Source: a virus. From it: 64,000 nt of DNA. The stretch covers positions 1 to 64,000 of the IMG/VR virus record IMGVR_UViG_3300009034_000018. One strand, given 5' to 3'. Of the stretch, positions 1-64,000 are shown in pieces (the first letter of the stretch is position 1; every line of letters begins with the position of its first letter). A model generated the notes under the pieces. It was given only the letters and a program-made list of their open reading frames with translations. It did not search any database and had not been told where the DNA came from. The position numbers and the translations under genes were made by a program.

Positions 1-369
1 CTGTGCCGCTGTACCTTGTGGCCCCGTTGGGCCTGTAGGGCCTGTAGCTCCTGCTGCACCATCTGCCCCTGTTGGTCCTGTAGCTCCTGCTGCACCATCT
101 GCCCCTGTTGGTCCTGTAGCTCCTGCTGCTCCTGCAACTCCTGTTGTGCCTGTAGGCCCTGTAGGGCCTGTTACAGCCGTTCCAGCCGCCCCTGCTGGAC
201 CTGTAGGACCAGTTGCTCCTGTTGGTCCTGTTGCCCCTAATCCGACAGCAACATTTACCCACATTCCAGATGCCGCATCATATTCCAATACATCGCCGTC
301 AGCAACTCCGACCACATTTACATCTGACTGGTCTATTAATCTATCTATAACACGGTATGCTTGAACCAT
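1..369 (-). CDS. collagen-like fibre protein, 3' end cut by window edge
   Basis: A 5' fragment of 123 codons starts at ATG 369 and runs off the left edge. Residues 1-45 form an ordinary globular start ([16 protein letters not shown]), then an uninterrupted Gly-X-Y tract begins with [16 protein letters not shown] and is rich in GPT, GAT and GAA triplets. Gly-X-Y tracts in phages are usually in trimeric tail fibres or head fibres. An in-frame stop lies just upstream of ATG 369, which fixes the start. Many Thr residues in the third position are the kind that is O-glycosylated in collagen-like surface proteins, and glycosyltransferase genes lie just upstream. Function as a fibre is inferred; the C-terminal adhesin part is not in the window. 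Confidence 0.8.
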
Positions 370-457
370 ATATAGTGTTCCATATTAAAAAAGAAATATA
401 CTCAAGTTTTAATATTCATTAACAAACGATAAAATCCTTTGTAACTGCTATAACCCA

Positions 458-485
458 AGTATAATTTAAATAACAAAAAAATCAA
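458..485 (-). promoter_or_regulatory. sigma70-like promoter for the fibre gene
   Basis: On the minus strand, TTGATT (480-485) and TATACT (458-463) are separated by 16 bases, upstream of the collagen-like gene and at the very end of the GT2 gene. The 370-481 gap holds nothing else recognisable apart from an AAAGGA stretch. Prediction by motif only. Confidence 0.4.
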
Positions 486-1615
486 CTATTTTTCATGTGC
501 TTTTCAAAAAATTCTATATTTTTTCTTATCCTCGCAAAATTAGAGTCTCCTTCATATTTTAAGGCTTTCCTCGCTGCTTCTGCAGCCTCTTTATATCTTT
601 TAAGATGCGATAGGGCCATCGATAATCTATCCCACGGTTCATATGTATATGAATTTTTTTGTAAGAAAAAAACACCATCGAACCACTTGCATTTTGTTGC
701 TATCGTAAACCACCAAACAGCCTGTTCAAAATCATGTGTTATATATGCATTTTTCCCTAACAATATATATCCTTCTGCTCTTTTCCAATTCTCTTTAAGA
801 TGCATGCCCATAATTTGTGATGAAATATCGAATTGTTTCTTCTGTTGGAAACAAATTGCCATTTCTAAAGCTGCTTGATATCTTTCTATATTCCATTTTG
901 ATATACTTAGATATTTTTCATACCATTTTATTGCATCATCCAATTTGTTATATGATCTATAAGTCCTCGCGAGATAAAACATTGAACGAGTATCATTTGG
1001 ATTTTCTTCTATTTGTGATATAAAATTCTTTTCAGCCATAGACAATCTTTGTTTAATTCTTTGTTGATGTGTTCTCAATGTAGTATTTTTTCTTGATGAT
1101 TGTATTTTAACCCAGCTATATCTTTTTCTTTTATTTTGGCTTGCAGTTACATAATTATGCATCGCTCCTTTATATTTAATATCCGGTCTATTCCTGAATA
1201 AGCGTTCTCCAAGAAATTGTTGAGTTACTTTACCATTATTAATAATAATTTCAACAGGACAATAGATCAAATCAATATTATTATCAACATCTTTAAGTTT
1301 TTCTTTGAAAAGTGGATCTAAGACAATAATTCTTTCATCTGCATCCATAGCTATTATCCATTTTGCAGTACAATGACTTAGAACTTCATTTCTTGCATTT
1401 GCAAAGTGCCAATTTTCTGGTAGCGTATCTTTATTAAAGAGTTTAGAATGATATAATTTAATGTCAGTGTTTTTGATTTTTTCTATAGTACCATCGATGG
1501 ATCCAGTATCAATTATTACCATTTCATCAGCAACTTGTTTTGCTGATTCGTACCATCCTTCTATATTATTCACTTCATTTTTCATAGGAGCATATATAGC
1601 TAACAAGTTTTCCAC
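482..1615 (-). CDS. GT2-family glycosyltransferase with C-terminal TPR-like repeats
   Basis: A 377-residue protein starting with GTG at 1615, seven bases after AAGGA. The N-terminus has the GT-A nucleotide-sugar fold: IYAPMKNEVNNIEGW, then VIIDTGSIDGT, and the metal-binding acidic motif MDADERI near residue 92. The second half (about 190-375) is helical and tetratricopeptide-like (ARTYRSYNKLDDAIKWYEKYL, LSHLKRYKEAAEAARKAL). This is the layout of bacterial and phage GT2-TPR enzymes that transfer sugars to proteins or glycans. It sits between the collagen-like fibre gene and three further glycan-type genes, so the fibre or host surface is a plausible acceptor; that part is inference. Confidence 0.85.
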   Translation of the reverse strand: MENLLAIYAPMKNEVNNIEGWYESAKQVADEMVIIDTGSIDGTIEKIKNTDIKLYHSKLFNKDTLPENWHFANARNEVLSHCTAKWIIAMDADERIIVLDPLFKEKLKDVDNNIDLIYCPVEIIINNGKVTQQFLGERLFRNRPDIKYKGAMHNYVTASQNKRKRYSWVKIQSSRKNTTLRTHQQRIKQRLSMAEKNFISQIEENPNDTRSMFYLARTYRSYNKLDDAIKWYEKYLSISKWNIERYQAALEMAICFQQKKQFDISSQIMGMHLKENWKRAEGYILLGKNAYITHDFEQAVWWFTIATKCKWFDGVFFLQKNSYTYEPWDRLSMALSHLKRYKEAAEAARKALKYEGDSNFARIRKNIEFFEKHMKNS

Positions 1616-1633
1616 AATTTATTTCCTTTAATC

Positions 1634-2401
1634 TTAAACACAAAGTCGCAAAGTTTCTAACGATTCTTTCACCGATTTTCTTATATTTTTTGTTTTTTTA
1701 TTCTTTTCTATTAGTAGTGCTATTAAACCAGTAACAATCCCCAAAGAAGATATATTATAACTTGTTTTTATGAATGATTTTTCACCAAATGACGAAATCA
1801 ATCTTTCTTTTGGAAGAGATATAGATATATCTTTTTCGCAATCTAATATTCTAAAAGTCTTTTTTCTTACAAATGGTTTAATACTAATAATTTCTTTATA
1901 TTTTTTAGAATCCTTCATTTTCACTGTTAATACAAAAATATTATTTTTATATGCTTTCTTTATAATATCATAGATTGGTTGAGAACTCATATCTGGTACG
2001 AATGGTAAAACAATAATATCAGCATTTTTTATAATTGCCCATAATACAGATGCGATAATAGAAGAATTTTCTATATTATATCCACTAAATGATTTGAGGC
2101 ATAACAATTCAGATGACTGTGCTATTCCACAAATCCCTCTTGTGCCATTAGCTCCTATAAAGCCAGCCACTATTGTCGTACATCCTAATTCATCGTGTGG
2201 GGAGTTTGCATTTCCAACTATAACATCAAAATCTGATAGATTGTTAAAACCCTTATATACTGGTAATCCTGTCCCGACAATAGCTATTCTCACATTTTTA
2301 CCAGTATATTGTTTTTCTACATTAAATAAACCTGGTTGATATTTTATTTTATTTTTAATATATGTTGATATATCTTTTTTATTTATTTTGAATATCTTCA
2401 T
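1634..2401 (-). CDS. subtilase-fold protein lacking all three catalytic residues
   Basis: 255 residues that follow the S8 subtilisin pattern block by block. VRIAIVGTG (37-45) stands where VAVLDTG carries the catalytic Asp, so Asp is Gly43. GCTTIVAGFIGA (73-84) matches GHGTHVAGIIGA, so His is Cys74. SYNISSLGIVTGLIALL (214-230) matches SGTSMAAPHVAGVAALL, so the Ser is Ile217. A segment like the oxyanion-Asn region (NNIFVLTVK) also lacks the GN pair. No signal peptide is visible. The gene overlaps the GT9-like gene upstream by 23 bases, so the two are translated from one message. It is probably a non-catalytic binding or structural relative of subtilases. Confidence 0.7.
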   Translation of the reverse strand: MKIFKINKKDISTYIKNKIKYQPGLFNVEKQYTGKNVRIAIVGTGLPVYKGFNNLSDFDVIVGNANSPHDELGCTTIVAGFIGANGTRGICGIAQSSELLCLKSFSGYNIENSSIIASVLWAIIKNADIIVLPFVPDMSSQPIYDIIKKAYKNNIFVLTVKMKDSKKYKEIISIKPFVRKKTFRILDCEKDISISLPKERLISSFGEKSFIKTSYNISSLGIVTGLIALLIEKNKKTKNIRKSVKESLETLRLCV

Positions 2402-3152
2402 TTATGACACTCATTTGTTGTATAATTTCATAAGGAACTTTGAATGTTTTTCCACAACCAAATAATTCTAGTCTATAATTAAATGGAACAGTTTCCAGGA
2501 AGAAAATATTCTTTCTTAGAAACAATGAAAGATTAAATATTAAGAAATCATCAGTAATAATATTATGATATTTATATAGTTCATCAACTTTTCTAAATAT
2601 ATTTTGTCTAAAAGGTATATCAGCCAGTTTAGACAGGTCAAGATCTAATTTTTCTATAACATAATCTCTCAAATTAATATTAACAACATATATCCCAGTC
2701 ATTTGACTATCACAACGCGATTTTGTTTTATAGTAAAAATCATATCCTTCCCCTCTCCATATCAGATCTGCGAGTCCATAATATATTTGAAACAGATTTT
2801 TTCTTGTTTTCATTTTTCCATATAGAAAACGAAATAATTTATTTTTATTGTCTGTATAGTGAAAACCATATTTATCTTTTGCATTAGGAGAAAAATATTT
2901 TTCTTCTGTGAAATTAGGATGCAAGTTGATTATTTTATCAAATCTTTTGCTCTGAAATTCATATGGAACATTATTTATTGGATAGATCTTTCTAATATTT
3001 TTGTTATATTGAAATACTTTTTTACACACATTGTCTTTAACGATGCAGTATATATTCAAGTGCTTTTTATGTTGTTTCTTCAAGCCTTTAATGATACTAG
3101 TTGCCGCAAAACATTCGCACTGTGTTCCTAGATGTATTATTAATATTTCCAT
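2379..3152 (-). CDS. GT9/heptosyltransferase-like protein
   Basis: 257 residues. The start MEILIIHLGTQCECFAATSI resembles the opening strand, glycine loop and helix of GT9 (GT-B) heptosyltransferases, and the following IYCIVKDNVCKKVF fits the second strand of the Rossmann half. FGCGKTFKVPYEIIQQM near the C-terminus is compatible with the C-terminal half. The protein is shorter than typical GT9 enzymes (about 330 residues), so one half may be reduced. It lies four bases after the preceding gene in the same cotranscribed glycan block. Family assignment is moderate; no donor or acceptor can be inferred. Confidence 0.5.
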   Translation of the reverse strand: MEILIIHLGTQCECFAATSIIKGLKKQHKKHLNIYCIVKDNVCKKVFQYNKNIRKIYPINNVPYEFQSKRFDKIINLHPNFTEEKYFSPNAKDKYGFHYTDNKNKLFRFLYGKMKTRKNLFQIYYGLADLIWRGEGYDFYYKTKSRCDSQMTGIYVVNINLRDYVIEKLDLDLSKLADIPFRQNIFRKVDELYKYHNIITDDFLIFNLSLFLRKNIFFLETVPFNYRLELFGCGKTFKVPYEIIQQMSVINEDIQNK

Positions 3153-3155
3153 ATT

Positions 3156-3821
3156 TTATATTAATTTAAACTCTTCTGGGACTGTTGTTTCATTATTTTC
3201 TCTTCCGCTCGAAGCTCCGTCTGATCTTACTGCTCGTTGTACGGATCTTGTAATATCCATATTAATAGGTTCTGTCGGATCTTCACCTTCTGGTAATAAT
3301 TTCATATATTTTCTATATTTTTTAGGATCGCCACGAATTTCCAAATCACCTCTTTCATATCTTTCTTTTAGATCATTTAATTCTGTTTCCCCAATAATTT
3401 GTAGTTTTCCGGACTTTAGTAAACCTCGTATAGTTTTAGATTGTTTAAAGATATTTTTTCCATAATCTCTAAGAATTTCATACATTGGTTTTGCGTCGAA
3501 TGGATTTTGGAATAACAAATCTTCCTTTTCTTTTATTGTTATATTATATAATTGTGGAATATTTAGAACTCCAGGGCAAGTAGATCTTAGATATATGATT
3601 TCATCAGAATTACTTAATTCTTCAGATCTTTGTTTTAATATTGCACTTATAGTTTCAACTATTTCTTGAGCGGTTGCCATAATGCCATTTGTAACATATA
3701 ATACTTTTTTGTTTTTTATTATTTCCTTGAGCAAATCTGCTTCTTCGAAAGCAAAAGATCTCATTCCACTTTCAGTGTATATTTCTATTTTTAATCTTTG
3801 CGTGTCTAATAAAACTATCAT
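3156..3821 (-). CDS. unrecognised 221-residue protein of the glycan block
   Basis: Start ATG 3821 follows GGAG and overlaps the stop of the GT4 gene by four bases (ATGA), the usual sign of translational coupling. Residues 1-115 look like a small alpha/beta domain (MIVLLDTQRLKIEIYTESG, VLYVTNGIMATAQEIVE). The C-terminal half is charged and ends in a Ser/Thr/Asn/Glu-rich tail, more like a virion protein than an enzyme. I do not recognise a family. Confidence 0.75.
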   Translation of the reverse strand: MIVLLDTQRLKIEIYTESGMRSFAFEEADLLKEIIKNKKVLYVTNGIMATAQEIVETISAILKQRSEELSNSDEIIYLRSTCPGVLNIPQLYNITIKEKEDLLFQNPFDAKPMYEILRDYGKNIFKQSKTIRGLLKSGKLQIIGETELNDLKERYERGDLEIRGDPKKYRKYMKLLPEGEDPTEPINMDITRSVQRAVRSDGASSGRENNETTVPEEFKLI

Positions 3822-5236
3822 GATATAGTTCTCCAAATGTCTTCTAAGCGTTTCTTTGCCAACTCAGATACTTTGCTTATATTATAATTATCGATAATAA
3901 ATTGTTTTAATTTTTTATTCTTGTTCCTCGCAAATTTATAATTCTTATAAACAAACTTCATAGCATAACTAGCATCCTCTATTACTTTATCACTTATTAA
4001 TGCTGGAAATTTTTGTCCATCCCAATAATGCACTTGCATTCTTCCTGTTTCCATTTCTATAGATTTATCTACATCTATTAATATAGAGTTTTCTTTGTTT
4101 AGAAACATCGCTTGTCCAGAGCAATCTGTTGCTATAACTGGTAAATTACATAGGCTTGCTTCACAATAGGGTAATCCGAAGCTCTCGCCTCGGCTATAGA
4201 GCACAAAGGCGTCACATGCCTTATATATACTAGGCATATCTACCTCTGGTATTATTTTACTGCAACGTGCTATATGGGCTGGATTGTCGCCGCCATAATC
4301 TCTTATATGTTCTGATATGCATTTCTTAATAACGCTATTATCCCCGTGTCCTAAATGATTTCGGCTGATGATTAATAATGACACATTATCGTCACCTGAA
4401 AACGCCTCAAGATACGCTTTTAGTAAGACATCATATCCTTTTCTATAACTCCACCCAAATACGCTGACAAAGACAAAATCTTTAAGAGCAGGTTTAAATT
4501 GGTAGGGTTTGCATTTTTTTGTATATAGGTCTACATCTATCGAATTTGGAATTACGCATATTGGTTTTCTAAACCCATGCCTCACTAATACTTTTTTGCA
4601 AAAATCAGAATTTGCCCATACTTCTCTATACATATTTGCTATATCTATAAACTGCTGTGGTATCGTTTCTGCTTCTATCGTCGTGTATAATATCATATAT
4701 TTGCCGCATACCATATTACTAAATGTTGGTATAACGCTTTCTACAATAATGGCGTTTTTGCTTACTTTACTACCAGCAGAATATAATTCTTTTATTTCTT
4801 CTTCTGACAATTGATTGTGTTTTTTGGTTACTGGATCTATTCCGACTTTAACTCCAAGTTTGTTTAATCCAATAGCTAAATTTCTGTTTACTTTTGCATA
4901 TCCACCATGAGCAAGAAAGTGCCCTCGTATTTTTACTTCCATTTGTTTGTTATTTGGTTCACTTTCTTCTTCTTTAGCCATATTTTCTTTTTTCTTATTA
5001 ATGATTTTTAACATCTCTTGACCCTTATTTTGCATTTTTATTAAATTTTTTTCAAAAAGCGAATCTCCACATTCTATGATTTTAAATCCTCCTCTTCTAA
5101 GCATTCTTCTGAATCCATCTGATTTTTTTGCATCATCCAAAGAAATATATTGCAAACGATTATCTTCAAAATAAGAAACATTTCTGCCAATATCTTCAAT
5201 AAATACTGTATTTTGTGTTGTATTTATAAACTTCAT
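3818..5236 (-). CDS. GT4-family glycosyltransferase with N-terminal extension
   Basis: 472 residues from ATG 5236 (MKFINTTQN). An upstream in-frame start at 5290 would lie inside a terminator hairpin, so it is rejected. Residues 1-95 are a small extra domain with a charged linker. The GT-B core follows: VKIRGHFLAHGGYAKVNRNL (glycine loop), FGWSYRKGYDVLLKA, then the conserved GT4 C-terminal signature SIYKACDAFVLYSRGESFGL with PYCEASLCNLPVIATD. These are the nucleotide-sugar binding residues of group 1 glycosyltransferases. It is the first gene after the terminator and probably heads the operon running to the fibre gene. Acceptor unknown. Confidence 0.85.
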   Translation of the reverse strand: MKFINTTQNTVFIEDIGRNVSYFEDNRLQYISLDDAKKSDGFRRMLRRGGFKIIECGDSLFEKNLIKMQNKGQEMLKIINKKKENMAKEEESEPNNKQMEVKIRGHFLAHGGYAKVNRNLAIGLNKLGVKVGIDPVTKKHNQLSEEEIKELYSAGSKVSKNAIIVESVIPTFSNMVCGKYMILYTTIEAETIPQQFIDIANMYREVWANSDFCKKVLVRHGFRKPICVIPNSIDVDLYTKKCKPYQFKPALKDFVFVSVFGWSYRKGYDVLLKAYLEAFSGDDNVSLLIISRNHLGHGDNSVIKKCISEHIRDYGGDNPAHIARCSKIIPEVDMPSIYKACDAFVLYSRGESFGLPYCEASLCNLPVIATDCSGQAMFLNKENSILIDVDKSIEMETGRMQVHYWDGQKFPALISDKVIEDASYAMKFVYKNYKFARNKNKKLKQFIIDNYNISKVSELAKKRLEDIWRTIS

Positions 5237-5263
5237 TTTTCTATATTTATAATTCGGATATAG

Positions 5264-5298
5264 CACAAAAAAAATAAACCTCGGGTTCACCGAGGTTT
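5264..5298 (-). terminator. strong rho-independent terminator
   Basis: A perfect nine-base-pair stem (AAACCTCGG / CCGAGGTTT, 5276-5284 with 5290-5298) closes a five-base loop. On the minus strand it is followed by ATTTTTTTTG. It lies between the stop of the zinc-motif gene at 5374 and the start of the GT4 gene at 5236, so it separates two transcription units. Confidence 0.85.
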
Positions 5299-5373
5299 AC
5301 ACATTCTTTTGTACTCTTGAGATGTGTCTATCAATAAATTTTATAGTATAATATGCCTATAAATTAACTTTTA

Positions 5374-6690
5374 TTACCAATTTTCCTCAAGCATTCTTCT
5401 TTCTGAATCTTGTTCTGCTCTCCATCCTGCTTCTCCTCTTAATAATTCATTCAACCTTCGAGCACATTTACTATTTGGATCTCTTGGAACCAAAATTATC
5501 TTGTTTCCATCACATGATCTGCAAGAAATATTATATCTTCCACCCATATAACCTTCCCTGAAATCTGGATCTTGTTCGAAATCTTCATATGTCAATCCAT
5601 GTCTATCTATATCTGGATTTACATATTCTCCTCTGCCTTGACAAGACGGACAAACTTCAAATTTTGCTGGACATTGTTCTCCAGTATGTCTAATTACAAG
5701 AACCATATTGTCTTTATCTTGTATCACGCCCGGAGGATAATACGAATAATCACGAATATCTGCTTTCTTTTCTATATTTTTATCTGATTTAGATGCTTTC
5801 CCCCAACCAGTTTTGGCTCTAATCGCGAAATTCAATTCCCTGAGAAGTTCAGTGTCTTTCGGATCAGCTTTTTTGCGTTTTTTTTGTCTTTTTCTCGCTG
5901 CATTTCTTTTCTTTTTTAATTCAGATAATGAATAACCATCCCATTTGCCTGGTTGCTCGATTTTCACATCTTTCTTCCATTTTGCAGTTTTTGTTAAATC
6001 AGAAACGGATTTAGCATTTAGACCAGCAAATGGTTTATAACGATTTCCATGTAAATTCCTTCTTACCATTTTTTCTGTACACACGGGGCATATTCTATTT
6101 CCGATACCAGATGAAAGAAATCTATGATTACATTTTAAGCATACCCGATATTCTTTTTCGTCATCGCTTTGAGATGTTTTTTCTAAACTAAAAATATTTT
6201 CTGATAATACACCGAAACCACTTTCGTCTGAGTCTTCTTCTCTAAATTGATAACCTTCGGATATTGTATCTTCATCACGACCAGATTGTAATGCTCTAAC
6301 ACAGGCACGAGCATCTCCATAATCTAAACCTTTTCTCCTCATAAGCCAATTTTCAAGTTGTATTTCTCCTTTGCTTTCTAATATGCGCCTAGCTACTTTA
6401 ATATCATCAGATGATAATCCATAATCTTCTAATAGATAGTCATATTCACCGCGATATTGAGATATTTTTTCTAAGTCAAAAATAGATATAGAACTTTTCT
6501 TATCTTTTTTCTTTTTTTTCTTCTTCTTGCCTTTATTAGCTTCTCTATTTTGTTCTTTTATATGTTGTATGCATCTTTCATATTTTGCTTCATTTTCTCT
6601 ACCGACTCTATCTGTGCAAACGGCCCAAGGATTATATGGAGTTGTTTCGCTCTTAGGATACTTGCTTTTTGATGTTTTTATGATTTTCAT
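5374..6690 (-). CDS. zinc-binding protein with a DnaJ-like cysteine repeat
   Basis: 438 residues. A Lys-rich stretch at about 52-65 is followed by helical sequence. A CxxC pair set at about 184-206 (CLKCNHRF, ICPVCTEKM) is a typical zinc ribbon. Near the C-terminus (about 340-395), CPSCQGRGEY and CRSCDGNKII resemble the CxxCxGxG repeats of the DnaJ zinc domain. The N-terminus MKIIKTSKSK belongs to a leader shared with four other proteins in the window. No J domain is seen, so it is not a DnaJ. It may be a virion or chaperone-like protein; function is unknown. Confidence 0.75.
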   Translation of the reverse strand: MKIIKTSKSKYPKSETTPYNPWAVCTDRVGRENEAKYERCIQHIKEQNREANKGKKKKKKKKDKKSSISIFDLEKISQYRGEYDYLLEDYGLSSDDIKVARRILESKGEIQLENWLMRRKGLDYGDARACVRALQSGRDEDTISEGYQFREEDSDESGFGVLSENIFSLEKTSQSDDEKEYRVCLKCNHRFLSSGIGNRICPVCTEKMVRRNLHGNRYKPFAGLNAKSVSDLTKTAKWKKDVKIEQPGKWDGYSLSELKKKRNAARKRQKKRKKADPKDTELLRELNFAIRAKTGWGKASKSDKNIEKKADIRDYSYYPPGVIQDKDNMVLVIRHTGEQCPAKFEVCPSCQGRGEYVNPDIDRHGLTYEDFEQDPDFREGYMGGRYNISCRSCDGNKIILVPRDPNSKCARRLNELLRGEAGWRAEQDSERRMLEENW

Positions 6691-6762
6691 AATACTCTCT
6701 CCACTAATTTTCTATATAATTATTACAACTATTCTATTAATAATCCTCTCCTTTTTAAAAAT

Positions 6763-7563
6763 TTAATTGTTTGGAACATCATAGTGCGGGATGTTGTTGG
6801 TTCCCACGAAACCGAGATTATTTTCTATATCATACATCTTTCCGCCTTCCAGGCCATAATATTCGGCGTGGCCATCAGCACATAATGCATTAGTCTTGTT
6901 TAAGTGACGAAAGTGTGTTGTTGGCATAACGGCTGGGGGGCCTGTAATCGGTTCCAGATGAGTGCTATTTTGAAACCAATCTTCTCCAAATGGATTCCAA
7001 GCCATTGCTGCATCAACAAATACGAATAAGGAGGCTGGCTGTGGCAAATAAATGGAACGTTTAGGTCTTAAATCCCATTTCCACATATATGAAGCTGGAT
7101 CAAGGCACCATGTATTATATGCAAGTGTAGTCGTATGCTGTTTGACATTTCCCTGTGGTTTATAAGTCCCCCACTTCATCGATGGGCACCAAAATTGCTC
7201 TAGGCTATAATCACAGTATTTTAGAAATGGGCTATGCCTTGTATCAACTGGATCAGTATTAGTTCCCCAAAAATATGTGATTACTCCTGGTTCGGGATAG
7301 TTAGGTTTAGCTCCTGGCCAAAATGATTCTTTATTGTTGGCGTGATACGAACCCATGGATCGACCAAGACCGTTAAGATGAGCCATACAATAAGCCCGCT
7401 TGGCCAATTCCTTAGCTATGTATAGACTTGGTGCAATGATCGCTGCCAATAAAGTGATAATGCATATTACAAGTATGAGTTCTGTGAGAGTGAAACCTGT
7501 TTTACGCCGTCTTTGATTCTGAATATTTTTTGTAATATATGCTTTATCCCAATTTGCAAACAT
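6763..7563 (-). CDS. type II pseudopilin, DUF1559 / H-X9-DG type
   Basis: 266 residues with a prepilin signal: a basic start, then the cleavage and N-methylation motif GFTLTELILVICIITLLAAI (residues about 23-42), with Glu at +5. Downstream are features of the DUF1559 family: HLNGLGRSMGSYH, a FWCPSMK motif, and HLNKTNALCADGHAEYY at about 219-235, matching the H-X9-DG C-terminal box. DUF1559 pseudopilins are abundant in Planctomycetes, Lentisphaerae and Verrucomicrobia and are not phage core genes. The gene is visibly richer in G+C than its neighbours, which suggests recent transfer from a host. In a host cell it would need a prepilin peptidase. Its use to the phage is unknown. Confidence 0.85.
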   Translation of the reverse strand: MFANWDKAYITKNIQNQRRRKTGFTLTELILVICIITLLAAIIAPSLYIAKELAKRAYCMAHLNGLGRSMGSYHANNKESFWPGAKPNYPEPGVITYFWGTNTDPVDTRHSPFLKYCDYSLEQFWCPSMKWGTYKPQGNVKQHTTTLAYNTWCLDPASYMWKWDLRPKRSIYLPQPASLFVFVDAAMAWNPFGEDWFQNSTHLEPITGPPAVMPTTHFRHLNKTNALCADGHAEYYGLEGGKMYDIENNLGFVGTNNIPHYDVPNN

Positions 7564-7579
7564 GATAGTTTTGGTTGTG

Positions 7580-8140
7580 TTATCTAATATATTTTTTTAA
7601 TAGTCCTTTTCTCTGCAAAAATCTAATTAAAGCCGAACCAGTAATCAATTCTATATATTCTTTTTCTGCTCCCCCTGTTGGATATTCCGTATAATAATCT
7701 CCTGGTTCTACAGAATGTAAACCTCTTTCTTCTGCTTGCATTTCCCATCCGACATCATATTCTTCAGGTCTTTGCTCCCAACCACTAGGAGGTTCTGTAG
7801 ATCCTGGACATCCTTTTATTTTGACTAACATTCCGTGATTACGTATATCATTTACAGAAACACCTTCACCCCACGATTTACCAAGCTTTTCTCTAATATG
7901 ATGTAACATAGCATTCACTGCGCTTCCTAAGTTTTCTTTATCAGTAGCAAAAGACAATTCTGCACACACTTCTTCTATATCTAATCCTGCTGCTGCATAT
8001 TCACTGCCATAGGCATCTTGAACAAACTGTCCCACAGAAGGAAATAGTCCTATTTCGCCAATAGATGGAGCATGATCAATAATAGTACCGTGATATAAAC
8101 TCCTGTCTGCTATTTTTCTAATTTTATTATACCAATTCAT
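7580..8140 (-). CDS. ADP-ribosyltransferase-like protein with YHGT motif
   Basis: 186 residues. After the leader MNWYNKIRKIADR comes SLYHGTIIDHAPSIGEIGLF (14-33), the His-Gly-Thr strand and following GL loop typical of the ART/KptA/PARP-like fold. LSFATDKENLGSAVNAMLHH (62-81) fits the second core strand-helix. EYIELITGSAL near the C-terminus could supply the acidic residue. Such enzymes use NAD+ to modify proteins or nucleic acids and release nicotinamide. Residues 1-18 are almost identical to those of the next gene although the bodies differ. Fold assignment is moderate and activity is unproven. Confidence 0.55.
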   Translation of the reverse strand: MNWYNKIRKIADRSLYHGTIIDHAPSIGEIGLFPSVGQFVQDAYGSEYAAAGLDIEEVCAELSFATDKENLGSAVNAMLHHIREKLGKSWGEGVSVNDIRNHGMLVKIKGCPGSTEPPSGWEQRPEEYDVGWEMQAEERGLHSVEPGDYYTEYPTGGAEKEYIELITGSALIRFLQRKGLLKKYIR

Positions 8141-8497
8141 TTATTCTTCCCAAGTATATTGTGGATATTCTTCCATTTTTCCAAAAACAATTTCTGGAAT
8201 ATCATCCCCCCATTGATCAGCAGTTATATCTAATATCTTTACACCGTCTGGTGTCCAAACATCTAACCATGCATGGCGGTTCCCATTAAAAAACCCAAAC
8301 TGCACAGCGCAAATAATACCCAGATCAGTTAAATTTTTTTGTAACTCATAAGAAGCATCTAAACATTTATCTTGGTTAGAACAATTCGGATATTTAGAAC
8401 GTATGCGTTTTGCTTCTTGTAAAGCAATCTGTTCTACTGGCTGACCGTGATATAAACTCTTGTCTGCTATCTTTTTAATTTTATTATACCAATTCAT
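8141..8497 (-). CDS. papain/transglutaminase-like cysteine-enzyme fold protein
   Basis: 118 residues directly abutting the ART-like gene. Residues 1-18 (MNWYNKIKKIADKSLYHG) repeat that gene's leader. The body shows Cys45 at the start of a helix (CLDASYELQKNL), His75 in NRHAWLDVW and Asp90 in ILDITADQW. This Cys-His-Asp order and spacing suits a minimal papain-like or transglutaminase-like domain. It could be a small protease, deamidase or amide hydrolase. No close family is recognised, so the enzymatic call is an inference from motif order. Confidence 0.5.
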   Translation of the reverse strand: MNWYNKIKKIADKSLYHGQPVEQIALQEAKRIRSKYPNCSNQDKCLDASYELQKNLTDLGIICAVQFGFFNGNRHAWLDVWTPDGVKILDITADQWGDDIPEIVFGKMEEYPQYTWEE

Positions 8498-8500
8498 TAT

Positions 8501-9508
8501 TTAAAGCCATGTTTTATATGGTCTTCGTCTAACAATTTCATTAACACGTTCTTCTGGTGTCAATTTTCTCAATTCCATGGGAAGGACATATTCATCACAA
8601 ATCTGACACCAGTGCCAACCAGGACCAACTGCATCACACATCGAATGTTCATAACATAATTCCAATCCACATTCTGGACATTCAAAATAAGGTTTTTCCT
8701 CTTTAGATGCTAAATGGATATTTATTAAAGGAATTTGCATATCTTGTTGTAATACACTATCTAATCTTAATTCTGTATCTGTAGATGCTGGATTGCGTTT
8801 TTTCTTTTTCTTCTTCTTTTTTCTCTTTTTAGCATATTTATATAAATCGAAAATATTTCTTCGTGTATTTGCATACGAATGCATTTCAATAATATCGCCC
8901 GTTTCTATTGCTTGAAATGGAACATCGGTATAATATTTATTGGAACTATAAACATAAATATTAAAATTAGAGTTAATAACGACATCATCATATGCATCAT
9001 ATAACCCATTAGCGATATCTCTTAAATCATTTTCTTTCAAGAACCATGTTTCTATATTGTCTTCTTCTAATCTTTTCCAGCCCCAATGCTTCATGGCAAA
9101 TTCTCTTGCATCGCCCTGCCCTTTTGCTATTTCAAAATATTCTGGTTCTATTCCTAGTTCTTCTAAGTTGTCTCCAATTAATTCATATGCATAATAACTA
9201 GTATTCTTAGACATTTCCCAGATTTCATAAATCTGATCGTCTATGTCTTTTATGTCACCTGGCTCTTCTGTATCTAACTTTTTTTCTTCTAATTCTTGCT
9301 TTTTTTCTTCTAATATTTCTAAAACAGTTTTATTTTTCCATTCTTCCCAATCTTCTTCTCCATTTATAATTTGACTTTGAACAACTTCGATGACATATGC
9401 TTCATGATTATAATCTCCAATATCTCCATCTGCAAACATAGCAGTTCCATCATGAATCCAAAATTCCCCTCTCATTTCTGCATATTTACATAAATTAAAG
9501 ATATTCAT
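8501..9508 (-). CDS. charged protein with C-terminal zinc motifs
   Basis: 335 residues. The start MNIFNLCKYAEMRGEFWIHD and an internal segment near residue 213 (RRNIFDLYKYAKKRKKKKKK) are versions of the same (N)IF(N/D)L.KYA peptide, suggesting two units joined end to end. The first unit is acidic and contains FADGDIGDYNHEAYVIEVVQ. A Lys run precedes the second unit. The C-terminal part carries CPECGLELCYEH and HWCQICDEYVLP, a probable two-site zinc binder. No catalytic family is recognised. Confidence 0.7.
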   Translation of the reverse strand: MNIFNLCKYAEMRGEFWIHDGTAMFADGDIGDYNHEAYVIEVVQSQIINGEEDWEEWKNKTVLEILEEKKQELEEKKLDTEEPGDIKDIDDQIYEIWEMSKNTSYYAYELIGDNLEELGIEPEYFEIAKGQGDAREFAMKHWGWKRLEEDNIETWFLKENDLRDIANGLYDAYDDVVINSNFNIYVYSSNKYYTDVPFQAIETGDIIEMHSYANTRRNIFDLYKYAKKRKKKKKKKKRNPASTDTELRLDSVLQQDMQIPLINIHLASKEEKPYFECPECGLELCYEHSMCDAVGPGWHWCQICDEYVLPMELRKLTPEERVNEIVRRRPYKTWL

Positions 9509-9543
9509 ATAAATATAATACTTGAAATGTTGGCAAAACCCCT

Positions 9544-9963
9544 TTATTGCATAACATTCTTTAATTGTGTTATTAAAAGAGCAGCATCTGAAAATAGAGA
9601 TGCGTCATGTAAATAACCAGCAGCTTCTAGTGCAAATGACAATCTCATCAATTTGTCTAAATCATTTTGTGATATGTTATTTAAAACAGATTCCATTTCT
9701 GGCGAAATTCGTCTTTGCCCGACAAAAGGTTCGTGTGCTTTCTTTTTAACTTTTTTTTCCATTTCTATAAGGTGATCATAATATTTAGGATCTTCCGACA
9801 AATGATCCATAGCTATCTCTTCAGCAATTTCTTCATCGTTAGTATGTTCTGATTCAATTTTAACTCCTTTTTGCAATTGATTTTGGTCAAAGTCTTTAGG
9901 ATATTTTTTATCTGCCAGTCCACCTATAAGTCTATTATATTTTTTTGATTTGATTACTTTCAT
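9544..9963 (-). CDS. unrecognised 139-residue protein with shared MKVIKSKK leader
   Basis: The N-terminus MKVIKSKKYN matches the leader of four other proteins in the window. The middle is acidic and helical. The C-terminal 45 residues (LDKLMRLSFALEAAGYLHDA, then SLFSDAALLI) form an amphipathic helical repeat that is also seen in looser form in the 200-residue protein at 28 kb. Likely a virion-associated or scaffold-bound protein, by analogy only. Confidence 0.7.
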   Translation of the reverse strand: MKVIKSKKYNRLIGGLADKKYPKDFDQNQLQKGVKIESEHTNDEEIAEEIAMDHLSEDPKYYDHLIEMEKKVKKKAHEPFVGQRRISPEMESVLNNISQNDLDKLMRLSFALEAAGYLHDASLFSDAALLITQLKNVMQ

Positions 9964-10020
9964 ATTATTATTCCTTATGAATAATAATACTTAGAATTTT
10001 TAAAATATCCTTGAAATCTT

Positions 10021-10527
10021 TTATTTCAAAAGCTCTGCCCCTTTTGATGCAATATAATCCAGACAATGATAGTATTTTATACTAAAAATAAATCCCAATT
10101 TTTCTAATTTTTGTATAATTTCTCTGGCCCTGGTTTGTGTTCCAGTCCATTTATTATGCACTGAGGAAATTTTTAATTCTACAGAGTTTTTTTGCCATGC
10201 TCTTAATATATCTCCATCTATTAAGAGTTTTAACCATTTTCTTTCAGTCTCATCAAGTTCTTCAAATCTTTTAAGTGCTTCCTTTTCCGCATCAGTGATT
10301 GCTTGAACCATAAGCCCTAGATCAATTAATTTTTGACATTCTTCACAAACTTTAATCGGAGTTGATATATAATTTTCAGATCGAGTATCTGATATCGCCC
10401 CACAATGGTCACAATAAAAATGCATAGCAGAACCAGCCGGTAAAACAGAATCATCGATTATTGAATTTTTGGAAAAGATTCTTTTCATAAACCATCTTAT
10501 AAACAAATGAAGCTTCTCGTCAGACAT
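10021..10527 (-). CDS. zinc-ribbon protein with possible winged-helix region
   Basis: 168 residues from ATG 10527 after a perfect GAAGGAG site. Residues 38-63 hold a zinc ribbon, CDHCGAIS and CEECQKL. The second half (about 95-165) is helix-rich with TQTRAREIIQKLEKLGFIFS, which could be a winged-helix DNA-binding element. Together this resembles a small phage transcription regulator, but no named family is recognised. Confidence 0.65.
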   Translation of the reverse strand: MSDEKLHLFIRWFMKRIFSKNSIIDDSVLPAGSAMHFYCDHCGAISDTRSENYISTPIKVCEECQKLIDLGLMVQAITDAEKEALKRFEELDETERKWLKLLIDGDILRAWQKNSVELKISSVHNKWTGTQTRAREIIQKLEKLGFIFSIKYYHCLDYIASKGAELLK

Positions 10528-10556
10528 GATTTTATCTCCTTCTTAAATAGTTCATT

Positions 10557-10590
10557 ACATTATAGACAAAGTATAGACAAAGTATAATGT
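10557..10590 (-). promoter_or_regulatory. promoter region with tandem 11-bp repeat
   Basis: Two adjacent copies of TATAGACAAAG are flanked by an eight-base inverted repeat (ACATTATA 10557-10564, TATAATGT 10583-10590). On the minus strand the motif CTATAATG (10558-10565), recurrent upstream of other genes here, is placed to drive the zinc-ribbon gene starting at 10527. A tandem repeat over a -10 box suggests an operator. Confidence 0.4.
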
Positions 10591-10594
10591 TTTT

Positions 10595-10975
10595 TTATTC
10601 TGCTAAAATTATAGCTGCTATTGTGTCATAAAAACCGAGAGAAGGTTCATGCTCCATAACAACCCATTCGTCTTTTCCTTTTAGATTATATTCATCATCT
10701 CTTAGTTCATTAAACAATTTATTTAATATTAAATCTGCATCTTCTTCGCTTCTAAAATATAGAGTAAAATTATCTCCAGCAACAGAACATTTTCCTTTCT
10801 CCCTTATTGGGAAGAAAACACTACTACATCGTTCTGCAGAATGAAATTTTGAATATCTAAAACTACGAATTTTCCCAAATTTATCTTGGCTTAGAAAAAA
10901 GTTTATAAATTGTTTTACTGAAAGATTTGTTTTTTGATTTATCGTAATTCCGCCACCATAACTTACATAACTCAT
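10595..10975 (-). CDS. unrecognised protein, tandem paralogue A
   Basis: 126 residues. It is clearly related along its length to the product of the next gene upstream; both contain YGGG near the start, GDNFTLYF, ADLILNKL and HEPSLGFYD. The start overlaps that gene's stop by four bases, so the pair is translationally coupled. The conserved alpha/beta pattern suggests a small single-domain protein. Family and function are unknown. Confidence 0.75.
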   Translation of the reverse strand: MSYVSYGGGITINQKTNLSVKQFINFFLSQDKFGKIRSFRYSKFHSAERCSSVFFPIREKGKCSVAGDNFTLYFRSEEDADLILNKLFNELRDDEYNLKGKDEWVVMEHEPSLGFYDTIAAIILAE

Positions 10976-11373
10976 TTTTGTTTTTCCTTATTTTTTTTCT
11001 TTTCTTCTTGTTTGAATAATATCATAACAGACATTAAATCATAAAAACCAAGAGAGGGTTCATGATCCATAGTTACCCAATTCTCTTTTCCTCCATCTAG
11101 ATTATATGTTTTCTTTAGTTTGTTAAGTAATTTATTTAATATTAAATCAGCGGATTCTTGATTGTCAAAATATAAAGTAAAATTATCTCCTGTGCAAAAA
11201 GAATTTCCTTTTTCTCTATCCGGGAAAAAAATTACACCATATCTTTCTGGATAGATAAATTTTGTATATATGAATTCACTAATTTTTCCGAATTCGCCTT
11301 GATTTTTAAATAAATTGATAAATTCTTTTACAGTAAGATCTTCGCTTATCGTTTTTCCACCACCATAACTCAT
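10972..11373 (-). CDS. unrecognised protein, tandem paralogue B
   Basis: 133 residues from ATG 11373 after AAGGAG. It shares the blocks FGKIS/FGKIR, REKG, GDNFTLYF, LILNKL and HEPSLGFYD with the downstream paralogue and adds a Lys-rich tail. The two arose by tandem duplication, and clear divergence indicates the duplication is not recent. Confidence 0.75.
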   Translation of the reverse strand: MSYGGGKTISEDLTVKEFINLFKNQGEFGKISEFIYTKFIYPERYGVIFFPDREKGNSFCTGDNFTLYFDNQESADLILNKLLNKLKKTYNLDGGKENWVTMDHEPSLGFYDLMSVMILFKQEEKKKNKEKQK

Positions 11374-11384
11374 TTTATTTCTCC

Positions 11385-11765
11385 TTAATTTCTTCTAGGG
11401 ATTATACCTTTGTAATCTTTACCACAAATTCTGAACTGTATGAAAATCTGATCTTTTGGACGAAAATATTGTTCGGTTGTGGTCTTTATCTTAACAACAC
11501 AGGTATCTTCAATATTTCCAAAATATTTACCGGTAAAAAATCTTCTTGGTTTTTCCTGTTTTTTCGGTAATTGTTGTTTGGTTGGTTTGCTTGTAGGTTG
11601 TGTCGTTGTCTGCTTGAGCTTTGCGATATGATTTCGTAATAGTTTATTGTGTGCACGAAGTTCTTGATTTTCTGCTCGGAGTTCGCGATTTTCTCTTTTA
11701 AGTATCTCTGTTAGTTTTGTTTGCCCCGATATTGCAAGACAAATAGTAAGAATTATTTTCAACAT
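11385..11765 (-). CDS. probable secreted or anchored coiled-coil protein
   Basis: 126 residues after an AGAAGGAG site. MLKIILTICLAISG is a short hydrophobic signal-like start. A leucine-zipper-like coiled coil follows (LKRENRELRAENQELRAHNK), then a Thr/Pro/Lys linker, and a small C-terminal domain with one GxxYxG-like strand pattern. The arrangement (membrane start, coiled coil, Pro-rich linker) resembles spanin-type or periplasmic spacer proteins, but this is only an analogy. Confidence 0.6.
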   Translation of the reverse strand: MLKIILTICLAISGQTKLTEILKRENRELRAENQELRAHNKLLRNHIAKLKQTTTQPTSKPTKQQLPKKQEKPRRFFTGKYFGNIEDTCVVKIKTTTEQYFRPKDQIFIQFRICGKDYKGIIPRRN

Positions 11766-11801
11766 TTTGATCTCCTTCTACAATAATAAACCATATTTCT
11801 A

Positions 11802-12017
11802 TTATAGACTTCTTGATGCTGCTTTTGGGATGGATTGTTGTAAATTCTGCAATTCTTGTTTCATTTGTTCAATATATGGAATAATATTTTCTGGTGTTCT
11901 AAAATAAACAGCAATTTTTTCTAAATCTCCCCAATAATCAACAAATTTGTATTGAGATTTTAATTTATAATCGATTTGTTCTAATGTTGGTGGCTGGGTT
12001 TGTGATTGTGTTTGCAA
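11802..12017 (-). CDS. small Gln-rich protein with uncertain start
   Basis: At least 71 residues. The frame is open further upstream but has no ATG; TTG 12017 is the only near start and has no clear ribosome site. An ATG at about 12067 opens a 12-codon frame that runs into this one with a different phase, so a +1 shift or sequencing indel may have split the gene. The C-terminal half (VDYWGDLEKIAVYFRTPENI) looks like real protein. Function unknown. Confidence 0.45.
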   Translation of the reverse strand: MQTQSQTQPPTLEQIDYKLKSQYKFVDYWGDLEKIAVYFRTPENIIPYIEQMKQELQNLQQSIPKAASRSL

Positions 12018-12085
12018 TTGTAATCTTTCTCTTATTTCTGGTCTTTGTTGTTTTCTAATTTATTCATTATAACTTAATCGAAATA

Positions 12086-12241
12086 ATTTGTATATACAAA
12101 TATCTTTTATTTATTTTAATCGATAAAACTAAAAAATGCATTCACATTTATATATTATAGACGATATGCGTTTGATGTGAATTAGATATCATTTATATTT
12201 TTGCTCTTATATATACATTCTTATAAATTGTATATACAAAT
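12086..12241. repeat. pair of TTGTATATACAA palindromes
   Basis: A 16-base perfect palindrome ATTTGTATATACAAAT (12086-12101) and a second copy of its 12-base core TTGTATATACAA (12228-12239) lie 142 bases apart in the largest non-coding gap of the window (12018-12335), on either side of a promoter-like site. They could bind a dimeric regulator or be part of a replication or packaging site. Confidence 0.5.
12154..12181 (-). promoter_or_regulatory. sigma70-like promoter in the gap after the capsid gene
   Basis: On the minus strand TTCACA (12176-12181), a 16-base spacer and TATAAT (12154-12159) give a near-consensus promoter pointing to the genes from 12017 downward. It lies just past the capsid-gene terminator and between two palindromes. 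Confidence 0.5.
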
Positions 12242-12270
12242 ATGAAAAATATATATACTATGCTACTTCT

Positions 12271-12307
12271 TATAAATAAAAAATGCGAGAAACTTGTCCT
12301 CGCATTT
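12271..12307 (-). terminator. rho-independent terminator after the major capsid gene
   Basis: A perfect nine-base-pair stem (AAATGCGAG / CTCGCATTT, 12281-12289 with 12299-12307), a nine-base loop and a downstream TTTTTTATTTAT on the minus strand. It lies 29 bases past the capsid stop codon and is well placed to end the late head-gene transcript. Confidence 0.85.
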
Positions 12308-12335
12308 CTTATTTAACTTACTATGTTATATCGAC

Positions 12336-13208
12336 TTAGGATGCAGTTGTTATTTCGATCAGGCTGATTGCATAGTCGTTAAGAACGACGATGCCCACTT
12401 CTTCGTAGATTACCCAGCCGAGACGAAGTTTCTTTGGATCATCAGCAGGCAAAACCGTAATATCCTGACGGATTGGGAACGCGCCCACGGTATCAGGCGA
12501 AGCTACTAACAACACAACATCTGTATCCATACGACTTGAAACGTGTAAATCAGCGGTCCACAAGTGACCATACAGACCGGTTGTTATGATTTCTCTTTGA
12601 GTTGCCTCATCATAGAAATCTTTTCCGAAAATACGGATAGCAGCGAATTGTGTTGCATGCATAACTAGTTTTGTGCAAACCAGATCATGCGACTCAATCA
12701 GCCTGAAGCCAGTGTTCAGAGAGTTAACAGTCAATGCACCAACATTAACAACAACTTGTGTGCCAAGCGTTGTTGCAGCAGCAGTAAGTGCGTTGAAAAT
12801 ATTTGTATCTTCTTCCTTCTGAATCGCCTCTTTTGCCTTGATCTGTGCACGGTCAACTATATAGAATCGACGTGCTTTGATTTCAGACAATCTCACCGTT
12901 GGGTGAGCAGCAATTTCGAAGGTAGGAACAAGCACTTCTTCACCCTCTTGAATTTGATCAGGGACAGCACCACGGCGAGAGATAACGTGAGCAATTGCAG
13001 CCACGTCACGTTCATATCTAGCCAATGCGCCCTGTGGCAGTTCATCAACCATCAGAAGTTTACGACCAACAGCCTGGTATTCCAAGGAACGACGAATAGG
13101 TTCAACCATTGCCTGCGCCAAAGCCACACGCCCTTCATCGGTATTTAATGCAGCTTCAATAACAGCTAGTTTTTCTTGGTCTGTTAGACCGTTTTTCTGA
13201 ATAGCCAT
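12336..13208 (-). CDS. major capsid protein, HK97-type fold
   Basis: 290 residues from ATG 13208 after AGGAG. The sequence has the pattern of HK97-fold capsid proteins: a helical N-terminal arm (residues 1-55), an E-loop/P-domain region (GEEVLVPTFEIAAHPTVRLS), a long spine-helix region with KAKEAIQKEEDTNIFNAL, and an A-domain ending in LRLGWVIYEEVGIVVLNDYA. Codon choice is less AT-biased than in neighbours, as expected for a highly expressed gene. It sits directly after a decoration-like gene and the protease gene, the usual head order, and has its own terminator. The call rests on pattern and context. Confidence 0.75.
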   Translation of the reverse strand: MAIQKNGLTDQEKLAVIEAALNTDEGRVALAQAMVEPIRRSLEYQAVGRKLLMVDELPQGALARYERDVAAIAHVISRRGAVPDQIQEGEEVLVPTFEIAAHPTVRLSEIKARRFYIVDRAQIKAKEAIQKEEDTNIFNALTAAATTLGTQVVVNVGALTVNSLNTGFRLIESHDLVCTKLVMHATQFAAIRIFGKDFYDEATQREIITTGLYGHLWTADLHVSSRMDTDVVLLVASPDTVGAFPIRQDITVLPADDPKKLRLGWVIYEEVGIVVLNDYAISLIEITTAS

Positions 13209-13288
13209 AATTTAAATTCTCCTATTTCTATTTTTAGGTATTCTTTTACAAAAACCCTAAAACGATAGATAAATTTCCTAATTAGTTC

Positions 13289-13837
13289 TTAGTGTCCGTC
13301 TCTCATAATAAATTGAAGATATGTGCCAAGACTCATATGGCCTAACACAGCAGTGCCAGGAACACCACTCGGAAACGCTCCTGCTGCTCCCAAAGCTATC
13401 CCGACAACACCTGCTGCAGAGGCAACATTTGTCGTATTGCCATTAGCATCAGCATATATTGGCTGACCTGCAGCGAATGTAACACCAGCGTTTAATTGAT
13501 CAGTAGCGAATCGTCCGCCACCATGATAAACGGTGATCTTACCAGAAGCCAGTGTTTCATTAAAATAATCCGTAACACGGTTCTGTGTAGAGCGCTGTCT
13601 AGCATTGTTGCTAACGCCAACGTTGGCAGCATATGGAGTACCAGCAGTTGTATCCGACATTGTATCACCAGCAATACCTATAACTTCATGTACGCCATTT
13701 GCTCTTTCTGCATACACATTGCCGGAAACTGTTTGCAACGATACCCATTCACCTTCTATAATGGCATCAGCGGCTGTCCAGTCAGGATCTACTTCAAACA
13801 TATCTGCACATACATGCAGTATTTCAATAAGAGCCAT
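13289..13837 (-). CDS. capsid decoration/stabilisation-like protein
   Basis: 182 residues after a GGAG site. It is beta-rich, Ala/Gly-rich and low in charge: EGEWVSLQTVSGNVYAERA, GITVYHGGG-like strands and AGVVGIALGAAGAFPSGVPG. This matches small capsid-surface or minor head proteins that are often encoded between the protease and the capsid gene. The last residues (YLQFIMRDGH) end 81 bases upstream of the capsid start. Family not certain. Confidence 0.6.
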   Translation of the reverse strand: MALIEILHVCADMFEVDPDWTAADAIIEGEWVSLQTVSGNVYAERANGVHEVIGIAGDTMSDTTAGTPYAANVGVSNNARQRSTQNRVTDYFNETLASGKITVYHGGGRFATDQLNAGVTFAAGQPIYADANGNTTNVASAAGVVGIALGAAGAFPSGVPGTAVLGHMSLGTYLQFIMRDGH

Positions 13838-13856
13838 TTTATTTCTCCATTAAAAT

Positions 13857-16800
13857 TTACCTACCAAACTCCCTACGGAGTTGTATATCATTATCCTTTT
13901 GAGCCATTTGATTTTTACGGTCTAAGCTAAACATCGCTGTCAATTTATCGACCAACTCTTGCTGAGGGTCGTTTTGCACAGGCTGATTGCTTGCCTCTGA
14001 TATAATCACGGATTGCTCTACTCCGTCAGGTGAATCTTTGAGTCCTTTATCACTTTCAAATATATTACTTTCAATATCTTTTAATTGTTCAGTTTTATAA
14101 GATTCTAATTCTGCAATTTTATTAGACAACTCATCAACAGTTATCTTGCCAGCTTCAAGCATTCTTCCGGCAAGTCGAGTTGCTTCTTTCTTTTGTTCTT
14201 CTGATCCTGCATGTATTCCGCCAAGAATATTACCCGTCATTTCATCATCTTTTTCTGGTTTTAATTTTTCATTGTCTTTTTCTCCGCTAATTCTATCATC
14301 TTTTGTTGGAATATTAGGGGTATCTTTTTCATCTGGTTTATCACCGATAGATTCTTTTTCATTTCCAACGAATGCTTCGTCAGCAGGAACTTTTTGGTCT
14401 TTAGCTGGTTTTGCGGCAGGAACTTCACCTATAGAAGCTTTTTCATCTCCTATAAAACTATCACCGGAATATGGTTTAATATCTTCTGCATCTTGGTCGA
14501 ATCGTCTTTTTACTTTTGTTTGGGCTTCTAAAATTGCATCTGCTAATATTCCTATTCTTGCTTTTGTAGAAGCTGCTCTTGACGATCCTTGTCCTAATTC
14601 GCCACCAGTTGCAGTATCATCTAATTCTGGTTTGAATTCTGGTTCTTCTTTTTCTCCTCCCATTCTTGCATCTGATGCAGGTGCATTTGCTTTTTCTGCA
14701 GTTGGCGGTTCTTCATGCCCCATTTTGGCTGCATCGCCTTTTGATGGTGCACTTGGTTTGTCTGCACTGAATGGATCTTCATCGCCGATACTATCGCCTT
14801 TACTATATTGGAAAGGAACAACGTCTTGAGCGGGTTGTATTTTAATAGTATCAGCTTCTTTATTAATTAAGCCGGAAAGCTTAGAAAAATCTAGATGCGT
14901 AACTTCACCTGTCTTGCCGACATAACTGGCTTTCATGATTGATGCTTCTTTTTCTGAATATGCCATTGTTTGTGTTTCCTTATCTGTTTCGCTTTCGTCA
15001 CCTTCTTTTTCTACTGGTTCATCTGTTTCTTCTGGATTCATAACTCCAGGATTATCATTTTCTTCACTATTCGCTTCTTTCTTAGATTTTCCTTCTTCTT
15101 CTGCACATTTTCTTTCGCATTCTTCTTTACATTTTTCAACTTCTGTTTTTTCTTTATCTTTTCCATCTTCTTCAACTTCGACATTTACTTCAACTTCTCC
15201 ACCTTCTTCGGCTTTAACTTCGCCGCCCTCTTCGGGCTTAACTTCTCCACCTTCTTCCGCAGACAATGGAGCAGAAACACATTCTTTTGTTTCTTCTTCA
15301 ACATCAACAACTTCATCAACTGGTTCTTCTGGAACAACTTCTTCACCGACTTCTTCTACTTCATCAACTACTGGTTCTTCATCAACTACTGGTTCTTCAT
15401 CAACTACTGGTTCTTCATCAACTGGGACTTCCCCTAATTCTTCTGCTACTTCTTCTTCTTTGCCAAGAGCTTTAACCAAGTTTGCTAAAGCTTCTGCAAC
15501 TTCATCGCCACCGATTCCAACAACTTCGTCTTCTGGTTCCATTGGTTCTTCCACATCTTCTTCCACATCTTCTTCTACAAATTCGTCACCGAATGGATCT
15601 TCTTCTAAATCAGTTACAAGTCCATCGCCCATTTCATCTTCCATAAATGCACTTTCAACTTCTTCTACAAGCTGTTGTGCAAATATGTCGTTGAAAGAAG
15701 CATATTTAGATTTTAAAGATTCACAAACAGTAGTTGCTTCCTTCAAATCTAAGCCCATTCTCACATAGTCTTCAAGACATTCAGTAGATGCTTCTTTATC
15801 TTTCCATACATCTGCAACTTTAACTGCAAGACCATTCGAATAAATACCAGCTTTCTTTAATGATTTGCAAATACATTCAGCAAGTGGACTTCCTTCACAT
15901 GGACCACTTAATGCGATGGCTTCTTCTCCATAGCGACGAGACAATCTTTCCAAACAGCTTTCCATTGGGAAATTATTATCAAGGTTAACAGCAGTTTTAA
16001 TTTGGTCTAATATTCTTTCTTTCTTTTCAGCAGAAGCTGTTTTCATCGGCTTCAGTAAACCAGCTTGTTTCATAGAAAGAATTAACTCTCCTTTTTCTTT
16101 CATGCCCATAGCATCGAAATTTTCTTCATCAACATTCATTTCTTTTAGTGCTGCAACAAATTTCTTATGGGATTCTTTACACTCTGGACACTCCTTATTT
16201 ACTTCTGGAATCCATGTCCACTGTGCATAAACTTTTTTAGGATCTCGTCTCCTAAAGGCATATTCAATTGTATAAACATTGCCTGTATCTAGACACAAGT
16301 AGTTATTATCATCTAGTTTTATTGTATTTGTGGAACCAGTTAAGGGGCTAATTGAGCCAAGCTGGACTTTCGCTTCTTTGATAACATTAAGCATTTCTGG
16401 CTTAATAAGTGTCACTGCAGCAAATTTAACTGGTCCAGATATATTTTCTTGTGCTGCTTCCTTAATTTGACGGTCATTTTTTGTACTAGCTGCAGCAGGC
16501 ATAGGAACCGTGCCAGCAGTACCAGCTTCAGGAACCTCTGGCATTTCAAATCCTTCCCCACCTTCACCTAGTTCTTCTTGACCAGCAGGTTGTCCATCGT
16601 TTATATTGCTTTCGAGCGTACCTGGCCAATTTGGAACTTCAACCAATACCTTATAGTTCCAATCAGCAGTACAGTTATTACAATGTCCATTTCCTTTAAT
16701 AACGTCAACATCTTCGCTACCACAAACTGGGCATGCTCCCCCAGGTGGTTTAGGCTGGAGATCGCCTTCATCTTCGAATTCTCCTGCAAGATCTGATTGT

Positions 16801-19800
16801 TCAAAGCTTTCTACTGGTGGTTGTCCACCTGCTGCTGGAGGTTGAGGCATTGTTGCACCGGCACCAGGCCCTTGTGCTGCTCCTGCTTGTCCTCCCATTT
16901 CTCCGCCAAGAAGTTGTGCTTCTCTTACCATTTTATCTCTATCTGATTTTTTAGAAGCAGATTTTTCGTTTGTTTCATTAGATTTGCCTTCAACATACGG
17001 ACGAGCTTTATTCCAAGCTTCTTTTTCCTCATCAGTCATTAGTTTAGAGTCTTTAAGTGTTGCAACGACTAATTTCTTATCAGTATCCACATCAACATTA
17101 ATTAATGCAGTTTCGATATCTCCGACTTCTTCAGAGATTTTCTTATTTGCAAATTTATATGCTGCTACAGCAATAGCCTGTTTGTCCTCAGATTCTGCAT
17201 TAATTTCATCGATAGATGCCTGTACTTGATACAAACCATCTTCTGGTTTTTCCATAGATTTAAGCGCTTCGTCCAAAGCAGATATTTTATCTAATTCATT
17301 TTTATTCTCTGGTGTAGTTGCCATCTTTTCAGATGCTACTTTTTCTATATTTTTATGCAATTTTTCAGAGGACATGATATAATCTACAGCGCCAATTAGA
17401 TCGTCAGCGCTTAGATCGCTAAGATTATCGCTCATTGCAACGATTAAAGCATCTACTGTATCAGGTGTCTCAACTGGTTTAGATGCCAACTTAGACAAAT
17501 AAGTATATCTGGTTTTTTCGTTTGCTCTGGCTTCTGCCTTGTGAGGCATCGCATTAACTACCATTAAAAATGCAGTCTTATCAAGATTTCTAGTATCTTT
17601 CTTAATGAACGAAGTAGCTTTTTTGATTTCTTGCGGTGTTTTACCATAATAAGCTATGGTGTCAGAAATAGCCTCGGTTGCAGCTTTTATAAGTTTGTCA
17701 GCTTCATATTGATAAGCCCAGCGAGAAAGATCAGTTGTCTGTGCACCTAATTGTTTTTCCGTTATTACTCCGAGAGCAGGGAACTGGTGGTGAGACATGA
17801 AATCAAGAAGTTGCTTTTCTGTTATTCGATTATCCTGATCATTGCTTAATTCAGAACCAATCCATCGACTTACTTCAGACCACTGTTTTTCTGTAATTAC
17901 ATGTGGAAAATCATTCCATCGTACAACATGAGTGCCTTTGATATTATTAAATTGTTTCTCTGTAATAACCTTGCGTGGATCGTCCTGTCTTGGTTGTGGG
18001 CTTTCACTAGTTGTAACATTCACATCTCTTTCTGGATTTTCCATTTGTTTTTCTGTGATAACATTTGGACCGCCATCTTGACGTTCTCCAGTAAATTTAG
18101 CTTCGTCAAGTTGCTTTTCTGTGATTACACCAACACTGTGTTCTTGGTCATTAGCAACTTTTTCATTATCATTTTGATCTTTTCCTGTCTTTTCATTAGT
18201 CATAGCAATTGACTCCTTATTAATTGTTGTATCACTATTTTTTGTATTTATAAGATTTTCCTGTAGTATTTCCAATCTTTTAATCATATTACTGGCAATT
18301 CGCAGAAATTCCTTCTTTTTTATATTGTTTATATCCATATTCCCAGAGAACTTAGGCTTAGTTATGCTTCCAATATCTCCTATTTGTTCAGTCTCAACAC
18401 CTGGAGAAATTTGTTGTGGCTGCTGTCTTCCCATTGGTGGAATTTGTTGTGGTACACCACCTGCTGTCGTTTCTTCTATTTTTTCAAGTTCTTCTGAGGT
18501 TTTTGGCAGTTCTACATCTTCAACTCCTGTTGTATCAGGAGAAGGTAATTGTCCATATCCCATTTCTGTTAATTCATCTGCAACTGATTGGACACTAGCC
18601 AAAACGTCTACAAGATCGCTTACATATGTCATAGAAATTTGTTTCTTTTGACTCATCATGCTTTTAGCGACAGTCTCTATTTTATTCATTACTTCGCTTA
18701 AATATTCTAATTCTTTTGACCCAGCGATCTTCTCAATACTACATGAGCCATCACACGAAGCAGCTTTTATCAAATTGCCTATTTTATCATGTATTTCTGC
18801 CATTTTTCTATTCATGCCAGATGGATTTAATATATCATGAACGATACAGTTCTGACATGCTTGATTAACAACAAAAGAATCTTCTATAAATTTAATTCCA
18901 TAATTCCACTCAAATATTCGAGTTTCACTGTGTTTAATCGTTTTTGATTCATCTGCTTTTTTACCACAAAGCGGGCAATCATCTTTTGGTTTACTTGGAC
19001 TATCATGATATTTGCATTCTATAGTTCCACTAATCTTTTTGTTTTTTCGTTCTTTAATACAAGAGCAATATTCATCGGCAACATGAGCTTTATTGTGACA
19101 ATAAGAACAGATGGAATATTCTACGGAACAATTATGAGTCGCTATTCCATTTAATATATAACTATGATCACTTTCTTTATTATTTATTTTGCCAACTTGT
19201 ACATAATATGTTGGTTCATTATTTTTTATAACTTTTATGTTCTTTATTCTATGTGCCATATATGTTCTATACGGGAATGAAATAAATATGGACTTTCTTA
19301 TTTTTGGGCCATTAAATACTTTATAACTATATTCTTTAATTTTTGGTGATATAGAATTATTTATATATAATTGATATTCAGTATATTCAAAATCTTCTTT
19401 CATAACAGTAGAGCTTTTAGCTATTCTGTCATGTCTGCTTAAAACGGCTGGGACTCCTAATTGCAAACATATTTTTCTTGTGTCGGAAAGTAAATTTTTG
19501 GAAGCAGATGATATTTGGACAGCACCTTTACCAGAACTGTCATTGCTCGGATTTATAATACATCCATCACCATCTACATAAGCAGCCAAAAATATTTTTT
19601 TCTGTTGTTTTGGAAGACTTAATATTTTATTGTTTATTCTTTTACTATGGCTTCCACATCCAACGTATTTCTCACATATTTTAGCAAGATTAGAATTCCA
19701 TGAAATTAAATAAAGACCATTTCTTTCTGGTTTTCTGTCTATTCTTAACCTGTTTTTTGGATATTTTTTTTGTAAAATTGTTTTAAGCTTATTAAAATTA

Positions 19801-20744
19801 GATTTCTTGTTTTTTTCTTCATCTAACCCGAAGCAAAAGCATAATGATTTACTTCCGTTTATATATCCTTCTGCTGTATAAACGCCAAGGATATAAGCAA
19901 TATCATCGTCTATGTCATTTTCAGCGTTTTCTGATTGACAAATATATTCTAATACAAAATCCCCCGGTTTCACCGAATTAGCAGGCACAAAAACTGGATC
20001 AATTTTTTCTATATCTTTTACGGATTTTCTATATTTTTTTCCATTTTTACAATAATGATATAAATCTTCATGTTTTAATATCAAAACTGGATGTTCATAA
20101 CTTAAAGCTAATCCATCCATATTACTCATCCATTGTATCAAATAAAGCTCATCATGTTCTTGTGTTTTACATATAATTTCTATTTTTTCTGTTTTTCCTG
20201 TATGGGTTATTACCTTATCATTTTTTTGTAATTCATCTACTCTTTTTAATGAATGGTCCGACATAGATACTAAATCATGTCCACGAGAAGCTCCCATCGA
20301 GGTTCCCAAAATATATTTTTCTTCAATTCCTCTTGCCAATGGTGGATATGCCACCCTATCTATCATAGAGATGATCCAAATGCCCCCTGCCTCTTTATCG
20401 TACCACGAATGAACACATTTTCCCTTAGCTTTTTCAACATCATCATTTTGATGATTAGTAAACACAGGAACATTAACAAATGTTTCTGCTGCTTTTGATA
20501 GTTCTTCTCCTGAAAACGCATCTCCGTTATCATTAACTTCATCTTCTTCAATGGCAAAGATTTTAATGAACAGGTGATCTGGATGTTCTTTAATTTCTTT
20601 ATCTAAGTCAAATCCATTTAAATCAGTAGTGTTCTTGTTAACAGATGCGAATTTAAGTCTGTTTAAATTATATTCATACCAATCTGGTTTATTCAGAGGT
20701 TGTATGTTTTTTATAATAAAATTCTCTCTTATTTTTTTTATCAT
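13857..20744 (-). CDS. prohead protease fused to giant acidic scaffold-like region, with intein
   Basis: 2295 residues, far larger than usual prohead proteases (about 200-250). Residues 1-152 plus 539-650 form the protease: VPVFTNH97 with the likely catalytic His, then YILGTSMG with the likely Ser149, interrupted by an intein (153-538). After the intein come paired cysteines (CSYCHN, CPLCGK) and FIEDSFVVNQACQNC. Residues 870-1000 carry six ITEKQ repeats. Residues about 1290-1380 are Gly/Pro-rich with a zinc ribbon (CPVCGSEDVD, CNNCTADW). About 1620-1900 is extremely Glu/Val-rich, and further acidic repeats reach the C-terminus. Acidic, repetitive tails are typical of head scaffolds. It lies between portal-side genes and the decoration/capsid genes. 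Fusion of protease with scaffold is inferred. Confidence 0.75.
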   Translation of the reverse strand: MIKKIRENFIIKNIQPLNKPDWYEYNLNRLKFASVNKNTTDLNGFDLDKEIKEHPDHLFIKIFAIEEDEVNDNGDAFSGEELSKAAETFVNVPVFTNHQNDDVEKAKGKCVHSWYDKEAGGIWIISMIDRVAYPPLARGIEEKYILGTSMGASRGHDLVSMSDHSLKRVDELQKNDKVITHTGKTEKIEIICKTQEHDELYLIQWMSNMDGLALSYEHPVLILKHEDLYHYCKNGKKYRKSVKDIEKIDPVFVPANSVKPGDFVLEYICQSENAENDIDDDIAYILGVYTAEGYINGSKSLCFCFGLDEEKNKKSNFNKLKTILQKKYPKNRLRIDRKPERNGLYLISWNSNLAKICEKYVGCGSHSKRINNKILSLPKQQKKIFLAAYVDGDGCIINPSNDSSGKGAVQISSASKNLLSDTRKICLQLGVPAVLSRHDRIAKSSTVMKEDFEYTEYQLYINNSISPKIKEYSYKVFNGPKIRKSIFISFPYRTYMAHRIKNIKVIKNNEPTYYVQVGKINNKESDHSYILNGIATHNCSVEYSICSYCHNKAHVADEYCSCIKERKNKKISGTIECKYHDSPSKPKDDCPLCGKKADESKTIKHSETRIFEWNYGIKFIEDSFVVNQACQNCIVHDILNPSGMNRKMAEIHDKIGNLIKAASCDGSCSIEKIAGSKELEYLSEVMNKIETVAKSMMSQKKQISMTYVSDLVDVLASVQSVADELTEMGYGQLPSPDTTGVEDVELPKTSEELEKIEETTAGGVPQQIPPMGRQQPQQISPGVETEQIGDIGSITKPKFSGNMDINNIKKKEFLRIASNMIKRLEILQENLINTKNSDTTINKESIAMTNEKTGKDQNDNEKVANDQEHSVGVITEKQLDEAKFTGERQDGGPNVITEKQMENPERDVNVTTSESPQPRQDDPRKVITEKQFNNIKGTHVVRWNDFPHVITEKQWSEVSRWIGSELSNDQDNRITEKQLLDFMSHHQFPALGVITEKQLGAQTTDLSRWAYQYEADKLIKAATEAISDTIAYYGKTPQEIKKATSFIKKDTRNLDKTAFLMVVNAMPHKAEARANEKTRYTYLSKLASKPVETPDTVDALIVAMSDNLSDLSADDLIGAVDYIMSSEKLHKNIEKVASEKMATTPENKNELDKISALDEALKSMEKPEDGLYQVQASIDEINAESEDKQAIAVAAYKFANKKISEEVGDIETALINVDVDTDKKLVVATLKDSKLMTDEEKEAWNKARPYVEGKSNETNEKSASKKSDRDKMVREAQLLGGEMGGQAGAAQGPGAGATMPQPPAAGGQPPVESFEQSDLAGEFEDEGDLQPKPPGGACPVCGSEDVDVIKGNGHCNNCTADWNYKVLVEVPNWPGTLESNINDGQPAGQEELGEGGEGFEMPEVPEAGTAGTVPMPAAASTKNDRQIKEAAQENISGPVKFAAVTLIKPEMLNVIKEAKVQLGSISPLTGSTNTIKLDDNNYLCLDTGNVYTIEYAFRRRDPKKVYAQWTWIPEVNKECPECKESHKKFVAALKEMNVDEENFDAMGMKEKGELILSMKQAGLLKPMKTASAEKKERILDQIKTAVNLDNNFPMESCLERLSRRYGEEAIALSGPCEGSPLAECICKSLKKAGIYSNGLAVKVADVWKDKEASTECLEDYVRMGLDLKEATTVCESLKSKYASFNDIFAQQLVEEVESAFMEDEMGDGLVTDLEEDPFGDEFVEEDVEEDVEEPMEPEDEVVGIGGDEVAEALANLVKALGKEEEVAEELGEVPVDEEPVVDEEPVVDEEPVVDEVEEVGEEVVPEEPVDEVVDVEEETKECVSAPLSAEEGGEVKPEEGGEVKAEEGGEVEVNVEVEEDGKDKEKTEVEKCKEECERKCAEEEGKSKKEANSEENDNPGVMNPEETDEPVEKEGDESETDKETQTMAYSEKEASIMKASYVGKTGEVTHLDFSKLSGLINKEADTIKIQPAQDVVPFQYSKGDSIGDEDPFSADKPSAPSKGDAAKMGHEEPPTAEKANAPASDARMGGEKEEPEFKPELDDTATGGELGQGSSRAASTKARIGILADAILEAQTKVKRRFDQDAEDIKPYSGDSFIGDEKASIGEVPAAKPAKDQKVPADEAFVGNEKESIGDKPDEKDTPNIPTKDDRISGEKDNEKLKPEKDDEMTGNILGGIHAGSEEQKKEATRLAGRMLEAGKITVDELSNKIAELESYKTEQLKDIESNIFESDKGLKDSPDGVEQSVIISEASNQPVQNDPQQELVDKLTAMFSLDRKNQMAQKDNDIQLRREFGR
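17751..18128 (-). repeat. six ITEKQ repeats in the protease-scaffold protein
   Basis: Residues 873-998 of the giant protein contain VITEKQ five times and RITEKQ once, at 873, 895, 926, 949, 974 (ITEKQ) and 993. Each is followed by a large hydrophobic residue (L, M, F, W, L, L) and spaced by 19-31 residues. I-T-E fits the (L/I)-X-E cleavage rule of T4 gp21. Confidence 0.85.
19131..20288 (-). other. intein with LAGLIDADG motifs in the prohead protease
   Basis: About 386 residues (153-538 of the host protein). It begins at Ser153 with DLVSMSDHSLKRVDELQKND, the N-terminal splicing block, and has a typical block B with His (EHPVLILK). Two LAGLIDADG-type motifs follow, YILGVYTAEGYI and FLAAYVDGDGCI. 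It ends with SYILNGIATHN before Cys539, the canonical HN|C junction. Splicing would join GTSMGA to CSVEYSIC. The insertion is four residues after the likely catalytic Ser149, so protease activity probably depends on splicing. The first nucleophile would be Ser, the last +1 residue Cys. Confidence 0.9.
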
Positions 20745-20760
20745 AGTAAAATCACTTTCT

Positions 20761-21153
20761 TTAATTATTTTTCAGACGATAGGAAGTTAATGGTATTCCA
20801 TTTTTCTTTAAATATTCTTTAATCCATCCCACGTCAGTTTGTAGTTTTACAATACAAGAATTTATTCTTAATATTGTTTCGCGCAGTTCGTCTTTTGAAT
20901 GTGAGTCATTTTTGGCGTGTAAATTAACTAATGTAGACAAAGATTCGATTTTTTCCATTATAATTTTTGGTGAACCGTTTTTGTGATCTTTCTCAATTTT
21001 ATCCACTTTCAATTTTAATTGATCGAATTGTTCTGCCCTTCTTCCTTGTGCAAAAATCATACCACCTACTACTGTTATAGATGTTAAACAAACTGTTATA
21101 AGAATGAGGAAAAGCCTACTTTTGAATTGATTCTTTTTACTTGCCGGTGGCAT
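20761..21153 (-). CDS. single-pass membrane protein with coiled coil
   Basis: 130 residues after a GGAG site. A basic start (MPPASKKNQFKSR) precedes one membrane segment (LFLILITVCLTSITVVGGMIF, about 14-34), so N-in/C-out orientation is likely. The rest is a predicted coiled coil (FDQLKLKVDKIEKDH, LRETILRINSCIVKLQ). The shape resembles a holin-associated or inner-membrane spanin subunit, or a membrane-bound assembly factor. No family is recognised. Confidence 0.7.
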   Translation of the reverse strand: MPPASKKNQFKSRLFLILITVCLTSITVVGGMIFAQGRRAEQFDQLKLKVDKIEKDHKNGSPKIIMEKIESLSTLVNLHAKNDSHSKDELRETILRINSCIVKLQTDVGWIKEYLKKNGIPLTSYRLKNN

Positions 21154-21257
21154 TTTTATTCTCCAATTAAATATAAATTATTGAAAATTGTAGAGATACA
21201 CTTATACAATATGTAAATTGTAAAAATTGTTAAAAATCTCCTTCTTTATTTTTACTT

Positions 21258-21689
21258 TTAGCCTTTGACGTGTCTTGGGATATAGACATCAACTAGATCT
21301 AACTTCTGATAATTATGTTGATTTTGTGGATATGCAATTCCCCATCTTTTGGCTGCGTGGCTTAGAGCAGACGCGATATTAGAAAAATAGTCACCAGCGG
21401 GAGCATACACTTTTTTCCTTGCATAGCGAGGTGGCAATTTTTTTATACCGGAAAAAAAGGCTTTTTGTCCATATCTTTGTACTGCTGGACCTACAACAAT
21501 AAAATAATCACTGTCTGTTGTATAATCATGCCCTTCCCATCTGTGATATGAACCTGGTCCTATTTCTCTTTCAAATCTTTTTTTTAATGGTAGAGACTTT
21601 TTGCCATAGGCTTCTTTCCAGCGGATTCCTCTATCTCTTATTCTTCTTGGACCGCCAGATTCTTTTATATGTGCAAATTTCTTTTTCAT
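21258..21689 (-). CDS. basic protein next to the portal gene
   Basis: 143 residues, very rich in Lys and Arg, starting one base after the portal stop codon. Segments such as GPGSYHRWEGHDYTTDSDYF and SNIASALSHAAKRWGIAYPQ suggest a folded domain rather than a disordered tail. Position next to the portal suggests a head-completion or neck protein, but no family is recognised. The following 21154-21257 gap is AT-rich with no clear feature. Confidence 0.65.
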   Translation of the reverse strand: MKKKFAHIKESGGPRRIRDRGIRWKEAYGKKSLPLKKRFEREIGPGSYHRWEGHDYTTDSDYFIVVGPAVQRYGQKAFFSGIKKLPPRYARKKVYAPAGDYFSNIASALSHAAKRWGIAYPQNQHNYQKLDLVDVYIPRHVKG

Positions 21690-21690
21690 T

Positions 21691-23997
21691 TTATGTACCT
21701 ATATAATACATATGCCCTAAATTGTCATCCATATTAGTTTTTTGAAATTTTATATCTTTACCTTCTATATTTTCAAATGTTAATATACTATTTGCTTGTT
21801 TTATCATTTCGTCATTTTCACCAGCATTTTTATATCTTGCAGTTATATCTTTAGTCGCTTCAACAACATTGCTATATATAATTTTCATTATTTCAGACAT
21901 CTGATTATTAATTGCATTTTCTTTAAATCTTAAGACTCTCCAACCAATATTTGCTAATTTTGCATCTCTTTGTTGATCTCTTATTTTAGATTCTACTTGT
22001 TCATGCCAAGCTTCGCCGTCACACTCAATCGCGACACCAATTGCTGGATAAGCAAAGTCCATCATAAATGGCATTGGCTGATTAGGTAACTGGACAGAAT
22101 ATTGACCAAATAATTTATGAGGAATTTTATCAGCCATTGTTTGTAGGGCATTTAGCATTTTTTGTTCTAATGATGTTAATCTTATTATTTTCGTTTGAGG
22201 TCGCATTTGTTCTCTTTGTTTCTCTGCTGACATTCCTTTACCGCGTTTATGGACAAATGCAGGCGGTTCAGAGACTGGCTGTGGTGCAGCAGCCATTGGG
22301 ATTGCTGGGGCTCCACCAACGCCTCCTGGAGCCATTTCTCCACCTATCCCACCTCCTGGTACCATTCCACCTCCTGGTATACCACCCATTGGTTCTCCTG
22401 GCATACCTCCACCTATAGGTGGCATCTCTATGCCACCTATGCCGCCTATGCCACCCATGCCGCCCATGGCACCCATGCCGCCCATGGCTCCTGGTTGTCC
22501 TAATATTTGCCCTGTTGCAGATGCCAAAGCAGATTCTTCTCTCAATCTTTGTGTTTCTTGATCATAATCCAAATCAAATTCTTCTAATAATGTTTGTGAA
22601 GAGATTAATCCTTTATCATGAAGTTGCATATAACTTTGTCTTTGTGGGGTCTTATCTCTAAGATTTAGATCATTCCACTTTAAATTAGGGTATAGCCATA
22701 TTTTTTCTTGTGCTTCTTCACTCTCTTCCTTATCAACAAAATCATGCATCATGGCTATTGGAAGGAATATATGATTTTCCACCCATGTTGCCAATTCATT
22801 TCTCCAACTTTCTAAACGTCTTATCATAACTTCTATGCCAACTTGGGCCGAACTATATCCGCTCATCTCACCATTTAATATAGCTTGATTGAGCATGAAT
22901 CCGTCTAATATTTCTTTACCTATTTGTTCTAGTTCAGAAGTTATATTGTGTATTTTTCCGGTGGCCCCTATCCAATCATACTCAAATGCATGGTGTGTTA
23001 CAAGCGTTAAATTAGGATCATTCGCTATAGCTGCTATTTGAGATGCAACATCTTGTATATCAGTTTGATTAGCTGGACGTTTTTCACTACCCAACTTAAT
23101 AACACGAATAGGAAGAATCAAACGTTCTGCAACGATCCAATTAGCTGTCATCAATTTAGTTTTATAAGCCAAATAAGTAAATAATCTTCTTATCATAGAT
23201 GTTCCATATGCTCCATATGGGCTACCTTGATATTTAATATGACTTATACACCTATTGGATAAAACGATAGGATGACCAGAAGCAATTGCATTAACAAGTT
23301 GCGGAGGTAATTTAGAAAATATTTCCTGTGGGCGTCTTGTAGATATAATTTCTTTTAATTCATCATCTGGTTCTAATGTAAATACAGGGTCATCTGCAAT
23401 CGGAGAACTATGTACTGTTATCCAATCTGGATTTAATATCTTTATTCCTTTAATAGTACCATCAGGATGTCTACATTGTTCTCCATCTGGTCTATATCCA
23501 GATCCACCACAAATTTTACATTCATACTCTACGAATGGAAACACATCGCCTAATAGATATCTTTCAAAACTTATTAACTTTAGCCAGTATTCTAATTTTA
23601 TTCTTTTAACTAATCGTTCATAGAACTTTAATATTTTTCTATCTTTGCATTCTAAAACAAATCCATTAAGTGGAAATTCAGAATAAAAATCTATGCCAGC
23701 AGATACTTTTGGTTCATTTTCATAATAGAATCTTGACCATTGATATATTTCTCTTCGTTTGCTTGCGATCTGCCAGTTTTGTGGAGTATGCAGTGGTGAA
23801 AAGAACATGGGTTGTGTATACATTACATTCGCCAAACCACCACTAAGTGTTTGTGCGCTTTTTGTCAATGGAGTGAATGAAGTTTGACTATTAGTATATC
23901 TTCCATCCGTTTGTTGAGGATTAGTCCCGACTTTTGATACGATAGAACGTGCCTTTTCTGCCGTATTTTTATCCGGTACAGAAAATTTTATTGTCAT
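21691..23997 (-). CDS. portal protein with C-terminal DUF559/Vsr-like nuclease domain
   Basis: 768 residues after AAGGA. Residues about 60-490 look like a T4 gp20-type portal: FYENEPKVSAGIDFYSEFPL, PDWITVHSSPIADDPVF, a C-x-x-C knuckle (CKICGGSGYRP), and a helical stem with GEMSGYSSAQVGIEVMIRRL. Residues about 505-590 are a Gly/Met/Pro-rich linker (GGMGAMGGMGGIGGIGG). Residues about 605-715 form a second domain, MMDFAYPAIGVAIECDGEAW then RDQQRDAKLANIGWRVLRF, matching the DUF559/Vsr-like PD-(D/E)xK nuclease fold with Asp647, Glu658 and Asp660. A short helical tail follows. A nuclease domain on a portal is not part of the standard packaging machine. Confidence 0.8.
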   Translation of the reverse strand: MTIKFSVPDKNTAEKARSIVSKVGTNPQQTDGRYTNSQTSFTPLTKSAQTLSGGLANVMYTQPMFFSPLHTPQNWQIASKRREIYQWSRFYYENEPKVSAGIDFYSEFPLNGFVLECKDRKILKFYERLVKRIKLEYWLKLISFERYLLGDVFPFVEYECKICGGSGYRPDGEQCRHPDGTIKGIKILNPDWITVHSSPIADDPVFTLEPDDELKEIISTRRPQEIFSKLPPQLVNAIASGHPIVLSNRCISHIKYQGSPYGAYGTSMIRRLFTYLAYKTKLMTANWIVAERLILPIRVIKLGSEKRPANQTDIQDVASQIAAIANDPNLTLVTHHAFEYDWIGATGKIHNITSELEQIGKEILDGFMLNQAILNGEMSGYSSAQVGIEVMIRRLESWRNELATWVENHIFLPIAMMHDFVDKEESEEAQEKIWLYPNLKWNDLNLRDKTPQRQSYMQLHDKGLISSQTLLEEFDLDYDQETQRLREESALASATGQILGQPGAMGGMGAMGGMGGIGGIGGIEMPPIGGGMPGEPMGGIPGGGMVPGGGIGGEMAPGGVGGAPAIPMAAAPQPVSEPPAFVHKRGKGMSAEKQREQMRPQTKIIRLTSLEQKMLNALQTMADKIPHKLFGQYSVQLPNQPMPFMMDFAYPAIGVAIECDGEAWHEQVESKIRDQQRDAKLANIGWRVLRFKENAINNQMSEIMKIIYSNVVEATKDITARYKNAGENDEMIKQANSILTFENIEGKDIKFQKTNMDDNLGHMYYIGT

Positions 23998-24017
23998 ATT
24001 ACATATTCCTTAACCTG

Positions 24018-24479
24018 TTATTCTGGTCCACAAAATAAGGATTCTGCGCTATCTTGAATATCTTTTAATTTTTGCCATTTTTTACGTCTTCGCATATTAT
24101 CCATATTCTCTATATTTTCTTCGGCATTTGGATCACTCATCATTTCAAATTCTTCACTAAAACAAGGTTCAACGCCACAATCAGTAATTTTTGCAGGAAT
24201 TCTGTTCTTCCCTTTTTCTTTATATCTTTTAGAATATTTTTTACTATTGTATGAGTTAGAAAATAATGGTCTATTAACTACGATACGATTATCATCTACA
24301 TGCTTTCCGCGAGGATCTGGTGCGTTTTTGTATCCACATTTTTTGCCAGGAACATTACAATTTTTACAATATGGAATTTCACCGGAATCTAAATCTGGTG
24401 ATTCTAAAGTTGCTTTACAAATAGGACATATATATTGTATATAATAATTCTTGTGTGGATCTTTTCCATCTACATACAC
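24018..24479 (-). CDS. zinc-ribbon protein, probably the frameshifted extension of the next gene
   Basis: From GTG 24479 it has 153 residues, but there is no ribosome site and the frame is coding-like well upstream (KQADLPILKSPFDRKKRRSS) up to an A10 run at 24550-24559. A -1 slip there would join it to the 312-residue protein, giving about 480 residues. The body has CPICKATLES and CKNCNVPGKKC, a likely zinc site, and a charged, helical C-terminus. It lies between the portal and the 312-residue head-region gene. Function unknown. Confidence 0.65.
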   Translation of the reverse strand: MYVDGKDPHKNYYIQYICPICKATLESPDLDSGEIPYCKNCNVPGKKCGYKNAPDPRGKHVDDNRIVVNRPLFSNSYNSKKYSKRYKEKGKNRIPAKITDCGVEPCFSEEFEMMSDPNAEENIENMDNMRRRKKWQKLKDIQDSAESLFCGPE

Positions 24480-24544
24480 ATCGAATGACGATCTTCGCTT
24501 CTTTCTATCAAATGGGCTTTTTAGAATTGGCAGATCAGCTTGTT

Positions 24545-24564
24545 TTATCTTTTTTTTTTAGTAG
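24545..24564 (-). other. candidate -1 frameshift site on a ten-A run
   Basis: On the minus strand ACT is followed by ten A and then GATAA. Frame 0 reads Lys-Lys-Lys-Arg-stop. Slipping back one base on the A run reads Lys-Ile-Lys-Gln and continues in open frame to 24018. The alternatives are transcriptional slippage or a homopolymer sequencing error. Confidence 0.6.
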
Positions 24565-25483
24565 ATGCCATTTTCCAATTAAATGGTTTGGTTTTATCGG
24601 CACTTTCATATGGAGAGTCATCGCTCGATCTTTGAGCAACCATTCTGGCCTCTAAAGATCTTTGTTCTGGAACATATGGGCGTCTACGTTGACCTGGTTT
24701 CAATTGATAATTATTCTTTTCAGGAGTCCACTTATCGACTTCGAAACGTTTTTGTACATATCCACCCACCCAATTACCATCTTTGTCACGGTATGGGCGA
24801 CTGTACTTGTCCATAATCGACCCGCGCCATATAGCTTCCCAATTAATATTCCAAAGATCATCAACGACAAGACCAAAACCCTTATTACGTTCTATAATGC
24901 TCCATTCTGACGCTGGTTGTCTTGTAAAGGGATCTACACTTTGCATTTGGCCGGGACCATATAATATTACATTTTCCATAGATTTATGTTGAGCGGTTTT
25001 TATCAAATTAAATGCATTGACCACTTTTGATTTTTTAGCATCTCGGCTGGCTAATGATTTAATTTCGCTATTAGATTCTTTTATAATATTATCTATATCA
25101 TGTGCATGCGTTAAAGGAAGATCCATAGTGCGCTCCTGTACATTTGTTTTATCCATTCTAATTATATCTGGTAATTTTGGCCAAATAGAAATAGCTATTT
25201 CTAACTTTTCCTCTTCTGTCAAAAGGCTTTCAAAATAATCCTCCATAGCAGAGGTAACAAATTCTTGATCATCATCTTTTACTAATTCCATCAATTTATT
25301 TTCAACTTCTCTCCTATCTTTCCCTTCTAAGATTTCTTGATCGATCCAATTTTTTAAGTCAGAAGCAGATGCAAACTGTAACTCTGATCTTGGGTCCATT
25401 TCTTCTACGACAAGTCCTTCTGCTGGTAATTCAGTTGGATTTTCTGGCAACAACGGAGCCTCATATAAATTTGTATATGGCAT
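24545..25483 (-). CDS. unrecognised head-region protein, 312 residues in frame 0
   Basis: The start overlaps the previous stop by one base (TAATG). Acidic helical sequence (about 30-160) is followed by an Asp/Trp-containing region, WNINWEAIWRGSIMDKYSRP, and a basic Arg/Pro-rich end. The frame-0 stop lies directly after a ten-A run, and the -1 frame continues into the zinc-ribbon ORF. Position between portal and other structural genes suggests a minor head protein. No family is recognised. Confidence 0.75.
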   Translation of the reverse strand: MPYTNLYEAPLLPENPTELPAEGLVVEEMDPRSELQFASASDLKNWIDQEILEGKDRREVENKLMELVKDDDQEFVTSAMEDYFESLLTEEEKLEIAISIWPKLPDIIRMDKTNVQERTMDLPLTHAHDIDNIIKESNSEIKSLASRDAKKSKVVNAFNLIKTAQHKSMENVILYGPGQMQSVDPFTRQPASEWSIIERNKGFGLVVDDLWNINWEAIWRGSIMDKYSRPYRDKDGNWVGGYVQKRFEVDKWTPEKNNYQLKPGQRRRPYVPEQRSLEARMVAQRSSDDSPYESADKTKPFNWKMASTKKKR

Positions 25484-26154
25484 TATTTCTTCTCTACATT
25501 AGTAATATTATTAAATAAATTATCCAGTGTATTATTCCTTTTCGTTTGACCTCGAACATCTTTCCACGAATCATCTTTTTCCCCTGCAGCAGCATGAATT
25601 TTCTCGGTTACTAATTCACCATCAGTTTTTTCTGGAACACGAGAGAAATCTTTTTCTTTATCAAAAATACTAATATTATTTTTAGGTAGTTTACAATCAC
25701 CGAGACAGCTTTCTCTTTCTTGTATACTTTTTACTGTAGCATCTTTTCTATTATCTACTTCGTGTAGAGATTCAACCATTTGATCCATTCTATCTTGTTT
25801 AAAGGAGTTACGAAGACGATTTATTTTTTCTTTTGATTCTATTGTCTTTTCTTTGTTATCTTTAGATTCTTTTAATTTATTTAGAACATTTGTATCCCAA
25901 ATGCTATTATTTGTTTCAGATCCTAGTTGTTTTGATGGGCCACCGATATCTGTAATTTTTCCCTGACCAGCAGATAAAATAGCATTTCCGAAGCGTGATT
26001 TAACTGCTTCATTGTTATCAAGTTTCTTATGTGGTTTTATTTCTTTTTCAACTTCTTTGTTTGCTTCTTTTTGATTCTCTATTTTTTCTTCATTTGGCGT
26101 TATTGCCTCTTCTAAAAACTTGATTCTTTCCATATCTTGATTTTTTCCTATCAT
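25483..26154 (-). CDS. hydrophilic, probably disordered protein
   Basis: 223 residues after GGAG, almost all polar and charged, with Lys/Glu-rich helical stretches (NQKEANKEVEKEIKPHKKLD) and one Cys pair (ESCLGDCKL). No hydrophobic core is visible. It probably acts as a scaffold-like or internal head protein, on context alone. Confidence 0.65.
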   Translation of the reverse strand: MIGKNQDMERIKFLEEAITPNEEKIENQKEANKEVEKEIKPHKKLDNNEAVKSRFGNAILSAGQGKITDIGGPSKQLGSETNNSIWDTNVLNKLKESKDNKEKTIESKEKINRLRNSFKQDRMDQMVESLHEVDNRKDATVKSIQERESCLGDCKLPKNNISIFDKEKDFSRVPEKTDGELVTEKIHAAAGEKDDSWKDVRGQTKRNNTLDNLFNNITNVEKK

Positions 26155-26169
26155 TGTGCAATCTCCTAA

Positions 26170-26910
26170 TTACTCGGTATCGAGAAAAGCATTAATTATT
26201 TTTGCTTTTAATCCATCTTGTAATAATTCTGTAGTATCTTGTTTATTAAGAACCACCTTTCCAGCAGCTTCTATTAGTTTATCAATCATGTTTGCCTTAT
26301 TCTCTTTCAGCATTTCTTGCATCGTCATTGCTTCTCCCGTTCTCTTTCTATTTAATTTCTTTTTTTGTTTTTGTTCGCGACTTGGACCAAAAATTTCATC
26401 TAAATCATCTGCTTTCCCACTAAGTTCCTCACCATCTTGTTCAACCCCTCTTCCAGTTGTCGGTTGATAGATAAATTCTGCTATGATTTTCTTATCTTTT
26501 CTAGAAGCTTTATTTAACACAAGATTGAACTTAGATTGTATGTCTTCAATAATTTTAGACAAATCTTCATCTGATATTCGTTTTCTAGTTCCATAATATC
26601 TGTCTGGTAGCGTTACTGTTACCTCTTTAACTTCACCTGGAAAGAATTCTTCTTCAACAAAATTATCTGAGAATTCTTCTAGGCGTCTTGGCGGGTATCC
26701 GAAACCCTCAAGAAGACTAAAAATATATTCATAGAGATCTGGTTTGCCTTTTTGTCGCTTATCGGTTTCCGGTCTATCTGTATATATATCTTCTGTCGGC
26801 ATCGGATAATCGTTTTGCTGCCCTAATTCATGTATTCCCCATGTATCACCGATGCCAAGTGACGGTTGATTTTCCATAATACGTTTCTTTCCACTTGGAA
26901 GAATAGGCAT
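26170..26910 (-). CDS. unrecognised head-region protein
   Basis: 246 residues from ATG 26910 after TAGGAG. It has a Pro-rich start, an ordered middle (LYEYIFSLLEGFGYPPRRLE and VKEVTVTLPDRYYGTRKRIS) and an amphipathic helical C-terminus (MIDKLIEAAGKVVLNKQDTT). No motif points to an enzyme. Cotranscribed with the neighbouring structural-type genes. Confidence 0.7.
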   Translation of the reverse strand: MPILPSGKKRIMENQPSLGIGDTWGIHELGQQNDYPMPTEDIYTDRPETDKRQKGKPDLYEYIFSLLEGFGYPPRRLEEFSDNFVEEEFFPGEVKEVTVTLPDRYYGTRKRISDEDLSKIIEDIQSKFNLVLNKASRKDKKIIAEFIYQPTTGRGVEQDGEELSGKADDLDEIFGPSREQKQKKKLNRKRTGEAMTMQEMLKENKANMIDKLIEAAGKVVLNKQDTTELLQDGLKAKIINAFLDTE

Positions 26911-26962
26911 ATTGAATCTCCTAAAGATGCTTATGTTATTAATAACCTATTTTTAATATAGA

Positions 26963-27595
26963 TTATTGTTCTGCAAGCATAGCATCCACATAATCTTCCG
27001 GAAATAACGTTGACCAGTATTTTCTAAGAAAATCTTTTGTTTTCGGATTTAGTTTCGCAATTCTAATAAATTTTGAATTTGCGCTTTTCTTTTTGCCTTT
27101 AGCAAGATCGCCACCATGTTCGGATTCACCAGTCTGGTGTAGTGGCTCAACATCCGTTTGTCCGCTAGTTTCGGCTTCTTTATTATCTGCTTTTCCGCCT
27201 TTTCCATCATCCTTCTTAGGCACATTAACCAATTTGCCCTCAGCTTCTGGTTGACCGCTACTTTCTGCTTCATCGGTTTTTGCAGTTTTTACTTCTTCTG
27301 TTTCGGTTTCAGCTTCTTTTTCTTCTTCTTTTTCTTCTTCTGCCGTTACTTCTTTTTCTTCTTCTTTTTCTTCTACTTCAGCGGTTTTTACTTCTTCTGT
27401 TTCGGTTTCAGCTTCTTTGTCTTTTTCTTCTTCTTTAACTTCTTCTTTAACTTCTTCAACTTCTTTTTCTTCTTTGACTTCTTCTACTTCAGCCGTTTTT
27501 ACAACCTCTTCTTTCTTTTTCAAAACATCCTTCACAAAATCGCTGAAGTTGACACTTTTCAAAGAAATCTTGTCTGTCTGTAATTTAACATCCAT
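26963..27595 (-). CDS. Glu-repeat acidic protein with C-terminal WS-L-P-D motif
   Basis: 210 residues after AAGGAG. Residues 30-110 are almost pure Glu/Lys/Val/Ala repeats with a duplicated ETETEEVKTA block. A Gly/Lys/Asp-rich spacer follows. The last 25 residues, FLRKYWSTLFPEDYVDAMLA, form a distinct helical motif similar to one at the start of the 2H-phosphoesterase-like protein at 33 kb. The acidic tract resembles scaffold or internal head proteins. Downstream, 27596-27722 is AT-rich with nothing recognised. Confidence 0.75.
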   Translation of the reverse strand: MDVKLQTDKISLKSVNFSDFVKDVLKKKEEVVKTAEVEEVKEEKEVEEVKEEVKEEEKDKEAETETEEVKTAEVEEKEEEKEVTAEEEKEEEKEAETETEEVKTAKTDEAESSGQPEAEGKLVNVPKKDDGKGGKADNKEAETSGQTDVEPLHQTGESEHGGDLAKGKKKSANSKFIRIAKLNPKTKDFLRKYWSTLFPEDYVDAMLAEQ

Positions 27596-27722
27596 TCTTG
27601 TAACTCCTTATAATTAGTAAATATTACTTAATCTTAATTTTACTATAATTATTTTCCTAAAAATCCTTTATAATTATTTTCCTTTTTATAACTTGTATTT
27701 ATCTTATTTGTTGTAAATCACA

Positions 27723-28325
27723 TTAAGTCGTCAAATCTTCAATCATACTATTAGCTATTTTCATAATATGTTGTGATAATTTATTGCCACCAGTTTTCTT
27801 TATTACCATAGATACTTTTATAAGTTTTCTTATTTCTTCCATCATATCAAGAGAATAATGTAATATGTTATCATCAATTGTGGAATATGCCGCTATCGCT
27901 GGATCTAATCCGTCTTCAATTTTTTCTCGTAGTTCCGTATTAAATTTTTCTTCTTCTTTCGCAATTATATTTTGCACTTTCTTTTCAGCTAATTTAAAGA
28001 TTTTTGCATTACCTTTTGCATATTTTTCCCAACCACTATTTGGATTATTTATTGATTCAAGATATTCACGATGGCATTCTGTCCATATTTCTTGAGCAGT
28101 CATATTTTTTTTAAGAGATCTTTTTTGTCTATAACAATTTTTCCAGCATCTTCTGTTTCTAATCCAATATCCTTGAATCCCAACATATTGTGCTGTTTTT
28201 ATTTTTATGAGATTAGAGGATATTTTATCCAATTGAGAAGATAATTCAAATTGCTTTTTGTCATCTAAGTAATTTGCTATATTTACCAATTGTTTTATAA
28301 ACTTTCCAAATTTATTTTGTTTCAT
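27723..28325 (-). CDS. helical protein, unrecognised
   Basis: 200 residues after AAGGA. The first 45 residues (KFIKQLVNIANYLDDKKQFE, LDKISSNLIKI) form an amphipathic repeat seen in several virion-type proteins here. Residues 50-80 are very basic with a Trp/Cys segment. The rest is helical. Probably a virion or head-associated protein by similarity of the N-terminal repeat; no named family. Confidence 0.65.
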   Translation of the reverse strand: MKQNKFGKFIKQLVNIANYLDDKKQFELSSQLDKISSNLIKIKTAQYVGIQGYWIRNRRCWKNCYRQKRSLKKNMTAQEIWTECHREYLESINNPNSGWEKYAKGNAKIFKLAEKKVQNIIAKEEEKFNTELREKIEDGLDPAIAAYSTIDDNILHYSLDMMEEIRKLIKVSMVIKKTGGNKLSQHIMKIANSMIEDLTT

Positions 28326-28336
28326 GATTTAATTCC

Positions 28337-28888
28337 TTAGATCCATTGATCATGCGCTTTCCTGTTGCGTCTATTTCTTATTCTTTGTTTATATTCTTTT
28401 CTCCTTGGTGAAAAATTAAATTTTGGTGTAAACTGATCACCTTTAAATTCATATTTTTGCACATTTTCCAATCTAAAAGCTCTTATGCTTTCGATTGTTT
28501 CATCCCAAGTAACAAGAATACGCTTTAAAGTAGTTCTTGCCCAAAAATCTCCGTGAGGTTCTATATCTCTAATAATAAAAGTCCCATTCACGGTTATATA
28601 ATATATTCTAAGAACTTCTCTATTTTCTTTTGCCCATTGAAAAGCCTGAGACAATGTTCTAAACTCAGGGTATTCCTCTGGTTCTATTATTTCTTCTTCT
28701 ACTTCTGTTGGCACTTCTCCTTCTTTTTCTTCTATGGTATCTACCAGATAATCTTCATAAATATCATCTGGCGTAATAGTTTCTAATTCTGTACCAGGTG
28801 CATCTTCTCTTTCTTGAAACGGAAAAACATTATAAAGAGCAAATGGATAGAACATTTGAGCAATTTTTTTTGTGCGTATAACTTTCAT
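28337..28888 (-). CDS. WYL-like domain protein with shared MKVIRTKK leader
   Basis: 183 residues. After the leader MKVIRTKKIAQMF and an acidic Pro/Glu linker, residues about 80-150 follow the WYL pattern: a helix ending in NREVLRIYYITVNGTF, then IRDIEPHGDFWARTTLKRIL and ETIESIRAFRLENVQKYEF. WYL domains bind ligands or nucleic acid in transcription regulators and defence proteins. No helix-turn-helix is present, so DNA binding is not shown. The last 25 residues are strongly basic. Confidence 0.6.
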   Translation of the reverse strand: MKVIRTKKIAQMFYPFALYNVFPFQEREDAPGTELETITPDDIYEDYLVDTIEEKEGEVPTEVEEEIIEPEEYPEFRTLSQAFQWAKENREVLRIYYITVNGTFIIRDIEPHGDFWARTTLKRILVTWDETIESIRAFRLENVQKYEFKGDQFTPKFNFSPRRKEYKQRIRNRRNRKAHDQWI

Positions 28889-29305
28889 TTAACTAAAAAT
28901 ATCCTTAAGACTTATATTAAAATCATCTTCACCAGGATTAAATATAACTATATCTGCGTTATCTTCATAATCTATTTTTACGGCATCACCCACTTTGATG
29001 CCATTTGAACGAAAATAGCCATCATTTGCTTCAATTGCCATTACACAATCTATATCACTACCTATAACAGAACAGGAATTTGGTTTGATTCTGCCTATTT
29101 TAACAATCTTGTTTTCAGAAGATATAAATGCTATATCTAAAGGTAGATAAGTATTTAGGCCCCAAAATTTTAAAATTTGAGGTTCATGAAATTTAAATAA
29201 CATGCCAGCATATCTTGGTAAATCTTTTCTGAACATTAATCCATTTCTTTGCTTGTATGGAGTATCCGCAATTTCAACATATAAAGTTTTTTTATTATTT
29301 GACAT
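28889..29305 (-). CDS. DUF192-family protein
   Basis: 138 residues. It contains the DUF192 signature in order: TPYKQRNGLMFRKDLPRYAG, MLFKFHEPQILKFWGLNTYL, PLDIAFISSENKIVKIGRI and a final GIKVGDAVKI. The fold is a small beta barrel of unknown biochemical role, widespread in bacteria and archaea and occasional in large phages. It has no signal peptide here, unlike many bacterial members. The start overlaps the previous stop by one base. Confidence 0.85.
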   Translation of the reverse strand: MSNNKKTLYVEIADTPYKQRNGLMFRKDLPRYAGMLFKFHEPQILKFWGLNTYLPLDIAFISSENKIVKIGRIKPNSCSVIGSDIDCVMAIEANDGYFRSNGIKVGDAVKIDYEDNADIVIFNPGEDDFNISLKDIFS

Positions 29306-29775
29306 TATAAAATCCTATGTCTAATTCCGTTTCTTTCTAAGTCATATATAAAATTCTCTATTTCATCGTCTTGAACAATAAACAGAACATCATCATTATT
29401 GGAATCTTCTATTGTCGCAGTAGTATCATTGTAATTAGAATATTTATCAAACCATCGTTTCACTTTTTCTGGTGTAGTATCATCTACATAAGTTATTTTT
29501 TCTAAAATCTCCGGTTCTGGGCGCATCATATAAGACTCTTGGACACCAAATCGTTTAATCTGGTCTTCTGTCGCTTCATCTTTTGGCATTCTGCTAATGA
29601 GTATTCCATTAGAAGTAATTTCTACATATTCTTCTAATCGCGAATAGAATCTTATTCTTGTAGCTTCAAACTTTAGCATTTTTTTATAAAACGCATCATA
29701 CCAGAACAATTCGTTTTTAATAGGAACTTTTGCCAGCATTTTTCTTATTGGAGTATATACTAATATCTTTTTCAT
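29305..29775 (-). CDS. unrecognised 156-residue protein
   Basis: An alpha/beta protein starting MKKILVYTPIRKMLAKVPIK, with mixed charged helices and an Asp-rich segment (EDSNNDDVLFIVQDDEIENF). It is packed between the DUF192 gene (one-base overlap) and the receiver-domain gene (three-base gap). No family is recognised. Confidence 0.7.
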   Translation of the reverse strand: MKKILVYTPIRKMLAKVPIKNELFWYDAFYKKMLKFEATRIRFYSRLEEYVEITSNGILISRMPKDEATEDQIKRFGVQESYMMRPEPEILEKITYVDDTTPEKVKRWFDKYSNYNDTTATIEDSNNDDVLFIVQDDEIENFIYDLERNGIRHRIL

Positions 29776-29778
29776 TTA

Positions 29779-30588
29779 TTATTTTATAATATTATTCCAC
29801 CAAGATTTCTCATGGCAACTATGGCTAACTTTAGAAGACTTTTTCTTGTTTGCACTTTCTTCAGCAGATTTTAAATCAACTGATTCATTGTCGTTTTTTC
29901 CAAATGCACAACGATTGTCACCTAATATCATAACTTTTAATATAGACGACCCTTTTTGTGTGATTGCTATGTTATCGCCAATACGATGAATAAAACCTTC
30001 TTCTTCCATATCATCTACATCTTTCAAATCAACAGATAACGGTTTTCTATAAACATTGTTATGAATTTTGTTTTGTTTGCTCTGCCAAATTTTATATAAT
30101 GATTGTGCTGCTTTTTCTCTCCTACTATTTTTACCATGCATAGAAGATAAGTTATCAATTAAAAAATCCAGCATCGACGTTTGGTTTTCTTTAACATCTT
30201 TTGTTTCATCAAATTTTAAGCCAGTAATCTTATATATATTATTTTTGGAATATTTTCTAAGATCAGTAAATTTTATATTAAAAACATTTTTTTTATATTT
30301 GTTTAAATATTTACCAAGAATTCTTTGTCCCCTAGAATCCATCGAGTGTATTATAACTGGTGTTTGTTGTGCAATTTTATCTTGATACATCTCCCATGCA
30401 ACATCTTCGCCATTTTGATTAGGATTGCCGAGATCCCTATCTAAAAAAATTAAATCATATTTTTCTTTTTTTAATTTATCACATGCATCATCGATTTCTG
30501 TTGCAATATGAATATTAGCATCATTAAAAATGTTTTTAAACCATTCTAATCGTTTTATATCATCTTCTAATATAAATATTTTAATCAT
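29779..30588 (-). CDS. receiver-domain protein, cyclic-phosphate-processing type, with C-terminal extension
   Basis: 269 residues. Residues 1-115 form a CheY-like receiver: acidic pocket FILEDD (5-10), phospho-acceptor-like LIFLDRDLG with Asp50, and PVIIHSMDSRG (77-87). The HS-x-(D/N)-x-x-G stretch and the ILEDD-x-x-R start match the 'cyclic-phosphate processing receiver' group rather than classical two-component regulators. The C-terminal part has a possible winged-helix region ending in VMILGDNRCAFGKND. The start overlaps the upstream paralogue's stop by four bases. No sensor kinase is present in the window. Confidence 0.7.
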   Translation of the reverse strand: MIKIFILEDDIKRLEWFKNIFNDANIHIATEIDDACDKLKKEKYDLIFLDRDLGNPNQNGEDVAWEMYQDKIAQQTPVIIHSMDSRGQRILGKYLNKYKKNVFNIKFTDLRKYSKNNIYKITGLKFDETKDVKENQTSMLDFLIDNLSSMHGKNSRREKAAQSLYKIWQSKQNKIHNNVYRKPLSVDLKDVDDMEEEGFIHRIGDNIAITQKGSSILKVMILGDNRCAFGKNDNESVDLKSAEESANKKKSSKVSHSCHEKSWWNNIIK

Positions 30589-31079
30589 AATTGTTTTTTT
30601 CTTGCCTTGAAAGAAACTCTAAAGTGTATTCTCCTTTTTTTATACCTTGCAACGCATCGATAAATTCTTTTCTTTTTTATTTGTTTTTTTCTACTATAAT
30701 TATTATATAATCCAGCCAGGTTATAGATTTCTTCGGCAGAATATTTTTTTAACTCAGTATATATCATCATATATACTTTTTTCTTATATTTAATTAAATG
30801 TCTCAACATTCTTCTTCTTCCTCTTGGATTCTTAGAATGTAATATTATCGGAGTTAATAAGGCCATTTTTTGGTATTTCATTTCTTTTGCCAGATGCTCT
30901 CCATGTTGGTCTTTTTTTTCTAAGTCTCTATCTAAAAAAATTAAGTCAAATCGTCTTTTACTTATATGTCGTATCGCTTCTTCTATGTTGTCAGTGACAA
31001 AGATATAATCATTTTTAAAGGTTTTTCTAAACCATTTAATTCTGTCTTTATTATCTTCTAATATAAAAATTTTAAACAC
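30585..31079 (-). CDS. second receiver-domain protein, cyclic-phosphate-processing type
   Basis: 164 residues from GTG 31079, seven bases after GGAG. It parallels its neighbour: FILEDNKDRIKWFRKTF, DLIFLDRDLEKKDQHGEHLA and PIILHSKNPRGRRRM. The acidic pocket is ED-N, so one Asp is lost compared with the paralogue. The C-terminus is a strongly basic tail (RCVARYKKRRIHFR) instead of the neighbour's extension. Tandem duplication followed by divergence. Confidence 0.7.
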   Translation of the reverse strand: MFKIFILEDNKDRIKWFRKTFKNDYIFVTDNIEEAIRHISKRRFDLIFLDRDLEKKDQHGEHLAKEMKYQKMALLTPIILHSKNPRGRRRMLRHLIKYKKKVYMMIYTELKKYSAEEIYNLAGLYNNYSRKKQIKKKRIYRCVARYKKRRIHFRVSFKARKKQL

Positions 31080-31172
31080 ATCACTCTCCTGGAATAATAT
31101 ATTTCTTATATTTTTAGTTTATTCCTTGTTATGGCCATCTAGAAAGTATATGTCTCTTTTATTTGCCAAAAG

Positions 31173-31862
31173 TCATCTGTCTATTCCTTCCTGCATTTGA
31201 TCATTATTTTGCAAAAAATGACTTTCGGCATGACAATTCTTGCAAAGGACAATATATTTTCTTATTTCATTTAGAATTTTATTTGTTCCATATTTTTGAC
31301 TAATCAAATGATATATAGATTCGTTTTTATTCTCAGTATTTTTATGATGAAAATCTAAACAATAAAATCTATCTTCCCCGCATTTTTCGCATTTTAATTT
31401 TTGTTTATATTTTATGATCCAATTACGTTTTATTTTACTTCTAAATCTATCTTTTAGATTAATTTTATTCTTATGTCTCTTCCTATATTGTTTCGCATTT
31501 TGACGATTTTTCTTTTTATTTGGTTTTTTGAAATGTTTGTTATAATACTTTTTTAATGATATTCGCCTACGTCTTATTTTTTCTTTTTGTATGCATTCTT
31601 CATCCAAACAACATTGAGCTACATATCTTTGATCATATTTGCATTGTTTTTTGCAATGTCGGCAAATTAAACTTTTCACATATCTCTCATGCTGTTTTTC
31701 GTTTTGCCTTTTTTTAATACCGTTTTTATAGCATTGATTAGAACAATATTTTCTATGTTTTGCTGATGATATAAAAGTTTTTTCGCAAAAAAGACATTTT
31801 ACATAGTCAGACGGATCATAAGCAATTTCGGGATCATAAAAATTATTCTCTTTTAATTTCAT
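31173..31862 (-). CDS. free-standing HNH endonuclease
   Basis: 229 residues. Three Cys-rich zinc knuckles in the N-terminal half (CLFCEKTF, CSNQCYKNG, CRHCKKQC) precede a very basic spacer. The HNH core is at about 155-220: CEKCGEDRFYCLDFHHKN and LCKNCHAESH. This is the form of phage homing-type HNH nucleases. It sits alone between AT-rich gaps of about 90 (31080-31172) and 130 bases (31863-31994), where nothing else is seen, as expected for an inserted mobile gene. Confidence 0.85.
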   Translation of the reverse strand: MKLKENNFYDPEIAYDPSDYVKCLFCEKTFISSAKHRKYCSNQCYKNGIKKRQNEKQHERYVKSLICRHCKKQCKYDQRYVAQCCLDEECIQKEKIRRRRISLKKYYNKHFKKPNKKKNRQNAKQYRKRHKNKINLKDRFRSKIKRNWIIKYKQKLKCEKCGEDRFYCLDFHHKNTENKNESIYHLISQKYGTNKILNEIRKYIVLCKNCHAESHFLQNNDQMQEGIDR

Positions 31863-31994
31863 TATACCTCTTCAATATATAATAAGTTTCTTATTATCGT
31901 ATCGGGAAAATTAGACTATTTTTTGTATTAAAAAAGTAATTTTTTTTTCAGATATGTTTTACAATTCAGATAACAAGTCTATTGCCAAATTTCG

Positions 31995-32810
31995 TTATAC
32001 CCATTTGGAAAGTGTGTGCCTGCTTGGATATGGAGAATCATAATTTTTTGACGTCCAGCTAAAGGGTTCGTTTCTCATTTCCCTCCAATAATGCCCTTCG
32101 CCGACTCGCCCATATGGATCATTATAATTATAAAATCCTTGTCTATATCTTCGTTGATGCTTTTTATCTCTTTCTCGCCCAGTCATTTCTTCTGCAATAT
32201 CGGACCATGGATATCTTCTTTCTAATATAGGCAGATCAAGATTAGCCCATGGACCAGAAATACCCCTAGCTGTTTTGATAGGAATGTCGGAAATTCTTTT
32301 ATAACCAAATCTAATAAAATTTAGCATAGATCTAAGATATGCCAATCTTGATATGTTTCTAAATACCCAGTCTAAACCTATTTTGTAATCTGGAACGAGT
32401 AGAATAACATCTATTGAAAATTGGGTATAATCTTTGTTAAGAGATTCTCTAATTGTTTGTGTAACTTTGTTTTCTAGTTCCTCGTTCTCGAAATCAAAAT
32501 TTTTTGTTAAAAACGATGCAAAATTTAATAGATCTTTTATGGTATTTATAAATAATCTAATAGTTATATCGTCCAATGGCGGTTTTTCATAAACCGGTTG
32601 TTCGCTTTCTAATAAATTCAAAAGTTCAACCCACAACTCTTCAAAAATTTTTCCATTATGGATTGTTCTTTTTTTAATACTACCAAGAATATTTCTAATC
32701 GGTAGTTTTATAAATTTTTTATCGTATAGGATAGAACATGTGCCAGAATCAATTAACTTGATACCATGTATGGCAAGTTCTTTAACAAGTATGTCCCATG
32801 TATTTTCCAT
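31995..32810 (-). CDS. unrecognised structural-type protein
   Basis: 271 residues. Mostly helical up to about residue 185 (LEVTQTIRESLNKD-like segments, DVILLVPDYKIGLDWVFRNI), then a Tyr/Arg/Trp/Pro-rich C-terminus (YRQGFYNYNDPYGRVGEGHY). Aromatic, Arg-rich tails of this kind are common in minor virion proteins. No family is recognised. Confidence 0.65.
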   Translation of the reverse strand: MENTWDILVKELAIHGIKLIDSGTCSILYDKKFIKLPIRNILGSIKKRTIHNGKIFEELWVELLNLLESEQPVYEKPPLDDITIRLFINTIKDLLNFASFLTKNFDFENEELENKVTQTIRESLNKDYTQFSIDVILLVPDYKIGLDWVFRNISRLAYLRSMLNFIRFGYKRISDIPIKTARGISGPWANLDLPILERRYPWSDIAEEMTGRERDKKHQRRYRQGFYNYNDPYGRVGEGHYWREMRNEPFSWTSKNYDSPYPSRHTLSKWV

Positions 32811-32817
32811 AATTTGT

Positions 32818-33567
32818 TTATGCTGGCATATGTTCGTATTCTTGTTCCTTCCATCGTTTCCTTTCTTTCTCTCTTTCTTTTTTACTTTTATTCTGATGTA
32901 AATTTATGGGTTCCCCATCCTTATTAAATCCATGAATTTTATATAAATTTACAAATCTTTCGTTTTCTGTTGGCATTAACTCTGCCATTTTTATCTGAGT
33001 GTCAATTTTTGCTTCCCTGATACCAATCGTTATGTGAAAATCATGTCCTTTATCCAAATAAGTTGGTGGCAGATTATATTTCTTTCTTATTTTTTTAATT
33101 TCTGGTACATCTACGGCAACAAACCATACTCTGTTTACCTCATCCCAACTAGCAGGATTTGTAGAATACATTTCCTTTAATCCGAATTCAATCTCTTTCC
33201 CAATTTCATCAATTTTTATATCATCTGTTATTTCTTCGTTAGAAATAGCAGAAATATGAGCGCCTATTTTATCATCACCCTTACCAAAATATGGTGGTTC
33301 TTTTGCATTATCATCTTTATCTATCAACGGAAAAAGTCCATGTATAATACTATCGTTAATATCGATATATACGAAATCATCATCTGTTTGTTTTAGTTTG
33401 CCTTTTAGTTTTTCTTTTTTCAATCTAGCAGCTTCTTTATGTAACGGTCCAAAATCCATATTAGCAAGCATTAATGTAACATGGTCAAATGGTTCAAGTA
33501 AGCTCCAGTGTCTTTTCAAAGATTTTTTGTTTCTTCTTTTTGCTTTTTTGGATTTAAGGACTTTCAT
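32818..33567 (-). CDS. 2H-phosphoesterase-like protein with MKVLKSKK leader
   Basis: 249 residues. Two H-x-(S/T) motifs, GAHISAI (His104) and DFHITIGI (His178), are 74 residues apart, as in the 2H phosphoesterase superfamily, which acts on cyclic and 2'-5' phosphodiester bonds. Between them VWFVAVDVPEIKKI fits the core strand. The N-terminus has the shared MKVLKSKK leader followed by LKRHWSLLEPFDHVTLML, a motif also found at the end of the Glu-repeat protein. Phage 2H enzymes include RNA-repair factors and the anti-CBASS protein Acb1; which of these applies here cannot be told from sequence by eye. Confidence 0.6.
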   Translation of the reverse strand: MKVLKSKKAKRRNKKSLKRHWSLLEPFDHVTLMLANMDFGPLHKEAARLKKEKLKGKLKQTDDDFVYIDINDSIIHGLFPLIDKDDNAKEPPYFGKGDDKIGAHISAISNEEITDDIKIDEIGKEIEFGLKEMYSTNPASWDEVNRVWFVAVDVPEIKKIRKKYNLPPTYLDKGHDFHITIGIREAKIDTQIKMAELMPTENERFVNLYKIHGFNKDGEPINLHQNKSKKEREKERKRWKEQEYEHMPA

Positions 33568-34268
33568 TACCCCACTTCCTCATTAATGCCAGCCAATTTT
33601 TTCTTCAAAATAGGATGCTTTTTGATTCTCTCTACCTTCTGTTCTTCGTCAACAAAACTAACAGTTTCTTCTTTCTTATCATAAATTACTTTTGGCATCG
33701 GCAAAGATTTTTTAGCAACCTTCTTCGTGGTTTTCTTTTTGCCTTTCTTGGTTGATTTTTTGTCTTTGCCTTTTGCTGCAGACTTATTTTTTGGTGGGCG
33801 ACCTCTTCGTTTCGCGGTTTTTTCAGACTTTTTGTCATCGACTTTATCAAAATCTATGTCATCACCTTGTAATACATCTAATTTAGAACTATTCAATTGT
33901 TGTAACGCTTTCTTGGCACCTTCTGTTCTTGCATCCAATAATTTTTTCTCATTTCCGTCCCAGACAACGGGAGTAGTTGGTGTGTCATAATCCGAAGGAT
34001 CTATATCTTTTGATTCAGTCGGTTTGAGTTCGAGTTCATCATCATCATTATCATCTAATTCTACTTCTATTTCAATTTCTTCTGCTTCTTCATCTGTTTT
34101 TTCTTCTGTTAGTAATTGTTTTGCCAAACAGACCTTGATAGATGAATGCTGAAAATCTTCGTCTGACAATATAATAGTCATACCAGCCTTTAAAGTTCTA
34201 TTTCCTAACATTTGAAGAACTAATTCGCCTCGAAAATCGTCATTTACCTTTAATACATGATTAGCCAT
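33567..34268 (-). CDS. AT-hook protein with histone-like Lys-rich tail
   Basis: 233 residues after AAAGGAG. An N-terminal domain of about 55 residues (KAGMTIILSDEDFQHSSIKV) is followed by an acidic linker. Residues 152-190 contain KRRGRPPKNK, a canonical AT-hook, then a Lys/Thr/Ala-rich stretch (KGKDKKSTKKGKKKTTKKVA) like histone H1 tails. Such a protein would bind AT-rich minor grooves, which suits this genome. Its place among head genes suggests a packaged DNA-condensing protein. Confidence 0.7.
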   Translation of the reverse strand: MANHVLKVNDDFRGELVLQMLGNRTLKAGMTIILSDEDFQHSSIKVCLAKQLLTEEKTDEEAEEIEIEVELDDNDDDELELKPTESKDIDPSDYDTPTTPVVWDGNEKKLLDARTEGAKKALQQLNSSKLDVLQGDDIDFDKVDDKKSEKTAKRRGRPPKNKSAAKGKDKKSTKKGKKKTTKKVAKKSLPMPKVIYDKKEETVSFVDEEQKVERIKKHPILKKKLAGINEEVG

Positions 34269-34776
34269 TATATACTCCTTTCACTCTGTTTTTTAACTTC
34301 ATAAATAAATTTTTATGTGCCCTGTTTCTAACTTTTTCTCCTAAATTATCATTCATATTATGTACGCCGCGTGGATCATCGCCGAATACCTCTTTATCAG
34401 TCGGAATTTTATCCCTATAATCTGTAAATTCTTGTTTGTCTGGATCAAGACCAGTTCCTGTTCCTTTCATTGTTTCATCGTGATCACCGACAAACATAGA
34501 ATCATATTTTGGAATATCTCTCTTTCTTTGTCTATTAAATTGATCAGATTTAGAGCTAAACCCACGCGGATATCCTTTTCTCGCTGTTGTCCCACCCATC
34601 GATGCTGATCCACTCCCCATATCTCCTGCTCTTACTCTATATGTTATACCTGTACTATTTTGTTCAAGACCGGGTTCAGAATGATCATAAGGATTTTGTG
34701 GCAAATTCATTCTTTCTATATTGCCTCTAATAGCAAGTACAATATTTTTTGCTTTTTTAGTCTGTATTGTCTTCAT
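34261..34776 (-). CDS. unrecognised protein with MKTIQTKK leader
   Basis: 171 residues. The start MKTIQTKKAKN is a member of the leader family shared with four other proteins. The rest is polar, Gly/Asp/Arg-rich and probably disordered (AGDMGSGSASMGGTTARKGY), with a basic helical end. Overlaps both neighbours (8 and 20 bases). A virion-associated role is likely but not shown. Confidence 0.65.
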   Translation of the reverse strand: MKTIQTKKAKNIVLAIRGNIERMNLPQNPYDHSEPGLEQNSTGITYRVRAGDMGSGSASMGGTTARKGYPRGFSSKSDQFNRQRKRDIPKYDSMFVGDHDETMKGTGTGLDPDKQEFTDYRDKIPTDKEVFGDDPRGVHNMNDNLGEKVRNRAHKNLFMKLKNRVKGVYNG

Positions 34777-35452
34777 TGTTTTCTGTAGAAGCGAGATTAA
34801 CAGAAAGGGCTTTTAGTAATTCTGTTTTACCGGAGTCAATTTCTTTTATGGCTTTTTCTTCCTGCTCACTTAAAGACCTTAATTCTGATTTCGCAGTTCT
34901 ATGGATATGATATAACATGGCATCTGCATCTTTTATAGAATTCATAATTTCTTCAACTTTTGGACTTATAGCTGGATTCTCAGCCCTAAATTCTTCTCTA
35001 TTGTCAAAATTCGAAAGAATTTGACTTGGTTGATCATTATCAACTATTTTCGTTACTTGGTCTTTTGGAATTTGAGTTCCAACGTAACCTTCCCAAAATC
35101 TTTTTTCTCTTTTATCAGAGTTGTCAGCTTTTACAAATTCATCAATCTCATCTTGTTCTGTTTTTTTGAACATATCCATTAATGGAGCGCCTTCTGCCCC
35201 ATGATATTTTTGTTCATTATCTTTGAATTGGCCTTCTGTATTTTTATGTGGAGAATATGTTCTGGCGTTCTCCAATTGTTTTTCATAGATTCTATTATCG
35301 TCTTCATTTTTTCTATCGTCATGCAATAATTTGTCATATATTTTGTTTTCTACTTGTTCTATTCCAACTTTCTTGTCGTTATCATCTAGCCTTTTTTCAT
35401 ATGGTTTTACAACTGTTTTTACAGAATGCTTTTTCAGATTAAATTTTGACAT
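34757..35452 (-). CDS. hydrophilic protein before the terminase gene
   Basis: 231 residues from ATG 35452 (MSKFNLKKHSVK), seven bases after GGAG; an earlier in-frame start is rejected for lack of a ribosome site. Highly charged and helical, with repeated KxxE and KxLEN-type segments (IYDKLLHDDRKNEDDNRIYE). The C-terminal 80 residues are a likely coiled coil (AMLYHIHRTAKSELRSLSEQ). Immediately downstream of the large terminase, so a packaging or head role is possible. Not recognised. Confidence 0.65.
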   Translation of the reverse strand: MSKFNLKKHSVKTVVKPYEKRLDDNDKKVGIEQVENKIYDKLLHDDRKNEDDNRIYEKQLENARTYSPHKNTEGQFKDNEQKYHGAEGAPLMDMFKKTEQDEIDEFVKADNSDKREKRFWEGYVGTQIPKDQVTKIVDNDQPSQILSNFDNREEFRAENPAISPKVEEIMNSIKDADAMLYHIHRTAKSELRSLSEQEEKAIKEIDSGKTELLKALSVNLASTENNEDNTD

Positions 35453-35532
35453 TTTTATTCTCCATAAATCTATTATGAATATACCATATCTATAAACATA
35501 CACTAATATTATATATCATAATTTGCTTTAAA

Positions 35533-38500
35533 TTACCTTCTTTGTGAATCTGGCCAAGAACGAATTCTTTCCAATGCAGCAGATACTTGCTGTCCTGTAC
35601 CATATCCAAGTTGTCCAGACATTGATCGCCACATTCTGCTATTTGACATCGGAGAGACACCGATATTAACTAATTTTCCGCGTGGAAAAGAATTTGCTGT
35701 CATATTAATTACATTATAGCATGCACCAGCTAATGCGTCACAATTATGAGAATTTATACTTCCGGATACATAGGAATTATTTCTCTGTACGGCTAAATTA
35801 ACCACGAAATTTCTATAATTTGATATCTCTAATTTTTTAATGTTACAAGCTACATAATTATTAAAAAAGATATATCGTGGTTTATGATATTTGCTTTGTT
35901 TCTTTCGTAAATCTAGATTAAAAATATTAGACAATATATTAAACGATTTAGCATCAGTTATTCTAACATTATATAAATCAGAATTATGTTTTGCTAATCT
36001 TCCACGTATTCTTATGATTTTGTTTTTTCTTTTCGAACAGCTAATACTTGAAATAACCTTAAATCTTAAAAGTATCTGTTGTATTTGATGCGCCAAATAT
36101 TCAGATGTAGTTGTAAAACTTATACAAGATTCATTATGAGAGCCATCGCCATCAAACATGCCATTTAATAATCCTTTTTGAAAATTATGCTTAGCAACCA
36201 TAAACATATTAGGTATATATTTATCTGTAGCTTTTTTTCTTTTGAACAAATATATAAACATATTTTTAAGAATTTGACTATTTATGTAATAGTTTATTCC
36301 TTTACTTTGTGTATCAGATAGATATCTTTTCGTGGCATCAATCCCAAACTCATCATTGGATATTTGTTTTATTTTATTGTATATGTCGGGTTCTTCTATA
36401 TTCCCCGCAAAATTTATACTATGATCTCCGATAGAACCTTCTGCTATAAAAAGTCCATATATATATCCTAGATTATAAGAAGGTGTTATAATTCTTTTAT
36501 GCCATTTGCCATTAGCATTTTTACATCTTATATGGGCTATCTTTAGCCAATCATCACATTTTTGATGTTTTCTGTTTTCTGTATCTACAAAATCGATTAG
36601 ATCCAAATAAAAATCTTTTTGTTCTTTATTAAAAGTTTTTATTACTTTATCTGTTTTTACATTTATGTTTTGTATCGACTCCCATTTTTTTTCTCCATTC
36701 CTCAGAATTTCGACTTGATGATTATCAGTAGCAATCAAAGAAAAACCATAGTAAGGTTGTAGATTATAGATTTTTTGTTTTGCCTTTGGAAAATGACATG
36801 ATTTGTCTGTAATTTTTTTGAATTTTCCCTTATGCGTTAAGACTTTCTCCCCAGGAAAAACATCGACAATTTTTTTAGGGCCATCTTCAGTAAAAATAAT
36901 AGTATCCGGGTGTACACATATATCATCAGTATCAACAGGTCCATCTGGTTTTGGTAATCGTCTATATCCATTTAAAGTTGGTTTTCTTTGCAAATTTTTT
37001 AATTCTTTAATTAAAAGATCATGGTATGGCATAACTAATTTTTCACCGATAATAAGATTATATAATTCGTCATAAATGGTCATAATGTATTTATTATTAA
37101 ATTTGGTACATTTTGATGGGATCCCGAATTTCTTCAATTTTTCGATACTATCGGTACTATTCCATTGATCATATGTTACCATTCCAAAAAAGAATTTATT
37201 TCTGAGAGAAATAACATATTCATCTACTTCGTCAGTCTTAATTGGTTTTCCGATGGATGGTTGCCAGTATTTAATATGATCTACAACAATTCTATAATCT
37301 ACTGATTTTGTGTCTTTATTTAAAAAAGTTTCCTTATGGACTATGACTAATGCATAATTATGGCTTGTACTCGCTGGATCTAAATGAGCAAAATAAATAA
37401 TACCTGGTCGCCCGATGTCTACAAATTTTTTTCCACGTCCCTGACTAGCCATTTTTTCTATACATCCTAACGGAAAAAAGCTGCGTCCTGCTAAACCAGA
37501 AAATTCTGCTCCATATTCTTGCATGAATCTTTCATCAGACAAGTCAGAAGTTTCTCTTAAATCCTGTTTTGTCAAAGATGGGGTTACTTTCCATGTTGGT
37601 AATCTACATGATACTCTATTATTTTTATCTGGCGATTCATTATATAAGCGATATAGTTTTCCTTCTTTTCCCATCGGGGACGAAATACATACTATTTTGC
37701 CGTCAAATATTTTTCTTTCTTTTTTGTCTCCGTTTTCGTCTTTTTCGACTATTGTTCTAAAAAATGTATTTACTGATGGTTCCAATGCTGTATATAGATT
37801 TTCATCAGATGATGACCCGCTTATTGATGTATATGATGCGATTTCATCAAATAATAATACAAATATAGATTTGCCACGAAGCGTACTCGAATTGCTATGA
37901 CCGACTTCTATCTTTATAGAACCTTTTTTTTCTGATACTTTTTTCTTTTTTCTTTTTTGATTATCTTTTCTGTCTTGTGGTGTCAATAAATAAATATAAT
38001 CAGAACCTATGCCTTCTGCTTTAAATTTATCAGAAAAATATTTGCTATTAAGAAGTTTTTCGCTGATTTCGCGGAAAGCAAGACGAGCCTGGTCTGATGA
38101 CATAGCAACGGTCAAAATTGATATTTCTGCTCCACTTCCTAAATTATAAAACTTATATGGATCACCACCGGAAATTTCAAGTAGTCGCATTGCTTCGTAT
38201 AAAGCTATGATAGAGAATAAGAATGTCTTACCTGATCGTCTTCCCCATACTAAAACTAATTCTCTAAATACATTGTCAGTGTAATATTTATCAAGAGCAT
38301 CCCCATATTCATTAGTATCAAGACCGCATTCCTTACATAATTGTATTTCTTCTTCTGTTAATTCTAATGTTTCGTTGCCAATAGAGCCTCGATAAAATAT
38401 TTTCAAAATAATACGCTGCATGGGATACAGATCAAAAATTATATTCCCTTCGGAATCATATTTTTTGAGACCTAAATATTCTGGACTTTCACAAAATTCA

Positions 38501-38601
38501 ATAACATTAGGAATGTACTTATTGCTTACCATGCTGTTATTAAAATCGCCTTTATGTATGTTTAGCACATCACTTAATGTCGTATATTGTTTCTTTGGCA
38601 T
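35533..38601 (-). CDS. terminase large subunit with intein
   Basis: 1022 residues, of which 392 are an intein (562-953); the spliced protein is 630 residues, normal for the family. ATPase: Walker A GRRSGKT (120-126), Walker B FVLLFDE (247-253) with Glu253, coupling motif VCISSPMG. RuvC-like nuclease: HLDPA with Asp408, VTYDQW with Asp478, and the DTDDI|CDALAGA site made by splicing. It packages DNA into the prohead through the portal, powered by ATP. The start overlaps the previous stop by one base (TAATG). Confidence 0.92.
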   Translation of the reverse strand: MPKKQYTTLSDVLNIHKGDFNNSMVSNKYIPNVIEFCESPEYLGLKKYDSEGNIIFDLYPMQRIILKIFYRGSIGNETLELTEEEIQLCKECGLDTNEYGDALDKYYTDNVFRELVLVWGRRSGKTFLFSIIALYEAMRLLEISGGDPYKFYNLGSGAEISILTVAMSSDQARLAFREISEKLLNSKYFSDKFKAEGIGSDYIYLLTPQDRKDNQKRKKKKVSEKKGSIKIEVGHSNSSTLRGKSIFVLLFDEIASYTSISGSSSDENLYTALEPSVNTFFRTIVEKDENGDKKERKIFDGKIVCISSPMGKEGKLYRLYNESPDKNNRVSCRLPTWKVTPSLTKQDLRETSDLSDERFMQEYGAEFSGLAGRSFFPLGCIEKMASQGRGKKFVDIGRPGIIYFAHLDPASTSHNYALVIVHKETFLNKDTKSVDYRIVVDHIKYWQPSIGKPIKTDEVDEYVISLRNKFFFGMVTYDQWNSTDSIEKLKKFGIPSKCTKFNNKYIMTIYDELYNLIIGEKLVMPYHDLLIKELKNLQRKPTLNGYRRLPKPDGPVDTDDICVHPDTIIFTEDGPKKIVDVFPGEKVLTHKGKFKKITDKSCHFPKAKQKIYNLQPYYGFSLIATDNHQVEILRNGEKKWESIQNINVKTDKVIKTFNKEQKDFYLDLIDFVDTENRKHQKCDDWLKIAHIRCKNANGKWHKRIITPSYNLGYIYGLFIAEGSIGDHSINFAGNIEEPDIYNKIKQISNDEFGIDATKRYLSDTQSKGINYYINSQILKNMFIYLFKRKKATDKYIPNMFMVAKHNFQKGLLNGMFDGDGSHNESCISFTTTSEYLAHQIQQILLRFKVISSISCSKRKNKIIRIRGRLAKHNSDLYNVRITDAKSFNILSNIFNLDLRKKQSKYHKPRYIFFNNYVACNIKKLEISNYRNFVVNLAVQRNNSYVSGSINSHNCDALAGACYNVINMTANSFPRGKLVNIGVSPMSNSRMWRSMSGQLGYGTGQQVSAALERIRSWPDSQRR
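35743..36918 (-). other. intein with LAGLIDADG motifs in the large terminase
   Basis: Residues 562-953. Starts at Cys562 (CVHPDTIIFTEDGPKKI), block B at TDNHQVEIL, two LAGLIDADG motifs (YIYGLFIAEGSI, LLNGMFDGDG), and ends SYVSGSINSHN before Cys954. Both splice junctions are canonical Cys. It splits DTDDI from CDALAGA, the third acidic cluster of the nuclease active site. The LAGLIDADG pair indicates a homing endonuclease inside the intein. Confidence 0.93.
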
Positions 38602-38975
38602 TACTCTATATTACCTGGATTGATCACATACCCAGCCCTTGTTGACAATTCTGCAAAATACTGTTTTACCTGTATGCCATAATTATCTAGAAACCCATTC
38701 ACTGAACCATAATGAGTTGTTACATGTTTCTGTAACATTTCTACTAGATCTACTGCATATTGTGATACATCAATTCTCTTTTGTACAATATATAAATATG
38801 CTATATCGGCAATTTCTGATTCAAGAATTTCTGGCGTAAAATCAAATTCAGTCGTTGCAGTTATCCCAGACAAATTATTTATAATACTAAACAATTCATC
38901 TCTAATCAAATAATTTGATTCATGGTTATCCGATATCCTATCACTTATATATTTATAATCACTAGCACTGATCAT
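38601..38975 (-). CDS. unrecognised 124-residue protein
   Basis: A mostly helical protein (ILESEIADIAYLYIVQKRID, VDLVEMLQKHVTTHYG) between the terminase and the TIGR03790-like gene, after an AGGA site. Size and place suit a neck or tail-joining protein, but no motif supports this. Confidence 0.65.
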   Translation of the reverse strand: MISASDYKYISDRISDNHESNYLIRDELFSIINNLSGITATTEFDFTPEILESEIADIAYLYIVQKRIDVSQYAVDLVEMLQKHVTTHYGSVNGFLDNYGIQVKQYFAELSTRAGYVINPGNIE

Positions 38976-38984
38976 AATAATTTC

Positions 38985-41393
38985 CTATGTCCATATCACA
39001 TCAGATGATGTCGTATATGGATAAGTCATTGTTTGTGTTTTTTGCCTAAATCTAAAATAGTATATTTCGCCCCTATTTAAATATTCAGAATTTTCATCTA
39101 AAAATCCATTTATAGATGTATACTTTATCATTTTATCTCCGCCCATATCCATAATTCTAATACCTTCATCTGGTAATGCTTCATACACAGTATTTCCATA
39201 TTTATCCTCCATTTTTTGATAATACCATCCAGAAGCATTGTCTGAACTATCAAATGACAATACAATAGTCGAAAAATTACTATCAATAGCCACATCTAAT
39301 TCGAAGTGATATAGATTTGTATTATAACGATAATCTGTTATTTGAATTTCATATGGCCACCATCCTTCATCGTATAAATGCATGCGATTAATATCTTCTT
39401 CTAAACTAGATACGTCTAATAATTGTCTGCTGATTTTATAACCCGTCATTGCTAAAAATTCATTCATAGTTATTTCGTCTCTGTCAATTTGTGTTTCATC
39501 CAGAAATTCATTAACAAATCTTTTTTTTGCATATGAAAATAAAGCATTAACGGCTTTAGTAAATACGGATTTTTTTATTTCTTCCGTATTTTGTAATAAA
39601 AGATTTTGACTTAGATCCAGAAGATCAACTTCTGTTGGTATATCTGTACTCATTACTATTCTGTTCCTTATTGCTTCTGTCTCTTCTGTTTTATTAGTAA
39701 AATATGCAATCGCTTTTGATAAGTTTATACTTGATTGATTCCATGCATAACTTTCATTTATCGATGGAATTTCTTGTTGCAACGTAATGTTCTGAGAATG
39801 TATCATGCTTCCATAATCGTTGATATAGTATATTCTTCTATTGTTTAGATCACCTTTTTTACCCATGATTAACTGACTTGTATCGATTGAGACTCCATCG
39901 TAATTATTGAAAACGATTAGACCTTGTAATTCATCGCCAATAACATATTCAACATTTCCACTAAACAGAGAAATATATCCATTCGCGTCTTCTATATTTA
40001 CAGAATATGTATATGCTCCACTAGATGGCGATGGTTTGCTAATAGTAGCAATGATAACAATGTCATAAGATATTATTGAACCTTCTGCTCCACTAGGAAG
40101 GACATCACACGGATTTAGTTCTGAAATTGGATCGAACCATCTCATGACTGTTATTGCGTTTGGTATAATTTTACTCCACGTACAATCTCCTGTTGATATC
40201 AAATAATGAATCTTGTTTATATCTGAGTTAATTGATACCAACTTAATTCTGTCATTTGTTATTGGTTCTGTAAAACAATGATCAGATATTACGATTCCAC
40301 CTATAGCTATTTTAATCATATACGGGGCTTCAGTTCCCTCGAAATAGCTACAAAAGATATTGTCAATTCTGTCAACTTTCCTTGACGACTCCGGAAATTT
40401 CATAGTTATTAGTGGATCACCTATTAAAGTAAGCTGGCTATTTAAAGATGGCAAACTAAATAGAAAGGCTTCGCCTAATGTGCCTTCGTTCGATAATGTA
40501 GCAAAAAATGCATCTGGATCAAGAAAATTATTTGGAGATTCTAAAGACATAGATCCAGCAGCACTACAATATCCGTTTTGTATTGCTTCTGGAACCCAAT
40601 CTGTCCCGCCAAATGTTTTCATCGTAAATGCTGGATCAGCATCTGCGTTATAAAAAAATACTCGTGTTGCACTTGTATCTTCAAACCATGATGATGTTGC
40701 ATAATCAGATAATCCACCCCAATAGAAGCTATCATTTTCTAAATATGGAAACACAGATTCTGAATATGGATCTTGAAAAACAGTCATGCGCAATGGCATG
40801 TTCATTTTTGAAGCAGTACCAGCAGCAAATTGTAATAAAGTGTTTCTATAATCGTTGTAACCACTACTGCCGATGTCAAAATATGGATCTATGTATAATT
40901 CACCGTTTACATATCTTTGCCTTATTAAGTTTGTAGATCTATCTATAATGTTTTTTGCGTCGTCAACTGTCGGAGCGTCAATTCTAGAAACTATATATCC
41001 ATAATTAACATCGCTGGCCTCATATAATGTGCCTGTTTTGTGTTTAAAAAGATAATTTCTTTCTTGTTTACTATATGTATGACCAGCCCTCATCATACGT
41101 GATACAGACGAAATTACATCATTACCATCATAAAAACCACCAGGAACATTGTAGCCAAGTATAATAACATAAATGTCAACTGTTAGAAATCCTGCTATTG
41201 CTGCGAGTACTTGGTCCTCGACCTCAGTTCTGAATGTGTTATAATCTGGAAGTATCTCTACATTTGAACAAGTTATTGGTATTACTTGAGCCCCAGGGAT
41301 ACCTCGTTCGTTCATATAATGTGCAGAGACTTCTATGCTATCTGCATCCCCCATTCTATAAACAAAAAGTACGTTATTGACCGTAATTGCCAT
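38985..41393 (-). CDS. TIGR03790-like protein with C-terminal beta domain
   Basis: 802 residues from ATG 41393 (MAITVNNVL); a TTG six codons earlier lies in a hairpin. The first half follows TIGR03790 as I know it: VLFVYRMGDADSIEVSAHYM, ERGIPGAQVIPI, IYVIILGYNVPGG, YIVSRIDAPTVDDAKNIIDR and, near residue 300, EAFLFSLPSLNSQLTLIGDP. That family is linked to exosortase-bearing bacteria, including Planctomycetes and Verrucomicrobia. The second half is beta-rich and ends with a fibronectin-like domain (YYFRFRQKTQTM). No signal peptide is visible, so a virion role (for example a tail-associated protein) is possible. Family call moderate. Confidence 0.55.
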   Translation of the reverse strand: MAITVNNVLFVYRMGDADSIEVSAHYMNERGIPGAQVIPITCSNVEILPDYNTFRTEVEDQVLAAIAGFLTVDIYVIILGYNVPGGFYDGNDVISSVSRMMRAGHTYSKQERNYLFKHKTGTLYEASDVNYGYIVSRIDAPTVDDAKNIIDRSTNLIRQRYVNGELYIDPYFDIGSSGYNDYRNTLLQFAAGTASKMNMPLRMTVFQDPYSESVFPYLENDSFYWGGLSDYATSSWFEDTSATRVFFYNADADPAFTMKTFGGTDWVPEAIQNGYCSAAGSMSLESPNNFLDPDAFFATLSNEGTLGEAFLFSLPSLNSQLTLIGDPLITMKFPESSRKVDRIDNIFCSYFEGTEAPYMIKIAIGGIVISDHCFTEPITNDRIKLVSINSDINKIHYLISTGDCTWSKIIPNAITVMRWFDPISELNPCDVLPSGAEGSIISYDIVIIATISKPSPSSGAYTYSVNIEDANGYISLFSGNVEYVIGDELQGLIVFNNYDGVSIDTSQLIMGKKGDLNNRRIYYINDYGSMIHSQNITLQQEIPSINESYAWNQSSINLSKAIAYFTNKTEETEAIRNRIVMSTDIPTEVDLLDLSQNLLLQNTEEIKKSVFTKAVNALFSYAKKRFVNEFLDETQIDRDEITMNEFLAMTGYKISRQLLDVSSLEEDINRMHLYDEGWWPYEIQITDYRYNTNLYHFELDVAIDSNFSTIVLSFDSSDNASGWYYQKMEDKYGNTVYEALPDEGIRIMDMGGDKMIKYTSINGFLDENSEYLNRGEIYYFRFRQKTQTMTYPYTTSSDVIWT

Positions 41394-41400
41394 ATCTGTA

Positions 41401-41448
41401 AAAATTCCCAAGTTATTCTATATATTATTTCGTAAAATAACCTGGGAA
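41401..41448 (-). terminator. long hairpin just upstream of the TIGR03790-like start
   Basis: A 13-base stem with one mismatch (41405-41417 with 41436-41448), an 18-base loop and a TTTTT tract on the minus strand. It ends about eight bases before ATG 41393. It could be a terminator for the dUTPase unit or a hairpin that controls translation of the next gene. Confidence 0.45.
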
Positions 41449-41477
41449 ACCTTTACAAAGCCAACCGTATTTAATTG

Positions 41478-42023
41478 TTATTTAATACCAGTACTTCCTA
41501 ATCCTCCACCCCTATCTTTTTTCATATCTTCCTCAGAAAATTCTTCGACTTCTTTTAATTTTACTTGTTCAATTTTATTTATAACGCATTGAGCTATTCT
41601 GTCTCCATGATGAATAATAAATGCTTCGCGTCTAAGATTGAATAAAATCACCATAAGTTCCCCTCGATACGAACTATCTAAAGTGCCAGGAGAATTTGTA
41701 ATAGTAATTTTATGTTTTACGGCTAAACCACTCCGTGGCCTTATTTGCATTTCATAGCCATCGGGGACAACAAATGATAAACCGGTTCTAACTATAAATT
41801 GATCTTGGGGCAGCACAACCACTACTATATCTTCACAATTGTCTCCAGGTTGACTAACGAGAATATCCTCACCATTGAATCCAGCATTATGTTTAAGACC
41901 ATAGTTATAACTATCTTTATAATTTTTTTTAACCAATGCATGTACGTCAAAACCTGCTGACCCTGGTGTCTGATATTTAGGCATAATGGCATCTTTATGA
42001 AGTTTCTTTACTTTTACTACCAT
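41478..42023 (-). CDS. dut: dUTPase
   Basis: 181 residues after AAGGAG. All five trimeric dUTPase motifs are present: GSAGFDVHA (1), RPRSGLAVKHKI (2), GTLDSSYRGE (3), HGDRIAQCVI (4) and DRGGGLGSTG (5). It hydrolyses dUTP to dUMP and PPi, keeping uracil out of phage DNA and feeding dTMP synthesis. A 35-40 residue insertion lies between motifs 1 and 2 (KNYKDSYNYGLKHNAGFNGE), making it longer than the usual 150 residues. Neighbour of the RNR gene. Confidence 0.95.
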   Translation of the reverse strand: MVVKVKKLHKDAIMPKYQTPGSAGFDVHALVKKNYKDSYNYGLKHNAGFNGEDILVSQPGDNCEDIVVVVLPQDQFIVRTGLSFVVPDGYEMQIRPRSGLAVKHKITITNSPGTLDSSYRGELMVILFNLRREAFIIHHGDRIAQCVINKIEQVKLKEVEEFSEEDMKKDRGGGLGSTGIK

Positions 42024-42038
42024 CTTGTCTCCTTTTTT

Positions 42039-42791
42039 CTATTTTATTATCCCTTCACCTACAATTTTATTAATTACTTTCTTATTAATTGGAATAAATG
42101 CTCCGCAATAATTAAAATATACTTTCTTAAAATAATATTTATTATCTTTTGCTTTAGCTAAAACTTTACACCCTAATACTCCTGTAACGATCCCAATACA
42201 TTTACCTTCTTTGTCAAAAATACCGCCACCACTGGATCCGAAAGAAACTCCACCGGTAAATATACCATGTAATGGACCGAATAAGGTCAGGCGATGCCAT
42301 GCCCCCAAAATACCTTCATTTATAATTGGTCTATATTTACCAGGTCTGGCACAAGCATATAATTTACTGCCGATACTATTGAGCATACCATTTGAAAAAA
42401 CCACAGAAGTTAACTTAACTTTTTTAGGAACAGATAGCCATAAAACAGCGATATCAAGATATTCACTGCCAGCTACGACAAATGCCGTTATCTTTGTGTG
42501 TCCCATAAGATTACCACCATGATCGTATTTATAGAAAATAACATTCATTAGTTTAGTGGTTTTGGCTAATTGGCTTGCAACATGAAATGCAGTAATTACA
42601 AATACTTCATTTTCTTCTGGAAGAAAATTTTTATTTACTTTTATTATTATACCACTCGCGTATCCGATATCACCAACTTCGATCCCAACACTTGAATTTA
42701 GCATAGAAGAAAATGATGGTGCTTTTTGACGAACACATCCCATTTGCAAAAGCATTATTGCAAAAAATATCGACATTGCAATTTTTTTCAT
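42039..42791 (-). CDS. trypsin-fold serine protease lipoprotein
   Basis: 250 residues after AAGGAG. The N-terminus is a lipoprotein signal: basic MKK, a hydrophobic core and lipobox LQMGC with Cys19. The body has the chymotrypsin-type triad in order: ITAFHVAS (His70), EYLDIAVL (Asp113) and VSFGSSGGGIF (Ser187), as in HtrA/DegP-type proteases but without PDZ domains. It would act at the cell envelope of infected cells, on unknown substrates, possibly envelope or receptor proteins. A phage lipoprotein protease is unusual. Confidence 0.8.
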   Translation of the reverse strand: MKKIAMSIFFAIMLLQMGCVRQKAPSFSSMLNSSVGIEVGDIGYASGIIIKVNKNFLPEENEVFVITAFHVASQLAKTTKLMNVIFYKYDHGGNLMGHTKITAFVVAGSEYLDIAVLWLSVPKKVKLTSVVFSNGMLNSIGSKLYACARPGKYRPIINEGILGAWHRLTLFGPLHGIFTGGVSFGSSGGGIFDKEGKCIGIVTGVLGCKVLAKAKDNKYYFKKVYFNYCGAFIPINKKVINKIVGEGIIK

Positions 42792-42814
42792 ATTGTATTC
42801 TCCTTATTATATAT

Positions 42815-45427
42815 TTAGCATTTTTGCCAGCCACAGCCAGAACACATCACACATCCACTTTCTCTTATTAATTTTCCACCGCATCTTTCACATTCCTCTC
42901 CTTTAATCTCTGTGCCATCTACAATATATTTCTTTAATGCCCTCGCAATGCTTTTTGCAAAACACGTCAACTCACCTTTTGTTTTTTCCAATTGATGTAC
43001 TATAAATTCAATATCTGTACCATGCCTAAGAGCAGTCGAAATCATTCTCGTTAATACTTCTTCTTCTGGGTTCTCATATTGTATTATAGACTCAATGACC
43101 GATTTGTCTTCAAATATTAAATTATAAACACTTCTCTTAATTTTTTTTATTATTCCCTTCTTTGCCTTCAGCGGTATGGCTCCATTTTTGCCAGCAAATA
43201 CTTCATATGGATCTTTATTATTCCCAAATATTCCAACTGCAACGAAATATTTTTCTCCTTTTACTGTTATATGATGAACATCACATTCCATCTCTCTCGG
43301 TCTTTTTGGGGAATGGCTTTTTTGTATTTGATTTTCATTAGCAATATTACCTTCTTGTTTTATAAGAACTCCACTTCTGCACCCATCGCGATAAACAGTA
43401 ATTCCTTTGCAACCAGCTTCATATGCTGTTTCATAAATCTCTGCGACTTTTTCTACTGAAACATCATGCGGAAGATTTATTGTGCTAGAAATACTATGAC
43501 ATATGTGTTTTTGTATAGTCGCCTGCAATTTTACTCTCATATTCCAATCCAAATCTTCAGCACAATTGTTATAAAACGGTGATTGTGATAAATCAGAATT
43601 ATTTGTTGCTTCCATCCACTCTGTAAAACAAGCAGGATACATATCAAACTCTTGCCACTTATCTCCATTCTGATCTATAAAATCTATCCTGGCATCGCTA
43701 TCATTTGCATTTATCTTCTTTCTTCTCTTAAATGGTTTTATAGAGTATTCAGGTTCTATACCAGATGATGTACCAAAACTATTCATTAATGCTGCTAACA
43801 ATGATACGCTTCCTGCTGGCGATAATGTCAATAAAGCTATATTGCGACGACCATATTTTTTCATGCTTTTATAGACATTTTCACCCTTTATAACTTTATT
43901 TTTATTTAATTTAACTTCTTCGTCTTTAAATCTATTTAAAAATGGATTATCTTTTTCTATATCGTGATCCCAAATAGGAAATGGCCCAAGCACTTTCGCT
44001 AATTTAATCGATGACTTATATGCAGCGAATTTAAAAGTTCTAAAAATTCTTTCTGCTGTTTTTATACCTTTATTAGATCCATATTTAATATTTAATGCAG
44101 CTAACGTATCAGCTAGCGCTGTGGTGCCAGTACCAGTTCTTCGCCCCTTTTTCAATGTTATTAAAATTTCTTTCCATAAATGCAATTCCCTTGACTTTAT
44201 GAAATCGCTTTCTGGATCGCTTTTTATTTTTCTTATAATTTTTTTGACAACTTCTTCTTCTAAATCAATCAAATCATCTGCTAATCTTTGTGCTATTTTT
44301 GTGTATTCATAAAATTCTTCGTAATCGAAATAAGCATCTTCAGTATAAGGATTTTTCACAAATCCAAATAAGTTTAATAATAATAAAATACATGATCCGT
44401 ATGCTCCCAATATTAATTCGCTACACGGATTTACACAAATTGTTTCAAATCCAAAATCTTTATAACAATTCGCAATGCTTTCTCTCAAAATATTATCCCA
44501 CATTAACAATCCTGGTTCTGCTACACGCCATGCACTATGAATTATTTTCATCCACGCCTTTTTTGCATCTACTTCTTTAGATATTTTTGGATCATCAGAA
44601 TCCACTGGCCATCGTTGCTGATACATTTTGTTTTTGCTAACTGCATTCATAAATTCATCTGTTATTTTAACTGATATGTTCGCTCCTGTAACTTTGGTTG
44701 GATCATATTTAGAAGTAACAAAATCTATTTTTTGGGGATTAAACCATTCAGAAGATATAGTGAATTGACCAAATTCTTTATTATTTATATATATACCATA
44801 CGGCTTCCCATCTATTTTTTCATCCCATAGAATGACTGATTCTGGATGATGAATAGAAATTGATATAAGACTAGCCCCACGTCTTCCGTCTTGACCTACC
44901 TCTCTTGTAGTATTAGAATATCTTGACATGAATGGTATAATTCCAGTGGACGTTCTTGATGAATTCGTGGTTGGGGTTTTATTCGGTCTTAGTTTCGATA
45001 TGTCAAATCCTACACCGCCTCTTCGCTTACTAATTTGCGCTATTTCTTCATCTGTCCTGCATATTCCACCATAACTATCTTCCGGTCCTGGTATAGTAAA
45101 ACAATTGGCGTGAGACACATATTGTTTGTCGTTGCCAATTGCATACATAGGTGATCCTTGTGGAATGATTTTTTTGAATTTATCCAAAAATCCAAAAATC
45201 TCTTCTTCTGTAAATGGCTTGATAGTCGTATCTTTATATCTCTTCTTCTCAATTCTAGCAAGTTGCTTTGCTATTCTTCTATGCATATCTTCTGGTGTTT
45301 TTTCAAAATATCCATCTTGATTTCTTAGTGCATATTTTGATACAAATACATTAGTAGCCAACTCATTTCCATTAAAATACTCTAAAGAGGCAGAAAACGC
45401 CTCATCATATGAATAAGTTTGTTCCAT
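42815..45427 (-). CDS. nrdJ: class II (B12-dependent) ribonucleotide reductase
   Basis: 870 residues from ATG 45427 after GGAG; an earlier TTG is rejected. It has HANCFTIPG and GSCILLLLN (redox cysteines), KRRGGVGFDISKLR, and NPCSE with the thiyl-radical Cys between Asn and Glu. PAGSVSLLAA follows in the phosphate-binding region. The C-terminal part carries a TSCPD-like region (CKGITVYRDGCRSGVL, MISTALRHG) and a zinc knuckle (CERCGGKL, CSGCGWQKC). It makes deoxynucleotides from ribonucleotides with adenosylcobalamin, in aerobic or anaerobic conditions. No small subunit is expected or seen. Confidence 0.93.
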   Translation of the reverse strand: MEQTYSYDEAFSASLEYFNGNELATNVFVSKYALRNQDGYFEKTPEDMHRRIAKQLARIEKKRYKDTTIKPFTEEEIFGFLDKFKKIIPQGSPMYAIGNDKQYVSHANCFTIPGPEDSYGGICRTDEEIAQISKRRGGVGFDISKLRPNKTPTTNSSRTSTGIIPFMSRYSNTTREVGQDGRRGASLISISIHHPESVILWDEKIDGKPYGIYINNKEFGQFTISSEWFNPQKIDFVTSKYDPTKVTGANISVKITDEFMNAVSKNKMYQQRWPVDSDDPKISKEVDAKKAWMKIIHSAWRVAEPGLLMWDNILRESIANCYKDFGFETICVNPCSELILGAYGSCILLLLNLFGFVKNPYTEDAYFDYEEFYEYTKIAQRLADDLIDLEEEVVKKIIRKIKSDPESDFIKSRELHLWKEILITLKKGRRTGTGTTALADTLAALNIKYGSNKGIKTAERIFRTFKFAAYKSSIKLAKVLGPFPIWDHDIEKDNPFLNRFKDEEVKLNKNKVIKGENVYKSMKKYGRRNIALLTLSPAGSVSLLAALMNSFGTSSGIEPEYSIKPFKRRKKINANDSDARIDFIDQNGDKWQEFDMYPACFTEWMEATNNSDLSQSPFYNNCAEDLDWNMRVKLQATIQKHICHSISSTINLPHDVSVEKVAEIYETAYEAGCKGITVYRDGCRSGVLIKQEGNIANENQIQKSHSPKRPREMECDVHHITVKGEKYFVAVGIFGNNKDPYEVFAGKNGAIPLKAKKGIIKKIKRSVYNLIFEDKSVIESIIQYENPEEEVLTRMISTALRHGTDIEFIVHQLEKTKGELTCFAKSIARALKKYIVDGTEIKGEECERCGGKLIRESGCVMCSGCGWQKC

Positions 45428-45578
45428 TAATTTTCTCCATGGATAAAAAGTATTGAATTGTTTCAAAGGATTTCACAAAAAGTGTGGTAGTTTCCTCCCT
45501 AAGAATCCCCGTCTGTTTTTAAAAAAATCATAAGACAATGTTATCGTATTAGTTATAACAATATTTTTTTTTAGATTA
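45428..45578 (-). promoter_or_regulatory. leader region of the class II RNR gene
   Basis: A 151-base gap. On the minus strand a G-rich stretch stands out from AT-rich surroundings. GGATT (45504-45508) can pair with AATCC (45468-45472) around a CACA-TGTG hairpin (45474-45486) and another small arm, a possible three-way junction. No B12-box typical of cobalamin riboswitches is seen. Confidence 0.3.
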
Positions 45579-47039
45579 CTAAAAATCTTCTTCTACATCT
45601 TTAGTAAATCCCAATGGAGCATTAGGCACCAATTGAGAAAAATCTTTGTCTTTTATCTCTTTCATCGCTTCGCGAAAGTGTTTTCTCAGTATAATAATCT
45701 TACTTTTTTTGTCAATGCTACCGTCATCCACAGCGCATGCTGCAGCAGTATCGCATAAATTTTTTATATATGCCCCGCTCATATCCTTACCTATATCTTT
45801 ACAAGATTTTGTCAATTTATTAAGATCTATATTCTTATCTAAAATAAAATTTCTAGTAAATCTTATTAGCATTTTCTTTATACATACTTCATCCGGTCCA
45901 TTAACTTGTATAACTCTATCAAATCGCCCTGGTCTATTTTTAATTGCTTCTTCAACTTTCTCTGGCATATTAGTTGTAGCTAATGTAACTACGCCTTCAA
46001 AATTTTCTATTCCATCCAATTTATTCATTAGTTCAACTGTCATCGCATTTGGGCCAGCAATATTTCTATTTGTTGCTAACCAATCTATATCTTCCATAAT
46101 TAACAATGACGGTGCTAATTCTTGAGCCATATCACAAACTCTGCTTATATCTGGTATACAATGTATGTGAGATGGTAACACATATATAACTGAAACATTT
46201 AGTGTTTTTGCTAGAATTTTACATATTAAAGTTTTGCCGGTCCCAGGACTACCAGCTAATATAACGCCTCTTTTTAATGTTATTTCATTCTTTTTAAATA
46301 TATCTCCATAGCTAAAAGTATTTTCTATATTTTTTCTTATATTTTCTCTAATTGCGTCAGGCAATATAATATCATCCCATGATATATTTTTATCAATTTC
46401 CAAAAAGTTGCAAACAGCATCAATTTTCTTTCCTTTGTAAAAATTATTTTCCTTCGCAAAATCATTCCAATCTTTCCATATATGAGTGCTTTTTTCATCA
46501 TATGCAATAAGATAATTAGTATGATGTCCATGGGGATCATATGTTAGGGATATGACCAATCTTGCATCTTTATCTGGATTATAATAAAAGATTGTTGCAT
46601 CAGTATAGACATCAAATTCTTCTGTCTGGCTGCATTTTACTCGTGACTTTTGAGGCCCTTTAAAATCAGAATATTCAGATGATATTTCTTGTACAGCGTA
46701 ATAACCATTTTTCTCAAAAAAATCTCTCATGCAAAATTGTAATAAATTATTTTCATATACATTTTTTGATTCTACTATATTTTCGTAATCTACATCATGA
46801 AGAAATCCCTCTATTCTTGCTTCCCATGTACTAAATCGTTCAAACAGCTTAGAAAAATGCCCAATCGTGGCATTTATAATTTTTGTATTTCTTTCTTCGT
46901 CTGTTAAACTATCGAGTTTAAGCCGTTCGAGTTGTCTTTTTATGTCTCTGAATAAATCGAATCCAGAACCAGAAGTGGGTTTTCTATATCCTCTAACTGC
47001 TGGCGGGGCCTCGATCCGGATTTGTTTCATCTTGTTCAT
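45579..47039 (-). CDS. AAA+ ATPase of the FtsH/proteasomal type
   Basis: 486 residues after GGAG. The N-terminal 215 residues are a unique domain. The AAA module follows: Walker A GSPGTGKT, Walker B LLIMEDIDW, sensor-1 LATTNMPE, arginine finger NRPGRFDR, and a helical lid (DMSGAYIKNLCDTAAACAVD). This is the form of AAA unfoldases and chaperones, with no peptidase domain. In large phages, such proteins may remodel complexes or direct host proteases. Its start overlaps the upstream gene by 47 bases. Confidence 0.9.
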   Translation of the reverse strand: MNKMKQIRIEAPPAVRGYRKPTSGSGFDLFRDIKRQLERLKLDSLTDEERNTKIINATIGHFSKLFERFSTWEARIEGFLHDVDYENIVESKNVYENNLLQFCMRDFFEKNGYYAVQEISSEYSDFKGPQKSRVKCSQTEEFDVYTDATIFYYNPDKDARLVISLTYDPHGHHTNYLIAYDEKSTHIWKDWNDFAKENNFYKGKKIDAVCNFLEIDKNISWDDIILPDAIRENIRKNIENTFSYGDIFKKNEITLKRGVILAGSPGTGKTLICKILAKTLNVSVIYVLPSHIHCIPDISRVCDMAQELAPSLLIMEDIDWLATNRNIAGPNAMTVELMNKLDGIENFEGVVTLATTNMPEKVEEAIKNRPGRFDRVIQVNGPDEVCIKKMLIRFTRNFILDKNIDLNKLTKSCKDIGKDMSGAYIKNLCDTAAACAVDDGSIDKKSKIIILRKHFREAMKEIKDKDFSQLVPNAPLGFTKDVEEDF

Positions 47040-47778
47040 CTTTTTTAATCTCCTTGCTTTCGTTCTGCTTCAACGAATTATCAAATAATTCACCGATAAA
47101 ATAGTCACGTCCCAACATATTATACTTCCCTTCTACCATTTCTATAATTGTTTCTAAGGAAAATTTTTTTTCAAAAATATCATTTCTCGAATAACTTATT
47201 ATTTGTCTTTTTTTGTCAAATTTTTTAATCCACAAAAGAGCGTTTCTGCAATGTTCAAGTGTATTTCTATTATGAAATTTGTTGATTCCATAAAAATCTG
47301 TTTTATATCCTTTGCCTCTGTTATGTTCATATTTACAATCAAAGCCAAGAAGAATTATCGGATCACATCCAAGAACATAAGCGAGTTGAAATGCCAATGC
47401 TCCCGTATTACCACGCCCATGCAATCGAGATGGATCTTTTGGCATGTCATATCCACCGTTAGATAGACTAAAGAGATAATTAGTTCCAGTAGGATCTGCT
47501 GTATCTCTACAATATTTTAATGCATTTAATCTTGACAAATCTCTTTTTGATATATAATAAAATTCTATATCTTGCCAAATCAATATGGTGGGGTCAATTT
47601 TAAGATAAGAACTATTTATCCCTATTGTAAAAAAATCTACTAATCTTCCAATCGGCATTTTATCCAATGACGGACCACATGCAGTTATGAAACACGGCAG
47701 ATTTTGTAATTTATTAGTCCATTGTTTAACAGTTTTTTTCTTTTTAGCCGAGATATGTCGTAATCTTTTACGTATCAT
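46993..47778 (-). CDS. DUF115/MAF-like sugar-phosphate or glycan enzyme
   Basis: 261 residues from ATG 47778; an upstream TTG lies inside a terminator loop. PCFITACGPSLDKM, FFTIGINSSYLKIDPTILIW and VLGCDPIILLGFDCKYEHNR match the DUF115 pattern (GPSL, G-I-N, D-P), found in motility-accessory-factor glycosyltransferases and lipid/sugar enzymes. It probably acts in glycan metabolism like the GT blocks at both ends of the window. Moderate confidence. Confidence 0.5.
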   Translation of the reverse strand: MIRKRLRHISAKKKKTVKQWTNKLQNLPCFITACGPSLDKMPIGRLVDFFTIGINSSYLKIDPTILIWQDIEFYYISKRDLSRLNALKYCRDTADPTGTNYLFSLSNGGYDMPKDPSRLHGRGNTGALAFQLAYVLGCDPIILLGFDCKYEHNRGKGYKTDFYGINKFHNRNTLEHCRNALLWIKKFDKKRQIISYSRNDIFEKKFSLETIIEMVEGKYNMLGRDYFIGELFDNSLKQNESKEIKKDEQDETNPDRGPASS

Positions 47779-47820
47779 AATAATAAAATCGGCTAGTGAA
47801 TTAATATTCAATAGCCGATT
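47776..47820 (-). terminator. rho-independent terminator after the HNH gene
   Basis: A perfect nine-base-pair stem (AATCGGCTA / TAGCCGATT, 47787-47795 with 47812-47820), a 16-base loop and a following TTTTATTATTAT on the minus strand. It ends the unit of HNH and upstream genes, although the next gene's ATG is immediately after it. Confidence 0.7.
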
Positions 47821-47851
47821 GTGCGCTCTTTCTCATATAATCATTTTTATC

Positions 47852-48472
47852 CTAATCAATTAACTCTACATCCCAATATCCTATTTCATTCCATTGATCG
47901 GTGTTAATAAATTTTTCCCAAAATTTAGGAATTTTTGATATATGTTTTGCATACATTAAATTCCATACTGGTTTTCTAGGTTCACGTATTAATTTTAATC
48001 CTGCTTCTTCTGGAGTTCTGTTGCCTTTTTGGATATTTGCTTCAAAAGAAGCTATTACAACATTATCCCATGTCGTTTTTCCTCCACGACTTTTTGGAAA
48101 TACATGGTCAATAGTCGCATTTTTCATAGTTACTTTCTTACCAGTATACTGGCATCTATGTTTATCTCTAATTAAAAGATTTCTTCTAGTAAGTTTTACT
48201 TTTATATTAGGAATACGATTATATTTTGAAAGCACAATAACTTTTGGCACTCTTATTTTTAATTTATTAGTATGTATGAAATTTTCATCATCATCATATT
48301 TTTGCGATTCTTTTACCCATTTATTCCAATCACATTTTGTGTAATTTTCATCTATAATATGAGCAGTGCCAGTAAATGCTCTTACTATTGATTCTTTTGC
48401 TGTTTCAATATTAAACGCAGACCAGCTTTTGTTTAATACCAATGTTGGTTCATAAAGAGCTTGAATACTCAT
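47852..48472 (-). CDS. HNH endonuclease
   Basis: 206 residues after AAGGA. The C-terminal half carries the HNH core: RRNLLIRDKHRCQYTGKKVT, NATIDHVFPKSRGG and WDNVVIASFEANIQKGNRTP. Only one CxxT-type knuckle remains, as in McrA-like HNH enzymes. The N-terminus (LVLNKSWSAFNIETAKESIV) is the one seen in bacterial and phage HNH family members. Function: DNA nicking or cleavage, perhaps of host DNA or in mobility. Confidence 0.85.
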   Translation of the reverse strand: MSIQALYEPTLVLNKSWSAFNIETAKESIVRAFTGTAHIIDENYTKCDWNKWVKESQKYDDDENFIHTNKLKIRVPKVIVLSKYNRIPNIKVKLTRRNLLIRDKHRCQYTGKKVTMKNATIDHVFPKSRGGKTTWDNVVIASFEANIQKGNRTPEEAGLKLIREPRKPVWNLMYAKHISKIPKFWEKFINTDQWNEIGYWDVELID

Positions 48473-48483
48473 TTTAACATTCC

Positions 48484-48984
48484 TTATTTTAGAAATAGAT
48501 GCTTTTTAATTTCTTCTATAAAATTATTATTAAAATCCATAACAAATATATCTAAATTTCCACAAAAATTTCTCATTATCCTTGCCATATACATGGCAAC
48601 AACATCGCTATCTATTATATTTATTCCCAATCCAGGAAAAGATATAGAATCAATTTCTTTATCATCATTTGCATCTCGCAATATTTTTCTCATTGAATCA
48701 GAAATTAAATATATACTAGTTAAAATTCCATATTTTGATATCGCAGCATGGTATATTCTTTTTATACCCAAATTTTCTAATCTGCCAGAATTAGTTATAT
48801 AAAAATCACCTTCTTTTATTTTATTATCTGAGCAGATTTTTTTAGATTCTTCTTCAACACTATCACCCGCTGCTAATCTAATAAAATCAGATACTCCTTT
48901 TCTCATTATGCCTGTAGTATTAGATTCATTAACAATCGCGTGTATCCCAGGGCTTATTAAACTATCATTTTTTACATACAACAT
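48484..48984 (-). CDS. macrodomain (ADP-ribose-binding) protein
   Basis: 166 residues forming a single macrodomain. AIVNESNTTGIMRKGVSDFI (16-35) and RLAAG (36-40) match the NxxN...GG(G)VxxAI..AAG loop; GDFYITNSGRL and IKRIYHAAIS match the second loop and strand; SISFPGLG is the third. Macrodomains bind or hydrolyse ADP-ribose, ADP-ribosylated proteins or O-acetyl-ADP-ribose. It lies next to the NAD+ salvage genes and shares the window with an ART-like gene. Catalytic activity is not proven. Confidence 0.8.
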   Translation of the reverse strand: MLYVKNDSLISPGIHAIVNESNTTGIMRKGVSDFIRLAAGDSVEEESKKICSDNKIKEGDFYITNSGRLENLGIKRIYHAAISKYGILTSIYLISDSMRKILRDANDDKEIDSISFPGLGINIIDSDVVAMYMARIMRNFCGNLDIFVMDFNNNFIEEIKKHLFLK

Positions 48985-49005
48985 CGATTATTAGCTCTTA
49001 TGATT

Positions 49006-49013
49006 CATTATAG
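49006..49013 (-). promoter_or_regulatory. -10-like CTATAATG for the macrodomain gene
   Basis: CTATAATG on the minus strand, preceded by TTTGTGTCC, 22 bases upstream of the macrodomain ATG. The same -10 form preceded by TTTTGTCTCC stands upstream of the sigma gene. No good -35 is visible. Confidence 0.45.
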
Positions 49014-49043
49014 GACACAAAGCGCTAAAAATGTGATAAAAAA

Positions 49044-49865
49044 TTATAATAAAGAATCTTTATTTTTACCGCTTTCTATGATTTCCAAAACATTACTATC
49101 AAAATAATCAGGATTAACCTCTATTCTGTTCCTTAATCGCACTAAGATAGATTGATGTATCTGGCTGATACGAGATTCCGACACATTTAAATCCCGTGCT
49201 ATCTCGCGCATCGACAATTGTTCATAATAATAATAATAAATTATTTTTCTTTCAAAAGGAGTAAAATCTTTTCCAATCAATTTGTTTAAAAATTCTTTTC
49301 TTAAAATACAACTATCCGCAGGAGATTCATTCGAAGTTAAATATCTATTAAAATCTTTTTTATTATCTTCTGTACATATATCATTGGTATTTGTTTCTAT
49401 ACTGGTCCCAAAAGTGGCATGAAATTTACTTTTATTTTTATAATATTCGCCTATATCAAATCCTGCATGTTGAACAGCTTCTTGATCACTTACCTTATGT
49501 CCAGATTTCAATTCAAGTTTATGTCTGGCTTTTTCTATTTTTGCTTGTCTTATGCGAACACTACGCGGAACTCTATCTTCTTCGCGTAGCCCATCTATCA
49601 TAGATCCCCAGATCCTAGAATATGCATATGTTTCAAATTTTACACCACGAAAAGAATCATATGATTTTATTGCCTTATATAACCCAGAAACACCATGCGA
49701 TGCCAATTCTTCTACGGCAATTTTGTGCCTTAATCTTTTTTCAAGACTTTTTGCTATTTTAAGAACAAAGTTCTCATAATAATATTCAACCAATTTTTTC
49801 AACTGTTTTTTGTCTTTGTTTTTTTGAAATTTTTCCCATGTCTTTTGCAATTTTTTATTATCCAT
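49044..49865 (-). CDS. sigma-70 family factor, FliA/WhiG-like
   Basis: 273 residues from ATG 49865 after AGGA; a TTG 14 codons earlier has no ribosome site. Region 2: VEELASHGVSGLYKAIKSYD, KFETYAYSRIWGSMIDGLRE, which resembles FliA. Region 3 and a degenerate spacer follow, and region 4.2 is the helix-turn-helix SMREIARDLNVSESRISQIH. It should redirect host RNA polymerase to phage promoters. It stands alone and divergent from the NAD+ island, with CTATAAT motifs in the intergenic region. Confidence 0.92.
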   Translation of the reverse strand: MDNKKLQKTWEKFQKNKDKKQLKKLVEYYYENFVLKIAKSLEKRLRHKIAVEELASHGVSGLYKAIKSYDSFRGVKFETYAYSRIWGSMIDGLREEDRVPRSVRIRQAKIEKARHKLELKSGHKVSDQEAVQHAGFDIGEYYKNKSKFHATFGTSIETNTNDICTEDNKKDFNRYLTSNESPADSCILRKEFLNKLIGKDFTPFERKIIYYYYYEQLSMREIARDLNVSESRISQIHQSILVRLRNRIEVNPDYFDSNVLEIIESGKNKDSLL

Positions 49866-49972
49866 TTTATTCCTTTTACAAATTTTTAAATATCTCTTAG
49901 AACTCAACTGCTGGCTTTACCTATAATAGATCGCAGGTATAGAACACAACTTATTATAGGAGACAAAATTTT
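49866..49972. promoter_or_regulatory. divergent promoter region between sigma and pncB genes
   Basis: Minus strand: TATAAT (49953-49958) with TTGTTT 17 bases upstream, aiming at the sigma gene. Plus strand: TATAAT at 49922-49927, aiming at pncB, with no clear -35. A TATAGGAG ribosome site precedes ATG 49973. This is the only clear divergent control region in the window. Confidence 0.45.
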
Positions 49973-51226
49973 ATGAAACAAGGTTCGACGAAAATTATTT
50001 TTCAAGCAGAAGAATCAGAAAATCATCCTATGATTAATAGTATTTTAGATACTGATTTATATAAACTAACAATGCAACAAGCTGTATTAGAATTATATCC
50101 AGATGCATACGTTTCCTATAAATTTACAAATAGAGGCAAGCATAAGTTCAATCAACTATTCGTGGAAGTCCTTCGTGTTCAAATAAATAAATACATGCCA
50201 AATTTATATCTTCTAGATGAAGAAGCAGAATATTTACACAATGCTTGTCCATTTTTAAAGCCTTCCTATATAGAATATTTAAAAAATTATCGATTTAATC
50301 CTCTTGAAGTTCAGTTTATTCTTGACAAAGATAATAATTTGAATTTAGATATATTTGGTCCGTGGCATAAAGCAATTTTATGGGAAGTGCCATTGATGGC
50401 ACTTATTTCAGAACTTTATTTTAAATATGTTGATACAAATTGGTCACATGATGGACAAATATATTCAGCAGAGAAAAAAGCCTATTCCTTAGAAAAACAT
50501 AGTGTAAAATATGCCGATTTTGGAACACGACGTAGAAGAAGTTTTCGTAATCATAATATTGTTATAAATTCTTTTGTAAAAATTGGAAAATCGTTTGTCC
50601 ATAGCACATTACGCAACGAAAGCTCCTTTCTCGGAACAAGTAATGTATTTCTTGCCAGAAAGTATAATATTAAACCAATAGGCACCATGGCACATGAATG
50701 GGTACAAGGTATGGCTACTCTTAAAAGTATGAACAGACCGAATTATTACATGCTAGAAGATTGGGTAAAAGTATATAATGCAGATTTGGGTATTGCTTTG
50801 ACAGATACATATGGCACTGATAGTTTTTTGAGCGATTTTAATAAAAAGTTTTCAAAGTTGTATGATGGTGTACGACATGATTCCGGGTGTCCATTTGAAT
50901 TTACAAATAAAATAATAAAACATTATAAGAAACAAAAGATAGATCCGATGTCAAAAACAATCATATTTAGCGATGGTTTGGATACGAATAAAGCAATAGA
51001 GTTGAAATATTTCTGCGAAGAGCAGGGAATAAAATGTGCGTTTGGCATTGGAACATATTTTACAAACGATTTCTATAAATCTCCATCTTTAAATATGGTT
51101 ATTAAACTTTGGAGCGTTAATGGATTTCCTGTTGTCAAGTTAAGTGACGCAGAGGGAAAAGAAAGCGGAGATTCCGAAGCCATTAAAATAATGAAATGGA
51201 TTGTAAAACATCAATTGAGTAAATAA
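49973..51226 (+). CDS. pncB: nicotinate phosphoribosyltransferase
   Basis: 417 residues after AGGAG, normal length. LDTDLYKLTMQQAV, the paired YKFTNRG segment, VKYADFGTRRRRSFRNHN and DGVRHDSGCPFEF match nicotinate phosphoribosyltransferases (FGTRRR and R-x-DSG phosphoribosyl sites). IIFSDGLDTNKAIEL follows as in the family. It makes nicotinate mononucleotide from nicotinate and PRPP, in the Preiss-Handler route to NAD+. It is followed by the nicotinamidase gene on the same strand, a functional pair. Confidence 0.92.
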   Translation: MKQGSTKIIFQAEESENHPMINSILDTDLYKLTMQQAVLELYPDAYVSYKFTNRGKHKFNQLFVEVLRVQINKYMPNLYLLDEEAEYLHNACPFLKPSYIEYLKNYRFNPLEVQFILDKDNNLNLDIFGPWHKAILWEVPLMALISELYFKYVDTNWSHDGQIYSAEKKAYSLEKHSVKYADFGTRRRRSFRNHNIVINSFVKIGKSFVHSTLRNESSFLGTSNVFLARKYNIKPIGTMAHEWVQGMATLKSMNRPNYYMLEDWVKVYNADLGIALTDTYGTDSFLSDFNKKFSKLYDGVRHDSGCPFEFTNKIIKHYKKQKIDPMSKTIIFSDGLDTNKAIELKYFCEEQGIKCAFGIGTYFTNDFYKSPSLNMVIKLWSVNGFPVVKLSDAEGKESGDSEAIKIMKWIVKHQLSK

Positions 51227-51247
51227 TATTTTATAATTTAGGAGAAA

Positions 51248-51423
51248 ATGAATGAAAAAAAAATAAAGAAAATATATTTTATCAAATCGGAGCAAGAGAC
51301 ATGCTTGTTGTAATATTAACACAAGCAAAGGTCGATAATATAAAATATCCAAGATTAGCAGAATATTACGAAAAGTTATTTAAAGAAAAACATTTTTCTC
51401 ATAAATATCATCTGGGTAAATAA
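51248..51423 (+). pseudogene. small ORF split at a nine-A run
   Basis: An AGGAG site precedes ATG 51248 (MNEKKIKK), but this frame stops after about 21 codons. A second frame gives MLVVILTQAKVDNIKYPRLA from 51301 to stop 51421, and is open back into the A9 run at 51255-51263. Reading through with a one-base shift would give about 58 residues. Either a frameshifted gene, a real recoding, or a sequencing indel. Confidence 0.4.
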
Positions 51424-51443
51424 AAATTTTCAGGAGAAAATTA

Positions 51444-52205
51444 ATGAATAAAGAAAAGATATTATTTATGTGTGTCGATGCTCAAAAAGATTTTATCAAT
51501 AAAGATGGGGCATTAAGTGTTAAAGGTGCAGAAAAAATTAAACCAGCTCTTAATAATTTAATTCAATTAGCGGTTAAAATTGATAATGGTATGAATAATT
51601 ATGCGACAATAATCTATACAGGAGATAAGCATAACAAAAGCTCGAAAGAAATATCAGATCATCCTAATTTAGTAGATGGTACTTTTCTTCCACATTGTAT
51701 GGATAATACAGACGGTATGAATTTTATAGACGAAGTATACCCATTTAATCCAATAATTATTGATTGGTATTATAATACTATTGACGATATTGCTATAGAA
51801 TTTGCAAGTGAAATTATTATTTACAAAGACGATTTTGATGTATTTCAAGGAAATAAACATACAAACAACATTTTAAAAATAGTTAATCCATCTATCGTAT
51901 TTGTATTTGGCGTAGCAACTAATATTTGTGTTAATGCGGCTATGGTTGGGCTTGCAAAAAGAGGATATGAAGTTTGCCTTGTTATTGACGCTGTTAAAGA
52001 ATTACCAGGTATTTCATTAGACGAAGTAATACAAGAATGGAAGAAATATAGAATAAAATATATATCAACCATTCCATATATATCACAATATCACCATGCA
52101 TTTGAATTTTATAAGAAAATTTGCGACACATATAATCATGATTATTTTAATCAATCACACATATTAACACTAGATAAATTTATAAAAGATAGATTCGGAG
52201 ATTAG
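51444..52205 (+). CDS. pncA: nicotinamidase
   Basis: 253 residues after AGGAG. Catalytic triad: Asp12 in FMCVDAQKDF, Lys128 in YKDDFDVF, and Cys162 in GVATNICVNAAM. Metal ligands are likely Asp61, His63 and His84 (TGDKHNK, LPHC). It hydrolyses nicotinamide to nicotinate and ammonia, the input for the PncB enzyme encoded just upstream. The pair would return nicotinamide released by NAD+-consuming enzymes to NAD+, using host NadD and NadE. Confidence 0.92.
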   Translation: MNKEKILFMCVDAQKDFINKDGALSVKGAEKIKPALNNLIQLAVKIDNGMNNYATIIYTGDKHNKSSKEISDHPNLVDGTFLPHCMDNTDGMNFIDEVYPFNPIIIDWYYNTIDDIAIEFASEIIIYKDDFDVFQGNKHTNNILKIVNPSIVFVFGVATNICVNAAMVGLAKRGYEVCLVIDAVKELPGISLDEVIQEWKKYRIKYISTIPYISQYHHAFEFYKKICDTYNHDYFNQSHILTLDKFIKDRFGD

Positions 52206-52225
52206 AAATAAATATGGGATTACTT

Positions 52226-52248
52226 AGTTAAAGACTTAACTTTTATTC
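52226..52248 (+). terminator. weak terminator after the nicotinamidase gene
   Basis: AGTTAA (52226-52231) and TTAACT (52236-52241) pair around an AGAC loop, followed by TTTTATT. AT-rich and weak, but placed between convergent genes. Confidence 0.35.
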
Positions 52249-52592
52249 ATTCTTCCTGTTACTTTTTCCCATTTGGATAATTTTGGTTTTGGCGGGTGGT
52301 CTTTTTCGTGCTTTAATTTTTTGTATCTTTCCATCGCAAGCATATAGATATATATCATCGTGTTATCTTTTTCTTGGTTATCATTATTCTTAGCAATACC
52401 TAATGGTCTTCTTTCAAACCATCCCCATGCTTTAAGTTCTTCGCATATTTTGCATGTTTCTCCTTTTACCGCAATAGAAGGATCTTCAAATGCTATTTCT
52501 ATTTCATTAACTGTCTTTTCTGCCCAATCCATAGCCAACTTTTTCAATTCGTCATCCAATTTGAATTTTCTTCTTTTTCTTTCATTTATCAT
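52236..52592 (-). CDS. unrecognised charged protein with a Cys pair
   Basis: 118 residues, convergent to the nicotinamidase gene. Mostly helical (LKKLAMDWAEKTVNEIEIAF), with a CKIC pair near residue 47 followed by WGWFERRPLG, and a basic C-terminus. A single CxxC is not enough for a zinc site unless the protein dimerises. Not recognised. Confidence 0.65.
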   Translation of the reverse strand: MINERKRRKFKLDDELKKLAMDWAEKTVNEIEIAFEDPSIAVKGETCKICEELKAWGWFERRPLGIAKNNDNQEKDNTMIYIYMLAMERYKKLKHEKDHPPKPKLSKWEKVTGRMNKS

Positions 52593-52677
52593 AGTATCTA
52601 TTCCTCGACAAAAGGATTATTACTTTAAAGCACGAATAATATATCGGAATATATAGAAAAGATTTCCATAATACATC

Positions 52678-53388
52678 ATGAACTGGTATAAAAAATCATG
52701 GAATATGAAGAACTTTTTTAAGGGAATTGGAATAGGCGCTTTGTCTCTTCCATTTATGCTTATATTTTTGAATATGTCTGATGAAGACCTTAAAAATTTA
52801 TATATACAGGAACAAGGTGACGAAATCGCTGTAAAGAAAGAATTAGAAAACCGACTGCAGAAGAAAATTCAAGAGAAATTTGATTATAAACAATTTTCTG
52901 ATCACATTAAAAAATATGAGGGTTTTAGGAACGAAGTATATGATGATGGAAGAGGAAATGCAACGATTGGAATTGGACATTTGATCACCCCTCAATCAGA
53001 GAATATTTTTACTGGTTTATTCGGTGATAATATCAATTACGACGATATAGTATCTGGCAAATCTCAATTGACAGACGAACAAGTATATCAATTAGCTGAA
53101 TATGATATTGAAAAGCATTTGGGGAGAGCAAGATCTATATTCCCAAGATTTGATACATATCCGTATTACTTACAACAAGCTTTATTAAACTCTGTATATA
53201 GAGGGGATACTGGTCCTAAAACAATTAAATTAATCAATACTGGAAAATTTAGAGAAGCCGCCAAAGAATATTTAAATAGATATGATTATAACAATGCAGT
53301 AGCTCTTGGTATTCGTGGTATTAAAGCTAGGATGGAAGCAAATAGAGATGCCATGTTAAATTATGCGAATGAGTTAGAAGGTAAGTAA
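52678..53388 (+). CDS. membrane-anchored T4-type lysozyme (GH24)
   Basis: 236 residues. A start related to the MNWY leader (MNWYKKSWNMKNF) is followed by a membrane or signal-anchor segment (IGIGALSLPFMLIFLNM). The muramidase core has the GH24 signature: YEGFRNEVYDDGRGNATIGI with Glu at KYEGF, Asp at YDDG and Thr before GIGH, and ALLNSVYRGD. It cleaves peptidoglycan glycan strands for lysis. Signal-anchor endolysins are exported and released into the periplasm. It has no clear Shine-Dalgarno site. Confidence 0.9.
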   Translation: MNWYKKSWNMKNFFKGIGIGALSLPFMLIFLNMSDEDLKNLYIQEQGDEIAVKKELENRLQKKIQEKFDYKQFSDHIKKYEGFRNEVYDDGRGNATIGIGHLITPQSENIFTGLFGDNINYDDIVSGKSQLTDEQVYQLAEYDIEKHLGRARSIFPRFDTYPYYLQQALLNSVYRGDTGPKTIKLINTGKFREAAKEYLNRYDYNNAVALGIRGIKARMEANRDAMLNYANELEGK

Positions 53389-53389
53389 A

Positions 53390-53782
53390 TTAGATTATTT
53401 TCTTTTCAGTCATTGACAATTCAATTATAAAATTTTCAAAACTTTTATGTGATGTTTTTTGCACATCATTTGCAATAACAAATTTAATATGATGGTCTGT
53501 ATAGACAAGACACAACATAAATGCCATACCAAGGTCGAAATGACTACCTTTGCTATTGTTATCCCACCATATGTGTATTTCGTCGCAATCTAATATTGCT
53601 TGTCTATGAGCACTTAATATTTCCATACCAGATTGAGTTTGATCGACATCTCTTGGTGGATAATGAACTTTATATTCAACTTTTTCTAATTTTTCTACAT
53701 ATTTATCAATTTTTATTTTTTCTTCTGGTAATACTTTTCGAACAGGACACATTAAATATACTTTTTTAAAGCGTGTTGTCAT
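53390..53782 (-). CDS. nucleoside 2-deoxyribosyltransferase-like protein
   Basis: 130 residues. VYLMCPVRKVLPEEK (strand and first loop), AILDCDEIHIWW and GSHFDLGMAFML match the deoxyribosyltransferase/CMP-hydrolase fold, in which the last motif usually holds the catalytic Glu; here it is Asp (HFDLG). Members cut or exchange the N-glycosidic bond of nucleosides or nucleotides, and related folds act in NAD metabolism. The start overlaps the upstream stop by four bases. Function is inferred from the fold. Confidence 0.6.
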   Translation of the reverse strand: MTTRFKKVYLMCPVRKVLPEEKIKIDKYVEKLEKVEYKVHYPPRDVDQTQSGMEILSAHRQAILDCDEIHIWWDNNSKGSHFDLGMAFMLCLVYTDHHIKFVIANDVQKTSHKSFENFIIELSMTEKKII

Positions 53783-54141
53783 GATTTTTTATCAACTTCC
53801 TTTCGCTTTTTTCTTGTCTCTTCGACTGAAAGATATTTCGGGTGATCTTTTCGCAACAAAAATGGGTTTAATACTGGAGCATTTGCAGCAGCTTCTTTCG
53901 TGCCGTATAAATTAGATGTAAATTCAGGCCACGCTCCGCTTCCTTCAGGAGCATGCATATACACTACACCGGGATGATACCCAAATTGACATGTATCAAT
54001 AATAACAGGATACTGGCTATAGACACTACGATGTCCCCATCGGTGCATGCCAGGCGTAAGCAGATTGCCCTCTGCATCATGTGGCAAGCATTCTGTGGCC
54101 TTTCGCAGTTCTTCAAGTTCTTGTTTCTCTGTTTTAGTCAT
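53779..54141 (-). CDS. unrecognised 120-residue protein
   Basis: Start ATG 54141 (MTKTEKQELEELRK) inside the end of the upstream gene; the TTG further upstream is less likely. It has Trp/Tyr/His-rich central strands (HRWGHRSVYSQYPVIIDTCQ, GYHPGVVYMHAPEGSGAWPE) and a basic helical end. No family is recognised. It is cotranscribed with the deoxyribosyltransferase-like and YkgJ-like genes. Confidence 0.65.
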   Translation of the reverse strand: MTKTEKQELEELRKATECLPHDAEGNLLTPGMHRWGHRSVYSQYPVIIDTCQFGYHPGVVYMHAPEGSGAWPEFTSNLYGTKEAAANAPVLNPFLLRKDHPKYLSVEETRKKRKEVDKKS

Positions 54142-54694
54142 ACTTTTTAGTTGCAATCATTCGTTTTGCCGCGTCGTTATCTAATAACATCCAATAGTGG
54201 ACTATTGGCATGTGCGCTGGGAATTTATTCGCTCCATTTGCAGACAACCCTGCTATTCGTTCTGCCTCTGTCTCTCCAAAAATTTGCTCTAGACTCCATC
54301 TGTGAGCTTTGTATGCTGGTAGAGAGCCTTTGCATGCATAACATCGTAAAAGTCGATATCTGTTGCGAATTATCAGCGTACCATTCTTGTTTAACGTAAA
54401 AGGACTAGCACGACAGCCAAATGGCTTCCATTTCTTGTGTATACAACAGAATCCATCGTCTGTCTTGAATGGGCATAAACCGCGTTTATCTGCCTGTATA
54501 AATCCATTTTGTACGGTTGGTCCAAGTGATTCAATTCTATCCCTTTCGCTAATGTGTATAGTTACAAGAATGCCATCCTTGCTCTGGCAACACCGCCCCT
54601 GGCATACATCGCGAATATAATCCTTGTCGCATCTGTGAAAGCGTTGCCGCAAACTGGCCCCACTAATCATTACTTCTATTGTAGCCGTTTCCAT
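54134..54694 (-). CDS. YkgJ-type cysteine-cluster protein
   Basis: 186 residues. Cysteines follow the YkgJ zinc/iron-chelating pattern: VCQGRCCQ (C-x3-CC), GLCPFKTDDGFCCIH and PFGCRASPF, plus a later RLLRCYACKG. Proteins of this family bind a metal ion, perhaps as metal shuttles or oxidoreductases, with unknown roles. The base composition is richer in G+C than most of the window, as in the pseudopilin gene, suggesting recent gain. Confidence 0.7.
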   Translation of the reverse strand: METATIEVMISGASLRQRFHRCDKDYIRDVCQGRCCQSKDGILVTIHISERDRIESLGPTVQNGFIQADKRGLCPFKTDDGFCCIHKKWKPFGCRASPFTLNKNGTLIIRNRYRLLRCYACKGSLPAYKAHRWSLEQIFGETEAERIAGLSANGANKFPAHMPIVHYWMLLDNDAAKRMIATKKYD

Positions 54695-54724
54695 ATAATG
54701 ATTTTTCTATATCAATGCTATTCT

Positions 54725-55027
54725 TTATACGCATCGACTCATTGCTGCATCTGCATCAGATATTATTGTTTCTTTTGCTTCGCCAGGAGATTCTCTTTCT
54801 TGTAATAGCTCAAGTTTATATTCATCTATATGAGCCTGCATCATATTTAAATAATTCTGTGCGTCTTCTAAATCTTTTTCTTTGCCATAAAGATTTGCTC
54901 GATTTTGAGATCTTTTGGCTAGATTATGAACAAAATTACCTAATTCCTGTAATGAATAATCTCTCCATGATCCATCAATATATTTATCTCTATGCTTCAA
55001 AATACTATTTGGGGTCTTTGGCTTCAT
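54725..55027 (-). CDS. small helical protein coupled to the vWA gene
   Basis: 100 residues, almost entirely helical (LGNFVHNLAKRSQNRANLYG, AQNYLNMMQAHIDEYKLELL). Its start lies 23 bases inside the end of the vWA gene, so the two are translationally coupled and may interact. Family unknown. Confidence 0.65.
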   Translation of the reverse strand: MKPKTPNSILKHRDKYIDGSWRDYSLQELGNFVHNLAKRSQNRANLYGKEKDLEDAQNYLNMMQAHIDEYKLELLQERESPGEAKETIISDADAAMSRCV

Positions 55028-55766
55028 TTTTATCCTCCTCTATAATGGTTTTTTCTATATCTTCTGGCTTTATTTCATCCCCATCTTGATCAGTATAATA
55101 ATTACTCATCAATTCTTTCCCGCCTAAGCCTTTGCATCTTTTTGACGCAAATGAATCCATCGCCATAGAACTACCTCTAAATGCAGATCTCGTTCCAACA
55201 GCCGTTCTATTATACCCTATGGAGTTTGCTATGCCCATCCTTTTTGCTTCTTTATCCACATCTATTTCTGTTCCTATATATGTAAATACCCAGTTATTTG
55301 TTTTCTCTAACTCCTTTTTTCTATTTGGAACTAATTTGCGATTTTCTGAGGAAGAAGCATTTTCGACACCATCTGTAAAGATATTAACAATAACTTTCGC
55401 ATCGACAAAATCATTTTCCGCCAACTCATCTTTAACATCTTTTTCCATTTCATTAATTGCAACACCAATCGCATCCCACATAGCCGTAGATCCTCGTGGT
55501 ACATAATCATCGTGTTTTAATTCATCAACTTCATTAACTGGAATATTGAAGAATACTATATCAACATCAGAATTGAATGTTACAAGAGAAGCATAAAACT
55601 CTTGGTCTGGATACTTCTGCGCCACTTTTTTCATTTCTTGGACATATTCGTTAAAACCAAGTCTTGTTGCTTCCCTCACGCAATCCATTGAGCCACTTTT
55701 GTCCAAGACAATAACATTATATGTTTTTTTCAATCTATTGTCTTTTTTCCTTACTCTCTTTCCCAT
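55005..55766 (-). CDS. von Willebrand factor A domain protein
   Basis: 253 residues after GGAG. The MIDAS motif DKSGSM (about 22-27), a second acidic loop with RGSTAMWDAIG (Thr), and VIVNIFTDGVENASS give the full vWA metal site. Resembles TerY-like vWA proteins of bacteria and phages, which act in complexes with kinases or phosphatases. The C-terminus is a charged tail. Role in the phage is unknown. Confidence 0.85.
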   Translation of the reverse strand: MGKRVRKKDNRLKKTYNVIVLDKSGSMDCVREATRLGFNEYVQEMKKVAQKYPDQEFYASLVTFNSDVDIVFFNIPVNEVDELKHDDYVPRGSTAMWDAIGVAINEMEKDVKDELAENDFVDAKVIVNIFTDGVENASSSENRKLVPNRKKELEKTNNWVFTYIGTEIDVDKEAKRMGIANSIGYNRTAVGTRSAFRGSSMAMDSFASKRCKGLGGKELMSNYYTDQDGDEIKPEDIEKTIIEEDKNEAKDPK

Positions 55767-55804
55767 AATTCTATCTCCTTTATTTTCTGTGCTTGTCAGA
55801 TAAA

Positions 55805-55894
55805 TGGGCGCGACAGGAATTGAACCTGTGATGTTTACCCTGTGGGATGAGTTTTACAGACTCATATGACACAACCAGCAGTCGTCTCACGCCC
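55805..55894 (-). tRNA. tRNA-Tyr(GTA)
   Basis: 90 bases. Acceptor GGGCGTG / CGCGCCC with A73, anticodon stem TGAGT/ACTCA with loop CTGTAAA (anticodon GTA), T arm ACAGG TTCAATT CCTGT. The long variable arm is normal for bacterial tRNA-Tyr. No CCA is encoded. A CTATAATA box stands ten bases upstream of the 5' end. Confidence 0.9.
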
Positions 55895-55903
55895 TTTATG
55901 TTA

Positions 55904-55911
55904 TATTATAG
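55904..55911 (-). promoter_or_regulatory. -10-like CTATAATA for tRNA-Tyr
   Basis: CTATAATA on the minus strand directly upstream of the tRNA-Tyr 5' end, at the distance expected if transcription begins at or near the tRNA. A TTCAAA element 16 bases upstream is a poor -35. Confidence 0.4.
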
Positions 55912-55978
55912 CAGGGACAATCTGTTTTTGAATATTTTATTAAAGGTTTTTATAAATAACACATTATATTTTAATACT

Positions 55979-56119
55979 ATGAAGATCAAATATAAAAGAT
56001 TGTCTCGGAAAAAACGAAAAACTAAACGAAAAATATCTATGAAAAAATATGCAAAAGTTGCAGGCAATACTAAAAAATCTAGAAAATTCAGAAGAAGAGG
56101 TTGTGGATGCAATAAATAA
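55979..56119 (+). CDS. small basic protein with CGC tail
   Basis: 46 residues from ATG 55979 (MKIKYKRLSRKKRK). More than a third is Lys/Arg, and it ends RRRGCGCNK. The longer in-frame extension upstream overlaps tRNA-Tyr on the other strand and is rejected. A TATAAATA box (T4-late-promoter-like) lies at about 55951-55958. It may bind DNA or RNA. Small plus-strand gene in a minus-strand region, so moderate confidence. Confidence 0.5.
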   Translation: MKIKYKRLSRKKRKTKRKISMKKYAKVAGNTKKSRKFRRRGCGCNK

Positions 56120-56120
56120 C

Positions 56121-56492
56121 TTAGTGAGAAATTTTGTGAGCTATTTCCTTATCAATCATGTTATAAATCAATGACCATTTTTTATGATATTCATTGCATA
56201 ACAATCTCATATTTTTATAATATTTTATAATACCATCTGGTACATAATCCTCTAAATCAAACTTGCAAATATTTGTTGAAGTGATGTCTACTCTTCGTTG
56301 TAATATTTTAATATCTCTATCTATTTCTTCAACTAATTTACACATCTTACAATGTTTTTCTTTAGAAAACTCATGATTAGATTTATATAAAACAAATAGT
56401 AATTCTTCATTTGCTTGTTCTTGCATATCTAACTTGGTGATAAATTCGGCTAATCTATCAAGAAACTCACATGTCTTAAACTCATTTAACAT
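56121..56492 (-). CDS. unrecognised helical protein
   Basis: 123 residues from ATG 56492 after GGAG; an earlier in-frame ATG lies in a terminator. Mostly helical (FLDRLAEFITKLDMQEQANE) with a CKMC pair near residue 60. Convergent to the small basic-protein gene. Not recognised. Confidence 0.65.
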   Translation of the reverse strand: MLNEFKTCEFLDRLAEFITKLDMQEQANEELLFVLYKSNHEFSKEKHCKMCKLVEEIDRDIKILQRRVDITSTNICKFDLEDYVPDGIIKYYKNMRLLCNEYHKKWSLIYNMIDKEIAHKISH

Positions 56493-56505
56493 AATAATGC
56501 TCCAT

Positions 56506-56532
56506 AAAATAAAAATAGCCAGCATGACTGGC
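56506..56532 (-). terminator. rho-independent terminator
   Basis: GCCAG/CTGGC five-base-pair stem (56518-56522 with 56528-56532), a five-base loop and TATTTTTATTTT on the minus strand, right after the stop of the 56534-56962 gene and before the GGAG-ATG of the next gene. Confidence 0.6.
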
Positions 56533-56533
56533 A

Positions 56534-56962
56534 TTAAATTCGTATAATATTAGGTCCACCTTTTTCTACAGCATTGTCGATCTGTTTTATTGCATCTGCT
56601 GGAGCAACAGCTATCTTTGGCTCTTTTTTCTCTTCTTCTTGATTCTTCTTAATCTCTTGTTGAACTTGTTCTACAGTTTCATAAAATAGAGAAAATGCTT
56701 CATCTATTGTTTTCGCGTTTGGAATTGAAAATCTTATTTCTTTTGGTACTGGGACTGATTGCGGTCCTTCTTCTGTAATAATCATCTGAATAACCATCAT
56801 AATAATAGCGCCATAATAAATATTATCTTGGGCAACTTGTTTAAACTCTCTATCCTCCTCACTGGCCATTTCTACTTGCCCGACTTTTGCCCATTCTTCT
56901 ATCCTGCGTCCGTCTTCTGTCATGTATTCAGTTTTTTTACGATAATTAACCATCTTTTCCAT
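56534..56962 (-). CDS. unrecognised 142-residue protein
   Basis: Start ATG 56962 after AAAGGG. A basic N-terminus (MEKMVNYRKKTEYM), a helical middle that includes IYYGAIIMMVIQMIITEEG, and a Glu/Lys-rich, then Pro/Ala-rich C-terminus. A terminator follows it. No family recognised. Confidence 0.65.
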   Translation of the reverse strand: MEKMVNYRKKTEYMTEDGRRIEEWAKVGQVEMASEEDREFKQVAQDNIYYGAIIMMVIQMIITEEGPQSVPVPKEIRFSIPNAKTIDEAFSLFYETVEQVQQEIKKNQEEEKKEPKIAVAPADAIKQIDNAVEKGGPNIIRI

Positions 56963-57003
56963 TTTAATAACCCTTTCTATCTAATGATAATTGCTTTATA
57001 TTA

Positions 57004-57011
57004 CATTATAG
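57004..57011 (-). promoter_or_regulatory. -10-like CTATAATG for the 56962 gene
   Basis: CTATAATG on the minus strand, 41 bases upstream of ATG 56962 and just downstream of tRNA-Gln. Confidence 0.35.
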
Positions 57012-57044
57012 TAATATGTTATAAACAATAAATACATTTTTAAC

Positions 57045-57118
57045 TGCCCCTGCAGGAATCGAACCTGCGTCACCGAGAATCAGAATCTCGTTCCCGTAGC
57101 CAACACAGGACCAAGGGC
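57045..57118 (-). tRNA. tRNA-Gln(CTG)
   Basis: 74 bases. Acceptor GCCCTTG / CAGGGGC (one G-T and no mismatch) with A73, D stem CCTG/CGGG, anticodon stem CGAGA/TCTCG with loop TTCTGAT (anticodon CTG), and T arm GCAGG TTCGATT CCTGC. No CCA encoded. CTATAATA boxes lie on either side. Confidence 0.9.
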
Positions 57119-57130
57119 ATTAGTCTACTA

Positions 57131-57138
57131 TATTATAG
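57131..57138 (-). promoter_or_regulatory. -10-like CTATAATA for tRNA-Gln
   Basis: CTATAATA on the minus strand, 13 bases upstream of the tRNA-Gln 5' end. No convincing -35. Confidence 0.4.
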
Positions 57139-57148
57139 ATATAAATAT

Positions 57149-57442
57149 TCATTTTTCTATTTTTATCACTTTGCCGAAAATATTTTTTTTATGTATCCAA
57201 GCGTTGATTTTACCTTTATTATTACTTATTTGATATCTTTGCCCATTTACTGCACTAATAAGATGTATATAATATCTTCCTTTGACTTTACAAAATACCA
57301 TATCCCCTTTTTTAAAAGATTTTGAAGGAGAAATTGTTATTTTATTTCCACTATTTATCTTTGGCGACATAGAATTACCTTTTGGTCTGCATTGTACTGT
57401 ATTGCCAGCTTCTAAATCCATAATGTGTTTTTTCCAATTCAT
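57149..57442 (-). CDS. S24/S26-like peptidase-fold protein
   Basis: 97 residues. VQCRPKGNSMSPKINSGNK carries the catalytic-Ser signature of LexA/signal-peptidase-type proteins. FKKGDMVFCKVKGRYYIHLI follows where the general base is expected; it holds His rather than Lys, as in ER-type signal peptidases and a group of short phage/bacterial homologues. The protein is only the catalytic domain, with no DNA-binding part and no membrane anchor. Activity is unproven. Confidence 0.7.
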   Translation of the reverse strand: MNWKKHIMDLEAGNTVQCRPKGNSMSPKINSGNKITISPSKSFKKGDMVFCKVKGRYYIHLISAVNGQRYQISNNKGKINAWIHKKNIFGKVIKIEK

Positions 57443-57452
57443 AATAATAAAA

Positions 57453-57537
57453 CGGAAGATGAAGGAATTGAACCCTCAACGAAATTAACGCTGGCCAAGT
57501 GTTCGAAACTTGTTAAGCACCATGCTTGCCATCTTCC
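57453..57537 (-). tRNA. tRNA-Ser(CGA)
   Basis: 85 bases with a long variable arm, as expected for tRNA-Ser. Acceptor GGAAGAT / ATCTTCC with G73, anticodon stem CAAGT/ACTTG with loop TTCGAAC (anticodon CGA), and T arm GAGGG TTCAATT CCTTC. No CCA encoded. Its first 25 bases are also the 3' coding end of the upstream protein gene. Confidence 0.88.
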
Positions 57538-57728
57538 AAATATTTGCGCTCTTGTATCGTCTTTTTGCCAAAATATTTACGAGGATTACCACACATTGCA
57601 CAAGAACATATTGCTAAATGATCTGCATAATATATTGCCTTTCTATGATAACTACCATATAATTTTATGGCTTTTTTCTTCATTTTTCGCTTATAGTATC
57701 TTCTCAATGATCGTTTACAAGATTTCAT
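57513..57728 (-). CDS. small conserved CSC-MCGNPRK protein
   Basis: 71 residues. A basic helical start (MKSCKRSLRRYYKRK) precedes CSCAMCGNPRKYFGKKTIQE, a motif found in small proteins of many bacteria and phages with no assigned function; the cysteines suggest zinc binding. The C-terminal codons and stop lie inside tRNA-Ser. The start overlaps the 55-residue gene by 14 bases. Confidence 0.75.
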   Translation of the reverse strand: MKSCKRSLRRYYKRKMKKKAIKLYGSYHRKAIYYADHLAICSCAMCGNPRKYFGKKTIQERKYLEDGKHGA

Positions 57729-57882
57729 TATTATTATATTTTGTTTTTCTCAACATCTTATTCCTTTTCCTTTTCCATAATCTCTTTGCTATCCGTATAT
57801 CTCTTTGCAATACTTCTTCTCCAGCACAAGGATCTTTAAGATGTTTCATTAACCATGCTTCTTTTTTTGATTTAGGTTTCAT
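57715..57882 (-). CDS. small basic protein between ATP-grasp and CSC genes
   Basis: 55 residues (MKPKSKKEAWLMKHLKDPCA ... NNNEIL). Its start overlaps the ATP-grasp stop by 11 bases, and its end overlaps the next start by 14, so three genes are chained by coupling. The overlaps and composition support a real gene. Helical and basic; may bind nucleic acid. No family recognised. Confidence 0.6.
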   Translation of the reverse strand: MKPKSKKEAWLMKHLKDPCAGEEVLQRDIRIAKRLWKRKRNKMLRKTKYNNNEIL

Positions 57883-58732
57883 TATATTCTTTCCATTCTG
57901 ATAAAGCTAATTTGGATGCAATCTCCACTATCGGCTTCATATCACAATTATATAAATCTGAACAAGAAAAAGAATTTATTTCTAATAGATAAAATCTATT
58001 ATTAGATAGACATATATCCATTGTATATAGTTTGTCAGGCTCCCATTTGTTTTTTGCTATTTCTTCAGCAAAATTTTTAGCATCTAAATTTTGTCCAGAC
58101 CATTCTAATAATTCTTCATTGATTGATACTTCCAATTCTCCACAATAAATTTCTTTATATGAGCTTCCAGATATAACTTTCTTTTCTGCAACAACAAATC
58201 TCCATTCTTTCTCTATATCTTTTGCTCCAGACACCACGACAAGTAAATTTTCATCTTCATGATAAAATCCAAACCCTAATTCATCTAGAGTCAGTTTTTC
58301 TCTATTTACGACACAACCAGTAAATGATTTAGATCCCTTATCTGGTCTTATAAAAAAATTATCCGTTTCCAATAAACGGCACAACTGATGTTTTCTTCTT
58401 ATCGCTTCTTTCATCGGCAGCATTATATAATCTTTATTAAAAAGATATTCTCCAAAATAAGTATAATATTTTGAGCAATAAAAATTCTTGAAATTGCACC
58501 AAGGTCCAGGAATCCACGGTTTCTTTTTTTGTAATCTTGCAGCCAGATTTAAAGATCCATAAAAAATAACACAATCATTATCTGCATATTTACAATCAGA
58601 AATTCCATCCTTGTGTTCTAGATTAACACATTTCAATAATGTATATTCAAATCCTTGACGACATATTTCTTCTATCAAAGATGATAAGTCTTCATTAAAT
58701 ACATCTCGTTCTATTAACCATTTGGGTTGCAT
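57872..58732 (-). CDS. ATP-grasp protein, R2K-like
   Basis: 286 residues. FIRPDKGSKSFTGCVV (nucleotide-binding Lys/Gly loop), EKEWRFVVAEKKVISGS, YTMDICLSNNRFYLLEINSF (metal-binding Asp and E-x-N) give the ATP-grasp pattern of the R2K group, which is common in phages and thought to modify proteins or peptides by ATP-dependent ligation. The first 100 residues form the N-terminal pre-ATP-grasp domain. Acceptor unknown. Linked by overlaps to two small genes. Confidence 0.8.
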   Translation of the reverse strand: MQPKWLIERDVFNEDLSSLIEEICRQGFEYTLLKCVNLEHKDGISDCKYADNDCVIFYGSLNLAARLQKKKPWIPGPWCNFKNFYCSKYYTYFGEYLFNKDYIMLPMKEAIRRKHQLCRLLETDNFFIRPDKGSKSFTGCVVNREKLTLDELGFGFYHEDENLLVVVSGAKDIEKEWRFVVAEKKVISGSSYKEIYCGELEVSINEELLEWSGQNLDAKNFAEEIAKNKWEPDKLYTMDICLSNNRFYLLEINSFSCSDLYNCDMKPIVEIASKLALSEWKEYNET

Positions 58733-58770
58733 AAGTTATATTTCTATTTTATAGTATATGCAGAATCACT

Positions 58771-58983
58771 TTAATTCGGACCACACCATCTTATCATAAC
58801 GACATCTTTTGTGTTTTCGTTGGTATAAGATGTACCATCAGGACCATAATATACGCTAGGGAATACTTGACCCATTTCGATGAAAGATAACTCGCAATCA
58901 TTACCCTCTATTTCATCACAAACATATACTTCTAATTCTTGATCGAATTTTTGAAGTTCTTTTATCAATTCTTTTACATTCAT
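58771..58983 (-). CDS. small acidic phage protein
   Basis: 70 residues from ATG 58983 after AAAGG (MNVKELIKELQKFDQELEVY). Resembles a widespread small phage family with the start (L)xELIxxLxxFDxxxxV and a later VMIRWCGPN-type end, function unknown. An upstream in-frame ATG overlaps the tRNA-like gene and is rejected. Confidence 0.65.
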   Translation of the reverse strand: MNVKELIKELQKFDQELEVYVCDEIEGNDCELSFIEMGQVFPSVYYGPDGTSYTNENTKDVVMIRWCGPN

Positions 58984-59006
58984 TGTATTTTTACCTTTCT
59001 TTGATA

Positions 59007-59078
59007 AGCTCCCCATGGGACTTGCGCCCATCTTTCGTCCTTACCAGGAACGCACATCGCTATCTATGCTTGGAGAGC
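59007..59078 (-). tRNA. non-canonical tRNA-Thr(GGT)-like gene
   Basis: 72 bases that form all four arms: acceptor GCTCTCC/GGGGAGC, D stem GCAT/ATGT, anticodon stem CGTTC/GGACG with loop CTGGTAA (anticodon GGT), T stem ATGGG/CCCAT. But the T loop is CGCAAGT instead of TTCRANY, position 8 is A, and the D loop (AGATAGCG) has no GG pair. The D-loop/T-loop contact should be weak. It may be a pseudo-tRNA, a specialised tRNA or a tRNA-like regulator. Confidence 0.6.
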
Positions 59079-59322
59079 GTGGTAAATTATCTCTCTTGTT
59101 CTTTAAGAAACAACGAAAAGAGTCTAATACTATTTTTATTTTCCTCATTCTTATTTCTTTGTCTACAACATTTTTTTTTATTTTTGAATGTAAAAACATA
59201 AATATACATGCCAAAAATCCAAATATCAGGGACAACCATTCTATGTTATAATATAACGCAATTCCCATTATAACCGGACATACACATACAAGTATTACTA
59301 ATAGATACAAAATAATTTTCAT
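59041..59322 (-). CDS. small membrane protein overlapping a tRNA-like gene
   Basis: 93 residues with two adjacent hydrophobic segments (IILYLLVILVCVCPVIMGIA and LSLIFGFLACIFMFLH) and a basic C-terminal half, a holin-like size and shape. Its last 12 codons and stop lie inside the Thr(GGT)-like tRNA gene (38 bases). Cotranscription with the surrounding tRNAs is likely. Function unknown. Confidence 0.55.
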   Translation of the reverse strand: MKIILYLLVILVCVCPVIMGIALYYNIEWLSLIFGFLACIFMFLHSKIKKNVVDKEIRMRKIKIVLDSFRCFLKNKRDNLPRSPSIDSDVRSW

Positions 59323-59340
59323 TGTTCATCTCACTTTCAA

Positions 59341-59413
59341 AGCCGATAATGGGAATCGAACCCATATTTCTTGTTTACGAAACAAGTTCTCTTCCAAATT
59401 GAGATATATCGGC
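59341..59413 (-). tRNA. tRNA-Thr(CGT)
   Basis: 73 bases, canonical. Acceptor GCCGATA/TATCGGC with T73, D stem TCTC/GAGA, anticodon stem CTTGT/ACAAG with loop TTCGTAA (anticodon CGT), T arm ATGGG TTCGATT CCCAT. No CCA encoded. It begins seven bases after the FkbM gene stop. Confidence 0.92.
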
Positions 59414-59419
59414 ATTATA

Positions 59420-60160
59420 TTATATCCCGAGATTAACATTTATTGCAAAAATATTTTTCTCTTTTTTAAAAACAGCTATAATATTATCTTTATCCTGATA
59501 TATGTCATAATTATTATCACGCAACATTTTGACTGTATTAACAACTGCTTTTAGTCCAACATTTTTAATATGGCCAGTCATATCTTCATTATTAAGTTCA
59601 TCATTTCTGTCAAATATTTCAAATCTAATAATTGTCGGTTGGAGCCTGCAAAAAGGAATCTGTTTAATGATTTCACAATCAAAACCTTCTGTGTCCACTT
59701 GTAATAAATCTATGTTATTAATATTATGTTTTTTTAATAATGCGCACAATGAAATACACTCCACTATCATACTAGATTCATATGAATGTTGAATAGATCT
59801 TCTTAATAATAACGAACTAAGTTCTCTATTACTTTCTCCCATATCATTTTTGTAATTAAATAGTTTTCTTTTTTCTTTTTGGTTAGATATTGCAACATTT
59901 TCAAGAACAATATTGTTTTGTGTAGAATAACATTCTTCGAGATATTTAAAAGTATCTGGATGTGGTTCAACTAATATCGCAATTTTTACATCATATTCAT
60001 ATATTAAGCCGTTGATATAATCTTTTCCGCAACCTGCTCCTATTTGTATAATAACTGGATGATTTGGCAATAACAGTTTAATGATTTTTTCACTACTTAT
60101 ATATTCGATTTTTTGCAAGTACGTTTTATTATTCATGAATTTAACATCTTTTGTTAACAT
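59420..60160 (-). CDS. FkbM-family methyltransferase
   Basis: 246 residues (or 238 from ATG 60136). PVIIQIGAGCGKDYINGLIY is the SAM-binding motif I, IAILVEPHPDTFKYLEE is motif II, and NNIDLLQVDTEGFDCEII is the FkbM signature D-x-E-G. FkbM enzymes O-methylate sugars or other small molecules. It sits in the glycan block at the right end of the window. The start overlaps the upstream gene by 20 bases. Confidence 0.85.
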   Translation of the reverse strand: MLTKDVKFMNNKTYLQKIEYISSEKIIKLLLPNHPVIIQIGAGCGKDYINGLIYEYDVKIAILVEPHPDTFKYLEECYSTQNNIVLENVAISNQKEKRKLFNYKNDMGESNRELSSLLLRRSIQHSYESSMIVECISLCALLKKHNINNIDLLQVDTEGFDCEIIKQIPFCRLQPTIIRFEIFDRNDELNNEDMTGHIKNVGLKAVVNTVKMLRDNNYDIYQDKDNIIAVFKKEKNIFAINVNLGI

Positions 60161-60893
60161 CCCAAAATTTCGGCATGAATCTAGGATTCATAGTATTTAT
60201 AAAATGTTTGCGCCAATCTACAATAAATACATCTAAATCTTCTATCTTTTTAACAATTTCTTTAGCATAGCTAATCCCATATATTCTTATTTTGTATGGA
60301 TTTGTTACAGACATCTTTACTAAATGTTTTTTAGATATTATATTTCTATTAGTAAATTTCATCAAATATAAATACATATTATCAGATATATCAAATACTT
60401 CATTTTTTAACAAAATCGTTGCATATTTTTTTGCTTTTAGTAGTTTTTTATCAACAAATCTTATAACTGTTCTACTAACTTTATATTGATCTGCTAATTC
60501 ATGTTTTCTTTGTGTGGCGAATCTTTCATATTTATTATGACATTTTTCACATAACATTATTATATCATGGCTAGTATGCCTCTTTATAAAATCCGGCAGA
60601 CATCTTCTAAAACAATATGGAATAATATGATGTTTTGTTAAGTTATTTTTATCCTCGCATCCACACACGACACATTTATTTTCTCTATTACTAAGATAAA
60701 ATAAATCACCGACAGAGCCTCTCCCTTTTGGCTCGAATTTTAGTTGTATGATTGTCGGATTTTCTGATATTAAAATGGCTAAATTTTTCCTCAAATACCA
60801 TTGTGTTCTTTTATAACCTATTTTGCCTATTAATTCTCCGTCTGGTGCCAACATGCTCGTATTTCCATATAAATTCTTTTTATACCGTTTCAT
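60141..60893 (-). CDS. HNH-domain protein with C-terminal extension
   Basis: 250 residues. The HNH core lies at about 70-125: CVVCGCEDKNNLTKHHIIPY and IIMLCEKCHNKYERF. The last 110 residues are a separate helical domain (YKVSRTVIRFVDKKLLKAKK, LDVFIVDWRKHF). A near-consensus promoter stands upstream, so it is expressed as its own unit. Nucleic-acid cleavage is likely, target unknown. Confidence 0.8.
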   Translation of the reverse strand: MKRYKKNLYGNTSMLAPDGELIGKIGYKRTQWYLRKNLAILISENPTIIQLKFEPKGRGSVGDLFYLSNRENKCVVCGCEDKNNLTKHHIIPYCFRRCLPDFIKRHTSHDIIMLCEKCHNKYERFATQRKHELADQYKVSRTVIRFVDKKLLKAKKYATILLKNEVFDISDNMYLYLMKFTNRNIISKKHLVKMSVTNPYKIRIYGISYAKEIVKKIEDLDVFIVDWRKHFINTMNPRFMPKFWDVNKRC

Positions 60894-60909
60894 AATATCC
60901 TCTATATAG

Positions 60910-60938
60910 CATTATAGAACACCTTGCCTTGTTGACAA
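60910..60938 (-). promoter_or_regulatory. sigma70-like promoter of the HNH/FkbM unit
   Basis: On the minus strand TTGTCA (60933-60938), a 16-base spacer and TATAAT (60911-60916) inside CTATAATG (60910-60917), 18 bases upstream of ATG 60893. Confidence 0.6.
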
Positions 60939-60946
60939 TATCTTTC

Positions 60947-61849
60947 TTATTCTGTCATCTTGAAATGATCATACATGTTTTTTTTAAGAAGTCCACAAAA
61001 ATGAAGTCCCTTAAATAATATTTCGCATTCTAATTTTTTATTATATGCATAGAATTTTTTATCGTCTTTCATCGATATAATTTTTGTATAATTATTCTTG
61101 TCAAATTCATATTCATCATTATAAAAATTTTTTCCAGTGTGTAAACCATGATCGAAAACTCTGCCGCGAACTACTTTCGATAAGTTCCCCATATTGTATT
61201 TATTCTTATCATAATACATATATAATATTGTCATATCACAAATGCCCCCTCCTATATGTTTGTTCTTTGCTTTCATTCTTTTGTGATATTTCCATTTCTG
61301 AACCAATTTTTTTATTTTAATCTGGCACATATAATATTCCATAAGAAGATCTACCACATCTTTTAAATCTTCATATTTCCAAAATGCGAAATGCGTTGAA
61401 GCCGCCAAAAAATAATTTGACTGTTCATATGGAATCATGTATGCAGTGCAACCCCAATCCTCAAATTCATCAGTTATATTGCAATATAATAATGTGTCAC
61501 AATCGCATGTAAAGCTAACAGAAATATTATTTTCTCTCATAAATTTTTCTAAAATAAATAAGCGGCGGAATGCAGATAATTCAAATCCATAATTGTTATA
61601 ACTCATATGGCAATATATCTTGTCAAATTCTTTATAAGCATCTTCAAAATCGCTATAAGAATAAAATGAAACTTGATCGTATTTTGGTGGTTTACCATAT
61701 ATTGCAATAACATTTTTATTATGTTTTTTTGCTTGCATTAAGCATATGTCTGTATATTGATGTTCCTCATCATCTTGAAAAAAATTGTGAGATTTATTAT
61801 CGTGAATAAAAATAATTGGTATCGTCTTTTTCTGCGCTTTATTTTTCAT
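60947..61849 (-). CDS. DxD glycosyltransferase-like protein
   Basis: 300 residues. IPIIFIHDNKSHNF and NVIAIYGKPPKY fit the first GT-A strands; the DxD motif appears in SFTCDCDTLLYCN (about 113-125). Later YFLAASTHFAFW and HIGGGICDMTILYMYY resemble the acceptor region of capsule-type GT-A enzymes. The start is one base from the GT11 stop. Sugar and acceptor unknown. Confidence 0.6.
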   Translation of the reverse strand: MKNKAQKKTIPIIFIHDNKSHNFFQDDEEHQYTDICLMQAKKHNKNVIAIYGKPPKYDQVSFYSYSDFEDAYKEFDKIYCHMSYNNYGFELSAFRRLFILEKFMRENNISVSFTCDCDTLLYCNITDEFEDWGCTAYMIPYEQSNYFLAASTHFAFWKYEDLKDVVDLLMEYYMCQIKIKKLVQKWKYHKRMKAKNKHIGGGICDMTILYMYYDKNKYNMGNLSKVVRGRVFDHGLHTGKNFYNDEYEFDKNNYTKIISMKDDKKFYAYNKKLECEILFKGLHFCGLLKKNMYDHFKMTE

Positions 61850-61850
61850 A

Positions 61851-62618
61851 TTATTCTTCTGATAGATATAAATCAGTTAAAACTAAACCCTTGTGAAATT
61901 TCGAATCTGTACATTTCGGATGGTTTCCTTCTGTAAATTCTATATCATCTGTCCATCCACATTTTTGATCCACCACGGGACTGAATATTTTCCCGTTACC
62001 CAATGTCGCTGCCCACCAAGAGAAAGTAGAATTCGCCCTGAAAAGAACGTCTGCGTTCTTTAACAAATTAAAGTCATATAAAAATAATAAATCCGCAGGA
62101 AGTTCTATTTCATTTGGTACATTGTCAGATGGAGTAAAAATCACTTTTTTTGTCGAATAACCGAATCTTTTTATTGCTTTAACATAACATGATTTAGATA
62201 ATATCGCAAAAAAATCTTTGGCTTTAAAATAATCGCCTCTTCTTAAATGAGCGGCTATGTAAAAATCTTTTATTTTAGGAAATTTATATTTATCTTCCAA
62301 TTCGAACCAATATTTCACATCTTTTCTCGAATAAAAAGATAGGGCCTGTTGATTTTGAGAATTTATATTTATTCCACAATTATATATTTTATGCGGGATT
62401 ATTTCTTCTTTTATTATCGGTAAATTTTCAGAAATAACATTGTCATCAATATTTTTAAATATTCTTCTGCCAATCCAATTCTTTGGTATTTCTAATGTAT
62501 AATTATGTTTTTTACAATATCCTTTTACATGAGCATATTTAAACAATTGATTGCCAAATCTGCCGCCCTTGTCTAATTTAGGAAGTTGAACAATTTTAGA
62601 TGGATCGTTTTCATTCAT
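61851..62618 (-). CDS. GT11-family alpha-1,2-fucosyltransferase-like
   Basis: 255 residues. DKGGRFGNQLFKYAHVKGY (motif with Gly-Asn-Gln), FYIAAHLRRGDYF (the H-x-R-R-G-D motif of GDP-fucose binding) and RANSTFSWWAATLG are the three signature blocks of GT11. The family transfers L-fucose in alpha-1,2 linkage, usually to galactose, or related sugars. It lies between the DxD glycosyltransferase-like and the GT2 gene. Confidence 0.9.
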   Translation of the reverse strand: MNENDPSKIVQLPKLDKGGRFGNQLFKYAHVKGYCKKHNYTLEIPKNWIGRRIFKNIDDNVISENLPIIKEEIIPHKIYNCGININSQNQQALSFYSRKDVKYWFELEDKYKFPKIKDFYIAAHLRRGDYFKAKDFFAILSKSCYVKAIKRFGYSTKKVIFTPSDNVPNEIELPADLLFLYDFNLLKNADVLFRANSTFSWWAATLGNGKIFSPVVDQKCGWTDDIEFTEGNHPKCTDSKFHKGLVLTDLYLSEE

Positions 62619-62620
62619 AA

Positions 62621-64000
62621 CTATAATAAATTTCTTTGCATCTCAATTCTAAAACACTTTTTCGCAGTTTGAAAGATTCCCTTATCTCTAGTTGCGAAAA
62701 ATAAGTCTCCGCGAATGCCCACGTCGTTTTGTTGCAAATGGTTTTCTAAACATAGCCAATTTGTTTCATACTGTAACATAGTTGTAAGCCGATCTAATCC
62801 AGCCGTATTTCTCTTTTTCTCTCCTCTGTTTATTTGTTTTCCGCGTGTGCCATATACCATAATAGAATTAATATTGCCATCTAGTATCAATTCTAATTCT
62901 TTTTTTGCATAGTTTATTTCGTGATTACCAGTTATAAGCACAAAATCAAATGGCTCTTGTCTCATCAATATATTCAACGATCTTTCTTTATATACTTTTG
63001 GAAAATAATTATCTGTTAGTTCTAGCACTGTTCTATTTATATTATCACATAGATGTAATTCTATTTTTTTACCTATCTGTATTGCTTCTATAAAAGCAAA
63101 TGTAGCATGAACAAAATCACATCCAATATGCAATACCCGTTTAAAATTACATGATATCAATATGCTATATAAAACATTCCAGTATCGTTGAGGGATATAA
63201 CCATAATCAGATTTCAAGATATTTTTTATACCCATCTTGCCCATATGCTTTAAAACCATTTCTGAATTTTTAATATATTTTGGAACATCTATCTTATCTA
63301 TTAATTTGCCTAAGACTAATTCATTCTTATATATTGAATCTAATAATATTTTTTCATCTGGAGCTTTTGAGTATGAACTATCACTATCGATAGAATGATA
63401 ATATCTAGCTCCCTCAATGTGTTTTATTGTGTTTCCATTAAGAAGCCACGTTTTGTTTATAAAGTTAGAATCAAGAGCATCGTATACATTTCTCATATAT
63501 ATGCTATTTCTAATATTCTCATTGCGATTTAAATAATTTGTCTGTTTCAGGTCAAAGCGTCGTGTGCCAAATTTAGAGAAAATCCTTATGTATTCATTTT
63601 TGTTTAAAAAACCATTGCCATCATTTAAAAACGGAGAAACAAGTTTATCGTTAGTAATCAAGATGTCTACTATGTCAGATGTATTAAGTTCTTTCCCAGC
63701 CCATTGTCTGAAATCAAAATTTGGTTCTGCAAATGATGCATAGTATATACACGTTGGTTTCCAATTCTGCTGATATATTCTATCAATATACAACCTATTT
63801 ATATAATTGTCAGAATCTATCGACATAACCCAATCGCAATTAGCATGCATTATAGCAGATAGTTTTGTTCCAAATACACCAAAATTTTCTTCATGTCTAT
63901 GTAATTTTATTTTATCGAATTTAGATAAAAAATCTTTCAATTTACTATAATCTTTTTCTTCAGAATGGTCATCGACAACTACTATTTCTTCTACTCTATT
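62621..64000 (-). CDS. GT2 glycosyltransferase, 5' end cut by window edge
   Basis: At least 459 codons; the frame is open to the right edge, where EEIVVVDDHSEEKDYSKLKD supplies the GT2 nucleotide-binding start. NFGVFGTKLSAIMHANCDWV and SIDSDNYI (DxD-like) follow. The C-terminal half (about 250-440) has VLHIGCDFVHATFAFIEAI and FDFVLITGNHEINYA, resembling a SAM-dependent methyltransferase-type Rossmann domain. So it may be a glycosyltransferase-methyltransferase fusion. It would work with the GT11 and FkbM enzymes on one glycan. Confidence 0.75.
   Translation of the reverse strand, partial: NRVEEIVVVDDHSEEKDYSKLKDFLSKFDKIKLHRHEENFGVFGTKLSAIMHANCDWVMSIDSDNYINRLYIDRIYQQNWKPTCIYYASFAEPNFDFRQWAGKELNTSDIVDILITNDKLVSPFLNDGNGFLNKNEYIRIFSKFGTRRFDLKQTNYLNRNENIRNSIYMRNVYDALDSNFINKTWLLNGNTIKHIEGARYYHSIDSDSSYSKAPDEKILLDSIYKNELVLGKLIDKIDVPKYIKNSEMVLKHMGKMGIKNILKSDYGYIPQRYWNVLYSILISCNFKRVLHIGCDFVHATFAFIEAIQIGKKIELHLCDNINRTVLELTDNYFPKVYKERSLNILMRQEPFDFVLITGNHEINYAKKELELILDGNINSIMVYGTRGKQINRGEKKRNTAGLDRLTTMLQYETNWLCLENHLQQNDVGIRGDLFFATRDKGIFQTAKKCFRIEMQRNLL

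Follow-up and report, generated by a model that had tools for sequence, protein, structure and literature searches.

The window analysed here is a 64-kb stretch of a 74,058-bp virus record that is classed as a linear fragment, and the presence of portal, terminase and ribonucleotide reductase genes identifies its source as a tailed phage. The portal and terminase genes are at positions 21691-23997 and 35533-38601, both on the minus strand. Residues 645-757 of the portal protein form an HNH-like stretch, and the terminase has 1022 aa where that of L145 has 639 aa, which suggests that there are inserted elements, such as inteins, in these genes. The window also contains an adjacent pair of genes with receiver (cREC/response-regulator) domains at 29779-31079 (minus strand), and a 2H phosphoesterase at 32818-33567. 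Most genes in the window are on the minus strand, and two plus-strand outliers, pncB and pncA, are the subject of this analysis. The features of the locus are as follows.

47852-48472, minus strand: HNH endonuclease, a gene of the core block, used as a query for finding relatives.
48484-48984, minus strand: macrodomain protein, a gene of the core block that is not tied to the NAD+ cassette.
49044-49907, minus strand: sigma-70 family factor, transcribed away from pncB and belonging to the core gene set of the phage group.
49973-51226, plus strand: pncB, nicotinate phosphoribosyltransferase (nicotinate + PRPP to NaMN), assigned from family models, motifs and ribosome-binding site (RBS).
51227-51443: gap of 217 bp between pncB and pncA, AT-rich, with short ORFs only.
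51444-52205, plus strand: pncA, predicted nicotinamidase, assigned from family match, active-site residues, AlphaFold model and RBS.
52206-52235: junction of 30 bp, the site occupied by nadE (801 bp) in the relative L071; there is no NadE in the window.
52236-52592, minus strand: conserved ORF of 118 aa adjoining the lysozyme gene, with no assigned function; a marker of the cargo-site border.
52678-53388, plus strand: phage lysozyme with N-terminal MNWYKK; the far border of the cargo site.

The plus-strand run therefore comprises pncB, pncA and the lysozyme gene, with the small minus-strand ORF between the last two. PncB (417 aa) and PncA (253 aa) are far longer than the longest ORFs in 20 shuffles of the window (83-150 aa), and the base composition of their genes resembles that of the neighbouring genes. 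Both genes have a strong RBS upstream (TAGGAGA for pncB, CAGGAGA for pncA). An Rfam search for a riboswitch or other known RNA upstream found only tRNAs, and promoter and terminator scans gave no more matches than in shuffled sequences. The translation start of the sigma factor is probably the ATG near 49865. RNR and dUTPase genes are located in the neighbourhood of the cassette. An N-terminal motif, MNWY(K/N)K, is common to the lysozyme (52678, plus strand) and to tandem proteins of unknown family at 8140 and 8497 (both minus strand), and recurs on lysozymes in relatives, perhaps as a signal for targeting or processing. A preliminary description of this DNA had reported a plus-strand PncA-PncB pair, divergent from a sigma factor. 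The ORFs, family scores and invariant residues bear out the pair, and the position of the sigma factor on the minus strand at 49044-49907 bears out the divergence. The gene pair is real but the range given for it began too early, because 49044 is the start of the sigma factor and pncB begins at 49973. The macrodomain gene had been placed next to the pair, but the sigma factor intervenes and the macrodomain is one gene further off.

The identity of PncB is clear. It scores 448.5 bits against TIGR01514 (curated equivalog cut-off 269.6) and 459 bits against NF003704 (cut-off 379), and it matches both NAPRTase Pfam domains. Its residues H241, F183-R188 (FGTRRR), G221-N224 (GTSN) and D303-S304 (DSG) are invariant in eight phage NAPRTases. 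His241 lies in a TMAHEW motif that aligns with the same motif in the yeast and Pseudomonas enzymes (1vlp and 1yir), and it corresponds to the phosphorylated histidine of the NAPRTase family. In a phylogenetic tree the phage PncBs form a cluster apart from bacterial PncBs, and the nearest cellular group is Methanosarcinaceae, whose PncBs (L156-L160) group with the window's phage kin and not with those of bacteria. Two candidates were excluded as phage PncBs: in the Acinetobacter MD-2021a record (L006) the pncB gene is flanked by bacterial chromosome genes (ribH, nusB, thiL and others), and both its PncB and that of Moraxella Mcat17 lie among Moraxellaceae in the tree.

PncA matches the Isochorismatase family (50 bits, cut-off 27) but scores only 24.6 bits against the nicotinamidase equivalog NF008623, below its cut-off of 174, so we refer to it as nicotinamidase-like and to its substrate as predicted. 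Nicotinamidase is nevertheless the best NCBIfam model for all 10 phage PncAs tested, and nicotinamidases are the nearest PDB sequences to the window's protein. Its AlphaFold model has a pLDDT of 84, with residues 212-243 poor, and the top eight PDB fold matches are all nicotinamidases (E = 3e-12), followed closely by other hydrolases of the superfamily. The catalytic triad (D12, K128 and C162) and the three residues that bind the metal (D61, H63 and H84) are all invariant across 11 phage PncAs; if the lysine is left aside, since its alignment is uncertain in distant sequences, the other five residues are invariant across 15 phage sequences. An Asp-x-His...His metal site separates nicotinamidases from many of their relatives in the isochorismatase family. 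In the subgroup to which the window's PncA belongs, the loop after the catalytic lysine is short and isochorismatase-like. A tblastn search of annotated phages with the window's PncA found no homologues, and the phage PncAs were recovered by profile and family searches. On the strength of the metal site and the gene neighbours, we predict that the substrate is nicotinamide.

A 109-kb contig, L071, is a syntenic relative. One of its strands codes for an AAA protein, a 272-aa protein, HNH, macrodomain and sigma factor, in the same order as in the window, and its other strand for PncB, PncA, NadE and lysozyme, followed by a deoxyribosyltransferase-like gene. PncB, sigma factor and HNH are 60-64% identical between the two, and the 118-aa ORF has an L071 orthologue that is 50% identical. 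The gap between pncB and pncA is 217 bp in the window and 10 bp in L071. In the window the distance from pncA to the 118-aa ORF is just 30 bp, whereas in L071 the orthologue of this ORF comes after nadE, so NadE is cleanly absent from the window's slot; this could equally be a loss in the window or a gain in L071.

By scanning with the sigma factor, the 272-aa protein and HNH, we found the sigma-HNH core in 21 lineages, including the window. PncB lies between sigma factor and lysozyme in 11 of them, while the other 10 have other genes or no NAD+ gene there. In every one of the 11, PncB is the NAD+ gene nearest to sigma, but its partners vary: there may be none, or PncA, NadE (the commonest), a Nudix gene or a glutamine-dependent NadE. 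For example, the slot in L001 contains PncB, NadE, Nudix and lysozyme, and in L052 NadE follows 4.3 kb after PncB. The window and L071 are the sole lineages with PncA in the slot. Conservation of gene order, which the preliminary description had raised, thus extends to 11 lineages for PncB divergent from sigma, but to these two for PncA beside PncB. In the sigma tree, the window and L071 are beside two phages that lack PncB, whereas in the PncB tree they group with L152, L052 and L153. Because this conflict is supported, PncB has been exchanged between lineages at a fixed position, and the interval between sigma and lysozyme is a cargo site across the phage group. When the portal was used to search for close phage relatives, a single contig of 4.5 kb was all that emerged. 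Among relatives whose PncB is linked to sigma, sizes of up to 548 kb occur, so the window phage may itself be a jumbo phage, with the missing steps perhaps outside the fragment; it is probably at least jumbo-phage kin. One 462-kb phage (L003) has a deoxyribosyltransferase-like gene (Nuc_deoxyri_tr2; 9502-9981, plus strand) directly upstream of PncB.

Other phages carry more of the pathway. Our census covers phage records that were picked up through their PncA or PncB, and in this biased sample most records have NadE. All four deamidating (Preiss-Handler) steps are present in at least six records (MT835470, Phosso, Atu_ph07, and the source records of L058, L062 and L070), a count made after the identities of the adenylyltransferases (NadD/NMNAT) and NadE had been verified. 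These records are outside the window's phage group, and Atu_ph07 and Phosso are isolates. In the gut phage record MT835470 (L009, MT835470.1), positions 7136-12654 contain PncA, a small membrane protein, PncB, NadE, one further gene, NadD and Nudix, all in a single orientation; the whole pathway is present as one operon. In Phosso, NadE, PncB, Nudix, NMNAT and PncA are within 6 kb, and a deoxyribosyltransferase-like gene is also nearby. In L053 and L054 (records G005 and G006) the NadD-like frame, which lies beside PncB and NadE, is interrupted by two in-frame TAG codons, hinting that these phages recode TAG.

With these genes and their active-site residues, the synteny, the variable slot composition and the conflicting gene trees in view, we read the locus as a partial deamidating (Preiss-Handler) NAD+ salvage cassette that is exchangeable cargo of a tailed phage, and put the probability of this reading at roughly 80%. 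PncA would hydrolyse nicotinamide to nicotinate, PncB would join nicotinate and PRPP to give NaMN, and NaMN would be converted to NAD+ by NadD and NadE of the host or by phage genes beyond the fragment. Production of NaMN from nicotinamide by the two enzymes, as the preliminary description had proposed, is well supported as a prediction from their identities and active-site residues. Its suggestion that host NadD and NadE are relied on also holds, since family searches found neither gene in the 74-kb fragment. We infer that the cassette is expressed during infection, with the net effect that NAD+ is upheld.

What the phage gains can be read in two ways. A plausible reading, which we rate somewhat short of an even chance, is counter-defence: once nicotinamide and ADP-ribose have been released by host NADase defences (Thoeris, DSR, Avs5 and SIR2- or TIR-based systems), the cassette would rebuild NAD+, by a chemical route that would stand third after NARP1 and NARP2. 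It fits because nicotinamide, the predicted substrate of PncA, is the very compound that such NADases free, and because cassettes in some relatives (L001, L248 and L249) include a Nudix gene, nearest to NudE/ADP-ribose diphosphatase models, whose product might return ribose-5-phosphate from ADP-ribose for making PRPP. Patchy cargo exchanged at a fixed site is also typical of anti-defence genes, and both NARP1 and the rebuilding of NAD+ by phages have been established experimentally (PMC12774641, PMC13232231). On the other hand, PncA and PncB use no NADase product except nicotinamide, the macrodomain shows no association with the cassette, and most relatives in the group are without PncA, so that in them the nicotinamide step would fall to the host. 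The other reading fits nearly as well: the cassette may raise NAD(P) for replication or allow growth in salvage-poor hosts, with no role in defence. The nearby RNR and dUTPase genes point this way, the variable partners (PncB alone, PncB with NadE, and so on) would suit topping up whichever steps limit the host, and metabolic support is the usual interpretation of KVP40-type NAD+ genes (PMC11097641). By itself, however, metabolic supply leaves the added nicotinamide deamidation and the frequent exchange of cargo unexplained. More tentatively still, we suggest that PncA and PncB, completed by host or phage NadD and NadE, may constitute a third way for phages to reconstitute NAD+, one that involves deamidation, undoes NADase immunity and spreads as a modular cargo inserted at one constant genome site. 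A set of PncA, PncB, NadE and NadD recurring in unrelated phages would mean that an entire chemical route is overlooked when anti-defence NAD+ genes are annotated, and since the cultured phages Atu_ph07 and Phosso carry the set, the question can be addressed directly in them.

We consider it improbable that PncA is an isochorismatase-like hydrolase acting on some other substrate, with only PncB serving NAD+ metabolism. Its low score to the nicotinamidase equivalog would allow this, as would the fact that the superfamily, and the list of fold matches, include biuret, triuret and N-carbamoylsarcosine hydrolases; but the D61/H63/H84 metal site is invariant, nicotinamidases come first both by sequence and by fold, and independent phages repeatedly have PncA adjoining PncB and NadE. 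Still less credible is a single ADP-ribose/NAD+ system of macrodomain, sigma factor, PncB and PncA, because, although this neighbourhood is conserved in the window, L071, L052, L152 and L153, 8 of the 10 relatives that lack PncB have a macrodomain scoring above 100 bits, as do 9 of the 11 that carry PncB, two being without it (Fisher p = 1). An association hinted at in seven genomes (Fisher 0.048) was refuted by the 21 relatives, so the macrodomain is a core gene whose presence does not speak for a joint system with PncB, and its inclusion in the preliminary description is not supported. Two further genes cited there in support add little: the 'deoxyribosyltransferase-like' gene scores 12 bits against a cut-off of 28.8, and the 'ART-like' gene had no family match in our searches.

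The individual enzymes are ordinary, and their setting is less so, being modular and exchanged at a fixed site. Compared with bacterial Preiss-Handler salvage (PncA, PncB, NadD and NadE), the first two enzymes are the same and have intact active-site residues, but the window's set is phage-borne, lies in a phage cargo slot and is incomplete, the fragment having PncA and PncB only, while NadE and NadD occur as well in relatives. Agrobacterium phage Atu_ph07 and Sinorhizobium phage Phosso differ in that each genome has PncA, PncB, an NMN adenylyltransferase-like protein and NadE; their PncBs are only 31-32% identical to that of the window, and their PncAs are annotated as hypothetical protein or hydrolase. 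The Atu_ph07 paper names NAPRTase only as a PCR marker. Two surveys of phage NAD+ enzymes list NadV, NadM and NadR and do not mention nicotinamidase (PMC9503650, PMC7824862), and nadE has been reported from snow viromes. Xanthomonas phage X1 has auxiliary pncB, nadM, nadD and nadE, for which countering of NAD+ depletion has already been suggested (PMC13384950); the likeness is by gene list alone and, unlike in the window, no nicotinamidase is named. Annotations of phage pncB, nadD and nadE are thus already known, and we found no paper describing a phage Preiss-Handler route in the freely searchable literature; the PncA-PncB route is recurring but little-described. NARP1 (Adps and Namat) is likewise a phage system that rebuilds NAD+ from NADase products, but it does so in two steps from ADPR-PP and nicotinamide, unlike PncA and PncB, and neither Adps nor Namat is among the fragment's genes as annotated with general family models. 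NARP2 and KVP40-type systems (NadV/Nampt with NadM or NadR) are likewise phage-encoded and start from nicotinamide and PRPP. The sole phosphoribosyltransferase in the window is an NAPRTase equivalog and not Nampt, its match to phrog_448 (Nampt-type) being weak, and the 74-kb fragment has no match to PF01467, the family searched for an NMN adenylyltransferase (NadM/NadR). Nampt makes NMN directly, without deamidation, whereas by the window's route nicotinamide would be deamidated first and NaMN made, hence the need for amidation by NadE at the end. The preliminary description had stated that NARP1 and NARP2 use other enzymes, and the window's cassette is chemically distinct from both.
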